From positions 552,241 to 616,240 of the forward strand of contig KE159628.1 of NCBI GenBank assembly GCA_000403335.2: a stretch of 64,000 nucleotides of DNA, read 5' to 3'. The position numbers and the translations under genes are program-made. The stretch is from Lachnospiraceae bacterium MD335. Lineage in GTDB: Bacteria; Bacillota; Clostridia; Lachnospirales; Lachnospiraceae. This document shows positions 1 through 64,000 of this stretch, in pieces (position 1 is the stretch's first letter; each line of letters starts with the position of its first letter). The notes under the pieces were generated by a model. It saw nothing but the letters and a program-made list of their open reading frames with translations, did no database searches and was not told the origin of the DNA.

Positions 1-1
1 G

Positions 2-2668
2 ACGCATAATCTTGTTATGGTCGGCATCGGTGAATATGAAGGAAGAGTTGAGCGGACTGTTACAATGACACAGCTTACGCTTTCTGAGGCAATGATTAGT
101 GATATTGCGCCGCAGGAGTATACGGGACTTGAGATTACACAGGAAACAGGACTGAAATTAAAAGTCAATAACGGAAACGTCACGCTTACGGAAGGCAAAG
201 ATTACACGGTAAGCTATGCGGACAATATCAGCGCAGGTACAGGATATGTAATTGTAACCGGAATGGGAAATTACACAGGTGAGGTACGCAAAAGCTTTAC
301 AATTACAGGCATGAAGCTGACACCGGAAATGTTTGAGGAAATTCCTGATATGACCTATACGGGATATGCACTGGAAACTGACACAGGTGTCATAATTAGC
401 GGTACAAATAAAAATATTGATTATAAATTAATAGAAGGAACGGATTATACACTCAAGTACAGCGCAAACAAAAACGCAGGAGAAGCAAAGGTAACTGTTG
501 TCGGAACAGGTAATTACGCAGGTGAATTACCGCTAACGTTCCATATTTTAAGCAAAGATTTTTCGGAGACTGCCGTTGTAAGTGTTGGCGGTTCTTATGA
601 TACTTATGAAATGGCATACACAGGGAAGGCGTTAAAGCCGAGTGTTGCCGTGATGGAAAATGGTGAAAAGCTCTCAAGGAATGATTATACGGTTGAGTAT
701 GGAAATAATGTGAATATTGGCACGGAAGCTTATGTGCTCATAAAAGGAAAACGAAATTATACGGGTGAAGTCAAAAAATATTTTACGATTGTGCCAAAAG
801 CGCAAAAGCAGACAAAGCTTTCCTCAAAAATGGTATCGTTAAAAAATATTTATATGTATACGGATGGCGGAGCGCCAGTCCAGCCTGAGCTTTATGTTAT
901 AAGCGGTACTAAACGCTTGGAACCGGATGTGGATTATACCGTAATTTATCAGGATAAGCGCGGTGCGCAGCTTTCTGAGATTACTGACGCCGGAGACTAC
1001 AAGGTAATTGTAACGGGTATCGGCAGATACAGCGGAAAGGTGACAAAGAAGCTGACGTTAATATCCGAAAACAATAAAGAGTTGGACGACAGACTGACAG
1101 AAGTGACACTTGTGTCAGAAATTGAGAGCCTGATTTATACCGGTAAAGCAGTGACGCCTCAGATAAAAGTAACCGATAAGGTAAACGGTGCAGAGCTTAC
1201 ATTGGGAGCGGATTACAAGGTTTCTTATATTGACAATAAAACTGCCGGGGCTGCAAGGATTGTCGTAAAAGGTAAAGGGGTATACAAGGGTGAGGTTGTA
1301 AAGACATTCGACATTCTGCCAAAGGATCTTGGGACATTGGTTCAGGAAACAGAAGGACAGCCGATTTTTCATGAAAATACAACCGTAAGCCTGAATAAAT
1401 ATACGTACGTTTATAATGGTAAAAAACAGCAGCCGAAGCTCACGATAAAAGACGGAAAAACGACCTTAAAGGAAAATAAGGATTTCAATGTTGCTTACAG
1501 TGCCGCGGGCAACGCGGAAAATGCAGCAGCTCGCGCATATGCCGATAGATATACGATGACAGTAACATTTCAGGGAAATTATGCGGGAACTGCAACAATC
1601 CTTTATGAAATAACACCGGCGGATTTAAGTAAAATAAAGGTAAAGCTTAAAAATCAGCTTTATACCGGAAGTGAAATTCGTCCGGAGCTGAACAATATGG
1701 AAATCAAGCTTGGCAGTGCAAAGCTTGATGTTAAGGCAATGGAAGGAGTTGCTTTAGAAGATTGGTACAATAATACGAATGTCGGCAACGCAGGATTTCG
1801 TATGACGGCTACTGAGGAAGCAAAGAATTTTATCGTCGGCAGCAAAAAAGACGACGTTAAATTTAAGATTGCCAAGAAACCGATGAAGGATAATGCAATT
1901 GCGATTACAGTAGGCGGTTTTGTGGTTTCTTCAAAAAATCAGTGTGGTTTGGAGCTTGTGTATAACGACGGAATTGAATATAACCAGTCCAATGGTGCGA
2001 AGGTGGAGATTCAGGATGCGGAAACCGGTGTTGTATTAGAGGAGAACAGGGATTATACGGTAAAATTTTCGAATAATAAGAATGCCGGAAATGCAAAGGT
2101 TAAGGTTACCGGTATTGGCGGTTACAGCGGATCAAGAAATATTACCTTTAAGATTGTTGGAAAGCCTTTGACGGATGAATGCCGTATTGAGCTTTCGAAG
2201 GACAGTTACGTATATAATAATACGGAACGTAAGCCCACGGTAAAATTTTTCTATGGAAATATGCCGCTTAAAAATGGAAGAGATTTTACGGTATCATACA
2301 AAAACAACACGAATGCAGGCGAAGCAACGGTCATTGTAACCGGAAAAGGAAAATATGCCGGAACCATGACAAAGAATTTCACAATTCTTCCGAAGGAGGC
2401 AAAAAATGCTTCCAAAATTACGGTAAGCAATATTGCTGACCAAAAGTATACGGGAGAAGTGATTGTGCCGAAGGTAACGGTAACGGTTGACGGTGAGCAG
2501 CTTGTCAAAGGTAAGGATTACACGGTCAGCGTTTTGAACAGTACAAGACTTACGTATGATTTAAACAAGAAAAAACAAAAAGGTACTGCTACCATGATTA
2601 TCACGGGTATCGGTAATTATAAAGGCACGCTTACAAAAAGGAGCTTTACGGTTTATAAAAATAATTAA
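2..2668 (+). CDS. Large Ig-like repeat surface protein, C-terminal part (5' end outside window)
   Basis: The reading frame is open from the first bases of the window, so this is the 3' part of a longer gene. At least 888 residues are visible, built from about ten diverged repeats of 80-90 residues. Each repeat carries a YTG motif, then a DYTVxYxNNxNAG-like segment, a VxVTGxGNYxG turn and a closing FxI strand. Such beta-sandwich repeats are common in exported surface proteins of Lachnospiraceae and relatives. No LPXTG motif, lipobox or C-terminal membrane anchor is seen; the protein ends at a repeat boundary, so anchoring must lie in the missing N-terminal part or the protein is released. A binding partner cannot be inferred. 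Confidence 0.8.
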   Translation, partial: THNLVMVGIGEYEGRVERTVTMTQLTLSEAMISDIAPQEYTGLEITQETGLKLKVNNGNVTLTEGKDYTVSYADNISAGTGYVIVTGMGNYTGEVRKSFTITGMKLTPEMFEEIPDMTYTGYALETDTGVIISGTNKNIDYKLIEGTDYTLKYSANKNAGEAKVTVVGTGNYAGELPLTFHILSKDFSETAVVSVGGSYDTYEMAYTGKALKPSVAVMENGEKLSRNDYTVEYGNNVNIGTEAYVLIKGKRNYTGEVKKYFTIVPKAQKQTKLSSKMVSLKNIYMYTDGGAPVQPELYVISGTKRLEPDVDYTVIYQDKRGAQLSEITDAGDYKVIVTGIGRYSGKVTKKLTLISENNKELDDRLTEVTLVSEIESLIYTGKAVTPQIKVTDKVNGAELTLGADYKVSYIDNKTAGAARIVVKGKGVYKGEVVKTFDILPKDLGTLVQETEGQPIFHENTTVSLNKYTYVYNGKKQQPKLTIKDGKTTLKENKDFNVAYSAAGNAENAAARAYADRYTMTVTFQGNYAGTATILYEITPADLSKIKVKLKNQLYTGSEIRPELNNMEIKLGSAKLDVKAMEGVALEDWYNNTNVGNAGFRMTATEEAKNFIVGSKKDDVKFKIAKKPMKDNAIAITVGGFVVSSKNQCGLELVYNDGIEYNQSNGAKVEIQDAETGVVLEENRDYTVKFSNNKNAGNAKVKVTGIGGYSGSRNITFKIVGKPLTDECRIELSKDSYVYNNTERKPTVKFFYGNMPLKNGRDFTVSYKNNTNAGEATVIVTGKGKYAGTMTKNFTILPKEAKNASKITVSNIADQKYTGEVIVPKVTVTVDGEQLVKGKDYTVSVLNSTRLTYDLNKKKQKGTATMIITGIGNYKGTLTKRSFTVYKNN

Positions 2669-2686
2669 ATTGAAACGGGGATTCCT

Positions 2687-3277
2687 ATGAGTCTTACACA
2701 GCTGCAAAAGCTTGAATTAAATAAAAGAACGGATAAAATATTACATGCGCCCTCCAACGCTCCGGCGGGAGGGCAGCAGCTTGAAATTGCATTTGCTGCA
2801 GATTTGTCGGGCTGTATTGACGAGGTAAATCAGTCCATAAAAGACGCAGCCGCGTCGTTGAAGTCACATGATAAAATATTTCAAAACGTGCGGAGTAATC
2901 TGATATACTGGGGAAACGGAAAAATTATTATAAGAGCGACTCCGATGTCATTTATTCAAATGGGCAAAGCGTTTGAAGGCATTGTTGGAGATACTGTTGA
3001 AAACTCTGTTGAGAACAGGGATAAAAATGTGGATAAACCACCGTATTTTGAAGATTTATGTGGATTTCTCAAGCTTTATGGCGCGCGGTGCAGATGTGTC
3101 CTGCTTTTTCTGAATGAAACTTATGAAGAGTTTGAAAAACAGTATTTCAGGGTAAAGGATACAGAGAAAGCGAAGGAGAATTTAAATCCGTTTTTAAAAC
3201 ATAGATTACTGGTAATAACAAAGGACAAAATGGTTACGGGAAGTGAAATTTTAATGAAATTAATCACAAATAAATAA
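2687..3277 (+). CDS. Uncharacterised protein with a faint vWA-like N-terminus
   Basis: A 196-residue soluble protein starting 18 bp after the repeat protein, with a GGGGAT ribosome binding site. Near residue 35 it reads AFAADLSGCID, which resembles the DxSxS metal site of von Willebrand A domains, but the last Ser is replaced by Cys. A hydrophobic VLLFLNE strand follows near residue 143, as in a Rossmann-like fold. I do not recognise the family. The short spacing suggests co-transcription with the upstream surface protein and possibly with the ABC exporter 29 bp downstream. Confidence 0.55.
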   Translation: MSLTQLQKLELNKRTDKILHAPSNAPAGGQQLEIAFAADLSGCIDEVNQSIKDAAASLKSHDKIFQNVRSNLIYWGNGKIIIRATPMSFIQMGKAFEGIVGDTVENSVENRDKNVDKPPYFEDLCGFLKLYGARCRCVLLFLNETYEEFEKQYFRVKDTEKAKENLNPFLKHRLLVITKDKMVTGSEILMKLITNK

Positions 3278-3306
3278 AAAAGGATTCCGTAGCATGAGGT
3301 GAAGGA

Positions 3307-5067
3307 ATGGAAAATAAGGAATATTCGACAGGTGCGCTTATTCAGCGTTTCCTGCCATATTTTAAGCCATATAGAAGGACGCTTTATATGGACTTATTTT
3401 GTGCGGCACTGACGACGGCTTGCGAAATTGTGCTGCCTTTAATTATAAGAATGATTACAAACACAGCCCTTCAGGATGTGGCGCTTTTAACGGCGCGCAT
3501 GGTGACAGGGCTTGCGTTTGTTTATTTTGTATTGCGTATAATAGACGCGATTGCTAATTTTTACATGGCAGACGTCGGTCATGTCATGGGTGCAAAAATC
3601 GAGACAGACATGCGGCGCGACGCCTATGCGCATTTACAGCAGCTCTCAAATACGTATTTTAATAATACAAAAGTGGGACAGATTATGGGACGAATCACAA
3701 ATGATTTGTTCGACGTGACAGAATTTGCGCACCATTGTCCTGAAGAATTTTTTATTGCCGGATTGAAAATTGTTATTTCGTTTATCATACTGGCGCGTAT
3801 TAATTTTGCGCTGACGCTGATTGTATTTGTGTTTGTGCCGATTATGACAATTGTCTGCCGGATGATTAATAAAAAAATGCGCAAAACATTCAGTATGCAG
3901 CGCAATCAAATCGGTGAGTTAAATGCGAAAATTGAGGACAGTCTTTTAGGACAAAAGGTTGTGAAAGCATTCACAAACGAAGCGCTTGAATCGCAGAAAT
4001 TTGAGGACGGCAATCAGGAATTTCTGAAAATAAAGACACATGCCTATGTGATTATGGGTATTTTCAGCACGTCAACGAGAGTATTTGACGGGTTTATGTA
4101 TTTGGCAGTTATTCTTGGCGGCGGCTTTTTCTTAATGAACGGCAGGATACTGCCCGGCGATATGGTGGCGTATGTAATGTATGTGACAACGCTGATTGCC
4201 ACGATACGAAGAATTATCGAATTTGCGGAGCAGTTCCAGCGGGGTATTACTGGAATTGAGCGTTTTTTGCAGATTATGGATGCCGATATTGAAATCTTTG
4301 ATGAAGCGGATGCGCAGGATATTGAAAATCCGAAGGGTGAGATTGTGTTCCGTGATGTAAGCTTTGAATATCCGGACGACCATAATAAGGTGTTTACCAA
4401 TTTGAATTTGGAAATCCATGCCGGAGAAAAGCTTGCGATTGTCGGACCTTCAGGCGGCGGTAAGACGACTTTGTGCAATCTGATACCGCGATTTTATGAT
4501 GTGTCGAAGGGTGAAATCATGCTCGACGGGAAGAATATTAAGAAGATTACGCTAAAGAGCCTGCGGCAGAGCATCGGTGTTGTGCAGCAGGAGGTTTATC
4601 TGTTTTCGGGGACGGTTTATGAAAATATTGCCTATGGAAAGCCGGGCGCTTCTTATGACGAGGTTATGGCGGCGGCAAAGCGCGCCGGTGCGGACGAGTT
4701 TATTCAGAATTTAAAGGACAAATATGACACATATGTCGGTGAGCGGGGCGTAAAGCTTTCGGGCGGGCAGAAGCAGCGGATTAGTATTGCAAGGGTATTT
4801 TTGAAAAATCCGCCGATACTGATACTTGACGAAGCAACCTCGGCGTTGGATAATGAGAGTGAGTATGCGGTGGCAAAATCTTTGAATGAGCTTGCGAAAG
4901 GCAGGACGACGCTAACCATTGCACACAGGCTTTCCACGATACGGGGTTCTGACAGGATACTGGTGCTGACGGACGCTGGAATTGTTGAAGAAGGAAGTCA
5001 TGATGCGCTTATGGAACAGGGCGGTATTTATCATGGACTGTATACAATGGCGAACGAAATCAAATAA
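3307..5067 (+). CDS. ABC exporter half-transporter, MsbA/LmrA type
   Basis: A 586-residue fused permease-ATPase. Residues 1 to about 320 hold the six-helix exporter domain. The nucleotide-binding domain follows, with Walker A GPSGGGKTT near residue 380, signature LSGGQKQR, Walker B LILDEAT, and the switch His in TIAHRLST. It should act as a homodimer (or heterodimer) pumping lipids, drugs or peptides out across the membrane. Nothing in the sequence fixes the substrate. A ribosome binding site (GAGGTGAAGG) sits just before the ATG. The CPBP protease gene follows after 19 bp, which could mean a peptide maturation/export link, but that is inference. Confidence 0.9.
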   Translation: MENKEYSTGALIQRFLPYFKPYRRTLYMDLFCAALTTACEIVLPLIIRMITNTALQDVALLTARMVTGLAFVYFVLRIIDAIANFYMADVGHVMGAKIETDMRRDAYAHLQQLSNTYFNNTKVGQIMGRITNDLFDVTEFAHHCPEEFFIAGLKIVISFIILARINFALTLIVFVFVPIMTIVCRMINKKMRKTFSMQRNQIGELNAKIEDSLLGQKVVKAFTNEALESQKFEDGNQEFLKIKTHAYVIMGIFSTSTRVFDGFMYLAVILGGGFFLMNGRILPGDMVAYVMYVTTLIATIRRIIEFAEQFQRGITGIERFLQIMDADIEIFDEADAQDIENPKGEIVFRDVSFEYPDDHNKVFTNLNLEIHAGEKLAIVGPSGGGKTTLCNLIPRFYDVSKGEIMLDGKNIKKITLKSLRQSIGVVQQEVYLFSGTVYENIAYGKPGASYDEVMAAAKRAGADEFIQNLKDKYDTYVGERGVKLSGGQKQRISIARVFLKNPPILILDEATSALDNESEYAVAKSLNELAKGRTTLTIAHRLSTIRGSDRILVLTDAGIVEEGSHDALMEQGGIYHGLYTMANEIK

Positions 5068-5086
5068 TGGAGGAAAATGACAGCAG

Positions 5087-6055
5087 ATGGCAGAGGAAAA
5101 CAAACGAGGGCTTGTTGGGGTAACGGATAAGAAGGTGGAGACAAAACGCCTCCTGATATTTTTTGCGCTTTGTTTCGGCGTGACGTGGGTTACGGAGATT
5201 TTTGGCGTCATTCCGATGTATAGGAGCGGTGATGTGGAAATTGTAAAGGACGCCGCGGATCTGATTTCGCAGATTATGCTTGCGCCCGCTTTGGCGGCTT
5301 TGGTAACAAGGCTGTTTACGAGAGAGGGACTTGTAAAATCGGGATTTCAGTTTAATTTTTCGGAGCAGCGGTTTTTGTTTTTGTTTGGCTGGTTCGGGAT
5401 GTCTGTACTTACGTTTGTCGGCGCGGTAATTTACTTTTTGGTATTTCGGGACAATTTTGATCCGAATATGACAAATTTTGTAGCATCATACAGTGAGAGT
5501 GCGGCGGGCGCAGGCGCGCAGATTACGCCGGTAGAAATAGTGGCAGGCGTGAAGACGGATTTGCTTGTGAAATTTTTCACGGCAGCAGTGCTTGATTTTA
5601 TCAATGCGTTTGGCGAAGAATGGGGATTTCGAGCATTTCTTTTACCGAAGCTTTTCCGAAAGGTCGGTACCATTCCTGCAATGATTATCACGGGATTTGC
5701 CTCCGGTTTATGGTATGCGCCGTTGGTGACAATCGGGTATTATTATGGTGAGGGAAACAGTGGTTTTCCGATAGTGAATATTATTGCGATGTGTCTGTTT
5801 GGTACGGTTACAGGTATTATTTATGCATTCCTTACGTTGCGTACGGGAAGTATTTTCCCTGCGGTATTTGCACACAGTGCGATAAACGTTATGATGGGAC
5901 AGGCGTCACAGTTTACGTTTGATGGCGGAAATTTCTTTGTAGGTCCGGCTCCGACAGGTATTTTGGCGGGAATACCGCTGATAATTACAGCCGTGATTTG
6001 CTTAATTCATATTTATAAGTATCCGGTACAGGCAAGCGTTGAGGAAGATGAATAA
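5087..6055 (+). CDS. CPBP-family intramembrane metalloprotease (CAAX protease/bacteriocin self-immunity type)
   Basis: A 322-residue multi-pass membrane protein. It contains the CPBP catalytic motifs: EEWGFR (EExxxR) near residue 180 and FAHSAINV (FxxxH-like) near residue 263. Family members cleave membrane or prenylated peptides, and many act in bacteriocin self-immunity. It lies 19 bp after the ABC exporter gene and is preceded by GGAGG, so co-transcription is likely. A strong hairpin terminator follows the stop codon. Confidence 0.85.
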   Translation: MAEENKRGLVGVTDKKVETKRLLIFFALCFGVTWVTEIFGVIPMYRSGDVEIVKDAADLISQIMLAPALAALVTRLFTREGLVKSGFQFNFSEQRFLFLFGWFGMSVLTFVGAVIYFLVFRDNFDPNMTNFVASYSESAAGAGAQITPVEIVAGVKTDLLVKFFTAAVLDFINAFGEEWGFRAFLLPKLFRKVGTIPAMIITGFASGLWYAPLVTIGYYYGEGNSGFPIVNIIAMCLFGTVTGIIYAFLTLRTGSIFPAVFAHSAINVMMGQASQFTFDGGNFFVGPAPTGILAGIPLIITAVICLIHIYKYPVQASVEEDE

Positions 6056-6071
6056 TATTATCACAAAAAGT

Positions 6072-6110
6072 AAAACCCTTGGGCAAATCAAATCGCTCAA
6101 GGGTTTTTGT
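6072..6110. terminator. Rho-independent terminator between convergent genes
   Basis: A 13-bp arm (AAAACCCTTGGGC) at 6072-6084 pairs with GCTCAAGGGTTTT at 6095-6107 with one G-T pair, followed by T residues. A-rich flanks on the other side make it able to serve both the CPBP gene (plus) and the hemerythrin gene (minus). Confidence 0.85.
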
Positions 6111-6126
6111 GTGTCTTTATAAGGAA

Positions 6127-6948
6127 TTATTGTAGGGGTATTTTTTTATCTGTATGTAAAATATGGTTGACAAGCCATCCCAGTAAAAATTCCAAAAGCT
6201 GCTGCAAGGATTCTTGGGGATTTTCATCAATTTCCGAAAGATCAATGTTCTCAAGTTTCTGAATAAAGGCATCGTGTGCACGCCTTTGTGCCTCAAGTCC
6301 TTCATAGTGAATGCTTTCCATGTACTCTTCTTCGTCGGTAAAATGCTCCTTTGTATATTCTTTGAGATTGTCTAAAATATCAAGAATTTTATCGTACCCG
6401 GAAGCTCTGTCATATGACTTTACCAAACGGTTTGCCTGATCGACAATGCGGAAAAGCTCTTTATGCTCGTTGTCAATCAATTCGATGCCAATCAGGTAAT
6501 CATCCGTAAATTCACAGGGATTTTCGCGCACCATCCACTCCTCAAGAGGGGGCAGCTTCCCGATTAAAACATCGCTTCCGATAATGTGGCGGTAAAGCCA
6601 TTTTGCAAGAAAATTGACTAGTTCAGTCAAAACTCGCTGCTGTTCGTCAATATCATCAATGTTGACAAACTCATAATCGCGGATTTTTTCACGGAAAAAT
6701 GCATGCTGTGCGCGCTGGCGGATAATTTCAGGGTCGCATATCTGCACCATATAATCCTCCTCGTGCGTAAAATGCTGTTCCGCGTAGTAGTCAAGCTCCT
6801 CAATAATTTCTTTTAAATCCTGATAGCGGTCGCTGCAGAAATCGTTTGCAAGCATTGTTCCGGCTTTATTTAAGAGTGAAAATAAAGTCCTGTGCTCCTC
6901 ATCAATCTGCTCTATTCCTATTAAACAGTCGTCCGTAAATTGAAACAT
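6127..6948 (-). CDS. Tandem bacteriohemerythrin (two hemerythrin domains)
   Basis: A 273-residue protein made of two homologous halves. Each begins FTDDxLIGIExID and contains the di-iron ligands of bacteriohemerythrin: the His of EEH/NEH, the H-E pair in HFTHEE/HFTDEE, a later His (QHAFF, AHDAF), and the final RHIIGSD or NHILHTD. It should bind O2 reversibly at two non-heme di-iron centres. Most bacterial homologues have one domain of about 135 residues, so this is a duplication. It is read divergently from the chemoreceptor at 7184, and a GGAGGAGTAT ribosome binding site precedes the ATG. A role in oxygen sensing, storage or scavenging is inferred. Confidence 0.9.
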   Translation of the reverse strand: MFQFTDDCLIGIEQIDEEHRTLFSLLNKAGTMLANDFCSDRYQDLKEIIEELDYYAEQHFTHEEDYMVQICDPEIIRQRAQHAFFREKIRDYEFVNIDDIDEQQRVLTELVNFLAKWLYRHIIGSDVLIGKLPPLEEWMVRENPCEFTDDYLIGIELIDNEHKELFRIVDQANRLVKSYDRASGYDKILDILDNLKEYTKEHFTDEEEYMESIHYEGLEAQRRAHDAFIQKLENIDLSEIDENPQESLQQLLEFLLGWLVNHILHTDKKIPLQ

Positions 6949-7088
6949 GATACTCCTCCATTCATCTTGTAATATTTAAAATTACGTTTCTTGTCTTTGT
7001 TTTGCCAAAACATATTGCTTTTGTGAACATTCTATCACAATAAGTATAAAATGGGAATAAATAATTAGAACAAATAAACAAGTATTGG

Positions 7089-7117
7089 TTGCCAATAAAA
7101 AAGGGAAATAGTATAAT
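7089..7117 (+). promoter_or_regulatory. Sigma-A promoter for chemoreceptor gene
   Basis: TTGCCA at 7089-7094 and a perfect TATAAT at 7112-7117 are separated by 17 bp. They lie 67 bp upstream of the chemoreceptor start codon chosen at 7184. Confidence 0.75.
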
Positions 7118-7183
7118 ATTACATATATGAGGGGGAATTTTTGCAGCTGGTTGTTGTATTGTGTAAAAAGAGGGAGCATTTAT

Positions 7184-8911
7184 ATGAAACAAAAGACACG
7201 TAAATTAAGTATTCGTTACAAAATTATTTTTCCTGCAACATTTCTGATTATTTTAGTATGCCTGATTATCGGCGGAAACTCCTATATGAGAATACGAAAC
7301 AGCATGATTGATATGGCAGTGGAGGAAGCATCGTTAGCTGCCAAAATTGCGGCAAAATCCGTTAATCCTACATGGGTAGCAGGCATTGCATCGGAAAAGG
7401 AGGGTTCAATAACTTATAATTTACTGTTATCTCAATTGACCAAATTGCGGGACGAGTGCGGAATGTTGTATATGTATACCGTATATCTTGCGGATGGAAA
7501 GAGTTATTACGGACTTGATACGGATGAAAGTGAAAATCATTGTGCGATAGGTGATGAGTTTTCTGCAGACTATGAGGTTTTGCTTCCTGTCATGGACGGA
7601 GAAATTATTTCAACAAAAGAGATTGAAAGCTATGAGGATGAATACCTGCTTTCTGTTTACGCACCGATATATGACGGAGAGACCGGACAGACGGTAGTCG
7701 GTATTCTTGCCTGTGATTATAGTGCCGGCAGTGCAGTAGAAAAGATTAATATAACAATCAAAAGTGTTGTGATTATTTCGATTATATGCATGGTTTTGGC
7801 GGTACTTATTATGAATATTATTGTTCAGGCGATTATGGGAAATCTTCTTGTTATTAATCAGAAAATATATGATTTGGTAAACAATGAGGGTGATTTGACA
7901 CAGACGCTTGAAGTAAAGAGCGGTGATGAGACAGAGCTTATTGCAGGTAATGTAAATGGGCTTTTGGTACATATGCGTGAAATCATGCAGAATATATCGG
8001 CAAATTCGATAAGTATTAAAGATTCTTCCAACAGTATGGTTGACAGTGTTTCGGATGCAGAGCTGAATATTACGGATGTGTCTGCAACAATGGAGCAAAT
8101 GAGCGCGGCAATGCAGGAGACGTCGGCATCCATGAATCAAATTGCGGAATCTGTAAATCAGATTTATCAACAGGTTGAAGAAATCTATGAAAAGTCAAAA
8201 GACGGAATGAATAATACGGATAAAATCCGCACAAAAGCGCAGCAGATTCGCGCGGATGCCCTTGAAATTCAGAGTAGTGCGAAAAATCAGGTAGAGCATA
8301 TGACTGCCATAATGAATGAAAAAATCGAGCGTTCCAAAGCAGTGCAGGAAATCAGCGAGTTGACGGAAAACATTCTCAATATCACGGAGCAGACAAATCT
8401 TCTTTCCCTCAACGCCACTATTGAAGCCGCCCGTGCAGGAGAAGCCGGAAAAGGATTTGCAGTCGTGGCGGACGAAATCGGAAAGCTTGCAAGCAGCTCT
8501 GCCGAAACCGCCGAAAAAATCCAACTGGTGAGCAGGGAAGTTATTACGGCAGTAGACGATCTTTCTAATGAAGCGGAAATTATGGTTGAATTTGTTAATA
8601 ACACTGCTATGAGCGGTTATAAAACGCTCGTGGATACCGGTGATAATTATCAAAACGATGCGGGCAGCTTTTACGGAATAATGGACAGATTTTCGCAGAC
8701 TGCGAGCGATTTACGCCAAAATATGGACAGCATTAAAGAAGCGGTTGAAGCAATCAATATTGCAGTGGAAGAAAGTGCAAAGGGAGTCACGAATGTATCG
8801 GAGATGTCCGTTAACCTGACGGAAATCGTAAATACTATCAGCGAAGAAGCCCAAGGCAATCAGGAAATCGCAGGACGGCTTAACAATGAGGTTGGGAAGT
8901 TTAAGATTTGA
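7184..8911 (+). CDS. Methyl-accepting chemotaxis protein with extracellular Cache-like domain
   Basis: A 575-residue chemoreceptor. An upstream in-frame ATG at 7127 exists, but 7184 is chosen because AAGAGGGAG lies just ahead and [13 protein letters not shown] leads directly into the first membrane helix. Order: membrane helix (about 13-35), extracellular sensor of about 150 residues resembling a Cache fold, second membrane helix (about 195-215), HAMP-like linker, and a coiled-coil signalling domain with the hairpin core [19 protein letters not shown]. It should signal to CheA/CheW. The shared intergenic region with the hemerythrin gene suggests a link to oxygen or redox sensing, which is inference. 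Confidence 0.9.
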
Positions 8912-9078
8912 TAAGCTGAAGGTTTTAACGGGTTTTAAGCAGTTTTCCAAAGCCGTAGCTTCAAAAATAGTGTCTTTAATGCACCGTCAAGGACTTGAAC
9001 CGTCTACTGGATGAAGACACAGGAGAACTGTATGACTATGAAGAAATAAGGAACGGAGGATTAAGGAGGCAGAACAAA
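8912..9078. other. Intergenic stretch with coding debris
   Basis: No complete gene. From about 8995 a frame encodes LLDEDTGELYDYEEIRN, which looks like the tail of a protein and continues in frame into the pseudogene at 9079. It has no start codon with a ribosome binding site and is probably a remnant. Confidence 0.4.
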
Positions 9079-9426
9079 ATGGACAGGGCATATGTGATCT
9101 GCCATATGGCGGTCTCGCTGGACGGAAAGATAGACGGAGATTTTAGTTCCAGGTGGCAGTGTATTGTGTCACTGTACCGCTCCCTGATTATTGCAATGAT
9201 TGGGGGACGTGTTATATGGGGGATGGTACGGGCTGCAATGCTTGGAATGACAGGAAGTGCGTTCACATGGCAGATGTTTATGGCGGGTGCATTTTTGAAT
9301 GCAGTTCCGGGGATCATTCTCCAGCTTGTGTTTATCCCTGCGCTCATGGTGGCTTTGAATAAGACAGGGATTGTACGTTTTCACCGGGAACAGAAAGCCG
9401 CAGTGAAAGCAGGGCAGGGAATATAA
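9079..9426 (+). pseudogene. Chimeric remnant: RibD/DHFR-like N-terminus joined to ECF-transporter S-component C-terminus
   Basis: An AAGGAGG site precedes ATG at 9079. The first residues, MDRAYVICHMAVSLDGKIDGDF-like, match the start of RibD C-terminal/dihydrofolate-reductase-fold proteins. After about 22 residues the sequence switches to a hydrophobic protein containing FTWQMFMAGAFLNAVPG, typical of the end of an ECF vitamin-transporter S component. The two belong to different families, so this is best read as a deletion fusion of two lost genes. It remains open for 115 codons, and expression cannot be excluded. Confidence 0.55.
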
Positions 9427-9650
9427 TTGATTTCAATAAAATATCTGCTGGTCGGATAGAGGTGATAACAGCGGATGAGGATACATCCAATATTCCGGAG
9501 GCGTTTATATTGTGAATGTAAGTTGAAACACGAATACCTTCAGGAGAACGGCATACTCAGATATAACTGCGAGGTCCATATGACGGACGATGAATACTGC
9601 TATGAAGGGAATGTAGAGCATACCGTTCCTCCAAATCTCCTAAATTTATT
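9427..9650. other. Gene debris, no intact gene
   Basis: Short frames such as IEVITADEDTSNIPEAFIL (stop near 9512) and, in another frame, KHEYLQENGILRYNCEV followed by DDEYCYEGNVEHTVPP look protein-like but are short and run into the convergent LuxR-type gene. I do not recognise the parents. With 8995-9426 this makes about 650 bp of decayed coding DNA. Confidence 0.35.
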
Positions 9651-10274
9651 TTACTTCTCTTTCCTGCCGAGCGCAATCCGCACCAGTTCCTCACGCCTGG
9701 CAACACCTGTCTTTTCAAAAATATTGGAAACATGCTTTTTCACCGTCGTCTCCGAAATGTATAATACCGAGGCAATGTCTCCGTTTGTCTTCCCTTCCGC
9801 AATTAAACCCGCAATTTCAAGCTCACGCTTTGTCAATCCGTAAGGTTGAAACCGTTTTGTATAATCCAAACCGTCCTCTGCTTTTTCTGCATCCGTCTTA
9901 TCCTGCACAGCAGCAGGATCCTCAAGTTTTTCAGAAAAAATAACCTGCATACAAAATCCATACAACAGCGGTCGAAAGCTCATCGCAACCTCACTCAAAA
10001 TCTCTTTCCCGTCCGCAGCATTCTGCAGCCCCACGAACAGAATCAGAAAAGACTGTATAAATCCCGCCTCCAATGCCTTTTTACCAAAAACATACCGAAG
10101 TTCCCTGCGATTCATATTCCTTTCGTAAAACGGTACCGTCAAAACCGTTGTTCCCACCATCAAAAGGAGAAAAAGCCGGATGTCAATCAGCCTCAAAAGG
10201 TTAAAGTCAAGCGCTGCTGCAAGAATAAGAATATACAGAATAATCGAAACAGGCACCTGCCATTTTCTCTTCAT
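9651..10274 (-). CDS. Membrane-anchored LuxR-type transcriptional regulator
   Basis: A 207-residue protein with hydrophobic helices in its first 110 residues and a C-terminal LuxR/FixJ DNA-binding domain (about 143-205: LTKRELEIAGLIAEGKTNGDIA, then SETTVKKHVSNIFEKTGV). There is no receiver domain. The start at 10274 is preceded by AAGGAGGAAACC; a longer in-frame start at 10346 would overlap the upstream gene and lacks a site. It follows the membrane protein gene at 10285 by 10 bp, so the two likely form one unit in which the membrane part senses a signal or the partner. Confidence 0.8.
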   Translation of the reverse strand: MKRKWQVPVSIILYILILAAALDFNLLRLIDIRLFLLLMVGTTVLTVPFYERNMNRRELRYVFGKKALEAGFIQSFLILFVGLQNAADGKEILSEVAMSFRPLLYGFCMQVIFSEKLEDPAAVQDKTDAEKAEDGLDYTKRFQPYGLTKRELEIAGLIAEGKTNGDIASVLYISETTVKKHVSNIFEKTGVARREELVRIALGRKEK

Positions 10275-10284
10275 GGTTTCCTCC

Positions 10285-10830
10285 TTATTCTGTCTTTTCC
10301 GGTCCGCAGTCCTCACGCTTCTGATTCGTATCCTGTACTGCTCCATCCTCCACTATGATATTTTCTTCACAAAATGCATCCAACCGCACCTTGAGCCTTG
10401 ACTTTAATGGCAGCAAAACAATTGCAAACGCCGACGCATAACATAACGGCAGCAAGCCGACTGCAATATAACTTATCGTCAGCGACAAGTTCAAATTGCC
10501 GGAATTCTTTATCAAGACACTGCCTGTCGGTACCAAAAAGGTAAAAATTCCCGCAGTCCAAAACGCCTTAATTGCAAATGAGACCGCTTCCAATGCACGC
10601 GAAAGCTCCGCTTTTTTAACCGGTTTCTTCATTTTTGTACCAAACCGGAACGCATTGTTGAAATCCTTTAAAAGTCCTGCGATCACTATCATAGGAATAA
10701 CAAGCATAATTAACATTATGATTGTCGGCATATCAATAAAATAAATAATGCCTGTCGACCCTATCCCTGTAACGTTAATCATAAAAACGATACACAATAC
10801 CAAGAACACTAAAATAGATAATAAGTACAT
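10285..10830 (-). CDS. Multi-pass membrane protein, possibly MotA/TolQ-like
   Basis: A 181-residue protein with about four hydrophobic segments. The stretch YFIDMPTIIMLIMLVIPMI followed by a soluble loop faintly resembles the N-terminal part of MotA-type proton-channel proteins, but it is shorter, so this is tentative. A strong AAAGGAGG site precedes the ATG. It is upstream of and almost touching the membrane LuxR-type regulator, suggesting a signalling pair. Confidence 0.55.
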   Translation of the reverse strand: MYLLSILVFLVLCIVFMINVTGIGSTGIIYFIDMPTIIMLIMLVIPMIVIAGLLKDFNNAFRFGTKMKKPVKKAELSRALEAVSFAIKAFWTAGIFTFLVPTGSVLIKNSGNLNLSLTISYIAVGLLPLCYASAFAIVLLPLKSRLKVRLDAFCEENIIVEDGAVQDTNQKREDCGPEKTE

Positions 10831-10957
10831 ATTCTTCCTCCTTTTTGTGGAAATTTTAACAAGTTTCTTATCCTGATTTTAGCATTCCCATATCGTATTT
10901 TCTATACTTCCGCAGTAGTATTTTCAGTAGTAAAACCATGCTTAACGGGCATAAAAC

Positions 10958-12940
10958 CTACTTTTTTTGCTTTGTAAACAATTGAACTTCAAACGGATGC
11001 AAAAATTCCTCCCGTTCACCCTCGAGCAGTTCATAACGGTCATGCAAATGATAAACTTGTTCATCATCCGTATGATTTATTACAAAAAGCCAAATTTGAT
11101 CCTGCGACTCACGTGTCATCATCTCCACGCCGTCTGCCGCCGTACCGAGTGTTGCAATCTCACTGCACCGCTCAAAGTATGACAGCAGGTCCTCCATAAG
11201 CTCCTGATCGGGTTCTGTTCCGATATACCATGCAATTCCTTGCCCATACGCATTTTCCGTAATTGCCGGCGATTGTTTATAAAATCCCGTCGAATACTCC
11301 GCGAGGCACTTCGCCCCCTGAAGTTCAATAATATCGCACCATTTTTTAATTACATACTCCTTTTTTCCGTAAAGCACACCGCCTGTCGATTCAAGCAGAC
11401 AATCATACTCCGGTATGGTAATTCCGCAAAGCTCACCGAGACGCCCCGGAAGCTCCCTTTCCGTCATGCAGCGGTTTGCTGCGTCCTTTACGCCTGTACG
11501 CATAGTTAGGACTAAATGCCCGCCGTTTTCCACATAATCAAAGTAATGCTGCTCAAGCTGCGGCGTCATCAAAAACTGTAGCGGTGCAATCACAAGCTTA
11601 TATCCCGACAAATCATCCGTATCCTGTACAAAGTCCACAGGAATCTTCTTTTCGTAAAACGCCCTGTAATACTTATAAAGCTCCTTGACATATGTAAGCT
11701 TCGGATGGTGCGGCTGTATCTGAAAGGCATAGTTTTGCCGGAAATTGTGCACAATCGCCACTTCAGGTTTTGGCATACTTCCTGCAAACGCATCCATATA
11801 GTCTGCAAACGTTTCCGTCAAATGCTTTAACTCATCGTAAATACGCCCCGGTTTTCCGCTGTGTCCCAAAATACCATGCCAAAATTGTTCCGTTCCCACG
11901 GCACAAGTACGCCACCTGAAAAAAACAACGGCATCGGCACCGTGCGCCACCGACTGCATAGCCCAGGCTGAAAGCTGATTGGGCTTGGGCAGCCTGCCCA
12001 TAATCTCCCATCCCGTCATTCCTGACTGCTGCTCCATAATCCAAAACGGTTGTTTTTTATAGCTGCGCACTACATCATGCGCTGCCGCCGTCTGATATAA
12101 AGGCTGATGTGAGCCTTCCTGCCAATGTCCCGGATATACATCATTTGACACAAAATCCAACAATTCGCCCAAATCATAGTAGTTCACCTTATCGTCAAAA
12201 CACATATAATTATGGGTGATAAAATGGTTCGGACATTTTTCCCGAATAATATCTGCCTGCCATTTTGCAAAGTCAACAATCAAATCCGAACAAAAACACT
12301 TCCAGTCCAACATAGCAGACGGATTTTCGCCCGCCGCCGTTATAAGAGGTGTTCGTACCTGTGAAAATTTATTGTATCCCTGACTCCAAAATGCCGTTCC
12401 CCATGCACTGTTTAAACGCGCAATTGTACCGTATTTTTTCAAAAGCCATTTTTGAAAATACAGCCTGCATGAATTACACATGCACAAGTCCGTATGCGAA
12501 TTCCCAAGCTCATTGTCAATCTGCCACCCGATAACACCGGGATTGTCTGCAAATTTTTCTGACATTGCTGTCACAAATCGCCGGATATGCCCGCGGTATG
12601 TCTGATTTGACTGACAGCAATGATGTCTGCCGCCAAAATACCTACGCCTGCCTTCCCTGTCTATCGGCTGTATTTCCGGATTTTTCTCAATAATCCATGC
12701 CGGAGGCGCTGCTGTAGGCGTTCCAAGGATAGTCTTAATTCCATACTGATCTAATAAATTTACTGCTTCCTCAAGCCACTGAAAACGAAATACGCCTTCC
12801 TGCGGCTCCATTTGGAACCACGAAAATTCTGCCATGCGCACGACCTGAATGCCCATTTCTTTCATTAGCTGTGCGTCCGTTTCCCACCGCTCACGCGGCC
12901 AATGCTCGGGGTAGTAATCCACCCCAAAATGTATGCTCAT
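10958..12940 (-). CDS. GH42 beta-galactosidase
   Basis: A 660-residue protein starting MSIHFGVDYYPEHWPRERW at 12940, chosen because AGGAGG lies just ahead; 12 extra upstream codons are open but have no site. GH42 landmarks: PEHW near the N-terminus, acid/base E144 in IDNELGNSH, nucleophile E303 in WIMEQQSG, and zinc-binding cysteines C109/C110, C153, C155, C158. It hydrolyses terminal beta-galactosides. The A, B (trimerisation) and short C domains are of usual length. No signal peptide, so cytoplasmic. No sugar transporter lies adjacent. Confidence 0.93.
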   Translation of the reverse strand: MSIHFGVDYYPEHWPRERWETDAQLMKEMGIQVVRMAEFSWFQMEPQEGVFRFQWLEEAVNLLDQYGIKTILGTPTAAPPAWIIEKNPEIQPIDREGRRRYFGGRHHCCQSNQTYRGHIRRFVTAMSEKFADNPGVIGWQIDNELGNSHTDLCMCNSCRLYFQKWLLKKYGTIARLNSAWGTAFWSQGYNKFSQVRTPLITAAGENPSAMLDWKCFCSDLIVDFAKWQADIIREKCPNHFITHNYMCFDDKVNYYDLGELLDFVSNDVYPGHWQEGSHQPLYQTAAAHDVVRSYKKQPFWIMEQQSGMTGWEIMGRLPKPNQLSAWAMQSVAHGADAVVFFRWRTCAVGTEQFWHGILGHSGKPGRIYDELKHLTETFADYMDAFAGSMPKPEVAIVHNFRQNYAFQIQPHHPKLTYVKELYKYYRAFYEKKIPVDFVQDTDDLSGYKLVIAPLQFLMTPQLEQHYFDYVENGGHLVLTMRTGVKDAANRCMTERELPGRLGELCGITIPEYDCLLESTGGVLYGKKEYVIKKWCDIIELQGAKCLAEYSTGFYKQSPAITENAYGQGIAWYIGTEPDQELMEDLLSYFERCSEIATLGTAADGVEMMTRESQDQIWLFVINHTDDEQVYHLHDRYELLEGEREEFLHPFEVQLFTKQKK

Positions 12941-13000
12941 ATTAGTCCTCCTGTTTGCGCGTTTATGCCTCCGCACAAACCTGCAAAAAATAAATTTGTT

Positions 13001-13273
13001 TTATCCCCGAAAAATCGCCAAAAATAATAATATGAAAAAAGCTGCTGCCGCAAACACCACGGGCTTAAACCACTTCCACTGCGATGTGTGAGGCACTATA
13101 TTAAGGACAATGTCTAAACCGGCAAAAATCAAAAACAGCCAAAGCGGTAAAAACCCCTTTATTATTCCCCGTGCACCCATAATTGTACATGCCAGCAGAC
13201 TGATAGCAGTCCCCAAAAGTGTAATAAGAGCTGCAGGAAAAATTCTATTGTGCAAGATATTTTTCAATTTCAT
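13001..13273 (-). CDS. Small membrane protein
   Basis: A 90-residue protein starting MKLKNILHNRIFPAAL, with three hydrophobic segments and no recognised domain. The start at 13273 is preceded by AGGAGGTTTTGG and overlaps the end of the alpha/beta hydrolase gene by 29 bp, indicating translational coupling. Confidence 0.6.
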   Translation of the reverse strand: MKLKNILHNRIFPAALITLLGTAISLLACTIMGARGIIKGFLPLWLFLIFAGLDIVLNIVPHTSQWKWFKPVVFAAAAFFILLFLAIFRG

Positions 13274-14282
13274 CCAAAACCTCCTGCGATTTCCAAAAAT
13301 CATTGTGTCCGATCTCATCAACTGTGACAAAATTACAGCCTTTTTTGTATCGTTCAAACAAACGTACAGAGCTGTCGTAGGGTATCTCCTGATCTGCTTT
13401 CGATGCCAAAAGCAGTGGTTTTATATCCACTTTTTCCGCAAATTTCACGGACTTCATTTTAAAACTGACAAGTGCTTTTAATGGACCATGAAAAATGTCC
13501 GCATATCCATTATATAAATCATACCCGTCTGCGTATGGCGCCATTAAAATCAGCCCCGCAGGCTGCCGCTCACTTGCCGCATAATTCGCTACACCTGTAC
13601 CAATGCTATAACCCATTAACGTAATCCGGTTCACGTCGTCTCTGTTCATCAGGCTGTCATATACGGTAAGCCCCATATCTTTAAAGCTCTTCTCCGAAGC
13701 CATACCCTCGCTTTTCCCATAACCGGGATAATCAACATATGCAAAATGATAGCCGTCAAAAACAGAGCGCAGATTTTCACTCTCCAGCAGTGTCAGCACG
13801 CGTCCTGCCGCATCCTCACCGTTTCCTCCAAAATAAAGCACTGTCGGCGCGCTTCCCTGTGCATTGTGAAGAAACCAGCCGTGCAGCGTACCGTTTTCAG
13901 TTTCAAAATTCAATTCCTCAACGCTTCCGTTTGCCTTATATGCACTCAGCCGTTTTTCCGCACGCTCATTATGCACGGATGCAAACAGCATGACAGGCGC
14001 AAACGCGCAAATTGTAACAGACAAAAATGCGATTAATGCAAACAAAATAAACAGCTCGTTTGCCAAAAGCTTTCTCGTAATCCCGAATTTTTCTATTACA
14101 ATATCAAACACGATTTTAAACACAAACAAGACAACTGCCGCACCGAAAATAGACAAGCCGAGTATCCTCACGTTTGCGCTGCTCAAAAAAACAAACCACA
14201 AAAGCGTCACCGTAACACTCGCTATAAGTCCGGTAAAAGCGGATTTCTTTAATTTTTTTAAATGATTTGTAAAAATGTTCAT
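13245..14282 (-). CDS. Membrane-anchored alpha/beta hydrolase
   Basis: A 345-residue protein. Three or so membrane helices occupy the first 95 residues, followed by an alpha/beta hydrolase fold with oxyanion segment YFGGNGED, nucleophile Ser in GYSIGTG, a likely acid in the ASKADQEIP region and the catalytic His in DEIGHNDFW. Similar to YqiK/BEM46-like serine hydrolases; substrate unknown. It starts 12 bp after the MTA/SAH nucleosidase gene. Confidence 0.8.
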   Translation of the reverse strand: MNIFTNHLKKLKKSAFTGLIASVTVTLLWFVFLSSANVRILGLSIFGAAVVLFVFKIVFDIVIEKFGITRKLLANELFILFALIAFLSVTICAFAPVMLFASVHNERAEKRLSAYKANGSVEELNFETENGTLHGWFLHNAQGSAPTVLYFGGNGEDAAGRVLTLLESENLRSVFDGYHFAYVDYPGYGKSEGMASEKSFKDMGLTVYDSLMNRDDVNRITLMGYSIGTGVANYAASERQPAGLILMAPYADGYDLYNGYADIFHGPLKALVSFKMKSVKFAEKVDIKPLLLASKADQEIPYDSSVRLFERYKKGCNFVTVDEIGHNDFWKSQEVLDEIEKYLAQ

Positions 14283-14294
14283 ATTTTAATCTTT

Positions 14295-14993
14295 CTATAT
14301 TCTTGTAACTAAATTCTCAACAAGCTTCGCGCAATGTGCCGCCGCCGCACGCTCAAACTCGGGATAATCCATATGCGCGCTGCCGTCCGCCTTGTCTGAA
14401 ATGGCACGAAGCACTACATATGGAATCTTGTTTAAAAATGCTGCATGTGCAATCGCAGCGCCTTCCATTTCTGTACACGAAGCATTAAAAAGCGTAATCA
14501 GCCTGTCTTTTGTATCCCCGTCCGAAACGAACCGGTCACCGCTGACAACACGTCCCTCGTATACATCGATTTCCGGATTAACTTCCGCGCATACCGCTTT
14601 TGCCTGCTGTGCAAGCGTTCTGTCCGCTTTAAAAAACGAAGTTTCCATCTGCGGAATAATACCCGGCTCATAGCCAAGCGCCGTCACGTCCATATCATGC
14701 TCGCACGCATCTGTCGAGACAACAATGTCACCGATATTGATTTCTGCGCGCAGCGAACCTGCCACGCCTGTGTTAATCACTGCATCCACATTGAATAAAT
14801 CTGCCAAAATCTGTACGCACATTCCTGCGTTTACCTTTCCGATACCGCACTGGACAATTACCACGTCTTTACCATTCAAAATCCCCTCATGGAATTTCAT
14901 GCCTGCCTTTTCGACAACATTTTTTACATCCGTTTTAGATTTTAATTCTGCAACCTCAAGCTCCATTGCACCGATAATTCCTATTTTATTCAT
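14295..14993 (-). CDS. mtnN: 5'-methylthioadenosine/S-adenosylhomocysteine nucleosidase
   Basis: A 232-residue protein of usual length. MNKIGIIGAMELEVAELK is the family N-terminus, MEGAAIAHAA holds the substrate-binding Met-Glu pair, and SDKADG contains the catalytic Asp. It cleaves adenine from methylthioadenosine and S-adenosylhomocysteine, and its product S-ribosylhomocysteine is the LuxS substrate. luxS lies immediately upstream on the same strand, so two consecutive steps of the activated methyl cycle are encoded together. Confidence 0.95.
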   Translation of the reverse strand: MNKIGIIGAMELEVAELKSKTDVKNVVEKAGMKFHEGILNGKDVVIVQCGIGKVNAGMCVQILADLFNVDAVINTGVAGSLRAEINIGDIVVSTDACEHDMDVTALGYEPGIIPQMETSFFKADRTLAQQAKAVCAEVNPEIDVYEGRVVSGDRFVSDGDTKDRLITLFNASCTEMEGAAIAHAAFLNKIPYVVLRAISDKADGSAHMDYPEFERAAAAHCAKLVENLVTRI

Positions 14994-15036
14994 ACCCTTT
15001 TTTCCTTTCGTTTATGATTTTAAAAATTAATATTCC

Positions 15037-15066
15037 GCAGTGCGCTCGAAAAGCTTTCGGCACTGC
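15037..15066 (-). terminator. Hairpin after luxS
   Basis: GCAGTGC at 15037-15043 pairs with GCACTGC at 15060-15066, with extra pairing inside the loop. It lies between luxS and mtnN and lacks a long U-run, so it may only attenuate. Confidence 0.4.
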
Positions 15067-15072
15067 TCATTG

Positions 15073-15552
15073 TTATCGCGGATAGACCAGCCGGTCTTCC
15101 TTAATATCATAAAGCACATTGTCCAAATACCGTTTCGCAAGGAAATTCGCCATACCAAGATTCATATCCAAATAATTCCCGCAGTCCTTCGGGCTTGCAC
15201 CCGGCACCTCGTCCTTAAAGTCACGGATAAACTCATACAGTTCTGTCATAAGAGGCACAATATCTTTCGACTCATAATCCCCCGCGAGCAACAGATAAAA
15301 TCCAGTCCGGCACCCCATCGGTCCAAAGTAAATTGTCTTCTCACCATACTCCTTGTGATTGCGCAAAAATGTCGCCGCCAAATGCTCAATCGTGTGCACC
15401 TCCGCCGTATTCATAACAGGCTCCTCGTTCGGTGAGGTCATTCTAAGGTCAAACGTCGTAACCGTGTTATCGCCCACCTTGTCCTTGCGCGATACATATA
15501 CCCCCGGCTGTAATTTAATGTGGTCAATTGTAAAGCTTGTTATTTTTTCCAT
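15073..15552 (-). CDS. luxS: S-ribosylhomocysteine lyase (AI-2 synthesis)
   Basis: A 159-residue LuxS. The start MEKITSFTIDHIKLQPGVY at 15552 has AAGGAGA ahead. The iron ligands are H53 and H57 in HTIEH plus the Cys of DCGNYL near residue 126, and the catalytic Cys is C81 in GPMGCRTGFY. It splits S-ribosylhomocysteine into homocysteine and DPD, the precursor of autoinducer-2. Confidence 0.97.
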   Translation of the reverse strand: MEKITSFTIDHIKLQPGVYVSRKDKVGDNTVTTFDLRMTSPNEEPVMNTAEVHTIEHLAATFLRNHKEYGEKTIYFGPMGCRTGFYLLLAGDYESKDIVPLMTELYEFIRDFKDEVPGASPKDCGNYLDMNLGMANFLAKRYLDNVLYDIKEDRLVYPR

Positions 15553-15646
15553 AAAAATAATCTCCTTTCTTATATGTAATGCACGCAGTCGCGTCATTTA
15601 CCCATTCATCGTGCTTCTTCAAAATAGATACAATCTGATTGCAAAG

Positions 15647-15888
15647 CTAAACCAAATCGTCCTCTGATTCCTCCCATTGCAGCTCAGGATACAGTTTTCC
15701 AGTTTTCGCAAAAAAACCCAGTCATTATCCATATACACCGCAAGAAAATCCTCTTTTCCATATTCGTCTAAAGCCAGTCACGCATAGCCGCAGTAATGGT
15801 TACGGATTTCGTCCACCAAACTGTTTACCGCCTCCTGTGTGACAGGATTGCTTTCCTCATTCAAAAAACGGATTGCAAGCTCGTTCAT
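15647..15888 (-). pseudogene. Small hypothetical gene, inactivated by stop and frameshift
   Basis: Preceded by GAAGGAGA, a frame starts MNELAIRFLNEESNPVTQE at 15888 and reads to an in-frame TGA at 15778-15780. It resumes with LALDEYGKEDFLAVYMDNDW, then needs a one-base shift in the A-run near 15709-15716 to continue as AKTGKLYPELQWEESEDDLV to a stop at 15647. Natural residue composition on both sides of the lesions suggests a recently lost protein of about 80 residues. Family unknown. Confidence 0.6.
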
Positions 15889-16003
15889 ATGCATTATCTC
15901 CTTCTATATAGAAATGGCGGGAAATGCTTCCCGCCTGCAATAATCCAAAGAGCCCTCGCCCAAATCAAAGCTGTACTGCATTACAGCCTATATTCAATTC
16001 ATA

Positions 16004-16207
16004 TTATACGGTACCTATATATAACTTGCAAGCGTTTTTTCCTTGATTTGCAGTTAATGATTTATAGTTAATCTGTAATAGTAACAAATACATAGAAACA
16101 TCGGGAATTTCCTGCCATTGATATTGAACGCTGTCGCCAAATACGCGGTATAAACGGTCTTTATCAAGATCTGTTTTACCCATATCTTCTATCGGAAATG
16201 CATTCAT
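16004..16207 (-). CDS. Possible small hypothetical protein
   Basis: A 67-codon frame beginning MNAFPIEDMGKTDLDKDRLYR with GGGAAGG a few bases upstream. The N-terminal half has ordinary composition, but the last 15 residues look random. It may be the head of a truncated gene. Not recognised. Confidence 0.3.
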   Translation of the reverse strand: MNAFPIEDMGKTDLDKDRLYRVFGDSVQYQWQEIPDVSMYLLLLQINYKSLTANQGKNACKLYIGTV

Positions 16208-16550
16208 ATCACCTTCCCGTTCCATCATGCCATTTAGCTTGTTAAATGAAAGATTGTCGCGCTTGGTACTTCTTTGCCCGAACTCGTGACATCCGTTACT
16301 GTCGCGAGAAAAGGCAACGGATAAAACGCTCAAGCGTCTGCATGGTGCGCTGTTATTGGCGGAGTATGCCGTATACTTTACGGCAATCCTGCGTTATCCA
16401 CAACTAACATACCTGCCGCAAAATGACAAAAACACGATGTTAATTTTCAGAAACCTGCAAAATGTATGCCAAGGTTGACAAATTGACAATCTAAATTGCT
16501 TGAATCCAAAGAAATTTTATTGTAGGCTGAAAAAAAGGAGGCAAGGTAAC
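16208..16550. other. Intergenic region
   Basis: No supported gene. TGCCGTA and TACGGCA form a 7-bp hairpin near 16368-16386. TTGACA occurs twice (16474 and 16484) upstream of the XRE gene, but no convincing -10 box follows at the right distance. Confidence 0.3.
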
Positions 16551-16976
16551 ATGAAATTCAACGAAAAACTATTAAAGCTCAGAAAAGAAAAGGGACTTTC
16601 GCAGGAAGAACTGGGAATGGAAATGCAGGTGTCAAGGCAGACGGTTTCAAAGTGGGAGGCAGGACAGTCATATCCTGATTTTACCAGGTTAGTTATGTTA
16701 AGTGATTTCTTTGATATGACCTTAGATGAACTTGTGAAAGATATTGACGTGCAGGAAGTAAGAGAAAATTCGCTTACAAACGAGAAAATAGATTCTATTT
16801 ATCGAGTTTCCCAAAACGTGGATTCGATACTTCAAAACAAAACACTGAAAAACATTTTAAAAGGGGTAGCATGGTTTATCGTGGGCAGTTGTATTTTGAT
16901 ATGCCTCGTTGCGGCAGTTTCCCTTATTCTGCATATGATTTATCCGGAAAGCAATACATTTTGGCGTACCTATTAG
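16551..16976 (+). CDS. XRE-family regulator with C-terminal membrane helix
   Basis: A 141-residue protein starting MKFNEKLLKLRKEKGLSQEEL at 16551, directly after AAAAGGAGGCAAGG. Residues 5-60 form a Cro/CI helix-turn-helix (SRQTVSKWEAGQSYPD). A hydrophobic segment near 107-130 indicates a membrane tether, a layout common in Firmicute membrane-associated XRE regulators. Targets unknown. Confidence 0.8.
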   Translation: MKFNEKLLKLRKEKGLSQEELGMEMQVSRQTVSKWEAGQSYPDFTRLVMLSDFFDMTLDELVKDIDVQEVRENSLTNEKIDSIYRVSQNVDSILQNKTLKNILKGVAWFIVGSCILICLVAAVSLILHMIYPESNTFWRTY

Positions 16977-17014
16977 TTACGGCAAAACCCAAATCAGAAT
17001 TTTTGATAAGCGAA

Positions 17015-17056
17015 ACAGCGGTAAAACCATCATACAATTTTACCGCTGTTTTTTAT
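17015..17056 (+). terminator. Rho-independent terminator
   Basis: ACAGCGGTAAAA at 17015-17026 pairs with TTTTACCGCTGT ending at 17049, followed by a T-run. It ends the XRE transcript; the A-rich left flank may also serve the convergent GH35 gene. Confidence 0.75.
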
Positions 17057-17103
17057 TCCTGTTGTCTAATCAATCCTAAAAACAAATGAAAAACAGCCCC
17101 CCG

Positions 17104-19177
17104 TCAAACCTCCCGATAAAAATCGTCCCGCAGTTCGGACATTACCAAATAACACGTCTTCCCATAAAGCAATTTCGCAGGAACACGCCACGGCTCCCCG
17201 TAATAAAAATTGTCCGCCGCGAGCACTCCGTCCGCATAAATCTGCGCCACATCATATTGGTCGGGAATTTCCACAAACCCGCCCTCGCCTAAAACCGTAA
17301 TCTTTTTCCATGTTCGCTTCCGCGCGCCGCCAAGACAAAGTTCCTCGGCATAGGGCGGCGCAAAGGGCTCTTTCACTGTCTCAAATACCGCCTTTGCCTG
17401 TGTAAACGAACGCTCTACAACAACATGCTCAAACGCCGAACCGTTCCACACGTCATACGAAAAATCACCATCTTGCACCGCATGGATTCCGTCCTCACAC
17501 ATATAAAGGTCGCAGTTATCCCCGATATAAAGCCTGCCCGAAAGTTTGCGGGCAAAGCGCGCACGATCCCACGAAAGCGCCACAATCTGTATGTCATTCA
17601 CCCTGACAACACTGTCTGTTTTTGGTCGGAAACACGGGTCCCCCGTAAAGCAAAACTCTGCTTCCACGCCGTCAATCGCGGCAAAAAACCAAGTATTTTC
17701 GAGCCTGCAAAGCGGCTGCGCCGTCGCATATTCCAACAGATTTCCCGACAAATCCATGCGAAACGGCAGGAAAAAACTAACCTCACCGCACACGTCAATC
17801 GGCGGAAATTCCACAACGCCTGTATCAATGACAGCCCCCTTCACATCAGAAAGCTTCGCCAAACGCTGATAATGATTGACAAACACAAACCCGCTCTTTC
17901 CGTCCGTGCGCATACAGTACCGCAGCGACGCCAAATCCTCCGCAGCAACTGCCGTGCGCGCATCCACCGTCTTCATTGGCGCAAGCACGTCCCCAAAGTC
18001 GTTCACAAACAGATGAAGCAGATTGGTCAAACGGTACTGCTCGCGAATCTCGCCGTACTCCGAAATCGGCGCCTGAAAATCGTACGACAAAATCGAATAA
18101 TCGTTCGGATACCTCGTCGCCTTGGACTCGTTTAATGTCGATAAGCTGCCGATTTTGTTGGTACCGCCCTTGTACATATAATACCCGACAAGATTGTTGC
18201 CTGAGCCAAGCTTTACCAGCGAAAGCGCATAAATGTCCATGCCGCTAATCCGCGGTCGTCTATGGTGCGTCACCTGCATTCCGCCGCCCAATTCGCAGGT
18301 TGCAAACGGATAGTTCTCGTACGGCAGACACCACCCGTCCGCGTCCGTCTTTGCAATCAAATCCCTGCCAATCGCCGCGTCATTGCGCGTCGTGTCAAAC
18401 ACGTAATGCGGGGAAAGCGGCAGCCTGTCGGTATGCTCTGCCCACGGTGCCTCGGGGTATGCACCGAACACGGGAACAACCTCGTCGTGGAAAATTTTTA
18501 ATAGTTGCGGACGAAGATAAGTATGCGCCGAACACGGGAACAACCTCGTCCACGGGGATTTTGGCGCCGTAGGCGCTGTTCCAGCCTGTCACTGTGTAAA
18601 TTGGCGCGTGAAAGCCTATTGCGAGTGCCAGCTTTTTGAGTTCGAATAAATGTTCTTCATTGTCGGTCAGTTCGTTTTCAAACTGAATGCCGATAATGTT
18701 TCCGCCATCCTGATAAAACAAGCCTTGTACCTGTTCATAAATTTCCTCATACCAAATCCGTACTTTTTCCATGTAGTCCTTGTTGTTGTCGCGCAGCTTG
18801 TAGGGCTTTTGCAGGAGCCAGTCAGGGAATGCACCGTTTCTGCATTCGCCGTGCGCCCACGGACCGATGCGCAGAACCACGTCCAAGTCTGCGCGCTGCG
18901 TTTCCATGATAAATTGGCGAACATCCCTGTCGCCTGTAAAGTCAAACTGTCCCTCGGTTTCCTCGTGGTATATCCAAAACAAGTATGTCGCGACGACGGT
19001 GATGCCGCCTGCTTTCATTTTGCAAAGTTCCCTGTACCAGTTTTCGCGTGCGTCGCGCACAAAATGATATTCGCCCATCACGCCAATCCACGGCTTTCCT
19101 GCGCGTGTAAAATATTGGCTTGTCACGTTGATGGTTTCCCCGTTTGGGTTTTTGCCGCCCATGTTAAGGTGTGTCAT
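17104..19177 (-). pseudogene. GH35 beta-galactosidase, frameshifted by a 64-bp duplication
   Basis: Two overlapping frames form one GH35 enzyme. The N-terminal part (19177 down to about 18521) carries GEYHFVRDAREN, IGPWAHGECRNG and FENEL, with acid/base Glu at residue 169. The C-terminal part (18543 to 17104) carries TCELGGGM, probably the nucleophile region, YYMYKGGTNK, and the beta-sandwich domains. Both contain DEVVPVFGAY. A tandem copy of 30 bp with a 64-bp period shifts the frame; removing one period gives a continuous 669-residue protein. The start ATG has only a weak AGGT site, and the mobile DNA begins about 100 bp upstream, so the native promoter may be lost. Confidence 0.85.
18457..18550. 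repeat. 64-bp-period direct repeat inside GH35 gene
   Basis: The 30-bp unit beginning GTATGCACCGAACACGGGAA at 18457-18486 recurs at 18521-18550 with one change (A to G). The 34 bp between copies are A/T-rich and unlike the gene. Since 64 is not a multiple of three, the repeat causes the frameshift. Confidence 0.9.
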
Positions 19178-19187
19178 ACCTAAATAG
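19174..19187. repeat. Possible left terminal repeat of the resident element
   Basis: TCATACCTAAATAG here matches the inverted copy CTATTTGGGTATGA at 48950-48963 at 13 of 14 positions. The two sites bracket all genes of the resident element. I could not find a shared crossover dinucleotide, so the assignment is tentative. Confidence 0.3.
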
Positions 19188-19303
19188 TTGAATAATAATC
19201 GAAATGATTGTGAAACTTCAAGATTTGATTGTGTTTTGCAGATATTCCTCCGCCACAGGGGATAAACCTTATTCCCCTGTATGCGATTTTTGAAAGCATC
19301 AGC

Positions 19304-20878
19304 CTAACTTTTTACCGTTAGCTGGCTTCCCTGTTTCATAAAATTAAAGTGTATCTCCACTGTTGTATTGCGTTTTCCCTCTGCCATATCCTCATGGACA
19401 ACAATCTCTTTGATGAGCAGATGCAGCATCTCCCTGTCAAGTTCCCTGATGTCGGCATACTGCCTTATCAGTGACAGCCACTTTGAATTGTCCTCCTGCT
19501 CCTTTGCCGCCCCGTTAAGACGCTCACGCATCGTATCCGCCTTTTTCTGCAAGGTTTCCTGTTCGGTCTGTGCTTTCTCCATCATGCGGGTAAAATTCGT
19601 TTCGTTAATCCTGCCCGCTACCCAGTCCTCATAGAGTTTGGAAATCAGTGTATCCAGTTCGGAAAGTCGGCACTCACTCTCGGAAAGTTTTTCTTTTATG
19701 CGCCTGCTTTCTTCCTCACTGTCGCACTGGCAGCTTTTCCGCAGTTCCTCCATGACTTTCGTTTCATCCGCAAGGGCGAGTGCCGCACAGGAGCGTATCT
19801 GCTCCAAAACAATCTGATACAGCGTGTCAAGCTCCAACCGGTGCTGGCTGCAATGCGCCACACCGTAACGGTTATACTTGGCACAGGTCAGTATCCTTGT
19901 TTTTGCCTTCGCATTTGCCACACGCTGGTTCATGGTGCTGCCGCATTCCCCACATTTGACAAACCCTGCAAATATCCCATAGTTGCCCCATGCGTCCGGT
20001 CTTTTGCGCATCTTCACTTTTTCCTGCACAAGATTGTAGGTATCCATATCCACAAGCGGCTCATGCACGTTCTCCACCTGAATCCATTCCTCCGGCTTTT
20101 TATCCCCAATCCAGCCGACCTTGAAACGGTAATCTGCCTTCTGTGACGCTATCGTTCCAATATAGACGGGATTGGCGAGTATCTGCTTGATTGTGGAGAA
20201 ATCCCACATATAAATGCCCTTTTCACCGTATTCCTTTTCCCATTTGGTCACATGGTTGCGCAAGCCTTTTTTCCTGTTCCACCAGCAGGGGGCAGGGATT
20301 TTCTCATCCTCCAGCCTGCGCCTGATCCAGTTCGTTCCATGCCCTTCAGCCGCCCAGCCAAATATCTTCTGCACAATCCAAGCGGTGTCTTTGTCCGGTA
20401 TCAGGAAGTTTTTGTCCTCCGGTGACTTCATGTAGCCGAATGGTGCAATACATCCAGTAAACTTGCCCTTTTTCGCCTTGATGACGTAAGAAGAATGTAC
20501 CTTTTTCCCGATGTCCTTTGAATAAATCTCGTTGAAAACGCTGCGGAATGCGATAAGGTCATCATCTTTCCCCGTATCCACGCCGTCTGTCACGCCTATG
20601 TAGCGGATATGATGTTTTGGAAAAAATTCATCCCTCAACTGTCCCGAATGTGTGCTGTTCCGGGTAAGCCTTGACATATCCTTAGTTACCACAATGTCAA
20701 TCTTGCCCTGTTTGCAGTCGGCTAACATTCTCTGGAAGTCCGGTCTGTCCATGTATAAGCCGGAATACCCGTCATCAGCGTACACGCCTGCAACGGTATA
20801 CCCATGTTCCTGACACCACGTTTCCAGCATATCACGCTGGTTGTGTATGCTTGCGCTTTCCCCGTCAAGATTATCGTC
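19304..20878 (-). pseudogene. Resident large serine recombinase, 3' part (split by inner element)
   Basis: About 524 residues continue from DNLDGESASIHNQRDMLETW: the resolvase domain (VTKDMSRLTRN), recombinase domain, zinc ribbon (CGECGSTMNQR) and C-terminal coiled coil. The frame can be extended to 20917 but then reads SALHQNDNSKDDN, which lacks the Tyr-x-Arg-x-Ser catalytic motif and has no ribosome binding site. The missing start lies at 32980-32901. Joining 32980-32901 to 20876-19304 gives 1653 nt, exactly 551 codons including stop, and restores IYCRLSKDDNLDGES. As it stands, this part should be catalytically dead. Confidence 0.88.
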
Positions 20879-20897
20879 TTTGGAGTTGTCATTTTGG
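20877..20897. other. attL of inner element
   Basis: Core TC at 20877-20878, then 10 bp, then arm TCATTTTGG at 20889-20897. To the left lies the resident recombinase coding sequence. Confidence 0.85.
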
Positions 20898-20967
20898 TGG
20901 AGAGCAGAAAACCGCATAGAATCAGCAGAAAAGCGTAACTACACCTTTTATCAATACCCCCACATAA

Positions 20968-21279
20968 CACTCCTATCTTTCCGAGGAACAGCAGTACACG
21001 CTTTTAGAAGCGATGGGTTACAACGATGCCACGCCCTCTCTTGCACAGGCTATCAAGATGAAGAAGTTCATGCAGGAGGGAAAGCTCACGGATGGGGTTA
21101 TCCAGAGTATCATGCAGGAGGAAAAGCCGAACCAGAAAGAGAAGCCCGCCTTTAAGGACGAGCGGATAACCAAACTCATACCGAAATCCATCCCCAGAGG
21201 GCAGGAAACGGATTTTGTCGTAAAGGCGTTGGAGTTCTACAACCGCCATCTGCAAAGGCAGCGGGGGCAGGAAAGATAA
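20968..21279 (+). pseudogene. ParB-like partition protein, C-terminal fragment
   Basis: The frame opens after a stop at 20965 with HSYLSEEQQYTLLEAMGYND and continues to SIPRGQETDFVVKALEFYNRH. This matches what I know as the C-terminal region of ParB/Spo0J-like proteins in Firmicute conjugative elements (a TPSLAQAIKMK helix followed by IMQEEKPNQKEK). The DNA-binding N-terminal part is missing, so a deletion ends here, about 70 bp inside the element. ATG at 21013 is internal, and no ribosome binding site is seen. Confidence 0.65.
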
Positions 21280-21301
21280 CCGCACACTTGGGGAGAAGTC
21301 C

Positions 21302-21309
21302 GCCCTTTG
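21302..21309. repeat. Target-site duplication, left copy
   Basis: GCCCTTTG directly before the left inverted repeat; an identical copy lies at 23313-23320. Confidence 0.9.
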
Positions 21310-23312
21310 GGTTCTTTCTGAACTTTGGGTATAGGCAACAAAAATTATAGGTTGAAATCACATCTGATTTCAGCCTAAATTTTTGCCTATATCAGTTTAG
21401 ATAATTCAAATCCTTTCATCTTGGGCATAAAAGCAAGAAAACATTTTTTTGAAAGGTTGACTAATTTCGCTCTGCCATATACAATACGTTTGATGAGTTT
21501 GAATTTGTTGTTGTTTCCTTCAACAAATCCTGAACTTACTTCTAAAGATATCGCGTTCTTGACCGGGGCGATATCTTTTTTTATACATTCGCAAAACCCT
21601 TTGAGAGAGGAATCTGTATATTTTTCTAAAAAGTCATCTATTTTAGATGGTTCTTTTTCCATCAGTGCAGAATGAAATGTTTGGAATACATCCTCTGTCC
21701 ATCTGACTGCGGGATAATGCTCCTTTATCAAGTTTATATGTTCTTCTACGGTTTTATTTCTTTTTGACTTAGGATTTTTTGTGAGTATGTACTTTAATAT
21801 CTCATCCCTTTTTATTACAGTAACATCGTCCGGATAACAGTCCTCCAGCATTTTCATGGAATGTATCTTTTTTCTGCCCGGAAAATTATTCTGACTTATA
21901 CATGACAGATAAAACCATATGGTGGTTGAGGGATCTTTGATGCCTGTATGCCTCAGATAAAAATAGATGGTATCGTCAGCATGCCCGTCACGCATCATCT
22001 TATAAATGATATTTACATAGGCATTCCCCCTCCGCCCGGCTGAATGTTTTGATTTGCGCGGCCTGTCCATTCCCTGTATTTTTTCTGCCGGCATTTGGAT
22101 ATACCTTCGGGCAGTCGGTCTGCTTATTTTATATTTGCTGCAGATGAGTGCAATGTCTTTTTCCGGCATTTCATTCCACTGGCTTTGTACTTCCTGTATC
22201 ATCTTTTGTTTTTTTCCTGTTTTCTGCCTGCCGTTTTTTCTCGGCACTGTTGTAGTTATTTGCCGAATCGTCGTAATCAACCGGATTTCCATATGCATCT
22301 GTTGGCGGCGTATTGTCATAGTTTAACTGCTGTATGACAGATTCATCCGCTTTCTTTTCCCTTGAAATTTTCTTTGGAGGGGTATCAAGCACCTGTCCGC
22401 CCCTGATAAAGATTTCCGGTGGCAGCTCATTTTTAAAAATATTCTTCAGGTGTTCCATCAGATTCTGCAGCAGATGGAAACGGTCGGCAACCTGCACGCA
22501 TTCCGGCAGGACTTCGCTGACCGCCTTCGCGTATGAACTGGCGCGGTCTCTTGCAACCACTTTGATCTTTTTGTGCTCTTTGAGCCATTCCTTTAATGTC
22601 GTGCCATCCCTTCCACCCAAAAGCGCAATCATGTGGTGGTCTTTCAGATCATAAACTGCAGTTGCATAGGTCTGTCCTTTTCTGGTTGCAACATCATCGA
22701 TGCCAACTGCCTCAACATCCGGATCATCTTCAAACTTTATCCTGTTGTACAGGCGCTGTATGGTATCATTACTTACAGTAACGCCCAGGAGCTTTAACAC
22801 GCTGCTTGCGCCTTCGTTACTCATGAACATGGCCATTCCAAGTATCAGGGTATTGAGGGCATCCGTTCTTACCTGTGATGTTCGCGCAAAAGAAAGCGGC
22901 TCTGTAAACACTTTTGTCCCGCATTCAGGATTATCACACTCATATTTATAAACATTGATATGAAGGCAGGTGGGTTTGCAGCGGATCGGAATATCCTGGA
23001 TCTTCCGCATATAGGTTGCGTGAAGATGCCGGCTTTCTTCCCCGCATTGCGGACAGGCACAGCTATGTTTTCTTGATTTTATAAATATATCTAAAGAATC
23101 CGTTTCTGAATAATCATAAACATAATGATCCTTGTCTAGAAAAAAAGAATAGTCTGTAATTTCTTTATATTTCATATGGCGGTTCTCCTTACAGTATTTG
23201 GTGATACTATTGTATCATTTGTACCCAAAAATAAGAATAATATAGGTAATAAAAAAACAGATCTTTGACCTGTTCTTTTATTACCTATCATACCCAAAGT
23301 TCAGAAAGAACC
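21310..23312. mobile_element. ISL3-family insertion sequence
   Basis: A 2003-bp element with 23-bp perfect terminal inverted repeats (GGTTCTTTCTGAACTTTGGGTAT in parts: GGTTCTTTCTG-AACTTTGGGTAT) at 21310-21332 and, inverted, at 23290-23312. It is flanked by an 8-bp direct repeat, GCCCTTTG, at 21302-21309 and 23313-23320, the target-duplication length known for ISL3. One transposase gene fills it on the minus strand. Confidence 0.95.
21387..23175 (-). pseudogene. ISL3-family transposase, split by a frameshift at an A7 run
   Basis: The first part (23175-22171, 334 residues) starts MKYKEITDYSFFLDKDH and has a zinc-finger-like CPQCGEES motif and the DDE aspartates in VGIDDVATRKG and VARDRASSYAK. 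The second part (open to 21387) supplies the HTH-like segment and the catalytic Glu in SGFVEGNNNKFKLIKRI. The frames meet at GGAAAAAAACAAAAG near 22200-22215: skipping one A joins them into about 590 residues. This could be a mutation that disables the IS, or slippage on the A-run could make some full-length product. Confidence 0.85.
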
Positions 23313-23473
23313 GCCCTTTGGGGGATAGCCATTTTTTTCGGCTTCCCCCTCTCCACACCTCTCCCCCTAGATACTGCCAGTAACTATCCGAGAAAAGAAC
23401 AATTAAAGGCTGTCCAGATGGGCAGCTTTTTTTGACAGCAACTATCAACATGAGAACGAACAGGAGGTAATGA
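23313..23473. other. Short intergenic region
   Basis: Starts with the right copy of the IS target duplication (23313-23320). The rest is C/T-rich leader with GGAGG at about 23462 before the adhesin ATG. No clear promoter. Confidence 0.4.
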
Positions 23474-24238
23474 ATGAAGATTCGTAAATTATTTCAAAGA
23501 GCTGCGGCGTTAGCGTTGGCTGCGGTCACGGCATTGTCCGCCGTCCCTGCCACGACAGCGTTTGCGGCGGGCGACATCGGCACGATTTCCTTTACCCACA
23601 CCTACGACGGCGCAGGGAACGCAATCAGATATAATTCCAGTGCGAACATCGGCGGTCATACCGCAGGCGGCACGGGCGAATACAAATACCGCATGTATGT
23701 GGACGGGGAAACGGCGTTCTGCCTTCAGCCGGGCGTACCCTTAAAAACGGGCAATACGCTGGCAAAGGCATCTTCCAACACATGGAACGCCCTCTCCGCA
23801 GACCAGAAAAAGGCGGTGGGGCTTGCCTTGCTCTACGGCTATCAGGGCAACAGCGGGAATTTATCTGGAAGCGATGATGAGAAATGGCTTGCCACGCAGA
23901 CCCTTGTGTGGGAGTTCGTCACGGGATGCAGACAGGCAGCAAGCCCGTACAGCCAGACAAGCACGACCGTTTACAGCCTGCATTTTGGCTCGAATTATGC
24001 CAACAGCGGGGCAAGGGCGGCTTACGACCAGATTGTGTCATTCATGACAAGGCACAGCACGATTCCAAGCTTCATGTCGGCGGGCAAAAAGGATATTACA
24101 AAGGAGCTTGCCTATAAGGACGGCAAGTACAGCCTTACGCTGACTGACAGCAACGGCGTATTGTCCGAATATTCCTTTACCAGTTCCGACAGCAATGTAA
24201 AGGTGTCCAAGTCTGGGAATGAGAAAAGTTGGAGGTGA
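23474..24238 (+). pseudogene. Thioester-domain surface adhesin, C-terminally truncated
   Basis: A Sec signal peptide (about residues 1-32, cleavage near TAFAAG) is followed by a thioester domain: FCLQPG holds the reactive Cys-Gln pair, with the partner region WLATQTLVWEFVTG. Such proteins are normally over 1000 residues with Cna-B/SpaA isopeptide repeats and an LPXTG anchor. Here the frame stops at 254 residues with SKSGNEKSWR, six bp before the next gene, so an internal deletion removed the stalk and anchor. A secreted, unanchored thioester domain might still be made. Confidence 0.8.
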
Positions 24239-24244
24239 GGAAGA

Positions 24245-24574
24245 ATGTCTGATGCATTCAGATTTGAAACTTTTGTAGATGTTCATGACAATGTTTTTAA
24301 TGAATATCTCGGCTCTGTCATCGCAAAACTGTCCAGAGAAAACAAGGAATACCGTGCCATAAGAGCCGAGATTGAGGGCTTATATGAAAAATATCCGAAA
24401 GTCTTAGGCGTGTTTGACACGGAATCAGCGGAGGAACTGACCGAGGAAGAATGTGCCGCACTGATTAAAGTGAAGGAGCTTAGGAACAAACTTACGGACA
24501 TGGAGATGCAGTCGGTCTACTTCCGTGGTTGCTATGACAGCGTGGGGTATCTGAAAAAGGCAGGGATTTTATAA
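24245..24574 (+). CDS. Conserved mobile-element protein, function unknown
   Basis: A 109-residue acidic, helical protein starting MSDAFRFETFVDVHDNVFNEY, preceded by GGAGGTGAGG, which overlaps the truncated adhesin's end. It has no recognised catalytic motif. I associate similar small proteins with integrative conjugative elements of Firmicutes but cannot name a function. Confidence 0.6.
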   Translation: MSDAFRFETFVDVHDNVFNEYLGSVIAKLSRENKEYRAIRAEIEGLYEKYPKVLGVFDTESAEELTEEECAALIKVKELRNKLTDMEMQSVYFRGCYDSVGYLKKAGIL

Positions 24575-24740
24575 CGGACTGACCGAGAAAAAGGCGGTGT
24601 TAGCGTGAGTGCTGATGCCGCTTTTTACATAGCCACAGGGTAGAAAATTTTATAGATTGAAGAGAAGTGGAAAAATCAATAAGTGGTATATATTTTGTAA
24701 GAAGTGATAAATTTTAAAATACTATTTTACCAAAAAATAG
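24575..24740. other. Intergenic region; start of AT-rich cassette
   Basis: A weak hairpin with AAAAAGGCGG and CCGCTTTTT arms at about 24590-24628 may terminate the upstream transcript. Beyond about 24640 base composition turns strongly A/T-rich and stays so until about 28820. Confidence 0.4.
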
Positions 24741-24768
24741 TTGAAAAATCAATAAAAAATGTTATAAT
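24741..24768 (+). promoter_or_regulatory. Promoter of the AT-rich cassette
   Basis: TTGAAA at 24741-24746 and TATAAT at 24763-24768 with a 16-bp spacer, 33 bp before the radical SAM start codon. Confidence 0.65.
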
Positions 24769-24800
24769 TTAATAAAATAAGAAAGAAGATTATGTGAGGG

Positions 24801-25949
24801 ATGCATATGGAACAAAAACTTCATTGGCTAAATAATGCGATGGTAAATATAGAAGAATCAAAAAAAAGGATTAATAAAATTGTTAGAGAATATGAAAATA
24901 TAGATAAAAAATTAAAATTGATTTATTTATATGTAACCTTTGGATGTAATCAAAAATGCCAATATTGTTGGATAAACAATAATACATCATCTGGAAACAA
25001 TGAAATGAATCTCGAAATGATTGATACTATTTTGGAAGAGGCGTTACCTCTTGGATTAGAACGTGTTAAAATTACAGGTGGAGAGCCGTTTACTAATAAT
25101 AATTTAATTCGAATTATAAATAGAATACTTTCTTTTGATGTGAGAATAGACATAGAAACTAATGGTACTAGATTAAATGAAGAGTTGTTGTTGGAGATAA
25201 ATGATTTAAATAAAATTTATTTTAAGATTAGCTTAGATTCGGTAAATACATCTGAACATAATAAATTAGCAAATACTGGCAGTGATGTTTTTGCAAAAAC
25301 TATATCCAATATTTACCTTTTAAAAAAATATTCAGTAGATTTTGATATAGTTACTGTAATGAATAAAATAAATAAAAATAGCATGAATGAAACTGTTAAA
25401 TATGTCCAAAAGTTAGGAGCAAATAGTCACCGTATTATTTTAAGTATACAACCAATAGGGCATGGAAAAGAAGCAAAAGAAATTCAATTGGATTTAGATG
25501 AAACTATAGAAATGATTAATAACATTTATAAATTAAAATCTGATTATGAAAATTTAGCAGTTGGAACATTGCATTCAACATTACCACCAGCTTTTATGCC
25601 CTTGGATTCGATTCAATTTAGACCATGTAACTGGGGAGTTAATCTTTGTGGAATAATGCCAAATGGAGATGTTTCAATTTGTGCTCCTGCATTTGATTCT
25701 ATGGAAATTGTTGCAGGAAATATTTTTAATCAGAGTTTGTCAAGCATATGGTATGAATCAGAGATGTTTAAAAGCCTTTCTGAAGTTGAAGAACTGGAAG
25801 GTATTTGCGGACGATGCTCATATGTAAAAATGTGCAGAGGTATGTGCAGGATATTTGCTAAGGCAGAATATGGACGAATAACTTCTCCTTACCCGTTTTG
25901 TCAAAAAATGTATGAGAAAGGCTTATTTCCTACATATGCTATAAAATAG
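24801..25949 (+). CDS. Radical SAM/SPASM-domain enzyme
   Basis: A 382-residue protein (ATG at 24807 is an equally possible start; GTGAGGG precedes both). The radical SAM cluster motif is C49-x3-C53-x2-C56 (CNQKCQYC), followed by the glycine-rich ITGGEPF segment that binds SAM. The C-terminal third holds a SPASM-type region with CNWGVNLCG, SICAP, CGRCSYVKMCRGMC and a final PFC, expected to bind auxiliary Fe-S clusters. SPASM enzymes often modify peptides, but no precursor peptide gene is visible nearby, so the substrate is open. First gene of the cassette; codon use is extremely A/T-rich. A viperin-like role is unlikely because of the SPASM region. Confidence 0.88.
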   Translation: MHMEQKLHWLNNAMVNIEESKKRINKIVREYENIDKKLKLIYLYVTFGCNQKCQYCWINNNTSSGNNEMNLEMIDTILEEALPLGLERVKITGGEPFTNNNLIRIINRILSFDVRIDIETNGTRLNEELLLEINDLNKIYFKISLDSVNTSEHNKLANTGSDVFAKTISNIYLLKKYSVDFDIVTVMNKINKNSMNETVKYVQKLGANSHRIILSIQPIGHGKEAKEIQLDLDETIEMINNIYKLKSDYENLAVGTLHSTLPPAFMPLDSIQFRPCNWGVNLCGIMPNGDVSICAPAFDSMEIVAGNIFNQSLSSIWYESEMFKSLSEVEELEGICGRCSYVKMCRGMCRIFAKAEYGRITSPYPFCQKMYEKGLFPTYAIK

Positions 25950-25972
25950 AAAATAAGATAGGAGATTGTAAA

Positions 25973-26512
25973 ATGGAAAGTTGGGATTTTAATGAAAGTA
26001 ATGCAATGGAGCAATGGGATATATTTGATAAAAATAGGAAAAAATTAAACTATACAAAACCTCGAAAAAGTAATTTGGAAGAAGGAGAATACCATTTAGT
26101 TGTTAGAATTTGGATTGTAGATGATAAAGGAAATATATTATTGTCTAAAAGAAATCCGAGTAAAAGAGGGGGCGGGTTATGGGAATGTACAGGAGGTTCT
26201 GTTTTAAGTGGTGAAACTACGGAGCAAGCTGTTGTACGAGAGGTAAAAGAAGAGTTGGGAATAGAGTTGGATATAGCACAAGGAAATGTTGTAATGAGTG
26301 AGAGAAGGGATGGACATCATGATTTTTATGATATATGGCTATTCCGTAAAAATATTAGATTAGATGAGATTGTATTTGATAAAAATGAAGTTATTGATGT
26401 AAAATGGGTTACTATTGAACAGTATAAAAAAATGTTTGATAATAATGAAGTTATGCCGACTTTGGGTTTTTTTATTGAAATATATGAAAAGTTTATAAGT
26501 TCAATATCTTAG
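25973..26512 (+). CDS. Nudix hydrolase
   Basis: A 179-residue protein starting 23 bp after the radical SAM gene with AGGAG ahead. The Nudix box fits the consensus exactly at residues 75-97 (G75, E81, R89-E90, E93-E94, G96). The N-terminal EQWDIFDKNRKKL and GEYHLVV resemble the isopentenyl-diphosphate-isomerase-like branch of Nudix proteins, though sequence alone does not prove that chemistry. It should cleave or rearrange a diphosphate-linked substrate. Same A/T-rich composition and strand as its neighbours, so part of one operon. Confidence 0.88.
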   Translation: MESWDFNESNAMEQWDIFDKNRKKLNYTKPRKSNLEEGEYHLVVRIWIVDDKGNILLSKRNPSKRGGGLWECTGGSVLSGETTEQAVVREVKEELGIELDIAQGNVVMSERRDGHHDFYDIWLFRKNIRLDEIVFDKNEVIDVKWVTIEQYKKMFDNNEVMPTLGFFIEIYEKFISSIS

Positions 26513-26545
26513 AAATCATGATATATTATTTGAAAGGAAGAGAAA

Positions 26546-28594
26546 GTGAAATCTCGCATTTTACATTTATCCGATATTCATTTGGGGAATGATATAGGAA
26601 TAACGGATTATGAAATAGATGATAAATTAGGTGTTTTTAGAAATAATTTAATTGAAAGCAAGCAGAATTATTTTGACATTCTTTTGGATTATTTATCTAA
26701 TGCTGGAATTACGTATGATTTTGTAGTTATTTCGGGTGATATAGTACATAGAGGGCAATATGACTATAGTTCATACTTTAATACGTGTATCTTAAAATTG
26801 ATTGAATTAAAGAGGTTGCCAAATAGAAATCACATAATTATTGTCCCAGGTAATCATGATATTGTAGAGGGGAATGATAAATGGAAAATCTTTGAGCAAT
26901 ATTTAGATATTCAGTTTGTGAAACCTATAATGAAATTAAATTCCATTTCTCGAAATGAGTATTTACAAAAAGTCAATAATTTATTAAGAAAAAGAAAGCG
27001 TTCAAAGTTTATAAGTAATTTAGATTTTCCATTTATTATTGACAAAAATAAAAAAATTATATTTTATGCATTTAACTCTTGTTCATTGTGTCAAATGAAT
27101 AATGTTATAATAGATGGAAAAAGCGAAAAATTGGATTTGCCACGTATAGATAATCTGGAATTAGATTATTTTATATATACGATGAAGTCTTTAAAAGAAA
27201 TAGATAATGATTATAATGATTATTTAAAAATTGCTGTTTTTCATCATCATATTTCTTCATTTACAGAATTTGAAGAGATTAAATCATTTGAAACATTGAG
27301 TAATGCAGGGATTGTAAAAAAGACACTAATTGAAAATGGATTTAAGTTAGTATTGCATGGTCATAAGCACTATCCCAATATATATTTGGATACAACAGCA
27401 AGCAAAAAAGGAGGATTGACTGTTGTTTCGGGCGGTTCTATATGTGAAATAATAAATAGAAAAGGAGTCAAACAAGGTTTTTTTGACTTATTATATGATA
27501 GTAAAAGTCCTAATGAAATAAATCAAAGATATATAGAATTAATAAATTCAAAAAGAAATTATGATAGAGTTCCATATGAAAAAATAGAATTACCTCAAAA
27601 TAAAAGTTACATTAAAAAAAGCAATAAAATTGATGTGGCTAATATAAATAGATTAATATTAAATGTCTTAGAAAAGAATTTTGTAAAGAATAATAATATA
27701 TGTGGATGGGACAAAAAAATATTAGATAAAAAGACGGTCGGAATTTTAGGTACTGCATTTGGAATAATTTTGATGGAAATGACCGGAGGCAATTCAAAAT
27801 TTTATATTGAAAATAAAGCAAGTATAATAAATTCCTTGCATTATCAGAGAAAAACAGATGGTGGATTTGGTGTTTTATTCCAAAGCGAAAGTTCCATTAT
27901 AGCTACTTGTTGGGTAGCGCAAGCATTCAAAATATCTGAGACATGGGATTATTATTTAAAAACGATAAATGTTTTGTTAGAATTTGAAGAAATAAAATCC
28001 GAAGAAATTATTTCTGAAAGTTATGAAAGTAATACATTTACTATTGCCTTTCTTATGAGAGTATTGTTAGATTATTATATGATATTTCAAAATAATCATG
28101 TTAAAAGTACAATAGATGTATTGTATAAAAGTTTGAAAGAAGGCTATTTAGAGGATTCTCAAGGAATAAGATGGGCAAAAAATTTAAAAAATGACGAAGA
28201 AGAATCAATACCGCACACTTGCCATGCGTGTATTGCATTAATTCAATATCAGGAAATTTTCAAAAGAAATGATGAGGAATTATTTCATATATTAAAATAC
28301 GCAAAAAAATGGTTATTAGACAGACAGGATATGGCTTTTGTTGTTGAACGTATTAGACATAATGGGATGGAAGTGGTTTATGAACATAATACTATAACAT
28401 GGTATATAATTGCACTAATTAAATTGGGGGTTTCTGAATTTGAAGAAAAAGTAATTAAAAATGTTGATTCGATAATGAATAAATTTGATTGGGAAAAAGG
28501 AGTTTGGAAATATAATGATTCATATAACATATGGGAAACATATGATTCATTAATAGCATTGAGAGAGTATATAATATTTTCGGCTAAGTATTAA
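26546..28594 (+). CDS. Metallophosphoesterase fused to terpene-cyclase-like alpha/alpha toroid
   Basis: A 682-residue protein with a GTG start preceded by AAAGGAAG. Residues 1-285 are a calcineurin-like phosphoesterase with all metal motifs: D10-x-H12, GD65, GNHD (N103-H104), H233-H235 and GH273-x-H275. From about 375 to the end the sequence becomes helical with repeats such as YQRKTDGGFG, ATCWVAQAF, HTCHACIAL and ITWYIIALIKLG, like the alpha/alpha barrels of prenyltransferase beta subunits and squalene cyclases (QW-type DGGFG repeats). The acidic DxDD cyclase motif is not seen, so the toroid may bind rather than cyclise. Third gene of the cassette. I know no named protein with this architecture. 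Confidence 0.8.
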   Translation: MKSRILHLSDIHLGNDIGITDYEIDDKLGVFRNNLIESKQNYFDILLDYLSNAGITYDFVVISGDIVHRGQYDYSSYFNTCILKLIELKRLPNRNHIIIVPGNHDIVEGNDKWKIFEQYLDIQFVKPIMKLNSISRNEYLQKVNNLLRKRKRSKFISNLDFPFIIDKNKKIIFYAFNSCSLCQMNNVIIDGKSEKLDLPRIDNLELDYFIYTMKSLKEIDNDYNDYLKIAVFHHHISSFTEFEEIKSFETLSNAGIVKKTLIENGFKLVLHGHKHYPNIYLDTTASKKGGLTVVSGGSICEIINRKGVKQGFFDLLYDSKSPNEINQRYIELINSKRNYDRVPYEKIELPQNKSYIKKSNKIDVANINRLILNVLEKNFVKNNNICGWDKKILDKKTVGILGTAFGIILMEMTGGNSKFYIENKASIINSLHYQRKTDGGFGVLFQSESSIIATCWVAQAFKISETWDYYLKTINVLLEFEEIKSEEIISESYESNTFTIAFLMRVLLDYYMIFQNNHVKSTIDVLYKSLKEGYLEDSQGIRWAKNLKNDEEESIPHTCHACIALIQYQEIFKRNDEELFHILKYAKKWLLDRQDMAFVVERIRHNGMEVVYEHNTITWYIIALIKLGVSEFEEKVIKNVDSIMNKFDWEKGVWKYNDSYNIWETYDSLIALREYIIFSAKY

Positions 28595-28827
28595 AATTGA
28601 AAAATCAAATTTGCTTTTTACTAATGCGAGATTCGGTTGAAGCAAACTCCCTAATGGATATAGATTTATATAAAGAGATGCATTTGACAGTTATGATAAA
28701 ATTAAAGTCATTGGAGAAATTTTTGAAGAAACATTTGATATTAAGTCAAAGAATATAAGGAACTATATACAATTTTAGTAGAAGTGTATTGATTTAGTTA
28801 ATATATTGATAGATTTATTTATTACAT
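28595..28827. other. AT-rich intergenic debris
   Basis: A short frame reading RDAFDSYDKIKVIGEIFEE and SKNIRNYIQF (about 28675-28780) looks like the tail of a lost protein; upstream stops interrupt it. No intact gene. Confidence 0.4.
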
Positions 28828-28870
28828 AGCCGAGAGGTTTTCATTAGCGAAAATCCCTCGGCTTATTTTA
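28828..28870 (+). terminator. Hairpin terminator at end of AT-rich cassette
   Basis: AGCCGAGAGGTTTTC at 28828-28842 pairs with GAAAATCCCTCGGCT at 28849-28863 apart from two positions, followed by T-rich sequence. It separates the cargo operon from the DUF3848 operon. Confidence 0.65.
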
Positions 28871-28889
28871 TTTTCAAGGAGGTGTGTGA

Positions 28890-29237
28890 TTGAATTACCA
28901 AGAGTACAGAGAGTCCCTTAACCAAAAACTGGCTGAAAAAGTACAGCGTGAGCTTGCCGATTTCCGTGAGGATATTCTAAGCAAGAGTCCACAGGAAGTT
29001 TACAATGCTGCATATCAAATCATCATAAAGAGTGATATTGCAGAGTGCTTTTCCGAAGCGGATTATTCCCCGCAGGCGGCAAAAGCCCTTATGAAATCCC
29101 CGAATCTTTTGCAGGATGTCTATGAAGAATGGATTGGACGGGAGGATTCCCACATGGATGAGCTGCACCAGACTATCGCAGATTTTAAATCCTATATGGT
29201 TAAGACGGAAAAGATTTTGTCTGGGAAAGAGAGGTGA
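28890..29237 (+). CDS. DUF3848 family protein
   Basis: A 115-residue protein with a TTG start (TTGAATTACCAAGAG) seven bp after AAGGAGG. It matches the DUF3848 family of conjugative-element accessory proteins in Clostridia: a helical N-terminus and a central SDIAECF...ALMKSPNLLQDVYEEW segment. Function unknown. It lies 10 bp before the DUF3991/Toprim gene and is co-transcribed with it. Confidence 0.75.
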   Translation: MNYQEYRESLNQKLAEKVQRELADFREDILSKSPQEVYNAAYQIIIKSDIAECFSEADYSPQAAKALMKSPNLLQDVYEEWIGREDSHMDELHQTIADFKSYMVKTEKILSGKER

Positions 29238-29247
29238 GCGTGCTTGG

Positions 29248-30237
29248 ATGAGAAGTAACAGACCTTATGTGCAGATAGCCCCCGACGTGCTTGAGCAGGC
29301 AAGGCAGATAGACCTACTCTCCTATCTTCGGGCTTACGAGCCGAGCAACCTTGTCAAAGTCAAAGGCACAACGAACGTCTACTGTACCGCCGAACATGAC
29401 AGCCTAAAGATTTCCAACGGCAAATGGTACTGGTGGTCGAGGGGCTTTGGCGGCTACTCTGCCCTTGACTATCTGATGAAAGTCAAGGAATACGGTTTTG
29501 TGGAAGCCGTGGAAATCCTTACGGGGCAGACGATGGCGGACTGGAAGCCGCCGCCCCCTGCCGTAAAAAAAGACGAGCCAAAGGTGCTGCTCCTGCCGCC
29601 GAAAAATAAGGACTGCGGAAAAGTGACGGAGTATCTTTTCGGTCGTGGCATTGACTATCAGCTTATCCAAGAGTGCATTGCCGAGGGGATTATTTTCGAG
29701 AGTGCCGACTACCACAACGCCGTTTTTATCGGGAAAGATGAAAGCGGGACGCCAAAATACGCCGCCTGCCGTGGCACAATGGGGAACTTTAAGCGGGACG
29801 CATCAGGCAGCGACAAGCGGTATTCGTTTCGGCTTCTGGCAAAAGAGCCGACCGATGCCGTGCATTTATTTGAAGCTGCCATTGATTTATTATCCTACGC
29901 CACCTATTTAAAATGCGAGGGCAGGGATTATAAGGCAGAGAATCTTCTCTCCCTGTCGGGCGTATATCAGCCGAAGAAAGAGCTGAAAGAAAGCAAAATC
30001 CCCGTTGCCCTCACGACTTTTTTGAAAGCAAACCCGCAAATCAAGACCATATTTCTGCATCTGGATAAGGACAGGGCAGGTCGTTTATGTACCGCCGCTC
30101 TGAAAGAATTGTTGCAGAAAGACTACCGAATCGTTGATGAACCGCCGCCAGCCGGCAAGGACTTCAACGATTTTTTAATGTCCTATCTGGGGATTGCAAG
30201 GCAGAAACCGAGCCGTGAAAGGGGGGATGCCCGCTGA
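29248..30237 (+). CDS. DUF3991/Toprim-domain protein (mobile-element primase-like)
   Basis: A 329-residue protein. The start at 29248 (MRSNRPYVQIAPDVLEQAR) follows GAGGTGAG; the frame is open further upstream but overlaps DUF3848. Residues 10-100 hold the zinc-finger-like/DUF3991 region (YCTAEHDSLKISNGKWYWWSR in parts), followed by GRGIDYQLIQECI and a C-terminal Toprim fold with FLHLDKDRAGR as acidic centre. Such proteins are thought to act in DNA processing or replication of conjugative elements, as truncated primases without a helicase part. Confidence 0.8.
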   Translation: MRSNRPYVQIAPDVLEQARQIDLLSYLRAYEPSNLVKVKGTTNVYCTAEHDSLKISNGKWYWWSRGFGGYSALDYLMKVKEYGFVEAVEILTGQTMADWKPPPPAVKKDEPKVLLLPPKNKDCGKVTEYLFGRGIDYQLIQECIAEGIIFESADYHNAVFIGKDESGTPKYAACRGTMGNFKRDASGSDKRYSFRLLAKEPTDAVHLFEAAIDLLSYATYLKCEGRDYKAENLLSLSGVYQPKKELKESKIPVALTTFLKANPQIKTIFLHLDKDRAGRLCTAALKELLQKDYRIVDEPPPAGKDFNDFLMSYLGIARQKPSRERGDAR

Positions 30238-30311
30238 CTGCGTGAAGATTTTTCTGTTGGAAACAACCGTAACTATCACAAAATTTCAGACCAAAAGGGA
30301 GGAAAGGCTGA

Positions 30312-30524
30312 TTGAAGAATTATGAAGTGACCCTTGTCGCCCACTATGCAAAGACCGTTTCCATCCATGCCGACAGCCCCGAACAGGCAGCGGAGAAGCT
30401 AAAGACCGTCCTGTTTGACACCGACCTTGTGAAGTTTTCCGACGGGGATTTTGTCTGCGGCGAAGCCGAGATTAACGACCCTATATGCCGCTTTCTCTGC
30501 AAAACATATTGCTGCAATTTCTGA
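30312..30524 (+). CDS. DpnD/PcfM-like protein, C-terminus altered
   Basis: A TTG start after GGAGGAAAGG gives a 70-residue protein, MKNYEVTLVAHYAKTVSIHA. Residues 1-56 match what I know as the DpnD/PcfM family (SPEQAAEKLKTVLFDTDLVKF, FVCGEAEI). The last 14 residues, RFLCKTYCCNF, are atypical and overlap the next frame, suggesting a small deletion or shift at about 30480. Confidence 0.6.
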   Translation: MKNYEVTLVAHYAKTVSIHADSPEQAAEKLKTVLFDTDLVKFSDGDFVCGEAEINDPICRFLCKTYCCNF

Positions 30525-30912
30525 TAGAAGCAAGGTTGACGTAAAACCGAAGCTGCCCACCCACTACTTTATCGACGCAGAGTGCGGCTTGCAGCTCCCT
30601 TCCATCGTGCTTCTCGAGCAGCTCCGCACGGTCAGCAAGCAGCGGCTTGAGGGGTATATCGGGCGGCTGGACAAAAAACATATCCGTGGTGTAAACCATG
30701 CGCTGGCGGTCAGCATCGGTCTTATCTCCCCCGTCCCAAACAGGCTTCAGCTCTGCTTATGCGGCACTTGTGCGGACAATTTTTACAGCACAGGTGCTTA
30801 CATCCTGCGAAGGCTTGACAAAGGGCAGACTGAGAAAGACGTATGCACATACTGCAACCAGCGGATGGGCTTTGATTATGAAGTCATACCGAAAACAGAC
30901 GGGCGGGAATGA
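30451..30912 (+). CDS. Cysteine-rich mobile-element protein; start uncertain
   Basis: The frame is open from ATG 30451, but that codon lies inside the DpnD-like gene with no ribosome binding site. Recognisable sequence begins about 30545 with PTHYFIDAECGLQLPSIVL. Near the C-terminus CLCGTCADNF and CTYCNQRMGFDYE form two Cys-x2-Cys pairs, a probable zinc-binding site. Its start may have been lost in a deletion that joined it to the DpnD-like gene. Function unknown; found in conjugative elements. Confidence 0.5.
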   Translation: MSAAKPRLTTLYAAFSAKHIAAISDRSKVDVKPKLPTHYFIDAECGLQLPSIVLLEQLRTVSKQRLEGYIGRLDKKHIRGVNHALAVSIGLISPVPNRLQLCLCGTCADNFYSTGAYILRRLDKGQTEKDVCTYCNQRMGFDYEVIPKTDGRE

Positions 30913-30938
30913 CCCGCAGGAAAGATGGGAGGAATGGC

Positions 30939-31139
30939 ATGGAAACAATTCCAGAAAGGGGACACGTCACTCACAAAGGGGCTTGCAGCGGTGCAGGCTC
31001 TTTTCCTCATCAGAGGGAAACCTTTGACGCAAAAGACAACATCCGTGTTGTCAGCATCTTCAACGGGGCGAGGACGGCAAGCGAGGTCATACACCAAGCG
31101 GCTGTCAAAAAAATCCTCTATGAGAACCCGTATGCATGA
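30939..31139 (+). CDS. Small recombinase-accessory protein (excisionase-like candidate)
   Basis: A 66-residue protein, METIPERGHVTHKGACSG, preceded by GGGAGG. Its C-terminal half (IRVVSIFNGARTASEVIHQA) aligns with the same part of the small protein at 32967-33242 (ITVKTVFDGKQSGQQAFMKL), which precedes the resident recombinase. A short gene of this type upstream of two independent large serine recombinases suggests a directionality or accessory role, which is inference. Confidence 0.55.
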   Translation: METIPERGHVTHKGACSGAGSFPHQRETFDAKDNIRVVSIFNGARTASEVIHQAAVKKILYENPYA

Positions 31140-31240
31140 CGGGAACAGCAGGCACACATTTGACCGTGCCGTTACAGCCTTATATACTGTAAGCGTAGGT
31201 TACACTTTCCTGCTGTTTCCCAAAAAGGAGGCATTTATTT

Positions 31241-32869
31241 ATGAGAGAACAGCAGAATTATACCGCAGGGATTTATTGCAGGCTGTCTTCCGAGGATTCT
31301 GCCGAGCATGAGTCCATGAGCATCGGAAACCAGAAAGCGATGCTCAGCGACTATGTGAAAAGGCAGGGATGGGAAGTCGGGGACATTTATATCGACGACG
31401 GGTACTCTGGGACGAATTTTGAAAGACCAGATTTCAAGCGGATGATAGGCGACATTGAAAACGGCAAAATCAACATGGTTGTCGTAAAGGACTTATCAAG
31501 ACTTGGGCGGAACTATATCATGTGCGGACAGTACACCGAGATTTACTTCCCCGAAAAGGGGGTGCGTTTCATTGCGGTGAATGACAATGTTGACACCATC
31601 AATAACACGGGCAGCATGGACATCACACCCTTCAAGCACATCCTGAACGACATGTACGCAAAGGACATCTCCACAAAGATAAAATCCTCACTGCACATGA
31701 AAGCGATGCGTGGCGAGTATCTGGGTGCGCTCGACCCTTACGGGTATGTCCGTGACCCGAAAGACAAGCACAAGCTGCTTGTCAATGAGGAAACAGCCCC
31801 CATCGTGAAACGCATCTTTGAGATGTGTGCGGGCGGCATGGGTTCAAGGAGCATAGCGACCACGCTTAACAATGAGGGCGTACTCTCCCCCGCAGAGTAC
31901 AACCGATTTAAAAACCACGACCCAGAGAAAGACGGGGCTTTTGTCCGTAAACGCTACTGGTGTCAGACATATATCCGAACCATGCTCCAAAATGAGATGT
32001 TTATCGGGAGCATGGTGCAGGGCAGGCATTACACACCGTCCTACCGCACAAAAAAAAGGGTAAAAAATGACAGGGAAGATTGGATTGTCGTCAAAGGTAT
32101 GCACGAGCCGATTATCTCTGAGGAACTGTTTGAGCAGGCTCAAAAGGCACTCCACTCCCGCAAAATCCAGCCCCGTAAGGACAGCCCACACCATGTAGAC
32201 CCCGATGTTTTCTCTGGGCTGTTCCGCTGCGAAGCCTGCGGGACTGCGATGCGGAAACACCGCACACATAACGGGAAATATATCTATTATGTATGCGGAC
32301 GCCACCACCAGCAGGGAAAATTCGCCTGCTCAAGCCATTACATCAACTGCGATGTGATTACCCGCCTTGTCCGTGAGGACATAAAAAGAAACGCCGTCCT
32401 ATTCGCAGAGGATACGGAACGAGCTGTCAAAGAACTGACAGAAAAGAAATGCTCTGATGACCAGAAAAAACTGTCGCAGATGAAATCCGAGCTGACCGCT
32501 TCAAGGAATCAGCTTGCAGGGCTTGACGCAAAGCTCCGACGGGCGTATGAGGACAATCTTTCTGGCAAGCTGCCAGACCACATTTTCACAATGCTTATCG
32601 GGAATTACGATGAAGAAAAAGAAACATTGCAGCGAACCATCCGTGAACTGGAAAAACGCATTGACGCTTCCAATGCCGCAAGGTCTGACGTGGAGCGTTT
32701 CTCGAAGCTAATCCAGAAGTACACCAGTTTTGAGGAACTCGACAGCTTCATGCTCCATGAGCTGATTGAGAAAATCACAATCTACGAAACGCCCAACATG
32801 GGACGTTACCGCAAAGGGAAAGAGAAAATCGTTACGATTTATTACAAGTTTGTGGGGGCGTTACAGTAA
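31241..32869 (+). CDS. Large serine recombinase of inner element
   Basis: A 542-residue intact recombinase of the TndX/Tn4451 type with AAAAAGGAGG ahead of the ATG. Order: resolvase domain with nucleophile S16 in GIYCRLSSED and VVVKDLSRLGRN; recombinase domain; zinc ribbon (CEACGTAMRKH, then later Cys and His); and a C-terminal coiled coil. Its stop codon lies 32 bp from the attR core, as expected for an integrase at the element's end. It should catalyse integration and excision at a GA/TC core. Confidence 0.93.
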   Translation: MREQQNYTAGIYCRLSSEDSAEHESMSIGNQKAMLSDYVKRQGWEVGDIYIDDGYSGTNFERPDFKRMIGDIENGKINMVVVKDLSRLGRNYIMCGQYTEIYFPEKGVRFIAVNDNVDTINNTGSMDITPFKHILNDMYAKDISTKIKSSLHMKAMRGEYLGALDPYGYVRDPKDKHKLLVNEETAPIVKRIFEMCAGGMGSRSIATTLNNEGVLSPAEYNRFKNHDPEKDGAFVRKRYWCQTYIRTMLQNEMFIGSMVQGRHYTPSYRTKKRVKNDREDWIVVKGMHEPIISEELFEQAQKALHSRKIQPRKDSPHHVDPDVFSGLFRCEACGTAMRKHRTHNGKYIYYVCGRHHQQGKFACSSHYINCDVITRLVREDIKRNAVLFAEDTERAVKELTEKKCSDDQKKLSQMKSELTASRNQLAGLDAKLRRAYEDNLSGKLPDHIFTMLIGNYDEEKETLQRTIRELEKRIDASNAARSDVERFSKLIQKYTSFEELDSFMLHELIEKITIYETPNMGRYRKGKEKIVTIYYKFVGALQ

Positions 32870-32881
32870 ACGCCCTTTATA

Positions 32882-32902
32882 CCAAAATGAACACTCGTCA
32901 TC
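32882..32902. other. attR of inner element
   Basis: Arm CCAAAATGA at 32882-32890, 10 bp, then core TC at 32901-32902. The arm is the exact inverse of the attL arm at the same distance from the core. To the right lies the 5' part of the resident recombinase. Confidence 0.85.
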
Positions 32903-32980
32903 CTTTGAGAGCCTGCAATATATGGCAACCCGTAAATTGCTGTGAAGCTGCTGTAATGCTGCGAAATTAGAATCCATCAT
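32901..32980 (-). pseudogene. Resident large serine recombinase, 5' part
   Basis: Starts MMDSNFAALQQLHSNLRV at 32980 after GGAGG, and reaches the catalytic motif IYCRLSKD (nucleophile S25) before the element junction inside codon 27. Past the junction it reads a few foreign codons (ECSFWYKG) to a stop. Continuation at 20876-19304. Confidence 0.88.
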
Positions 32981-33242
32981 GCTGTCCTCCGTTTTCCGCA
33001 AAACCAACAGTTGTACCGCCAACATTTGCTTCACTGTCTTTAGTATAGTCTGTATATTGTGTTTTATCAATACTATGTGCTGATTTATCAATATAAGTAT
33101 TTTGTATATCTACCCCACTGATACGGTATTGTCTTTGTATCAGCTTCATAAATGCCTGCTGTCCGCTCTGTTTTCCGTCAAAGACTGTTTTTACTGTAAT
33201 GCCTGCTTTTGTATCGGTGCAATTACCTGTCACATTATCCAT
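32967..33242 (-). CDS. Small recombinase-accessory protein of resident element
   Basis: A 91-residue protein, best start MDNVTGNCTDTKAGITVKT at 33242 with AAAGGATT ahead (an in-frame ATG at 33260 is possible). Its end overlaps the recombinase start by 14 bp, implying translational coupling. The ITVKTVFDGKQSGQQAF core is shared with the small protein before the inner recombinase. Confidence 0.55.
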   Translation of the reverse strand: MDNVTGNCTDTKAGITVKTVFDGKQSGQQAFMKLIQRQYRISGVDIQNTYIDKSAHSIDKTQYTDYTKDSEANVGGTTVGFAENGGQHDGF

Positions 33243-33423
33243 AATCTTAATCCTTTCCATTTTCTGTAATTGCCCTGACGCTGTACAAGGATATGGACTT
33301 ATTGACAATGCCATATCCACAAGTTTCTGAAAAATGCCACAAAAAAATAGGGAAACAAATCTGAATCATCAGTTATTCCCTGCTTTATGGCTACAATATA
33401 AAATTTTTATTCTGTATACCTCA
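33243..33423. other. Intergenic region
   Basis: No gene or clear hairpin seen. The promoter of the accessory/recombinase pair should lie here, but no good -35/-10 pair is evident. Confidence 0.3.
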
Positions 33424-33852
33424 CTATACATAGTGGTTTTGCCTACAACAACATATTTCAGATAATATTTCCATAAATCTAATCACAAACGCAGGCGAGT
33501 ATACAACCTTTTCATGTTCGTAATCATATCTTATTACAGCAAAATTCAATTTTACTTTTTCTAAATGAGTTTCAAAATCATCATCCATTTTTTCTTTAAT
33601 TAGAATTTTTATACTATCATCACACTTATCATATAGCTCTTTTAAATCATGTCCTGCCACTAACTGCTTCTTAGTTTTTGTCTGAATACCATCCTTTTCA
33701 AAATTAACTAAATATTTTAAGTACAATTCACACGCTAAACATGCATTTAATTCTGTTGGTATCAATTTATTTGACTGCTTTAGTATATCCGCCGCATCTC
33801 TAAATTGATTTGCCCTATCCAAAATTTCATAATCGTTAATTTCTATATCCAT
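33424..33852 (-). CDS. HEPN-domain-like protein
   Basis: A 142-residue helical protein starting MDIEINDYEILDRANQF at 33852. The pattern ACELYLKYL followed by HDLKELYDK and FAVIRYDYEHEK is typical of small HEPN-like proteins. The classical RNase Rx4-6H motif is not clearly present, so a nuclease role is not shown. It stands alone between the recombinase unit and the Rpn-like gene; a toxin-antitoxin or defence role is possible but unproven. Confidence 0.55.
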   Translation of the reverse strand: MDIEINDYEILDRANQFRDAADILKQSNKLIPTELNACLACELYLKYLVNFEKDGIQTKTKKQLVAGHDLKELYDKCDDSIKILIKEKMDDDFETHLEKVKLNFAVIRYDYEHEKVVYSPAFVIRFMEILSEICCCRQNHYV

Positions 33853-33985
33853 CAATATATTCTCCCATTCTTATATTATGCATAAATAATTTGGTTAATG
33901 GTCTAAAATAAGGCAATGATATATGCAATGTATAACTTAATCAAAATCAAATTACTGCTTTTTTACATATTTTAACACTATCACT

Positions 33986-34903
33986 TTACACTGACTGAAG
34001 CTCTGCAAGTTGCTCCACTTCCGCAACACTAAGACCTGAATCCTCAGCAATTTCCTCTACCGTCATTTTTCCTCTTTTCAGCATTCTGAGTGCAGTTTCC
34101 TTTTTAGTTTCACTTATGCCTTTGTTTAAAATTCTTCGTGCTTCTGTTTCAATCAATGCTCCGCCCATTATATCACCTACGCCTTTCTGCACATTCTCAT
34201 ATTTCTGTGCGATTTCTTTAATCACATCACCGGAAAGCTCTATGATTGTGCGTTTGTCAAACGCCCCGATCACTCCCTGCTGTTCCAGTCCATCAAGCCT
34301 TTCCAAGATACCCTGATATTCCGCTTTCAGTTTTTCCAATTTCTGCTCGTTACTATTATACTCCGGAAAGCTGTTCTCATGTGAAAAAATGTAAAACGGA
34401 ATCAGCATCAGCAGACGTTTTTCAAAAATATCGTCAAGCGTATATTTCTGTACTTTCATAATCGGCACATCATACTGAACCGTTCCACCCGGTGTGACAA
34501 TCACATATTTCATTTTGTCCGGTGTCTTTTTGTATGTCCGAAGATACAGAACCGCCGTATTGGGAAATGTCACAGTCAATGTTTCCTCCGTAACCTCGCC
34601 CTCATCAAGCGCTATCTGCGCATCATACTCAAAAAGCCTTATGGTGATTCTTCCGTCCGGCAGGCTGCTTTCACACTCAACATGGTATTTCTTCGGTATC
34701 TTCCCGAAAACCGTAAAATTCGTATCTGTAATCCGTTCCTTGTCCGCTTCATCCTGCTGGTCTAAAAAATGTTCATTTGGGAAAAAACGGATTTCTTCGT
34801 CCCCTGTATATGTCTCCCCGAAAATCTCGTTGATTACAGGGATAATCAGTTTCCGGCAGTCATTTAAGATTGTGCGGAACGCCCCGTCATATATATTTGC
34901 CAT
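33986..34903 (-). CDS. Rpn/PD-(D/E)XK transposase-like nuclease
   Basis: A 305-residue protein. The N-terminal two thirds resemble the Rpn family (recombination-promoting nuclease/putative transposase): ITDTNFTVFG and YHVECESS supply the D and ExS of a PD-(D/E)XK-type site. The C-terminus KRGKMTVEEIAEDSGLSVAEVEQLAELQ is the helical tail common in these proteins. Such genes are scattered in Lachnospiraceae genomes; whether it moves DNA or guards it is unknown. Confidence 0.65.
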   Translation of the reverse strand: MANIYDGAFRTILNDCRKLIIPVINEIFGETYTGDEEIRFFPNEHFLDQQDEADKERITDTNFTVFGKIPKKYHVECESSLPDGRITIRLFEYDAQIALDEGEVTEETLTVTFPNTAVLYLRTYKKTPDKMKYVIVTPGGTVQYDVPIMKVQKYTLDDIFEKRLLMLIPFYIFSHENSFPEYNSNEQKLEKLKAEYQGILERLDGLEQQGVIGAFDKRTIIELSGDVIKEIAQKYENVQKGVGDIMGGALIETEARRILNKGISETKKETALRMLKRGKMTVEEIAEDSGLSVAEVEQLAELQSV

Positions 34904-34975
34904 GTGTTATTCCTTTCTTTTTTGTGGTTTTATCATATCATTTTTTCATTGCAAATTCAAGAACCGTACAGCATT

Positions 34976-35836
34976 TCACACTGTTTCATGCTTTAAAATG
35001 CCTGAAGCATTCTCCATATTTGCCCTACCCTTGCCTATCCGGTAATTCTTCCCTGAAAAAGCAACAGGAACACACCTCTCCATGATACGGTCATAGATGC
35101 GCCCATGTTCCAAATCTGCCGGATTGCACAGTTCTTCCAGTGACAGGTTTGTTGTAATGATAAACGGTTGTCCGCTTTTGTAGCGCTCATCAATCACAAG
35201 ATAAACCGTTTCCAGCGCATAGGAAGTGTCACGTTCCACGCCTAAATCGTCAATGATAAGAAGTTTGTACTGGTTCAAACTTTTCAGATACTCATTCTTT
35301 TCGCCGCTGTACAGCCCTCCGAGTGCATTTAACAGTTTCGGGAAACTTGTCATCAGCACAGGGATATTCTTCTCCATGAGCGCATTGGCAATACAGCCTG
35401 CAAGGAATGTCTTGCCTGTTCCTACATTGCCCCAGAACAATAACCCCTGCCCGTTTTTCTGAAATTCTGCAAAATGCCCCACATAACGGCGTGCATATTG
35501 GGCGCAAAGGTGCGTTTCATCACAGTTTGCAAACGTGTAATCAAAGAAAGTACTGTCCTGCAATCCTGCGCTTTTCATCTGACGGATATGCAGAAGTTCT
35601 TCCTCCTCCCTGTGTTTTTCACGCTCCCTCTCCATTTCCTCTGTCGCACACTGGCAAAGACAGCCGACAACTCGTTCCACCCCCAAGAATGAGATTTTTT
35701 TCTGCTTTTTTGTATGGCATTTTCCGCACATCAAAAGCCCCGTTTCAGTATCCATGTAAACATCAGCCGCTTTCGTCCCCTCATTTGCGGCATTTTCCAT
35801 TTCTTTCAGCACTTCATCAACAACCGCACCGATCAT
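34976..35836 (-). CDS. DnaC/IstB-like helicase-loader ATPase
   Basis: A 286-residue AAA+ protein. An N-terminal Cys cluster (CGKCHTKK, CLCQC) is followed by Walker A WGNVGTGKTF and Walker B LLIIDDLGVE, with sensor TTNLSLEEL. It should load a replicative helicase during element replication. Its start overlaps the end of the replisome-organizer gene by 4 bp. Confidence 0.85.
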   Translation of the reverse strand: MIGAVVDEVLKEMENAANEGTKAADVYMDTETGLLMCGKCHTKKQKKISFLGVERVVGCLCQCATEEMEREREKHREEEELLHIRQMKSAGLQDSTFFDYTFANCDETHLCAQYARRYVGHFAEFQKNGQGLLFWGNVGTGKTFLAGCIANALMEKNIPVLMTSFPKLLNALGGLYSGEKNEYLKSLNQYKLLIIDDLGVERDTSYALETVYLVIDERYKSGQPFIITTNLSLEELCNPADLEHGRIYDRIMERCVPVAFSGKNYRIGKGRANMENASGILKHETV

Positions 35837-36624
35837 AAGCTGTCACCCTCCTTAAAACTGCCATTATAAGTATACCCTCTCCCTGTTTCCCGTTCTTTTT
35901 TCAAGTCCGCCCTTTTCCAGCATTCCATAGTGGCTAAATGGTTTTTATATGTTCTTCCTGAATATTCCATGTATTCCGATAAATGTTCTATCATGGACAG
36001 GTAATCTGCTGGAAAGTCATTTTTCAGCGTTTCCAGTTCTCTATCCGTAAGAATGACATTCCCATATTTCCCATAAGGGCGTGGGAGAGTGCCTTTTTCT
36101 CTCTCACTCTCTCTTTTATCTAAGTTCTTATCTCTATTCTCTATACTCTTATCTCTAATCTCTGGTGGACAGAATTGGGACAAAGGTGGGACATTGTCCC
36201 GATTCTGTCCTATGTCAGTATTTTTGTCTGTCAAAAGCAACATATTCTCCTCCGCTTTCTGCCTGCGGTATCTTGCCTTGCGCTCCCCATCGGACGAACC
36301 TTTCCCCGTCATTTCCTGAATTTCCGGCATATAAAAGATGTTGTCCTCCAAGACTTCCACAAGACCAAGCTGCATAAACGCCCGCATTGCCCTCTCAACT
36401 GTGCCGACCTCATACCTTGTAAGCAGTGCAATCATCTCTGCTGAAAGCGGTGTTATCTCATTCAAGAGCAGTTTCCCGTTATGCTGTAATGATTTCAAAT
36501 ATAGCTTGAGCAGAATATTCACATAAAGGACACCATCTTTCGAGCCTTCCAGCACTACTATCTCACGCTGGTCAAAAAAATCCTCCTTGAGTTTGAGGAA
36601 ATAGTATTTCTTATTCTCTGCCAT
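35833..36624 (-). CDS. Phage-type replisome organizer/replication initiator
   Basis: A 263-residue protein starting MAENKKYYFLKLKEDFFDQRE at 36624, preceded by AAAGGGG; longer in-frame starts lie inside the relaxase gene. The N-terminal 120 residues are a winged-helix domain of the phage replisome-organizer type (YEVGTVERAMRAFMQLGLV). A hydrophilic linker follows, then a C-terminal helical part. With DnaC it forms an origin-binding/helicase-loading pair. Confidence 0.75.
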   Translation of the reverse strand: MAENKKYYFLKLKEDFFDQREIVVLEGSKDGVLYVNILLKLYLKSLQHNGKLLLNEITPLSAEMIALLTRYEVGTVERAMRAFMQLGLVEVLEDNIFYMPEIQEMTGKGSSDGERKARYRRQKAEENMLLLTDKNTDIGQNRDNVPPLSQFCPPEIRDKSIENRDKNLDKRESEREKGTLPRPYGKYGNVILTDRELETLKNDFPADYLSMIEHLSEYMEYSGRTYKNHLATMECWKRADLKKERETGRGYTYNGSFKEGDSL

Positions 36625-38164
36625 AATTACCCCTTTCATTTTTTGCGCTTTTTTGCTCCCCAAGATTGGGAAGTATTTCATTTTGTTTTGATTTACCCCT
36701 CTGTACCATTGCCGCCTTGTCCGCAATCTCCGCAAGTTCCCCAAGAATTGCATCATTCTCCGCTAAATCCTGTCTTATTCTTGCGCTTTCCGCTTTCAAT
36801 CCCTCAAGTTCCTTTTTCCACGTTTTCGGAAGCAGCTTATCCGTACCGCTCATATTTTTCAGTCCTGTGCGGTAGGAGAGGGCAGTTTCAATCTTATCTG
36901 CATTTTTGTCATAATAAGACTGTTTCTGTCTGCCGGAAAGGCTTTCATACTTTTTCAGGTATTCCACATACGGCTTGTAGGCTTGATAAATGTCCACGAT
37001 ATTGGACATCTTTTTCAGCTTTGCATTTAACTCACGCTGTTTGTGAATGTTGTCGCTCCGCTGTTTTTTTGTTTCCTCTGCCAGCCTGTGCAAATCTTCA
37101 AGTGTTTCAATTTTGTGCGATTGCAGGAATGACACCATAGAGGAAAAATTTTTTATGTTGCCCGTTTTCGTGTCTGTGCGCTGCCGGATATTGTTGTCCT
37201 GAATAAATGCGCTGCGGTTTTTCTGCCATTCCATCAGGATTGCGGTTAAGCTGTCCTCTTTCTTTTCCTGTGCAGGCGCTTCATTTTCTTTATCCTGTCC
37301 AGCCGATTTTTTCTCTTTTTCAAGAAAAGCAATCTTATCTGTCAGACGCTCAATGTTCTCCATACTGGATATGATGAGGTCATTGATTTTTTTAATCTCC
37401 CTGTTCATGTTTCCAATTTCTGTTTTGATGCCCCTGCGTTCCATTGCGGTCACTGCCGCACCCATGTGGATTGTCGGCAAAAGGTCTATGCCCTGTCTTT
37501 CAAAAGAACGGTGTTCCGCCGTTATCTCATAGCCGTTCTTTTTATAAAAATCAGTTTCAATATCTGCCCACAATGCCCGCCATTTTTCCACGTTTCCCTT
37601 ATCGTCCCAGTCAGTGGCATAAACCTTATGCGATTTGTAATCGTCTCCTTTGGGAGTTGGGATTTTCTGACCGTTTTTATCAAGGTCATATTCCCGCCAG
37701 CATTTCTTTTTGACAAAGCTTCCGTCTTTTTCAAACGGGCGCATGGTGAGCATGAGATGACAATGCGGGTTCGGATTCTCATGGTCAGGATTGTGCAGAT
37801 TCATGTCAACGACCATTCCCTTATCCCTGAAAAATTCTGCAAGCGTTTTCGCCGCCTTTAACCGTTCGTCCGCATCCAGTTCACAGGGCAGTGAAAATTC
37901 AATTTCCCTTGAAAGCTGCGCCCTGCTCCCTTTTTCAAAATTTTCAACTGCGTTCCATAAAACGGAACGGTCAGCAAATTCTTTCGGCGCATATTCAGGC
38001 AGTAGGATTTCAGAATATATCACATGACCTTTCCTTGAAAAGTCTTTTACTTCCCCATCGTATTCGCAGTAAATTTTTGTTGCGCTCCGGTATGCGGCAG
38101 AAGCCACAGCCGACTGCGGCTTTTCCCCGCCCCTGCTGATTATCTTTGCGTTAAGATGTATCAT
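36611..38164 (-). CDS. MobA/MobL-family relaxase
   Basis: A 517-residue protein from MIHLNAKIISRGGEKPQSAV at 38164; ATG at 38200 (12 codons earlier, with GGGGAT ahead) is also possible. The catalytic Tyr candidate lies in AAYRSATK, and the metal-binding histidines are in the HNPDHENPNPHCHLM region, the three-His motif of the MobQ class. A long coiled coil follows. It nicks oriT and leads DNA during mobilization by another element's conjugation machinery; none is present here. The end overlaps the replisome-organizer start by 14 bp. Confidence 0.85.
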   Translation of the reverse strand: MIHLNAKIISRGGEKPQSAVASAAYRSATKIYCEYDGEVKDFSRKGHVIYSEILLPEYAPKEFADRSVLWNAVENFEKGSRAQLSREIEFSLPCELDADERLKAAKTLAEFFRDKGMVVDMNLHNPDHENPNPHCHLMLTMRPFEKDGSFVKKKCWREYDLDKNGQKIPTPKGDDYKSHKVYATDWDDKGNVEKWRALWADIETDFYKKNGYEITAEHRSFERQGIDLLPTIHMGAAVTAMERRGIKTEIGNMNREIKKINDLIISSMENIERLTDKIAFLEKEKKSAGQDKENEAPAQEKKEDSLTAILMEWQKNRSAFIQDNNIRQRTDTKTGNIKNFSSMVSFLQSHKIETLEDLHRLAEETKKQRSDNIHKQRELNAKLKKMSNIVDIYQAYKPYVEYLKKYESLSGRQKQSYYDKNADKIETALSYRTGLKNMSGTDKLLPKTWKKELEGLKAESARIRQDLAENDAILGELAEIADKAAMVQRGKSKQNEILPNLGEQKSAKNERGNYGRE

Positions 38165-38243
38165 TTTGGTGCTTATCGGTATCTCCCTCCTTTTCTGCAT
38201 TTTTTATCCCCGACGGAAAAATGTTGCTGTGCTACATTTGACA

Positions 38244-38419
38244 AGGGCGCACTTATACACGCTTCGCGTGTGTGCGCCCTGCGGAGCTTTGCCTGCCTTG
38301 CGGCAGGCAACAGGGGAAAAGGTCAGCAAGCTGCCCTACACAATTCCCCTACGGGCGTTCCGCCCTACCCTTTAGTGAACTTTGCGTTCAGATAAAGGCT
38401 AAAAAGCAGCCTTTATCTG
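38244..38419. other. Candidate oriT region with stacked hairpins
   Basis: Upstream of the relaxase lie four inverted repeats: AGGGCGCAC/GTGCGCCCT (38244-38252 with 38272-38280, plus inner ACACGC/GCGTGT), GCCTGCC/GGCAGGC (38291-38308), GGGCG/CGCCC (38353-38365) and a 12-bp pair CAGATAAAGGCT/AGCCTTTATCTG (38389-38419). No reading frame is supported. Position and structure fit an origin of transfer; the nick site cannot be placed. Confidence 0.5.
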
Positions 38420-38455
38420 CCCACAAAGTTTTATAATGCCGCCCTCCATGTTTCG

Positions 38456-38800
38456 TCAGATAATTTCATTTTGTCGGAGATTGTGATTTTCTTTTTCTGC
38501 CAAAATATTCTGCATAGTCCGGCGGAAAAATAAGTCCGCAAACAGCGTATTCAGAATATCCTTTATCCTGTCATCATCAAGCGTAGCAAACTGTTCTTTG
38601 GAAACATTCAGTTTTTCCCTGAGAAGGTATTCAAAGTGGCTTCCCCATACAATGTTTCGGTGTCGGCGTTCCTTTTCCGTCATACCTTTTATCTGGTTGC
38701 GGAGTTTCGCTTCCCTGTGTTTTGCAATGACAAGCTCTGCTTTGGTTTTTTGTAATTCCACATCAATCACATCTCGGCGTGTTTGTTTACTTTCACTCAT
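38456..38800 (-). CDS. DUF3847 protein, relaxase accessory
   Basis: A 114-residue protein starting MSESKQTRRDVIDVELQKTK at 38800 with GAAAGGAAG ahead. A coiled coil (ELVIAKHREAKLRNQIKGM) is followed by the basic KERRHRNIVWGSHFEYLL motif typical of DUF3847 proteins, which sit next to mobilization relaxases and probably assist at oriT (MobC-like). Confidence 0.7.
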   Translation of the reverse strand: MSESKQTRRDVIDVELQKTKAELVIAKHREAKLRNQIKGMTEKERRHRNIVWGSHFEYLLREKLNVSKEQFATLDDDRIKDILNTLFADLFFRRTMQNILAEKENHNLRQNEII

Positions 38801-38855
38801 TTTTTCACTTCCTTTCTGCCCGTAACGCTGTAATTTGTGGGCATAAGAAAAGCAC

Positions 38856-39323
38856 TCAGGTTTCTCTCCCAAGTGCTTCTTCACCTACATTGTAGTATGC
38901 CGGATTAAATTTATATCCAAAACCTCTGACTGTAAGAATATAGGACGGTCGTTTCCTGTCATCTTCAATTTTACTACGCAGATTATAAATGATATGCATG
39001 ACACTGTCATATGCCTGATAATATGGCTCTTTCCATATCTGCCCATAAATTTGTGCTTTTGAAAATACCCAGCCGGGATTTCTTGCAAGCAGATATAAAA
39101 TCTCAAACTCATATAACGTTAGTTTTATTTCCTGACCATTTTTCTCTGCATTTCGTTTCAGGGGATTGATTATTAATTTTCCAAAATCAAGTATTTCATC
39201 ATTCAGAACCATGTCCCGTATCTGAAATTCTGGCTGCATTCTGATTATTTGCATTATCTCATGCAGGATGTGTTCTTCTGAATTGGAAAAAGATAAAATT
39301 ACTATTTTGCCAATAGGTATCAC
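38856..39323 (-). CDS. OmpR/PhoB-type winged-helix protein without full receiver
   Basis: A 155-residue protein with a GTG start after GAAGGG. Residues 55-145 are a complete OmpR-type DNA-binding domain (LTLYEFEILYLLARNPGWVFS, then DSVMHIIYNLRSKIEDD and TVRGFGYKF). The first 50 residues are too short for a receiver domain. It may regulate the ABC genes upstream in the same direction or the mobilization genes. Confidence 0.75.
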   Translation of the reverse strand: MIPIGKIVILSFSNSEEHILHEIMQIIRMQPEFQIRDMVLNDEILDFGKLIINPLKRNAEKNGQEIKLTLYEFEILYLLARNPGWVFSKAQIYGQIWKEPYYQAYDSVMHIIYNLRSKIEDDRKRPSYILTVRGFGYKFNPAYYNVGEEALGRET

Positions 39324-39382
39324 GCCCTTCTTTCCTTAAATTTTTTCTTAAATTGCATTGTCTGAATAACCGGCACATTCCA

Positions 39383-40015
39383 TTATACCAGTCTTCCATG
39401 TTCCATTTCATATACCATATCACACAAAACCTCTATATCCTCTTTATTATGGCTGGCAAGTATGACAGTTTTTCCTTCTTTCTTTAATCCCAAAAGAATA
39501 TCCCGCACGTCGTTTACCCCCTGATTGTCCAGTCCGTTCATTGGCTCATCCAAAATCAAAATATCCGGGTTTTCCATAATTGCCTGGGCAATACCGAGCC
39601 TCTGCCTCATACCAAGGGAATATTTTCCAACTTTTTTGCGGCTGTCGGGATCTAAGCCTACCCGTTCCATGCTCTCCCTGATCTGCTCCCTGCCTATCAA
39701 TTTACGGATAGATGCCAAATATTCCAGATTTTTGTATCCTGTGTATCTGCTTAAAAATCCGGGATTTTCAATAATAATTCCCATATTGTCTGCAAAATCA
39801 ATATCTTTTCCGATCTCCTTTTCTCCCACTACAACCCTTCCGCCTGTCGGTTTTAAATATCCAATCATCGTTTTGAACAGAACAGTCTTACCGGAACCGT
39901 TCCTTCCTATAATCCCATATATTTTTCCTTTTTCAAAACTGATGTTAATACGGTCGAGTGCAACGACTTCTCCAAACCTTTTTGTTACATTCTCCACACG
40001 GATTGCTTCTGCCAT
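39383..40015 (-). CDS. ABC transporter ATPase, lantibiotic-immunity/antimicrobial-peptide type
   Basis: A 210-residue ATPase starting MAEAIRVENVTKRFGEV at 40015. Walker A GRNGSGKT, signature YSLGMRQRLG and Walker B ILILDEP are complete. It works with the three membrane proteins encoded directly upstream. The SLGMRQRLGIAQAI form is typical of ABC-2 exporters that give self-protection against peptides. Confidence 0.88.
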   Translation of the reverse strand: MAEAIRVENVTKRFGEVVALDRINISFEKGKIYGIIGRNGSGKTVLFKTMIGYLKPTGGRVVVGEKEIGKDIDFADNMGIIIENPGFLSRYTGYKNLEYLASIRKLIGREQIRESMERVGLDPDSRKKVGKYSLGMRQRLGIAQAIMENPDILILDEPMNGLDNQGVNDVRDILLGLKKEGKTVILASHNKEDIEVLCDMVYEMEHGRLV

Positions 40016-40035
40016 ATTCGCAAACCTTCCCTTCT

Positions 40036-40665
40036 TCAAATATAATCTGTTTCTTTTTTCAAATATTCCCGCCCGACAGCAAAACTGGCTGCCAGCAAAA
40101 CTGCTTCCGTTACAATTATCACTCCGACCGGAAAGCCGCCTGTTTCATTTAAACTGCTTCGCAGATACATCCCCCACATTCCATACATTGCATGGGAAAC
40201 TGCGCAAATCCGGCAGCCAATCATAAATGTCACGCCTTCCAGCAGGAATAATATTCCCGGAACAAAACGCCTGATGGGGAATAAATCCAATAACACGAAA
40301 AACGCTGCCATACTGATACTATGAAACAGCCACAAGACACTGATTTTCGCAAGAAGCCCTGCGGAAAGTAAAATCAATTTCCCCATAACAATATCGCAGG
40401 TCAAAACAATGAGCAGGAGCAATATTGCCGTCTTTATACCAAATATCACCCTTTTCACAAAATGCCTTGTCCACCAGTCCGAAACTGTTCCATAACGGTA
40501 CAGGGAAAATATTTCCACCTTTCTGTTCCGTTCTGCATAAAAACCCACTGTCAACAGAAAAAAGCCAATCGGCAGAAGCCATTGTCCAAAAGGAATCAGC
40601 GGTATGGCTTCAAAATAATCGGATGGTACTCCTGCAAACAGCCTGATAAACACACTTTCCGACAT
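40036..40665 (-). CDS. ABC-2-type permease subunit 1
   Basis: A 209-residue protein with about six membrane helices, not assigned to a named family. Its ATG overlaps the stop of the next upstream permease (ATAATG), so it is translationally coupled. It forms one transporter with 39383 and the two permeases upstream. Confidence 0.7.
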   Translation of the reverse strand: MSESVFIRLFAGVPSDYFEAIPLIPFGQWLLPIGFFLLTVGFYAERNRKVEIFSLYRYGTVSDWWTRHFVKRVIFGIKTAILLLLIVLTCDIVMGKLILLSAGLLAKISVLWLFHSISMAAFFVLLDLFPIRRFVPGILFLLEGVTFMIGCRICAVSHAMYGMWGMYLRSSLNETGGFPVGVIIVTEAVLLAASFAVGREYLKKETDYI

Positions 40666-41504
40666 TATCCTTCTACCTCCGTTCCCGACTGAAACTCAAT
40701 TTTTTTCACAAAAATAGATGATAAAACCATTAAAACCACAATCAGTGCCAAAAACAAAGCGGCAGACTGCCAGTAAGACAATGTCCCATCTATAAAATTT
40801 CCCGGAACTGCCCTTGCCAACAAAGAAGTTTCCGTATAACCATCCATCATTCGTAAATATCCGGTCAGATGCACCCCTATTACAGCCACCATTCCGGCTA
40901 TTCCCGAAAACAGCAGTGCAGCAGCATATAAAAGCACTCCCATAAAAGCAAGATACAGATAAAGGAACAAAAATGTCACTGCAAATGCCTGTGGAACAGA
41001 CATGACCTTCATCATCACAAGCCACGGAAATGTAATATTATATTTGGCTCCAATGTTGTTTGTGACATCACGTGCAAGAGAATATACCGGACTGCTCCAC
41101 ATATTCCCCACAAACCCAAAAAAACTGCTGATGATTATGGTAAATGCAGCCATAGCCGCAGTATAAAAAAATGCCTGCATCAATATATAGAAAAACATTC
41201 CCATATTCCAACGCTTTCTGCCGCATCGATATAAAAGCAAGTAAATATTCCCTTTCATAAACGGGGCGTCTGCCACTACCAGAAGCCATCCTAAGACCAA
41301 AAACAGCATATTCACATAATGCTGCTCAACCACGCAGAAGGCTTCCAGTATATTGACTGGTTCTCCTGTGTCAGCCGCATACCGCAAAAAACCACTCATC
41401 CAATAGCCCACGATCGCAAATCCCAAAAGATATCCCATGATAACCCTGACGTTTCTTTGCTCCTGCCGAAACATTCCTTTTATGATTACCGCAAAGCTAC
41501 CCAT
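40665..41504 (-). CDS. ABC-2-type permease subunit 2
   Basis: A 279-residue, six-helix membrane protein starting MGSFAVIIKGMFRQEQRNV. Overlaps permease 3 upstream by 8 bp and permease 1 downstream by one base. The N-terminal cytoplasmic helix before the first membrane segment is the ABC-2 layout. Confidence 0.75.
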   Translation of the reverse strand: MGSFAVIIKGMFRQEQRNVRVIMGYLLGFAIVGYWMSGFLRYAADTGEPVNILEAFCVVEQHYVNMLFLVLGWLLVVADAPFMKGNIYLLLYRCGRKRWNMGMFFYILMQAFFYTAAMAAFTIIISSFFGFVGNMWSSPVYSLARDVTNNIGAKYNITFPWLVMMKVMSVPQAFAVTFLFLYLYLAFMGVLLYAAALLFSGIAGMVAVIGVHLTGYLRMMDGYTETSLLARAVPGNFIDGTLSYWQSAALFLALIVVLMVLSSIFVKKIEFQSGTEVEG

Positions 41505-42255
41505 TCCGATACCTCCTCACAAGTCCTGCCATAATGACGGTTGATACGGCAATGATATAGACACATTCTACTCCTGCCGCCAAAGGGTAACTTCCTACAT
41601 CATCTCCCCGAAGAAGAAAGATTGGATTCAGCCATATAATCTGATATAGTGCAATCCACAGGGACTCATATAGTACAAAGGGTGCAATCAGGGCAACATA
41701 GCGGTTTGGAATCCATACTGCAAATGCGAATCCCACAAGCGCCCATACACACCCAAATAAAAAACCGAGAACGGTTTTCCCAATGGCAATGTACCAATCC
41801 CCATATTTGACGATATAGGTAAGAATAATTGTCCCATCCAGCAGTCCCTCGTCCGAGCCTTGCGGCACGCCTGGAACGCCAAGAATATAAGCCATGATAC
41901 AGGCAGACGCAATCGGAACTGCCAGCATGACGCCCCCGGACAATGCAACGCTGCATATACGGATTCTTCCAAAGCGTGTCGGGCTCATCCTTGAAAAAAT
42001 CATACGGTAATACCCACTCTGATATTCTTCACAAAAACGAGTCGCATAAGCCAGCACGGGAAAGACAGCCGCAAAAGGCCCAAATCCCGAAGCGCCAAAC
42101 ACATTGAACAAAATATAGTAGCTGCTCCGTATACGTCCCGGCGGTGTCCCCGTCACCACCGCAGCCGTCAAAAGCGCTGCCACGGAAGCCATCCCGACAA
42201 AAAAACCCATATTCAGGAAACTTCTTTTCATATCCTTCCAAAAAAATCCATTCAT
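41497..42255 (-). CDS. ABC-2-type permease subunit 3
   Basis: A 252-residue membrane protein starting MNGFFWKDMKRSFLNMGF, with a YQSGYYRMIFSRMSPTRF loop typical of ABC-2 permeases, where the coupling helix contacts the ATPase. It begins one base after the lipoprotein stop, so all five genes are one operon. Confidence 0.75.
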   Translation of the reverse strand: MNGFFWKDMKRSFLNMGFFVGMASVAALLTAAVVTGTPPGRIRSSYYILFNVFGASGFGPFAAVFPVLAYATRFCEEYQSGYYRMIFSRMSPTRFGRIRICSVALSGGVMLAVPIASACIMAYILGVPGVPQGSDEGLLDGTIILTYIVKYGDWYIAIGKTVLGFLFGCVWALVGFAFAVWIPNRYVALIAPFVLYESLWIALYQIIWLNPIFLLRGDDVGSYPLAAGVECVYIIAVSTVIMAGLVRRYRNG

Positions 42256-42256
42256 T

Positions 42257-43450
42257 TTATTCCACCTTTATCAATTCTCCCGTCACGGCATCCAGATAGA
42301 TATTCCACGCCGCGCCGCTCTCGACCGCTTCCTGCCATACTGTATCGCCAGACTCCATTGCATCTATCCTTTCGTTGAGCGGAATGTAGATGTGCCATGC
42401 CGGTGTCAGGATCAGTTCCTTTTCCTGAAGCGTCGGATAATATATAAGCTCTGCCTGCGTCAGTTTTGCCTTGGAATTTCCGAAAAGCATATTATTTTCC
42501 AGATATTTTTCCAAAATATCAGTCACCTGTGAGAACGTCAAAATATTCCCTGTTTCAGACCGTTCCACAATTTTGCCGCAATAATCTTCCAAATTCATCA
42601 TCGCTATGCCGTCCTGCGTAATCCATGCAGTTCCTCTCGGCTGAACCTCCCCAAGCACAATCTGGCCAAACTCTGACGCTACTCCAATCGCTTCATAAGA
42701 AGGCGTGAATGTCAGTTCATAAAATGCGGTTCCGTCAAGCTCATAATACAAAGCCCTGGAAATATGTATTTCTGTAATATCCAATACTGCCAGTTTCTCC
42801 AGAAGAATTTCCTTCGCATGGGAAACGGGAAATTGGGCGGGAGCGGTTTCACTCTCCCTTATAACATCAATTTCCGGAGCTTCTTTATAAATTGCATCAC
42901 AGTTCTTTTTTAATATTTCATCCGTATAACTTACAGATGTATTTCTTGCAAGAGATACCTCCTTCTGTCCGTCCGACAAAATCATAAGAGAATCATCACC
43001 GAAATTCATCCATTCAACCGGCTTATCTTCTTCATTCATTTCACTGAACTCTTTTTCCCTCTGCGCAAGATATTCTTCGGTGATGTCCTGAATATTCCCG
43101 TTTTCGCTGTCAAGCAGTTCTTTCAGCTTTTCCGTATCCCAATCGCCCCGTTCCTGCAAAGTCAACGCCAAAACGGCCTGTGGCACGTCAGGAATATCAG
43201 CGCAAATCCAGATACCGTTTTCTTCCGTTCCGACTAATGCATCGTAACCTTCTCCCTGCTCAGAGCCGTCTGGCCCTGCCGTACTTCCGTCAGACTCCTT
43301 GGCCACGATATTCTCCACATCGCCCTCCAAAGAGCTTTTTGCATGATAAACATCGCTGTTCCCAGACGCTTGCGGCGCTTTCTGGCACCCTGTCAGTACA
43401 CATATTCCTAATGCTCCTGCTATCAGTATGCTTGTAATTTTTTTCTTCAT
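42257..43450 (-). CDS. Lipoprotein, DUF6034-like
   Basis: A 397-residue exported lipoprotein: signal peptide with lipobox LTGC (Cys22). The C-terminal part has TFSQVTDILEKYLENN, YYPTLQEKELILTPAWHIYI and YLDAVTGELIKV, the two-fold pattern of proteins I associate with DUF6034. It heads the ABC operon and may sense or sequester the substrate outside the membrane. Promoter not identified. Confidence 0.7.
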   Translation of the reverse strand: MKKKITSILIAGALGICVLTGCQKAPQASGNSDVYHAKSSLEGDVENIVAKESDGSTAGPDGSEQGEGYDALVGTEENGIWICADIPDVPQAVLALTLQERGDWDTEKLKELLDSENGNIQDITEEYLAQREKEFSEMNEEDKPVEWMNFGDDSLMILSDGQKEVSLARNTSVSYTDEILKKNCDAIYKEAPEIDVIRESETAPAQFPVSHAKEILLEKLAVLDITEIHISRALYYELDGTAFYELTFTPSYEAIGVASEFGQIVLGEVQPRGTAWITQDGIAMMNLEDYCGKIVERSETGNILTFSQVTDILEKYLENNMLFGNSKAKLTQAELIYYPTLQEKELILTPAWHIYIPLNERIDAMESGDTVWQEAVESGAAWNIYLDAVTGELIKVE

Positions 43451-43606
43451 CTTAATAACCCTGCCTTTCTCTCAACCTGCTTCCTGTAAATTTCCCATCC
43501 GGGTTATAAGGGATTATACACTTTTTCATCTTCATTTTTTAATTTCAGCGAAATTCTACCATATTTTTCCGAAATCAACCCAGAAATCTGTTACAAAAAG
43601 CTTTAT

Positions 43607-43640
43607 GAAAAAGCTGCCATAATCATATGACAGCTTTTTC
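43607..43640 (-). terminator. Terminator after the two-component genes
   Basis: GAAAAAGCTG at 43607-43616 and CAGCTTTTTC at 43631-43640 form a perfect 10-bp stem just after the histidine kinase stop at 43646. It separates the kinase/regulator operon from the ABC operon. Confidence 0.65.
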
Positions 43641-43645
43641 AGTGT

Positions 43646-44908
43646 TTACAGGTTTTTCATATACAGCATAATCTCTGTTTCCATATAGTTGTCTTTACAA
43701 TACATTTCCATATCGCCATGATATTTTTCCACAATTCTCTGGACATTGGTAAGTCCTATCCCATGCCCTGCATAAGACTTCTCGGAAAGCCTGCGTATTT
43801 CGCATACACCTTCGGGTATCCCCATGCAGCTATTTATCATATGCAGGAGCAGAACGCCGTTCTCCATCCGCATACTGAATTTTAAAAGCTGTCCGTCTGT
43901 CTGAACAGATGCTGCTATTGCATTGTCCAAAAGATTTCCAACAATGACATTGAAATCGAAAGAGTGCAGATTCATCTTCTCAGGAAGCACAATATCCGTT
44001 TCCACTTTTTTTAATACTTCTTTTACCCTTTGCAGCTTGTAATTCAGCAGGCTGTCCAAGGCTTCATTCCCAGTATAAATATGTTCTGACGGATTCTTCA
44101 TAAACTCCTGCATGGAATCAAGATATTCCATCAGTTTTTCTAACTTTGAACCCTTTGCCAGTCCCTTAAGTGCTAACACATGGTTTTTCATATCATGTTT
44201 TAATGCCCTGATACGGCTCTGCGACTCTTTCATAATCTCAAACTGGTTCTGATAAGCAATCGTCTGCTGTTTATAAATATCCTGTTCCCTTAGCTTCACA
44301 TAATTTTTAAGCAAAATATGGTACAAATAAAACACACACAGATTAAGCGCTAAAACCACAACACACACAAATACCGCTGTCAATCTGCCAATGTTTTCAT
44401 ACATAAACCCCCAAAATACCGTCACGCTTAATATGGGAATTGCAGACAGCAAACACATCTGCTTTTTATCAAGCACTTTTTCCCTTCCTTCTCTCGAATC
44501 AGGAATATGACACACAACCACCACGCAAATCAGCAAGAGCAAGGCAGAAACCGCAGCCTGCTGCATTCCTACCATCTCTGAACAGGCAAGGGATACAGCC
44601 GTCCCGCTGCCTGTATCCAAACAGAACCAAACCATAGAAATCCATATTTTTTTCTCCCATGCCCCACAATAAAAACAAGCCACGCCAATAATACCCGCCA
44701 AATTACATATTTCATAGGGAAACGATACATGAAATACACTGTAGGCGGCTGTTGTCAACAAATAATATCCCACAAAAACGATTTTCCACATCAGCCTGTC
44801 CTTATCCCCTGCAGGCAGAAAGGTATCCAAGACCTTTTTCAGTAGTGCCGTATGCAAAATGCCTACAATCAAAACCACTGTCAATTCATATACTATCTTA
44901 TAATGCAT
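43646..44908 (-). CDS. AgrC/GHKL-type sensor histidine kinase
   Basis: A 420-residue protein with six or seven membrane helices in its first 205 residues, then a coiled coil, H-box RALKHDMKNHVLAL, N-box NLLDNAIAAS and G-box GHGIGLTNV. This layout is typical of peptide-sensing AgrC-like kinases paired with LytTR regulators. Its start overlaps the regulator's end by 11 bp. It probably senses a peptide and controls the neighbouring ABC operon (inference). Confidence 0.88.
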   Translation of the reverse strand: MHYKIVYELTVVLIVGILHTALLKKVLDTFLPAGDKDRLMWKIVFVGYYLLTTAAYSVFHVSFPYEICNLAGIIGVACFYCGAWEKKIWISMVWFCLDTGSGTAVSLACSEMVGMQQAAVSALLLLICVVVVCHIPDSREGREKVLDKKQMCLLSAIPILSVTVFWGFMYENIGRLTAVFVCVVVLALNLCVFYLYHILLKNYVKLREQDIYKQQTIAYQNQFEIMKESQSRIRALKHDMKNHVLALKGLAKGSKLEKLMEYLDSMQEFMKNPSEHIYTGNEALDSLLNYKLQRVKEVLKKVETDIVLPEKMNLHSFDFNVIVGNLLDNAIAASVQTDGQLLKFSMRMENGVLLLHMINSCMGIPEGVCEIRRLSEKSYAGHGIGLTNVQRIVEKYHGDMEMYCKDNYMETEIMLYMKNL

Positions 44909-45626
44909 TGTACATTTTTTCCTTCAAATATTGTTTTATTTTCGCCCTGACTTCTTTTCTGTAGGGCTTACTGACACTCAGGACATCACCATTCATCATT
45001 TTTATGCTTTCATAGGAATACTCGCTCACATATTCCTGATGTATCACATAGGACTGGTGTATCATCAAAAATCCTGCCGGAAGCTGCTCCATGACATTTT
45101 TCAGCTTGCCATAAAATTCCTCCTGTCCATCCTTTTTTATCATCAAAACCTTTTTATCCATGCTCATAAAATATAATATTTCCTTTACCGAAACACGAAA
45201 AATCCGGCTCCCTCTTTGATATTCAAAACAGCTTTCCGCATACTTTTTCCTTTTCATGCTTCTTTCGAGCACTTCTTTCAGCCGTGCGGCGGAAATTGGC
45301 TTTACCAGAAATTCCAATGGCTGCATCTTGAAAAGTTCCATCGCATAACTCTGCTTTGAAGAAATATAGGCGATATGGGTATCTGTATCCTCCATCTCAT
45401 CACGGATAAAAGCTCCTATCGCAATCCCATTTTTCTGCAATAATTCAATATCAAGAAAAAGGATATCCAATCCAACACCTTTTTTCAAATCACTCTCCAA
45501 GCTCTCTCCGCTATACCATACCTCTATTTCAAATTTTACTGAAAATTCTGCCGAAAGCCCCTGAATCTGTTCCTCCAGCAAGGAACACAAAACTTTATCA
45601 TCATCACATATTCCTACTCTGTACAT
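44898..45626 (-). CDS. LytTR-family response regulator
   Basis: A 242-residue protein starting MYRVGICDDDKVLCSLLEE at 45626, with AAAGGAGCG upstream. Receiver domain with DDD acid pocket, phospho-acceptor D in ILFLDIEL and K in LVKPI; then a LytTR DNA-binding domain (ILYFMSMDKKVLMIK, FLMIHQSYVIHQEYV). Partner of the kinase downstream. Confidence 0.9.
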   Translation of the reverse strand: MYRVGICDDDKVLCSLLEEQIQGLSAEFSVKFEIEVWYSGESLESDLKKGVGLDILFLDIELLQKNGIAIGAFIRDEMEDTDTHIAYISSKQSYAMELFKMQPLEFLVKPISAARLKEVLERSMKRKKYAESCFEYQRGSRIFRVSVKEILYFMSMDKKVLMIKKDGQEEFYGKLKNVMEQLPAGFLMIHQSYVIHQEYVSEYSYESIKMMNGDVLSVSKPYRKEVRAKIKQYLKEKMYNAL

Positions 45627-45972
45627 ACAATCAATCGCTCCTTTAAACAATATCGTTTCTATTGTACTTTATCTTTAACCTGCTATCAAGGTTTGGCATT
45701 ATGTAAAATAAATTTTTCCCACAAGATATTGAATCCTCCTTTGGGAATATCGAAGCCCAAAAATCATACAAATTTCCATTATGATAAAATTGGTAAATCG
45801 GCAGAAATATATTTTTATTAACAGCACTCTAATATGCTTCCTTCTTATTTTTCAGTTCTTGCAAATGCCTAAGCTGCGCTTCACTTAATGTTCTAGGGAA
45901 ACACTGATTAATTCAAGTATTTCCAGATAATGTATGATAAAATGTAAGTATCAAACAAAAGGTGGTACGCCT
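45627..45972. other. Intergenic region with IS5 left end and a gene tail
   Basis: A minus-strand gene tail, LSEAQLRHLQELKNKKEAY, ends at a stop at 45829 and is cut at about 45896 where the IS5 begins (GGGAAACACTGATTAATTC). The rest (45627-45828) is AT-rich, with the response-regulator promoter expected here but not clearly seen. Confidence 0.45.
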
Positions 45973-46971
45973 ATGAATCAAATGACACTTACAGATATGG
46001 AATATTCCAACCGTAAAAAGAAAACCAAACGAGAAGAGTTTCTCGATGCCATGGATGAAATAATTCCATGGCCTTACTGGGTAGAAATAATCCGCCCATA
46101 CTATTTCAACAATAAACGCGGTCGCAAGCCGATTGGAATTGAAACAATGCTCCGCATGTATCTTATGCAGGTCTGGTTCAACTTATCCGATGAAGGAATC
46201 GAGGATTCCATCTACGACAGCTATGCCATGCGTACATTTATGCACATAGATTTTAATGAGCAACAGGTACCTGACGCTACAACGCTGCTCAAGTTTCGCC
46301 ATATGCTTGAAAAGAACAAGATTGGCGAGAAGATCTTTGCAGATGTAAATAGCCGTCTCGACGAAGCCGGTCTTATCATGCACGGTGGTACTGTCGTTGA
46401 TGCAAGCCTGATCGCAGCACCAAAGTCCACTAAAAACAAAACCGGTAAACGTGATCCGGAAATGCACCAGACGAAGAAAGGAAATGAATGGTACTTCGGA
46501 ATGAAGGTTCACGCTGGTGCTGATGCCGGTAGCGGTTATGTGCATTCGCTAACAGGAACTTCTGCAAACATGCATGATGTATCTGAAACATCAAAACTAA
46601 TACGAAAAGATGACCATGTGGTTTATGGTGATTCAGGTTATCTGGGTGCTCCCATGCGGGAGGAAATCAAAGATGATGAGGCGTTATCCAAAATAGACTT
46701 CCGAATCAATAAACGTCCATCCAGCCTTAAAACTGCTGATGATTTCCAAGGCATTAACTGGGATAAAAAGATGGAGCATGATAAATCAGCTATTCGTTGT
46801 AAAGTAGAACACGTATTTCTCATAGTCAAAAAACAGATGGGATATACAAAAGTTGTATATCGTGGAATCGAAAAGAATATGAATCGGTTCCACATGCTGT
46901 TTGCCAGTGCCAACCTTATAATGTGTAGCAGGGCTGGACGAACCCAAGATTTTCTGGGGTGCATGGGGTAA
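45973..46971 (+). CDS. IS5-family transposase
   Basis: A 332-residue DDE transposase starting MNQMTLTDMEYSNRKKK after AAAGGTGG. N-terminal DUF772-type domain (GIETMLRMYLMQVWFNLSDE) and DDE core with D in VVDASLI, D in VVYGDSGYLG and E in CKVEHVF. It looks intact. Left inverted repeat candidate at about 45896; I could not find a full matching right repeat beyond the stop (only CTGGAAATA near 47021), so that end may be eroded. Confidence 0.9.
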   Translation: MNQMTLTDMEYSNRKKKTKREEFLDAMDEIIPWPYWVEIIRPYYFNNKRGRKPIGIETMLRMYLMQVWFNLSDEGIEDSIYDSYAMRTFMHIDFNEQQVPDATTLLKFRHMLEKNKIGEKIFADVNSRLDEAGLIMHGGTVVDASLIAAPKSTKNKTGKRDPEMHQTKKGNEWYFGMKVHAGADAGSGYVHSLTGTSANMHDVSETSKLIRKDDHVVYGDSGYLGAPMREEIKDDEALSKIDFRINKRPSSLKTADDFQGINWDKKMEHDKSAIRCKVEHVFLIVKKQMGYTKVVYRGIEKNMNRFHMLFASANLIMCSRAGRTQDFLGCMG

Positions 46972-47091
46972 GTACGCCCAATTTCAAAGAAAGCAACCAT
47001 CAAATAAAGGGTTATAACCTGGAAATATCCAATGATATTTCCGCTGGCATTCTAAAAAACCTGACAAAACGGGATAATGCTGAAAATAAAA
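46972..47091. other. IS5 3' flank
   Basis: CTGGAAATA here matches the inner part of the left terminal region. Just outside, a minus-strand frame reads RMPAEISLDISR, which could continue into the gene tail left of the IS, suggesting the IS split a short gene. Confidence 0.35.
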
Positions 47092-47319
47092 CTAATTAAT
47101 CAGCGGTTCCCTAGGTTTCCCAATCCTAATAAGATTTTTGGGTAAAGCATAGGTCTTGCTTACTTCCGTCCATGACTTTAAGCGGATTATTTCCGGAAAC
47201 TCCCTGTGCAGCTTATCCATTTTCCGTATCCACACTGGATTTGCTGTGTAAACAGTTGCCTCGTCCTCATCGGCATTTAAAATGATGACAACCTCCTGCT
47301 CATATCTTGATAATTTCAT
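47092..47319 (-). CDS. Small conserved mobile-element protein
   Basis: A 75-residue protein starting MKLSRYEQEVVIILNADED at 47319 with AAAGGGG ahead. The pattern EQEVVIxxNADEDEATVYTANPVWIRKMDKL is familiar from integrative-element genes of Clostridia, of unknown function. Its gene faces away from the XRE regulator at 47703. Confidence 0.65.
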   Translation of the reverse strand: MKLSRYEQEVVIILNADEDEATVYTANPVWIRKMDKLHREFPEIIRLKSWTEVSKTYALPKNLIRIGKPREPLIN

Positions 47320-47702
47320 TCCATACCCCTTTCTCCGGTTCCGAACCGGTTCCGAATTTATCTGACAGCACCCTGTCGGTGCCGAGTTTTTCTGCCCAAA
47401 ATTGGGCGGTTTTATAAATCTGCTGTTCTCCCCTTGCTGTTTCCTGACAGGCAACCCTTGTCGGCGCTGTATCGTCCAGTATTGGCGCTCAAATTATTTC
47501 AAAATTGGTCTTGGCGGTATATGTCAGCTTGGACAGTCATTTAATTGTACTGCCATTATCCAACAAAACAGCCTGCTTTCCCGTATATCCATCATGTTGG
47601 AAATCCGCCCCAAAATTGAAAATTTCTATCATGCTGGAAAAATGTGATAGGAATCCGCCGTTTTATGTGATATTCTGTTTTTCGTAAAGGAGAGATTTAT
47701 CA
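47320..47702. promoter_or_regulatory. Divergent control region with palindromes and repeats
   Basis: Between divergent genes lie the palindromes CCGGTTCCGAACCGG (about 47336-47350) and GCCCAAAATTGGGC (about 47395-47408), and two near-identical sites ATCATGTTGGAAA (about 47590) and ATCATGCTGGAAA (about 47627) just upstream of the XRE gene. The latter are good operator candidates for that regulator. No gene is supported. Confidence 0.45.
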
Positions 47703-48524
47703 ATGAAAACACAATTAAGTATTCAGGAACGCCTGAAAGACCTGCGTGTGGAAAAGAGACTGACTTTAGAGCAGCTATCACAGCAGACAAAAATTCCGGC
47801 TTCCACACTTGGTTCTTACGAATCTGATGATTATAAGGAAATACCCCACAGGAATATCTTTGACTTGGCAAAGTTCTATGGAGTATCAGCCGACTATCTG
47901 CTTGGTATGACCGAAAACAGGCAGCTTGACAATATTTCTATATCTGAACTGCACCTGAGTGATGCTGCCCTGTCACTTCTCAAAGACCGGAAAATCAACA
48001 CACTGCTCCTGTCAGAGCTTATCACCCATGAGCAGTTCCGAAAGCTCATGCTTGGCTTGGAGATTTATGTGGACGGTCTTGCGGATATGCAGGTCAAGTC
48101 ACTCAATCTTGCGGTGGAAACAGGCAGAAAGATATTGCTCAAACGCCACAATCCCGATGAATATAACCTGCAATTAAATGTATTAAAGGCATCGCACCTT
48201 GAACTGAATGAATATTTTTCCCATGTAATTGATGATGATATGCATACCATTATCAGGGACATCAGGAACGCCCACAAAGGCGATATTGATTCCGCCCCGT
48301 CCAAAACCGTAACCGAGCATTTTGAAGAAATCATCGAAAAGGCAGAAAACTTCGTAGGCACTTCCAAACAGAAACTTGCTTACATATTCAGCCAGTTTTT
48401 AAAAATCAAGCCGACTGAAAATAATATTAACGATATGGCAGATATACTCGGTCAGTCTGAAATTTTGGAGCCTGACGCAAAGAAACGGCGGAACAGTGCA
48501 AGACAGAAACGCAATAAGGACTGA
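47703..48524 (+). CDS. XRE-family repressor-like regulator
   Basis: A 273-residue protein starting MKTQLSIQERLKDLRVEKRL after AAAGGAGAG. Residues 8-68 are a Cro/CI helix-turn-helix (LEQLSQQTKIPASTLGSYE, then FYGVSADYLLGM). The long C-terminal part is helical and unrecognised. Likely the element's regulator; it faces the operator-like repeats upstream. Confidence 0.8.
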   Translation: MKTQLSIQERLKDLRVEKRLTLEQLSQQTKIPASTLGSYESDDYKEIPHRNIFDLAKFYGVSADYLLGMTENRQLDNISISELHLSDAALSLLKDRKINTLLLSELITHEQFRKLMLGLEIYVDGLADMQVKSLNLAVETGRKILLKRHNPDEYNLQLNVLKASHLELNEYFSHVIDDDMHTIIRDIRNAHKGDIDSAPSKTVTEHFEEIIEKAENFVGTSKQKLAYIFSQFLKIKPTENNINDMADILGQSEILEPDAKKRRNSARQKRNKD

Positions 48525-48588
48525 TTTTCTGCAAAACAAAAGGAACTGCAAAGTATCCGCAATTCCCCGTTTTGAAAACTGTGGGAGA
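48525..48588. terminator. Possible shared terminator between convergent regulators
   Basis: AAAACAAAAGGAACTGC and GCAATTCCCCGTTTT around 48533-48575 can pair imperfectly, with A- and T-rich outer arms, between two convergent genes. Confidence 0.4.
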
Positions 48589-48801
48589 TTACTCCTCTGT
48601 TTTTACCAGTTCCACCACGTCCTTCAGTTCACAGTCCAGCGCATCACATATCCGTATGAGCGATTCCATAGAAATATGCTGCCCTTTGTTCATATTGGCA
48701 AGCACATTCGTGGTAAGCCCTGCTTCAATGCGCATCTGGCTCTTGGTCATTCCCTGTTCTAAGAGCAGATGCCATAAGGGTAAATAACTGACTTTCCGCA
48801 T
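48589..48801 (-). CDS. Small XRE-family regulator
   Basis: A 70-residue Cro-type protein: MRKVSYLPLWHLLLEQGMTK, then the recognition helix region GLTTNVLANMNKGQHI, and SLIRICDALDCELKDVVEL. It is just one helix-turn-helix domain. Common next to integrative elements. Confidence 0.8.
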   Translation of the reverse strand: MRKVSYLPLWHLLLEQGMTKSQMRIEAGLTTNVLANMNKGQHISMESLIRICDALDCELKDVVELVKTEE

Positions 48802-49105
48802 AACAGTCCTCCGTTATCCAGCAGATGTTTTTTCTGCCTGTTTTCTGTATTTGTTTTGTTTATTCTATCAGATACATTGTCTTTTATCAATCAAATCTTG
48901 ACTATTGGCGGTATTTCCTGTTGTTTTGCCAATCATATTTTTGTTACACCTATTTGGGTATGAAGTGGTTTGTCAAAAGGGGGGATTTTTGATATTGGTT
49001 GAATTGGTATTGCATTTTTGCCTCCATTTTTTTGTTCCTTCTATATATTTATAGCTTACCCTTCATGATACCTTACTAAGCACATCATGAAGGCCCGCGT
49101 GGCAT
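48802..49105. other. Intergenic region with possible right end of resident element
   Basis: No gene. CTATTTGGGTATGA at 48950-48963 is the inverted partner of 19174-19187. TCATGATACC and CATCATGAAGG around 49055-49095 form a loose repeat. Confidence 0.35.
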
Positions 49106-49345
49106 TTGTCAAGCTCCAGTCCTGCTTGGACATATCTCAAAGGCGTGATGAACGGCAAGATTACAATCCCGACAAAGGCGTGGAAAGAAGAATACACCAA
49201 GCTGACCGCCGAGAGGAAAACGCTCAATCAGCGGTATCTTGTATTGAAAGAGGAAGTGAAAGAAGCGGAGAAAATCAGAAAGAGCGTTTACAGTATCTTG
49301 CGGCAGGAACAGCGGGAACCGCAAACAGTACGGGAAAAAAGCGTA
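49106..49345 (+). pseudogene. Relaxase C-terminal fragment
   Basis: The frame reads AWTYLKGVMNGKITIPTKAW, LTAERKTLNQRYLVLKEEV and KIRKSVYSILRQEQRE, which I recognise as the C-terminal segment of conjugative-element relaxases. Both ends are cut: no start upstream, and after about 49345 the sequence becomes unrelated. It is not part of the MobL relaxase at 36611. Confidence 0.6.
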
Positions 49346-49409
49346 AATTTCTATTGTATTCTCCTCGCTACCATATTGATACCCATATCCCGTTCCGAAA
49401 TTGGACTGA

Positions 49410-50102
49410 TTATTCTATTTTATCCCGCATGGAATCCGCTTTCGCCTGCTTTATCAAGGTAATGCTATATACTTCCCCCAACTGCGCCGGATACGTTTCC
49501 ATAATGCTCCCGTCATACGCAATTTCAATCACATCACCCGCCTGAAGCTGCGTTCCTTCTATATTTGGTATGTGAAATTGGCCAGCGGAATCCAATTCCA
49601 AGGAACCTTCCACAGGCTCTGCCAAAATAGACGTGTCCGAACATTCCAGCACAATCGCCTGAAAGGTTACTGCCACAGGCGGATTTTGTTCGGCAATGCG
49701 ATATAATTCCTCTATTTTTTCCTCCAACGACGATTTTGGGATATAAATCCCCTGATAAGGCTGCTCCACATACTCCGTGTTTTTATCCTTATAATAGTAA
49801 AGCGTCGTTACCGTGTCATGGCAGTTTAAGGATATTGTAATATAGTCTTGATTTACCGGTGTATCTGTTATAGACTCCATGTTGGACATTTTCATATCAG
49901 ACAAAATGGCATAAAATGCGTCAATAAACGCCGTTGCTTCCTCCGCCGTATTTGGTGAAAACGCCAATTTGTCACCATCGGAAACACCAATTGATATAAT
50001 GTCCTCCCGTTCCGGAAGCCAAACAGGATTCTCTGTTTTTCCGCAAGCCGTAAATACAGTCATTATCAATAGAACCGCAATCATGATTATGCATTTTTTC
50101 AT
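49410..50102 (-). CDS. Lipoprotein with DUF3221-like C-terminus
   Basis: A 230-residue protein with signal peptide and lipobox FTAC (Cys20). An N-terminal DUF5301-like domain is followed by a C-terminal OB-like domain (AIVLECSDTSILAEP, then GDVIEIAYDGSIMETYPAQL) of the DUF3221 type. Function unknown; exported and lipid-anchored. The stop lies next to the relaxase scar. Confidence 0.75.
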   Translation of the reverse strand: MKKCIIMIAVLLIMTVFTACGKTENPVWLPEREDIISIGVSDGDKLAFSPNTAEEATAFIDAFYAILSDMKMSNMESITDTPVNQDYITISLNCHDTVTTLYYYKDKNTEYVEQPYQGIYIPKSSLEEKIEELYRIAEQNPPVAVTFQAIVLECSDTSILAEPVEGSLELDSAGQFHIPNIEGTQLQAGDVIEIAYDGSIMETYPAQLGEVYSITLIKQAKADSMRDKIE

Positions 50103-50136
50103 CTTGAAACAATACTCCTTTCACAAACCACACATA

Positions 50137-51483
50137 TTACACCCCCGCCATCTGCCTGCTGAACTGTTTTCGAAAAACCCCCCGAAAATATATCATCTCC
50201 ACAATCGCCGTAATGCTCCATGAGAAAATATAGAGCAGATACAACGACGGTATTGTCCTAAAGCAAGCAAACACCGTATAAACCCATATAATTCGGAAAA
50301 CGCAGGAACCCATAATCACAATCACCGTCGGCACAACACTCTTACCAAGCCCCCTTGACGCCGCAATCGCGTTATCCATAAACGCGGAAAAAGCGTAAGA
50401 AAATCCCATAATCACAAGTCGTTTCATTCCTGCGTCAATCACCGCCGTCTCAGGCGTAAACAGACCCAAAAACTGGCGTCCAAACAGCTCCAGTGTAAGC
50501 CCAAGCGCCGCACCCGCGCCAAACGAATACGCCAGCGTTATTATATATGTTTTCCGCACGCGCTCCTTGTTGCGCGCCCCGTAGTTCTGCCCGATAAAAC
50601 TGCTGCACGCCGTGTAAAATGCCGCCATTACATCATACACCAGTCCGTCCGCATTTGCCGCCGCCGAATTGCCTGCCACCATTGTCGCGTCAAAAGTATT
50701 GACGCCAAACTGGATAAACAGATTCGCAAGTTGAAAAATCCCATACTGCACGGCGGACGGAAATCCAATCGTCATAATCGCCGACGCCATCTTTACATTC
50801 AGACGAAGCCTTGAAAAACAAAGTCCGTACACTTCCTTGCTGCGAAACAGCGAACCCAAAATCAAAGCCGCCGAAATGTACTGTGAAATGACGCTTGCAA
50901 GCGCCACACCCGCCACGTCCAATTTACATACAATCACAAAAAACAGGTTCAGTACAATATTGATAATCCCCGCCGCCGTCAGATAATATAGCGGCTTTTT
51001 CGTATTTCCCACCGCGCTGAACACCGCATTGCCGTAATTGTAAACGGCAAGCGCCGGCATACCAAGAAAATAAATACGAAGATACAGCGCTGCTCCCGCA
51101 ATCAGTTCGTCCTTTGTATGCAACAGCCTTAAAATATCATGCGCAAACAGCAGACCTGCCGCCATAATGACAATCCCCGTAAACAGACAGATTATCACTG
51201 CCGTATGTGTCGCGTCCTCCACGTCCTTTGGTCTTTTTGCCCCCAAATAGCGGGCAATCAGGACGTTCACGCCGCCTGCCATACCAATCAGAAAGCCGGT
51301 AAACAGCGTGACAAGCGTTGTCGTGGAACCGACCGCTCCTAAAGCAATAGAGCCTGCAAAGCGTCCCACAACGGCAATGTCCGCCATATTAAATAACACC
51401 TGTAATAAATTAGAAATCATCAAAGGGAGACTGAAAACAAATATCTGCTTCCAAAGATTGCCCTTTGTCAAATCCTGCTCCAT
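50137..51483 (-). CDS. MATE-family efflux transporter
   Basis: A 448-residue protein with twelve membrane helices and the MATE N-terminal pattern SLPLMISNLLQVLFNMADI and its repeat in the second half. Drug/sodium or proton antiport is expected; substrate unknown. GGACATGATGATAAA precedes the ATG, 17 bp after the dehydrogenase stop. Confidence 0.92.
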   Translation of the reverse strand: MEQDLTKGNLWKQIFVFSLPLMISNLLQVLFNMADIAVVGRFAGSIALGAVGSTTTLVTLFTGFLIGMAGGVNVLIARYLGAKRPKDVEDATHTAVIICLFTGIVIMAAGLLFAHDILRLLHTKDELIAGAALYLRIYFLGMPALAVYNYGNAVFSAVGNTKKPLYYLTAAGIINIVLNLFFVIVCKLDVAGVALASVISQYISAALILGSLFRSKEVYGLCFSRLRLNVKMASAIMTIGFPSAVQYGIFQLANLFIQFGVNTFDATMVAGNSAAANADGLVYDVMAAFYTACSSFIGQNYGARNKERVRKTYIITLAYSFGAGAALGLTLELFGRQFLGLFTPETAVIDAGMKRLVIMGFSYAFSAFMDNAIAASRGLGKSVVPTVIVIMGSCVFRIIWVYTVFACFRTIPSLYLLYIFSWSITAIVEMIYFRGVFRKQFSRQMAGV

Positions 51484-51500
51484 TTTATCATCATGTCCTT

Positions 51501-52457
51501 TTAGATTACAATATTTCGTTCTTTTCCGTTCAAAAAGCTCTCAATGTTCTGATAAACCTCTTTTGCACACCGCTCCCTTGCCTCGTGGCTGCCCCATGCC
51601 ATATGCGGCGTAATCAAAAGCTTCGTGCTGTCCTTGATTTTGCCAAGCGGATTGTCTGCCGCAATCGGCTCCTTCACAAGCACGTCTAACCCCGCCGCCG
51701 CGATTGTGCCGTTTACGAGTGCGTCATAAAGCGCCTGCTCGTCCACCACCGGACCGCGTGCCACATTAATCAAAATTGCCGTTTTCTTCATTTTTGCAAG
51801 CGCCTGCGCATTGATGATATTCTGCGTCCTGTCCGTCAGCGGGCAGTGCAGCGACAAAATATCGCTTTGAGCAAGCAGCGTATCAAAACCCACGCGCTCA
51901 TAATCTGTTGAGGTATTGTTCCCTGACGCCGAATAATAAATCACGCGGCACCCGAATACCTTTGCAATTTCCGCCACCTTCCTGCCGATATTCCCAAGTC
52001 CGATAATGCCCCATGTCTTTCCCTCAAGCTCCGTAAAAAACGGTTCAAAGCATGTGAAAATCGGGCACTTTTCATAATTCCCGTTTTTGACATATGTATC
52101 GTAAACCGGCAGCTTTTCCAACAAATAAAGCGCCATTGCAAACGTGTGCTGCGCTACGATTGGCGTGGAATATCCTACCACGTTTGTCACGCGGATACCA
52201 TGTGCCTTGCAAAAATCAAGGTCAACATTGTTGTAGCCTGTCGCGGTTTCGCAGATAAGCTTCAGATTATTCGCACCGTTCAGCGTTGTTGCATTGAGTG
52301 GCGCTTTGTTTGCAATAATAATATCCGCGTCCGCCACACGCTGCGCGACCTCGTCTGCCGTTGTGTTTTCGTAATAAACAGTTTCCCCGAAATCATTATA
52401 AAACGAAATATCCAAATCGGTTCCTAAACTGTTTTTTTCTAAAATTACGAGTTTCAT
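51501..52457 (-). CDS. D-isomer-specific 2-hydroxyacid dehydrogenase
   Basis: A 318-residue enzyme. NAD-binding GLGNIGRKVAEIAKVFG, catalytic Arg in NVARGPVVDE, Glu in the KEPIAADNPL region and His in TPHMAWGS. It reduces a 2-keto acid (hydroxypyruvate, lactate or a branched-chain analogue) with NAD(P)H; the exact substrate is not fixed. GGAGATATAAACC precedes the ATG. Confidence 0.9.
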   Translation of the reverse strand: MKLVILEKNSLGTDLDISFYNDFGETVYYENTTADEVAQRVADADIIIANKAPLNATTLNGANNLKLICETATGYNNVDLDFCKAHGIRVTNVVGYSTPIVAQHTFAMALYLLEKLPVYDTYVKNGNYEKCPIFTCFEPFFTELEGKTWGIIGLGNIGRKVAEIAKVFGCRVIYYSASGNNTSTDYERVGFDTLLAQSDILSLHCPLTDRTQNIINAQALAKMKKTAILINVARGPVVDEQALYDALVNGTIAAAGLDVLVKEPIAADNPLGKIKDSTKLLITPHMAWGSHEARERCAKEVYQNIESFLNGKERNIVI

Positions 52458-52566
52458 GGTTTATATCTCCTTTTTTCTCTATTTTCTATTTGGTTTTCTT
52501 TTAATGCTCAATAATCTGATAAAATCATTTCCTTCGTAGCTTTCAATTTATATGTTTGATTATAAA

Positions 52567-52598
52567 ATAAATATCCGTTCTTTACAACGGATATTTAT
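52567..52598 (-). terminator. Terminator after AAA-ATPase gene
   Basis: ATAAATATCCGTT at 52567-52579 and AACGGATATTTAT at 52586-52598 form a perfect 13-bp stem with a 6-base loop, just after the stop at 52613. Confidence 0.75.
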
Positions 52599-52612
52599 AA
52601 TAGTTTGGCATT

Positions 52613-54304
52613 CTATCCAATAAGGACATTTTTTCCCTCAAATGCAAAACCGTATTTGCGAATGCGGGAGGCAGGTATGCCTTCTGATTCTAAGGCGGCG
52701 GCGTATTGCTTTTCTTCTATTTGAGAAAGTGCCGCCTGTACCGTTTCCTCCAAACTTTTCTCTTTTTGGGGACGGTGTACTTTAAACTCCATAATAATTG
52801 CGTCGTCTATTAAATTGTCTTTTTTCGGTTTCAACATCACGTCATAACGCCCGAACCCACTCTCACGGTTTGAGGCAATTGTATACCGGTCGGACAGCTC
52901 CACCATTAATCCAAGTACAAAGCCATGATAAAAACGCTCTGGCTGCGCTTTCTTTGAAGGATTTTTCCCTGTGTCAAAATTGCTGAACGTGTCGCAGGCA
53001 ACACCGTTTATATATTCGTTCATCGCATCAAGATTGCCATCCAGCAACGCCTTAATAAAATCATTATATTCCGGAGAATATCCCTTAAACCAGCCTTCTA
53101 TCATATTTTGGAACATGATTTTCACTTCTTTATTCGTTAGCCTTAAAATATATTCTTCCTTTCCTGTGTCTGCGTCAAATGTATGTTTTTCCACTTTCAA
53201 ATACCCGCTCGCAAGCAGCAGGCTCCAAATCGCGTACTCATTATGGTCAAGTTGATTGAATACAATCTGTTCGTCTATTTTGGTGCAAAGCGCACCGCCG
53301 CTTAAAAGCTCTTCCATTGTAATCTTAACATCTTTGCTCGCCTCGCGTATCAGTTTCCCGACCAGGCTGTTTGAACTGGTATTTGCCCAATATGTGGAAA
53401 ATTTCTGTTTGTCAAGGAAATTAATAATAGACCACGGATTGTATATATCTGTTCTTTCCCCAAATGTAAATCCATCATACCAGTTCTTAACATCCTCTTC
53501 CTTATCAGACAATCCAAACTCCGTCAAAGCATCTGACATTTCTTCTTGTGTAAAGCCAAAAATCGTCGCATATTTATTAGAAGTTGTCGTCACAACTTCA
53601 AGATTATTCAAGTCTGAAAAAATACTTTCTTTACTAACTTTTGTAATTCCTGTCAAAATCGCGCGTCCTAAAAATGGATTCGTCTTAAAAGTTGAATTAA
53701 ATAAGTTTCTTGTAAACGCCACAAGCTTATCCCAATACCCATTAACATATGCTTCCTGCATCGGCGTGTCATACTCATCTAACAGAATAATCGGACTTTT
53801 TCCATAATACCGCTGCATAAAATCACACAACTTATTCAAGGAAATTACCGCATCTGTTTCTGCCATCTTCTCTGAAATCCTGTCAAAATATGCCATCTCC
53901 TGCGGTGCCAGTAAACCGCTGTCCTTTAGGAAAGCATTCTTAAGATACGCGTCCGCAAGAATCTGGCAAATCCTCGTTTTCGTTCCCTCATAAGTATTAT
54001 CCTTTACATTCGCAAAGCTAAGCCCGATTACAGGATACGTTCCCTGAAGCGCTCTGTACTTCTCTTCTTCCCATATATTGAATCCCTCAAAAACTTCACC
54101 CTGTCCTTTATATTGAATGGAAAAAAAACGCTCTACCATACTCATTGTCAGCGTTTTACCGAACCGTCTCGGACGGGTTATCAGCGTTACTTCATCGTCA
54201 TTTTCCCACCATTCCTTAATAAACAGGGTCTTGTCAACATAAAAATTGTGATTCACAATCATTTTTTCAAAATTCTGTTTTCCAATCCCCACCGTTCTTG
54301 CCAT
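52613..54304 (-). CDS. AAA-ATPase-like/PD-(D/E)XK nuclease-like protein
   Basis: A 563-residue protein of a family common in anaerobes. The N-terminal ATPase-like domain has [17 protein letters not shown] (P-loop variant) and a Walker B-type [10 protein letters not shown]; the C-terminal part has RYDVMLKPK and [10 protein letters not shown], a PD-(D/E)XK-like core. Cellular role unknown. Many paralogues are usual in Lachnospiraceae and Bacteroidales. Confidence 0.85.
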
Positions 54305-54402
54305 ATTGCTGTCCCCTTTTCATAATTTAATATCCCACCCACTCCTGTCTATGTTTATACTACCACAAAACATATCCAAAATGAACACTCCAAACCCCGA
54401 AT

Positions 54403-57400
54403 TTACCGCCGCTTCTCAAAATAATCCATCAAGATTTCCTTAATATGGTTATACCGCCGTGCGTACGAATTTTCGACCCGGATAATCTGCAGATGATGCG
54501 CCCTGCAAATCTCGTTTTTCTGCTGGTCTCTGCGTTTCACAGCCTCATCCTGAAAGTGCTCCTTCCCGTCAAGCTCAATCGCAAGCATTGGGATTTCGTC
54601 CTTTTGCTGTTTTTCATATACGACAAAGTCAAAACGTCCCATATAAAACAGACTGTCATTGCTGACATTCTCCTCGAAGACCTGCGAAATCGGAACTTCT
54701 TTGTGAATGACGTATCTGTTTCGGGACATCCAAATATTTTCCAAAGCATGGCTTAAGTTTGCCAAAAATGCCTCCTCTGTCGCAGTGCTGAACGGCTTCA
54801 CTCCAAGCGCCCTTGAATTTGCCTGTTTCTGCGTCACCTTGGTTTCCCCGTTCTTCCTGACATAATCAATCAGCTCATATAAATCGTCATCTCCGCTCTC
54901 ATGAAGCCGGTTCACATTTTTCATGTCAGACAGCACAACCAGCTGGTCCTTTGCACGCGAAGTTGCAACATTAATCAGCTCCTTGTTATTTTTCAGCCAC
55001 GCGTACGTTCCAGCCTGTGTCTGCTCCGTAATTGCCGTCGAAAACAAAACAATATCCTTTTCATCTCCTTGAAATGCATGCACCGTTCCGCATGAGATAT
55101 TCTCCAAATGCTCCTGTTTAATCGCGTCCTCAATCAGTTTCCGCTGATTGACAAACGGCGTAATTACTCCGATGCTCTTTTCCTTATTCAGCTTCGCAAA
55201 GTAAATCATTGCCCGGACCTCTTCCGGCGCCGTATTTTTTACATTAGACGCACCATTTTGCACATCAATATACAAAAGGGGCTCTTTTTCTGACTCGTTC
55301 GAACATATATTCAGCTTTGAATTATAATACTTCCGGTTATTAAACTCAATAATCTTTTTATGACACCGGTAATGATTATGCAGAAGAATTTCATCACTGA
55401 CCGAATCACACGCCAAATATGTCTTGTAAATAGAATTTTTCCGGTAATCATACTCGTCCGTTATCTGATACTTTTTGCGAAGGTACAAATTATCTACTTC
55501 TCCCAGTAAAATAACCGGATTCAGCTGCTGCGGGTCGCCGACAAGCATAACATTTTCCCCTCTGATAATCGGTACAAGAGAAACCGCCGTATTGCATTGG
55601 CTTGCTTCGTCCAAAATCACCATATGAAATAACGGTTTCGGCTCTCCTATCCGGTGTGCGGATATACACGTCGTAATCATAATCGGAAACACCTTCTGCA
55701 TTTTTTTCACATTCTCTGCACTTCTAAAATACCTGCGAAAAGCCTCTGTCTGTTTCTCTCCTTCCTCCATATCAAGAATGCTCATAAAATCCTCATATTT
55801 CTTCTGCCCAAGCTGTTTGATATAATGAACGGAGGTATAGTATAAATACTGAAAAAATTCTTCCTCGTTTTGGTCTAACAGGTTTAATGCGTCCTGCTCC
55901 GTAACGGTTCCAATCTTTTCCATCTCCCGTTTCACCCGTTCTAACTGGCGTCCTTGCAGGTCAGCCTGAAAAGGAATCATTGCACCTTCGTTTCCCTTTT
56001 TATTCTGATACTCCAGCAGCCTTTGCAGCGTTTCGCCTCTCTCCGTCAGCTCCAGCCTGTCTTCATAGCGTTTCAGCATATCGGACAGTGCCTTTGCCCG
56101 TTCAATCCGGTCGCCCTTGCGTTTGTCCAAAGTGGTATTGTAAACAGGTATTCCCTGCGTTTTCTCATACAAATTTTTGATATAAACAATTGCTTCCCTT
56201 ATTTTTGTATCATTCCCCAAACGCAGCGCCGGAAACGGAATTTTGTTTCCGTGGTACTCCAAATTAGACAGTTTATGAAATACTGTATCAATCGGTATAT
56301 TATTATAGGAAGAAAACAGCACCGTTCTGTTATTAAAAAACGCGGTTACAATCGTGTTGATAATCGTATTTGTTTTCCCCGTCCCGGGCGGTCCCTGAAT
56401 ATACGCTACCGGATATTTCATCGCATTGTGAATCGCCAAAAGCTGATCCAAATTGATGTTTTTATTAATCAGTGCAATCGGATACGTTTTGCTCCTGCGG
56501 GGACGTTCCAGTAAATCACCGAAAAAAGCCTTCATCGGAAACGTAACCTCTCCCTTATGGTACATCTCAATAATTGCCTTATACTCATCATGTAAATCCA
56601 ACGCAATTTCCGCTCCGATTCCTATGATATACGGCATATCGTCTACACCCATAATCTGTCTGTTCCGCGCTGTTATGATATTTTTAATTTTTTCCTGATT
56701 GTTCTCAAAGTCGTTCAGCAGCTCATATTCTTCCGCGTCCAAATAATACCGTATGCTTTCCTTTTTCCCTTCTACTTTAAATTCCGTACACAGTGTTATC
56801 TCCTCATCCGGCCGCAGCACATGGCGTTTCACGTCTAAATTTAATTTCCGGTACGCAAGCGCATATAATCCTCTGTTCGTATGAATGCTCAAAACATTGA
56901 TTGCAAGCCGTTGTATCGTCAGCCTTCCGTTATTTGGCTTTGTCTTTTCCATTTTATACTCAAAATGCTTTACAATCTCACGGAACTGTTCCTGGCTTAA
57001 CTGGTAGCTCTCCCCTTGAAAGCTGTCACGGTCAATATACCGGATCAGTTCAAAATTGTCATAGTACGGTACAGTATCCATGCGGTTACACGTTTCCAAA
57101 TAATTTAATATCTTCAAATTCGGAATATGGTCAAATACGGTTTTATACTTGTGAGGATTAAGTGAAATATCTTCGACCAGCTTCTGATTGATTGGGCAAT
57201 AAGAACCTTCTATGACTTGGGAAGAGCGTATGGAATCAATGAAAATACAGTCAAAATGACACACGGAGTACTGTCCCAAATGCAGTCCCTCTACAGATAG
57301 AGAACGTTTTCTGACATTAATGTCACAAATTCCAATCCAGTATTTTGTGATTTGCTCCTCCTTGTTTTTATACTCTATCTTAAGCCATTTGCCCTCATGT

Positions 57401-57435
57401 ATAGCCTGAAAAATATCACGCGCCACGGTATTCAT
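54403..57435 (-). CDS. UPF1-like SF1 helicase with WYL-like N-terminus and C-terminal nuclease-like domain
   Basis: A 1010-residue protein starting MNTVARDIFQAIHEGKWLK at 57435, chosen for AGGAGG ahead. The N-terminus (WLKIEYKNKEEQITKYWIG) looks WYL-like. The helicase core has Walker A GPPGTGKT near 348-355, Walker B LDEASQCN, GDPQQLNPV, and motif VI VATSRAKDQLVVLSD. The C-terminal 110 residues hold a DUF2726/Vsr-like fold: FDFVVYE, AIELDGKEHF, then KNEICRAHHLQIIRV, a PD-(D/E)XK-type site. A nucleic-acid-degrading helicase-nuclease is implied; a defence role is possible (compare Mokosh helicases) but not shown. Confidence 0.85.
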   Translation of the reverse strand: MNTVARDIFQAIHEGKWLKIEYKNKEEQITKYWIGICDINVRKRSLSVEGLHLGQYSVCHFDCIFIDSIRSSQVIEGSYCPINQKLVEDISLNPHKYKTVFDHIPNLKILNYLETCNRMDTVPYYDNFELIRYIDRDSFQGESYQLSQEQFREIVKHFEYKMEKTKPNNGRLTIQRLAINVLSIHTNRGLYALAYRKLNLDVKRHVLRPDEEITLCTEFKVEGKKESIRYYLDAEEYELLNDFENNQEKIKNIITARNRQIMGVDDMPYIIGIGAEIALDLHDEYKAIIEMYHKGEVTFPMKAFFGDLLERPRRSKTYPIALINKNINLDQLLAIHNAMKYPVAYIQGPPGTGKTNTIINTIVTAFFNNRTVLFSSYNNIPIDTVFHKLSNLEYHGNKIPFPALRLGNDTKIREAIVYIKNLYEKTQGIPVYNTTLDKRKGDRIERAKALSDMLKRYEDRLELTERGETLQRLLEYQNKKGNEGAMIPFQADLQGRQLERVKREMEKIGTVTEQDALNLLDQNEEEFFQYLYYTSVHYIKQLGQKKYEDFMSILDMEEGEKQTEAFRRYFRSAENVKKMQKVFPIMITTCISAHRIGEPKPLFHMVILDEASQCNTAVSLVPIIRGENVMLVGDPQQLNPVILLGEVDNLYLRKKYQITDEYDYRKNSIYKTYLACDSVSDEILLHNHYRCHKKIIEFNNRKYYNSKLNICSNESEKEPLLYIDVQNGASNVKNTAPEEVRAMIYFAKLNKEKSIGVITPFVNQRKLIEDAIKQEHLENISCGTVHAFQGDEKDIVLFSTAITEQTQAGTYAWLKNNKELINVATSRAKDQLVVLSDMKNVNRLHESGDDDLYELIDYVRKNGETKVTQKQANSRALGVKPFSTATEEAFLANLSHALENIWMSRNRYVIHKEVPISQVFEENVSNDSLFYMGRFDFVVYEKQQKDEIPMLAIELDGKEHFQDEAVKRRDQQKNEICRAHHLQIIRVENSYARRYNHIKEILMDYFEKRR

Positions 57436-57520
57436 CCATGATTTCCTCCTGTGCACCTGTATATCCCGAACAAATATTTTGGGTACTATGCTCTTATGGT
57501 ATCATAGATGTACTGGTTTT

Positions 57521-58786
57521 TCAATGATATACAGTGAACTCCCCTATATACAATTCCCCGGTATCCCTTTGCACGTAAAATCCCGCCAGTTTTCCCCTAT
57601 TGAATGTCAGTTTTTGCAAATAATACCCCTGTTCCAAAAGCGCTTTATTTCCCATCGGATAAGTGCCTTTCAGATTGCCGGCATAATCGTAAAACGATAC
57701 GCTGTCCGACTTACACTGCGGCAGCTGCCCTGCCAGTGCGTTCTCTGTATCCCGCACCGCATTTTCCGGCTCTGCCGCATTACTGCTAAAATAGCCATTG
57801 TCCGTAAACAGGTACTCCCCTTCGATTAACCGGGTATCTAATCGCTGCGTTTCCCCATTGTCCTTGATCGCAACGATTTCATAATCACCGGAGCTATTCG
57901 ACTCTCCCAGCACAATGAGACCATATTGATTAAAATCCAATATATACGAATATTCCCACTTCGTGGTTTCCCATAGTTTCTTCCCGTTCCATTCCCCGTT
58001 TTCGTTTGCTTGGGCAATCCAGTATTCCTTGTGTTTTCCTTCCTTATCATAAATTTCATACGCCATCGTGCCGTCGTTGCGCATCCGCGCGTCCCCAAGA
58101 AAACAATCCTTATTTTCTCCGATTACAGGCTGATAAACGTCCGTAATGCTGCCGTCCGAAAGACTTAATTTTTTCAGCGTGCGCGCTTTCCCGAATATGT
58201 CCTGGCGTGCCCATTCACTATAGTAAATACAACCGTCACAAACATACCAAAACGGTCCAATCTGCATGTCACTTGCCACACTGTAATAGCGGTTATTTTC
58301 CTGCGTGTCCATATCGTATATGAAAAATGACGCGCTGTCCTTGGATACGGTTATCACTAGATTTTGATACTGCCTGCATTGCATTCCCGAATGCTCGTCT
58401 ACATGAAAAATGGTGTTCAGCGTCGAATCCTGTTTGACGTATGTTTCCCCTTCTTTTTTATAAATGTCCGTACCCAGTATCAAGGTGTCGTCATGACAGA
58501 TATAGTTGTTCATACCATAACTCAACCCTGAAATATTGCGATAGCCCAGCTCCGGTATTTCTTTCGGTTCTACTGTGTCTATATAAAGGTTTTTATTGGA
58601 AGGCTGCCGTGTATTTGCTGCATATTCTGCCGCCGTTTCTTTGGTGTCAGATGACACGGCGAGCGTTGTATTGGTTTCTGCCGTGTTGGTTTCCGTATTA
58701 TTTGAACGTATTTCTTTTTTGCCGCACCCCGACAGAGTGGTGCATATTACAAGCGCGAAGCAAAAAAAGATTGTTTTTTTACGCAT
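57521..58786 (-). CDS. Lipoprotein of unknown function, possibly beta-propeller-like
   Basis: A 421-residue exported lipoprotein starting MRKKTIFFCFALVICTTLSG at 58786 after AAGGAGGGA; lipobox LSGC. A Thr/Asn-rich linker is followed by repeated beta segments such as GCIYYSEWARQDIF and ILDFNQYGLIVLGES, resembling DUF5050-like propeller proteins. No catalytic motif seen. Confidence 0.7.
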   Translation of the reverse strand: MRKKTIFFCFALVICTTLSGCGKKEIRSNNTETNTAETNTTLAVSSDTKETAAEYAANTRQPSNKNLYIDTVEPKEIPELGYRNISGLSYGMNNYICHDDTLILGTDIYKKEGETYVKQDSTLNTIFHVDEHSGMQCRQYQNLVITVSKDSASFFIYDMDTQENNRYYSVASDMQIGPFWYVCDGCIYYSEWARQDIFGKARTLKKLSLSDGSITDVYQPVIGENKDCFLGDARMRNDGTMAYEIYDKEGKHKEYWIAQANENGEWNGKKLWETTKWEYSYILDFNQYGLIVLGESNSSGDYEIVAIKDNGETQRLDTRLIEGEYLFTDNGYFSSNAAEPENAVRDTENALAGQLPQCKSDSVSFYDYAGNLKGTYPMGNKALLEQGYYLQKLTFNRGKLAGFYVQRDTGELYIGEFTVYH

Positions 58787-58935
58787 AAAATCCCTCCTTA
58801 TATCTGTCCCCAGTATCATTCTCAAAATGGTATTGCAATGTTGCGATATAGTGCATTTCCGGTTAAATTTTGCCTGTTCTGCCGTACTGGCGTTTACAAA
58901 AAATACTCCTGCTCACAGCCGTATCCTGATAATCG

Positions 58936-59412
58936 TTACAAAACAGCCTCCATTCCAATCTTTTGGATTTTCAGCCCAATCCGCTCATAAAACTTCACCG
59001 CATTCACATTATCTGCCCAAACATTCAACGTCACATTATAATACGCCTGCGCTCTTGCATACTCGACAACATACTCATAAAGCGCCTTCCCGATATGCAT
59101 TCCGCGCGCTGCTTCGTCAACGCACAAATCATCAATATAGAGCGTTTTAATATCTGTCATATTATTATTGTTAATAAACTGCTGATGCACACAAAACGCA
59201 TAGCCCACAACGCCCCCGTCCTGCTCTGCAACAAAAACAGGCGTCTTATCGTCTGCCAGTATCTCTTTGAGTTCCTCATCCGTATACTTCTTTGTACCTG
59301 CTTTAAATAAATCCGGACGCACATCGCTGTGTACTTTAAGAACCTCAAAAAGCAGCTTATTTATTATAGGTATATCCTTCTCCTCTGCACGGCGTATTAT
59401 CAAATTTTCCAT
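58936..59412 (-). CDS. GNAT-family N-acetyltransferase
   Basis: A 158-residue enzyme with the acetyl-CoA motif DLCVDEAARGMHIGKALYEY (R-x-x-G-x-G/A) and the C-terminal NVWADNVNAVKFYERIGL segment. Transfers an acetyl group to an unidentified amine. Confidence 0.9.
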   Translation of the reverse strand: MENLIIRRAEEKDIPIINKLLFEVLKVHSDVRPDLFKAGTKKYTDEELKEILADDKTPVFVAEQDGGVVGYAFCVHQQFINNNNMTDIKTLYIDDLCVDEAARGMHIGKALYEYVVEYARAQAYYNVTLNVWADNVNAVKFYERIGLKIQKIGMEAVL

Positions 59413-59495
59413 ATTTCATCATTCTCCCTATCGCTTTATCAAATTATTTACAACCCCTATTCTAGCACTACTTTCTACACAATTCCATGAAAATA
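59413..59495. other. Short intergenic region
   Basis: Nothing recognised. Confidence 0.3.
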
Positions 59496-59648
59496 TTAAT
59501 CAAACCCCTGTAAAACCCCGAAACCGTGCTTTTTCTTCACAGGCACAGCTAATTGCCGCAAAAGAAAAAACAGCGAAAGTCCCATTGCAATCGCCCACCC
59601 GACAGGCCATGCGCACCAAATCCCTGTCGCGGAATTTGTCCATCCTGA
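59496..59648 (-). pseudogene. MATE transporter C-terminal remnant
   Basis: A frame between stops reads SGWTNSATGIWCAWPVGWAI and continues through a final membrane helix (LSLFFLLRQLAV) to a stop at 59496. GIWCAWPVGW is the typical last-helix motif of MATE proteins; the rest of the gene is gone. Confidence 0.65.
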
Positions 59649-59902
59649 TTACACTTAAGTTTAAATTAAAATATAACTTACGAAACCGGATATGAAAACG
59701 AAGAAAATTATGTGTTTCCCGAAGTGAATGGGAAAATTTCCTATTATAATAGGATACACAAGTGCATGTTGATATAGTGCAAAAACAGAATACAACATTA
59801 CATAAAAGTTCATCTTGCTTTTTTTCTAAATATTCTATAAAATAATGTCATTAGGGTTCATTCTTAATAATATGATGAATGGAATGAAATTGAGAAGGGA
59901 GC
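59649..59902. other. Intergenic region before chemoreceptor
   Basis: AT-rich with no gene. GGAATGAAATTGAGAAGGGAGC at its end (in parts: GAGAAGGGAGC) supplies the ribosome binding site of the chemoreceptor. No certain promoter. Confidence 0.35.
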
Positions 59903-61561
59903 ATGTTTATAAAAATGAAGAACAAAAGAGTAAAACATTTAGGACGCAGAATAAACGCTTTAATGACCTGCCTGCAGGTAATCAGCATGATTTTAGTTGT
60001 TGCTCTATGCATTTCCATGTTTTATAATCTTGCTATGAATCTGTTAAGGGACCGCTGTGTTAATGCAACCAATGTCTTGGCATATGAGTTAGATGGCTAT
60101 GTGGGACCGGATGACAAGAACGTAACACTGGATGAATTAAAAGACTTGCTGCGCTGCGAGTTCACGATTTTTGAGGGCGATGTAAGAACTTACACGACCA
60201 TCCAGCAAAACGGAGAACGTGTTGTTGGCACAAAACTTTCGGATGAATTGGCTGACATTGTGTTAAGACAGGGACAAAGCTATATCGGGAATGCGGAGAT
60301 CCTCGGTGTTGAACATATATGTTCGTATGTACCTACTAAGGATGAAAACGGTCAGATTAATGGTTTAATTTTTGCGGGTATTTCACTTCAAACCGCTACG
60401 GAGCAGATCAACGAAACGGTAAAAATGGCATGTGTGGTAGGTATTGTTGCGGTTATTATCAGTATTATCCTTATGTCTGTTTTTGTCGGCCGGTCGGTTT
60501 CCGGACCGCTTGCAAAGCTTACTGGTTTGGCGCAGCTGATGGAACAGGGTGATTTGGGACTTAAGTCAAAACATCCATTAAAGGTTGATATTCATACTAA
60601 TGATGAAATTGGTTATCTGACGCATATTTTCCAAAATATGATGGAGCATCTAAAGGGATATATTGGTGAAATCTCCGTTACATTAGCAGCAATTTCAGAT
60701 GGAAATCTGACAGTGGAGACAACACAGAATTATGTGGGCGATTTTGTTTCCATTAAGGAATCGCTGGATGAAATTTTGAAAAAGCTGAATGATACAATGT
60801 CGCAGATTATGGAGAGTACGGATTATGTTTCGAATGGTGCGGATCAAATGTCAGTCGGTGCACAGTCGCTTAGTCAGGGTTCCGTGGAGCAGGCAAGCAC
60901 AGTTGAGGGATTGGAAATGAACGTGCGTGAGATTTCGCAGCGTATTTCGCAGTCGGCAGAGAATGCACAGCAGGCAAGCCAAATGGTGGAATCAGTTGGT
61001 GTGCAGATTTTAGAGAGCAACCAGAAGATGCACGAGATGATTGATGCAATGCGGGAAATTAATGAAAGCTCAAATGAAATCAGCAAGATTATTAAAACAA
61101 TTGAAAGTATTGCATCCCAGACTAATATCCTTGCATTGAATGCCGCGGTGGAAGCGGCACGGGCAGGTGAGGCAGGCAAGGGATTTGCGGTCGTTGCGGA
61201 AGAGGTGCGTGCATTGGCAGGCAAGAGTGCAGAAGCCTCTAAGACAACGACGGATTTAATTGAGAGTTCTATTCAGAGGGTAGAGCATGGTTCCATGATT
61301 GCCAGCGAGATGGCGTCGCAGTTAGAGTTCGTTGTTTCAGGAGCAAATCAGGTAATGGAAACGACAACCCGCATTGCGGATGATTCGCGTATGCAGGCGG
61401 CGGCAGTTTCGGATATTCAGGAACAAATCAGTCAGATTTCGTGCGTGGTTCAGACAAACTCTGCAATTGCACAGGAGAGCGCAGCTACCAGCGAGGAGCT
61501 TAGCTCGCAGACGAAGATGCTGAAGAATTTAACGGATATGTTCCATGTAAGGTCAATATAA
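59903..61561 (+). CDS. Methyl-accepting chemotaxis protein with single Cache domain
   Basis: A 552-residue chemoreceptor (ATG 59903 or 59915). Membrane helix (about 24-46), extracellular single-Cache domain (about 50-165, [21 protein letters not shown]), second helix (about 177-198), HAMP ([20 protein letters not shown]), and a signalling domain with hairpin [21 protein letters not shown]. It differs from the receptor at 7184 in having a shorter sensor. Ligand unknown. Confidence 0.92.
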
Positions 61562-61599
61562 TATAAAGCAAAAAGAGTATTGCAAAATATACAGATTTA

Positions 61600-61648
61600 A
61601 TACAGGGAGAGTGTGGCTTAGAATAAGTTACACTCTCCCTGTATATTT
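61600..61648 (+). terminator. Strong rho-independent terminator
   Basis: ATACAGGGAGAGTGT at 61600-61614 pairs perfectly with ACACTCTCCCTGTAT at 61630-61644, followed by TTTTC. Confidence 0.9.
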
Positions 61649-61824
61649 TCATAAATACTTTACAACAGTTAAATTACCAGCGTACAATAGATGACTTAAG
61701 TATGGTGCAGAAAACATTCTTGGTGAAAGGACGAATAATCTCTATATTTGAATAGGGTGTAAATCTGATGGTAGTTGGACATTTATATAGGAAGTTGACG
61801 GATTTTATTCTGTTATTTTGAAAT
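61649..61824. other. Intergenic region
   Basis: AT-rich, no gene or RNA structure recognised. Confidence 0.3.
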
Positions 61825-61880
61825 AAACAGTATAAATCAGTTGACAACAGAAATATACTGATATATACTGTTTATATCAG
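61825..61880 (+). promoter_or_regulatory. GntR operator-promoter of the ABC operon
   Basis: Sigma-A promoter TTGACA (61841-61846), 17 bp, TATACT (61864-61869). Flanking it are AAACAGTATAAATCAG at 61825-61840 and its inverse CTGATATATACTGTTT at 61858-61873 (15 of 16 match); the second half also forms CTGATATA/TATATCAG at 61858-61880. The layout predicts repression by the GntR protein encoded directly downstream. Confidence 0.8.
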
Positions 61881-61894
61881 AAAGGGGGCATTAT

Positions 61895-62269
61895 ATGAAC
61901 CTAATCATTAATCACAACGCGATGCAGCCGATTTACGAGCAGATTGTGAGCCGCATTAAAGATAAAATCGTGCATGGCGAGCTTTTGGAGGAGGCGATGC
62001 TTCCGTCAGTCAGGACCCTGGCGAAGGATTTAAAGGTGAGTGCGCTGACAGTGAAAAAGGCGTACGACCAGCTTGAGGCAGAGGGCTTTATCGTCACGGT
62101 GCATGGAAAGGGCAGCTTTGTGACGTGCGCGAATCAGGCGCAGATTTTGGAGGAGAGCAAAAAGGAAGTGGAGGCGGAGTTTGAGGGTGCGATTCGAAAG
62201 GCTCGCAGCTGCGGACTGGGAAATGATGACATTCGGGAGATGTTTGAGATTGTTCTTACAGACAGTTAG
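61895..62269 (+). CDS. GntR-family regulator, YtrA type
   Basis: A 124-residue protein after AAAGGGGG. Winged-helix domain (residues 8-75: PIYEQIVSRIKDKIVHGEL, LPSVRTLAKDLKVSALTVKKAYDQLE, GKGSFV) with only a short C-terminal helix pair, as in the YtrA subfamily that regulates ABC transporters in cis. Operator upstream. Confidence 0.92.
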   Translation: MNLIINHNAMQPIYEQIVSRIKDKIVHGELLEEAMLPSVRTLAKDLKVSALTVKKAYDQLEAEGFIVTVHGKGSFVTCANQAQILEESKKEVEAEFEGAIRKARSCGLGNDDIREMFEIVLTDS

Positions 62270-62379
62270 TGCTTGTCGGCTATAAATATTGCAGAGGCAG
62301 CAAAACACAGACTGCCAAATCTGCGTTTCCTGACAAAAAGAAATAAAATGACAGGTCTTTATAAGAATGGGGGATTATC

Positions 62380-63225
62380 ATGGTAAAATTGGAAAAAGTA
62401 AAAAAACAATATAAAGATTTTAGTTTGGACTGTTCCTTTGAGATACCGACGGGACAGGTGACAGGAATTATCGGAAGAAACGGAGCAGGAAAAACGACGG
62501 CGTTTAAGGCAATGCTTGGACTGATAAAAATTGACGGCGGAACGGTGGAGTTGTTTGGGAAAAATATACGTGACCTGACGGTGAAGGACAGGGAACGGAT
62601 TGGCGTGGTGCTTGCGGATTCGGGATTTGGCGGGTATCTGACGATAAAGGATTATGTGCCGATGCTTGACGCGATGTATCATGATTTTTCGAAGGAAACA
62701 TTCGTGTCGGAGTGTGAGCGCATGGGTTTGCCGCTGAAGAAAAAAATCAAAGAATTTTCGACGGGAATGAAACGCAAGCTGCAAATTCTGACAGCACTGT
62801 CACATAATGCGGATTTGCTGGTGCTCGACGAGCCGACGGCGGGACTTGACGTAATCGTGCGCGATGAAATTTTGGAAATGTTACAGGAATATATGAAAAC
62901 GGAGGAGCGCAGTATCCTTATCAGTTCCCATATTTCAAGCGACTTGGAGGGGATTTGCGACGACGTATACATGATTGATAAAGGCAGAATTGTCATGCAT
63001 GAGGATACGGATGTGATTTTGGGCAGCTATGGGTTGATTAAAGCGACACGCAGTCAGTTTGAAAAGCTTGACAAGACGTATATTATAGATAGCTTTGAGG
63101 AGCAGTTTGGGTATAACTGCATCACAAATCAGAAGCAGTTTTATGTGGAAAATTACCCTGATGTTGTGGTTGAGAATTGCGGTTTGGATTTGATGATGCG
63201 TATTCAAAACATTAAGAAACACTAA
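62380..63225 (+). CDS. ABC transporter ATP-binding protein
   Basis: A 281-residue ATPase. Walker A GRNGAGKTT, signature FSTGMKRKL, Walker B LLVLDEPTAGLD, switch His in SSHISSD. The extra 75 C-terminal residues are typical of ABC-2/YtrB-like ATPases. It pairs with the permease downstream. Preceded by AAGAATGGGGG. Confidence 0.93.
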   Translation: MVKLEKVKKQYKDFSLDCSFEIPTGQVTGIIGRNGAGKTTAFKAMLGLIKIDGGTVELFGKNIRDLTVKDRERIGVVLADSGFGGYLTIKDYVPMLDAMYHDFSKETFVSECERMGLPLKKKIKEFSTGMKRKLQILTALSHNADLLVLDEPTAGLDVIVRDEILEMLQEYMKTEERSILISSHISSDLEGICDDVYMIDKGRIVMHEDTDVILGSYGLIKATRSQFEKLDKTYIIDSFEEQFGYNCITNQKQFYVENYPDVVVENCGLDLMMRIQNIKKH

Positions 63226-63305
63226 GGCTACAGCCTAAGATTTTCTAAATGTTTATGAGACTTGACAGTTATTGTGGAAAAATATTTTATTTGGAGGTTT
63301 TCGAT

Positions 63306-63947
63306 ATGAAGGGTTTACTGATAAAAGATATAAAGCTGATAAAAACACGCGGAATTTTTATCCTGTTTGTGGTTGCGGCGTATGCAGTGCTGCAATTGGG
63401 TGCAGGAAACATTGAAATGAGTGTCGGACTTACGACATTGATTCTTTCGATTTTTTCGATTACATCAATCACATATGACGAGTACGATAACGGAATGCCG
63501 TTTTTGTTTACGCTGCCGATTACGCGCAGGGAATATGTGCGGGAAAAATATGTTTTTGGATTTGCGCTTGCGACGATAACGTGGGTGGTTATGAGTATAA
63601 TCTGCTTTTCCTTTGAGTACTTTGTGTGGACGGAATCCGTAAATGCTTTGCCGGAAAAACTGGCTTTTACGGTGGCGTATCTGTTGGTGGTTTATTTTAT
63701 GGTGGCATTTGAAATTGCAATGAAATTGAAGTTTGCGGAGCGCAGCGGGCTTGCGACAATGATTATTATGGCAGTTATGGGCGCGCTGATTGTGTTGGTT
63801 TACTCGACGTTTGATTTGGGTACAAAGCTGATAGACACAAAGTTTTTGGAGGTGAAGCTGTTCATCGGAATGGCAGTCGTTTTTGCGGCAATGATTTATG
63901 GGTTTTACCGCTGGTCGGTTCGGATTATGGAGATGCGGGAGTTGTAA
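63306..63947 (+). CDS. ABC-2-type permease
   Basis: A 213-residue, six-helix membrane protein starting MKGLLIKDIKLIKTRGIFI at 63306 with TTTGGAGG ahead; the earlier ATG at 63249 has no site. The cytoplasmic segment FTLPITRREYVREKYVFGF is the ABC-2 coupling helix region. Third gene of the GntR/ABC operon; such units respond to cell-envelope or peptide stress in related bacteria. Confidence 0.88.
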   Translation: MKGLLIKDIKLIKTRGIFILFVVAAYAVLQLGAGNIEMSVGLTTLILSIFSITSITYDEYDNGMPFLFTLPITRREYVREKYVFGFALATITWVVMSIICFSFEYFVWTESVNALPEKLAFTVAYLLVVYFMVAFEIAMKLKFAERSGLATMIIMAVMGALIVLVYSTFDLGTKLIDTKFLEVKLFIGMAVVFAAMIYGFYRWSVRIMEMREL

Positions 63948-64000
63948 TTATTATAGTAATTGCCGTTGAGATGGTTTATAATAACTGTAACTTGTTATGA
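63948..64000. other. Window end
   Basis: Too short to hold a recognisable feature. Confidence 0.3.

What the first reader, a model, noticed from the sequence alone, without database searches (positions are those of the whole stretch)
24741..28594. Unrecognised AT-rich operon: radical SAM/SPASM + Nudix + phosphoesterase-toroid
Three genes share a promoter, strand, short spacing and a strongly A/T-rich composition unlike the flanking element backbone, and sit as cargo between backbone genes. All catalytic motifs are intact. The combination suggests a small-molecule or modified-nucleotide/peptide pathway, for example making and trimming a diphosphate-linked product, or a defence system; both are inference. 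I know no described system with these three parts.
Basis: partly seen in the sequence, partly recalled or inferred. Interest (0 to 1): 0.85.

Follow-up and report, generated by a model that had tools for sequence, protein, structure and literature searches.

The report
Swappable cassette with antiphage-type phosphoesterase
Three intact, AT-rich genes sit in a slot of a mobile-type DNA element whose relatives carry other genes in the same slot; one of the three resembles bacterial antivirus enzymes, so the set may be an undescribed defence cassette, which is untested.

Summary
Three intact + strand genes lie in one AT-rich block: radical SAM/SPASM, Nudix, and a calcineurin-like phosphoesterase with an orphan helical C-terminus. 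The block lies between two copies of TTACATAGCC. In 10 of 15 regions fetched from family genomes, the same left backbone gene (DUF6664) is followed by a right-hand backbone gene with other, GC-poorer cargo between. Backbone homology stops at the repeat. This is a cargo-swapping slot; 2 of 8 slots scanned hold defence-type proteins (TIR-SIR2; HD-CE with HSP90-like ATPase).

The phosphoesterase scores 99.9 bits on an anti-phage phosphoesterase model; eight host phosphoesterases score at most 18.9 or are not listed. A weak fold model matches mostly alpha/alpha toroids. The radical SAM protein groups with a partly plasmid-borne clade sitting near phosphoribosyltransferases.

I found no second copy of the trio, so 'conserved three-part system' is not shown. 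Most likely it is a rare defence cassette: phosphoesterase effector, toroid sensor or regulator, and two enzymes of nucleotide or peptide chemistry. That is inference, about 0.45. Interest 0.5.

The parts
24625..24634 (+). Left copy of the slot repeat TTACATAGCC, after the hairpin-like stretch that follows the DUF6664 gene
   Evidence: Exact copy of 28822-28831; backbone homology to 7 of 7 relatives ends at 24631-24652
24741..24768 (+). Promoter-like site TTGAAA-16-TATAAT with TG before the -10
   Evidence: 11 of 12 consensus bases, best of 46 sites; 33 expected by chance
24801..25949 (+). Radical SAM/SPASM protein, 382 aa, grouped with a phosphoribosyltransferase-linked clade
   Evidence: Pfam 2.4e-25 and 1.8e-8; cysteines present; group of 7 at 97/98
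25973..26512 (+). Nudix hydrolase, 179 aa; the host chromosome encodes three relatives (46, 38 and 34% identity)
   Evidence: Pfam 1.3e-18; Nudix box complete; paralogues
26546..28594 (+). Two-domain protein, 682 aa: calcineurin-like phosphoesterase (about residues 1-300) with an all-helical C-terminal domain
   Evidence: Pfam Metallophos 1.8e-15 over 4-277; NF053862 99.9 bits over 2-299
27629..28591 (+). C-terminal domain, residues 362-682; perhaps an alpha/alpha toroid; no convincing sequence relative found
   Evidence: Model pLDDT 49.9, pTM 0.53; Foldseek best E 0.036, mostly toroids by title; no relatives; three weak PHROG matches
28597..28781 (+). Short remnant-like stretch between the last gene and the right repeat; content of the slot, origin unknown
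   Evidence: ORF list; no match beyond the window's own copies and chance-length hits in 179 held loci; E 2-4 hits for one piece
28822..28831 (+). Right copy of TTACATAGCC, leading into a conserved hairpin-like stretch (GCCGAGAGG...CCCTCGGC)
   Evidence: hairpin seen by eye, the scanner does not list it
24245..24574 (+). Backbone gene left of the slot (DUF6664)
   Evidence: Pfam 9.7e-59; tblastn match in 10 of 15 regions fetched
28890..29237 (+). Backbone gene right of the slot (DUF3848), present in only some relatives
   Evidence: Pfam 7e-37; tblastn match in 2 of 15 regions fetched
29248..30237 (+). Backbone gene right of the slot, primase-like by eye (name recalled, no family scan run)
   Evidence: tblastn match, some partial, in 12 of 15 regions fetched

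Best explanation
The block is a cargo cassette in a swap slot of a conjugative-type element, probably transcribed as one operon, and most likely a phage-defence (or element-conflict) cassette. The 682-aa protein is the effector: its phosphoesterase domain would cut a nucleotide, second messenger or nucleic acid when its C-terminal toroid senses a trigger. The radical SAM/SPASM enzyme and the Nudix enzyme would make and destroy a small modified nucleotide, or modify the effector, and so set or limit the response.

Shown: three intact genes, the slot, different cargo in relatives, kinship of the phosphoesterase domain to the anti-phage model. Weakly supported: the toroid fold. Inferred: defence, the substrate, the roles of radical SAM and Nudix, the single transcript, the way cargo is exchanged.
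For: Slot: left homology ends at the repeat in 7 of 7 loci; right homology begins there in the 2 loci that keep DUF3848, and in the other 6 of 8 the repeat and hairpin stand directly before the primase-like gene. All 11 slot contents are GC-poorer than their loci; among these and the window, 1 of 66 pairs (L174-L176) is related by tblastx at 1e-5. Occupants include TIR (5.8e-17) with SIR2 (5.3e-16), and HD-CE (2.4e-27) with an HSP90-like ATPase (4.6e-9). The phosphoesterase has 99.9 bits on NF053862, an anti-phage phosphoesterase model; of eight host phosphoesterases three are listed at 18.9, 12.4 and 10.6 bits and five are not listed, while three kin in conflict-type settings (WD40/Ras-like fusion next to NACHT-annotated genes; beside an ORC-CDC6-like ATPase; HSP90-like fusion) score 76.7, 73.4 and 56.7. 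Passages of PMC7159879 and PMC8195603 name calcineurin-type phosphoesterases among variable effectors of counter-invader systems. The radical SAM clade lies near phosphoribosyltransferase and dehydrogenase genes in 7 of 7 loci compared and PRPP synthetase in 5 of 7.
Against: No second copy of the trio was found, so the three genes may not work together. The phosphoesterase is far under the curated cut-off of NF053862 (99.9 of 420). Six of the 8 slots scanned show no defence-type family above cut-off; some slots hold kinase-like proteins or, by eye, an acetyltransferase (L176) or transposase parts (L174). PADLOC gives no named-system hit that fits: a weak viperin-type match for the radical SAM protein (65.1 bits), candidate family PDC-S07 for the Nudix protein (58.1 bits, perhaps just the Nudix domain), PDC-S10 at 13.9 bits for the phosphoesterase. 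The Nudix subfamily is common in the host. The toroid rests on a poor single-sequence model, and a self-repeat test was not significant. The element block looks truncated.
Confidence: 0.45

Rival explanations
1. A small-molecule pathway: the radical SAM/SPASM enzyme and Nudix build a nucleotide- or PRPP-derived metabolite and the phosphoesterase removes a phosphate or diester; the cassette serves metabolism or competition, not defence.
For: The radical SAM protein groups (97/98) with a clade near phosphoribosyltransferase (7 of 7 loci), dehydrogenase (7 of 7) and PRPP synthetase (5 of 7). In tubercidin biosynthesis a radical SAM enzyme, a phosphoribosyltransferase and a tailoring Nudix enzyme work in one pathway (PMC6112128, passages); this precedent raised my odds from 0.22 to 0.24.
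Against: None of those partner genes is in the window cassette, and the tubercidin radical SAM enzyme is a short protein (139 aa in its Table 1). The phosphoesterase carries a large extra domain and groups with anti-phage-type effectors. No transporter ORF lies in the block.
Confidence: 0.24
2. Chance assembly: the slot collects AT-rich genes one by one; the phosphoesterase protein is a stand-alone defence or conflict gene and the radical SAM and Nudix genes are unrelated passengers.
For: No co-occurrence found; other slots hold one to several ORFs; a remnant-like stretch follows the last gene; the Nudix family is common.
Against: Same strand, gaps of 23 and 33 bp, no terminator-like site on their strand, and matching GC and third-position GC in all three genes.
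Confidence: 0.22
3. Peptide maturation: the radical SAM/SPASM enzyme modifies a peptide or the 682-aa protein itself, whose toroid binds the peptide, as lanthionine cyclases or peptide maturases do.
For: SPASM enzymes mostly modify peptides (recalled); NCBIfam neighbours include several peptide maturases; the Foldseek list includes a lanthipeptide synthetase (8car, E 0.72).
Against: No convincing precursor ORF in or beside the cassette; no lanthionine-cyclase or RiPP family match to the C-terminal domain.
Confidence: 0.08

Closest known systems
NF053862 (DS9_1) anti-phage phosphoesterase, NCBIfam
   Same: Phosphoesterase domain aligns over profile 193-473 of 486, 99.9 bits
   Different: Far below the curated cut-off of 420 bits; no counterpart of profile 1-192; a helical C-terminal domain of no known family instead
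Calcineurin-type phosphoesterase effectors of NTP-dependent conflict systems (PMC7159879, PMC8195603; passages seen)
   Same: Phosphoesterase as a variable effector joined to other domains or genes in counter-invader systems
   Different: No NTPase, GTPase, EAD or TRADD-N domain was found here; the partner genes are radical SAM and Nudix
SynChlorMet cassette radical SAM/SPASM protein ScmF (TIGR04251)
   Same: Best NCBIfam match of the radical SAM protein, 166.2 bits over residues 38-378
   Different: Cut-off is 400 bits; no second radical SAM gene in the block; the tree groups it with another clade
Phosphoribosyltransferase-linked radical SAM clusters of Rhizobium, cyanobacteria and Bacteroidales (found here; no name known to me)
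   Same: Nearest clade of the radical SAM protein, about 31-34% identity, some on plasmids
   Different: Those clusters have phosphoribosyltransferase, dehydrogenase and often PRPP synthetase; no relative of the window's Nudix or phosphoesterase was seen in them
Tubercidin biosynthesis (PMC6112128; passages seen)
   Same: A radical SAM enzyme and a Nudix hydrolase act in one nucleoside pathway
   Different: That cluster also has GTP cyclohydrolase, CPH4 synthase, GMP reductase, phosphoribosyltransferase, UbiD decarboxylase, kinase and transporter genes, none of them in the window block; kinship of the enzymes themselves was not tested

Membership tests
NF053862 DS9_1 anti-phage phosphoesterase | Whole-protein score of at least 420 bits | tested here: not met
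   99.9 bits
Anti-phage-type phosphoesterase domain group (wider than DS9_1) | Scores clearly above the host's other phosphoesterases on the anti-phage model | tested here: met
   99.9 bits against at most 18.9 in 8 host phosphoesterases, of 10 others found in the host; 2 not scanned
Phage-defence system | Protects a host against phage | not testable with these tools
   Needs an experiment
Phage-defence system | Encoded in a site that also holds defence genes | tested here: inconclusive
   2 of 8 slots scanned hold clear defence-type domains; 3 more of the 11 slots were not scanned
Phage-defence system | Gene set recurs across genomes | tested here: not met
   Trio not found again; metagenomes could not be searched
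Radical SAM/SPASM enzyme | CX3CX2C, GGEP and SPASM cysteines | tested here: met
   Pfam
ScmF of the SynChlorMet cassette | At least 400 bits and an adjacent ScmE partner | tested here: not met
   166.2 bits; no second radical SAM gene in the block
Viperin (pVip) | Radical SAM protein without a SPASM domain (recalled) | tested here: not met
   SPASM present; 65.1 bits on pVip in PADLOC against 166.2 on ScmF in NCBIfam
Nudix hydrolase | Complete Nudix box | tested here: met
   Residue 75 onwards
Class II terpene cyclase | DxDD motif | tested here: not met
   No DxDD in the protein
Alpha/alpha toroid fold (C-terminal domain) | Ring of paired helices | tested here: inconclusive
   Poor model; about 40 of the 50 Foldseek rows listed (of 412 matches) are toroids by my reading of titles, best E 0.036; viral library nothing significant; self-repeat test not significant, 53 of 100 shuffles reach it
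Phosphoribosyltransferase-linked radical SAM cluster | Phosphoribosyltransferase and dehydrogenase genes beside the radical SAM gene | tested here: not met
   Only Nudix and phosphoesterase genes share the block

The most novel reading that the evidence does not exclude
A defence system in which a radical SAM/SPASM enzyme makes a modified nucleotide, a Nudix enzyme keeps it in check, and a toroid-phosphoesterase senses it and acts: radical SAM nucleotide chemistry used in immunity outside the viperins (which, as recalled, make antiviral nucleotides), carried in a swap slot of a mobile element.
Probability: 0.1. Interest if true: 0.88.

Novelty: new variant of a known kind. Interest (0 to 1): 0.5.

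Why it matters
If the cassette defends its host, it joins an anti-phage-type phosphoesterase to an unassigned helical domain and to radical SAM and Nudix enzymes, a combination that searches did not bring up in print. The slot is the surer part: a short repeat marks where related elements carry different GC-poor cargo, which gives a place to look for further undescribed defence genes.

Tried and rejected
Viperin: weak PADLOC score, and a SPASM domain is present. ScmF membership: below cut-off and outside the ScmE/F-like branches. Terpene cyclase activity: no DxDD. Known RNA element: no Rfam match at gathering score in 20001-34000. Peptide precursor: none convincing. Full-length structure model: pLDDT 37, not used. 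Viral structure library: nothing significant. Internal-repeat evidence for a toroid: not significant. Plasmid and phage relatives of the C-terminal domain: none in plasmids, one phage hit at E 5. DNA relatives of 23801-29400 in plasmids: none. Viral contigs: no relative of the radical SAM or 682-aa protein by exact peptides; with an alignment, 26 partial radical SAM matches at 3e-7 or weaker. Source of the DS names in NCBIfam: not found.
Full report
Observation. The three genes are real, intact and on one strand: 24801-25949, 25973-26512 and 26546-28594, with gaps of 23 and 33 bp, GC of 0.26-0.31 against 0.43-0.54 in five neighbouring ORFs, and a 682-aa ORF where 500 resamplings give at most 181 aa. 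A good promoter-like site lies at 24741-24768, in a region where such sites are common by chance.

The slot. TTACATAGCC occurs at 24625-24634 and 28822-28831. A 10-bp repeat alone could be chance; its weight comes from relatives. The pattern TTACATAGCCGAGAGG with up to one mismatch hit 30 places in 23 of 299 family genomes, the window's own included; the reversed-pattern control hit 15 places in 14 genomes, so many one-mismatch hits are chance; 13 of the 30 places are exact. I fetched 15 regions covering 18 of the 30 places, chosen for the pattern, so not a random sample; four of them were already known from the DUF6664 search. Of the 12 places not fetched, one is the window's own and one (L156) looks like the slot by its flank. 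tblastn finds DUF6664 in 10 of 15 regions, the primase-like gene in 12 of 15 (some partial), DUF3848 in 2 of 15, and no relative of the three cargo proteins in any. Ten regions have DUF6664 with a right-hand backbone gene (nine primase-like, one DUF3848). An eleventh, L171, has only the right side because its contig begins inside the slot. Slot contents are 0.9-3.5 kb and GC-poorer than their locus in 11 of 11 (L171 incomplete). Among these 11 and the window, 1 of 66 pairs (L174-L176) is related by tblastx at 1e-5.

The boundaries. In eight loci compared by blastn (L165, L166, L167, L170, L171, L173, L178, L179), backbone DNA identity is 73-93%. Left homology (7 loci) ends at window 24631-24652. 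Right homology begins at 28811-28819 in the two with DUF3848, and at 29231-29262 in the six without it, where the repeat and hairpin stand directly before the primase-like gene. Good repeat copies on both sides were seen in 3 of 15 regions (L165, L173, L175); in others the left copy is diverged. No empty slot was seen. How cargo is exchanged is not shown.

What else sits there. Ten cargo proteins were scanned with each of PADLOC, Pfam and NCBIfam (slightly different tens), touching 8 of 11 slots; L170, L174 and L176 were not scanned. L165 holds a TIR-SIR2 protein and one with a sub-cut-off HEPN_Swt1 match. L171 holds an HD-CE/HSP90-like ATPase protein. L166 has a kinase-like match above cut-off and L178 only weak ones. 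L167, L173, L175 and L179 gave nothing above a cut-off. So the slot admits defence genes but is not shown to be mainly a defence slot.

The phosphoesterase protein. Its N-terminal domain matches NF053862, an anti-phage phosphoesterase model, at 99.9 bits against a cut-off of 420. As control I took the host's other Metallophos matches (10) and scanned eight: three list the model, at 18.9, 12.4 and 10.6 bits, five do not. Kin found by similarity score 76.7 (Nostoc plasmid, a large protein with WD40 and Ras-like domains, neighbours annotated NACHT), 73.4 (Pseudoalteromonas plasmid, next to an ORC-CDC6-like protein) and 56.7 (fused to an HSP90-like ATPase). This is kinship, not proof of function. 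The C-terminal domain has no relative in 398 phylum genomes besides the own one, in plasmids at E 10 or in Pfam at E 10; one phage hit has E 5; three weak PHROG matches (best 6.9e-5, unknown function) were not followed. A single-sequence model (pLDDT 49.9, pTM 0.53) has 412 Foldseek matches at E 10, none at 0.001; of the 50 listed, about 40 are alpha/alpha toroids by my reading of the titles (complement thioester domains, GH76, lyases, an epimerase, a lanthipeptide synthetase), many of them repeats of a few proteins.

The radical SAM protein. Its nearest relatives are 31-34% identical over nearly full length. A tree of 18 proteins groups it at 97/98 with those of Rhizobium, two cyanobacteria and two Bacteroidales; its place as sister to those six has 93/93; the root is for drawing only. 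In the 7 loci of that clade that I compared (six in the tree, L023 left out), a phosphoribosyltransferase and a medium-chain dehydrogenase are near in 7 of 7 and PRPP synthetase in 5 of 7, by annotation, Pfam or BLAST grouping. These come from three lineages, so they are not seven independent observations. One search kept 80 of 496 relatives; I compared 10 of those 80 with four loci from other searches, and none of the 14 showed a relative of the window's Nudix or phosphoesterase among its ORFs.

Rarity. In 397 family genomes the 682-aa protein is found only in the window's own; three others give phosphoesterase-domain matches only. The radical SAM protein: own genome only of 299 family genomes at 1e-30, and four others of 398 phylum genomes at 1e-35, at 29-33% identity. 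The species-wide scan with the 682-aa protein used exact peptides and would miss distant relatives. Metagenomes could not be searched.

Mechanism. The best-supported account is a defence cassette with the phosphoesterase as effector and the helical domain, perhaps a toroid, as sensor or regulator. The radical SAM and Nudix roles are guesses shaped by the nucleotide-linked kin of the radical SAM protein and by the tubercidin precedent. I put the slot near certain, the phosphoesterase kinship at about 0.8, defence at about 0.45, and any given role of the two small enzymes at 0.2 or less.

Literature. I saw passages only of PMC7159879, PMC8195603, PMC10250203, PMC10853773, PMC12839542 and PMC6112128; the rest were search listings. 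The first two name calcineurin-type phosphoesterases as effectors in conflict systems; PMC7159879 also mentions, for separate systems, a radical SAM domain as a likely peptide modifier and Nudix as a domain that may act on ADP-ribose or NAD. PMC10250203 has radical SAM and Nudix genes only as flanks of two different Pseudomonas defence hotspots. PMC6112128 shows radical SAM, phosphoribosyltransferase and Nudix enzymes in tubercidin biosynthesis. Searches that tried to find the trio: 0 papers; 1; 8 with at least 3 of 4 terms; 27, 15 listed.

Noticed in passing
L030:11152-11775 and L005:9309-9782: In the phosphoribosyltransferase-linked radical SAM clusters a small unannotated gene carries a shared glycine/arginine-rich stretch, partly repeated in L030; it may be the radical SAM enzyme's substrate.
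   Followed up: no
L005, L006, L020, L022, L023, L029, L030: A cluster of phosphoribosyltransferase, radical SAM/SPASM, dehydrogenase and often PRPP synthetase, in Rhizobium, cyanobacteria and Bacteroidales, on plasmids in some; I know no name for it.
   Followed up: partly
L019:6866-10387 (- strand): A 1174-aa protein joining an anti-phage-type phosphoesterase to an HSP90-like ATPase.
   Followed up: partly
window 24219-30484: Backbone homology to the eight relatives compared lies only within this block; on both sides the window differs, with transposase- and serine-recombinase-like ORFs (by eye) at 22171-23175, 19304-20917 and 31241-32869, so the element looks truncated or rearranged.
   Followed up: no
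window 28597-28781: A short stretch after the last gene reads like the decayed end of another gene, split over two frames (by eye); origin not found.
   Followed up: partly
L181 (G000:C1:464286-464702): A chromosomal Nudix relative (46% identity) has one stop codon inside the match.
   Followed up: no
L164 and L156: The slot repeat also occurs once in a viral contig (L164) and in one more genome whose flank looks like the slot (L156).
   Followed up: no
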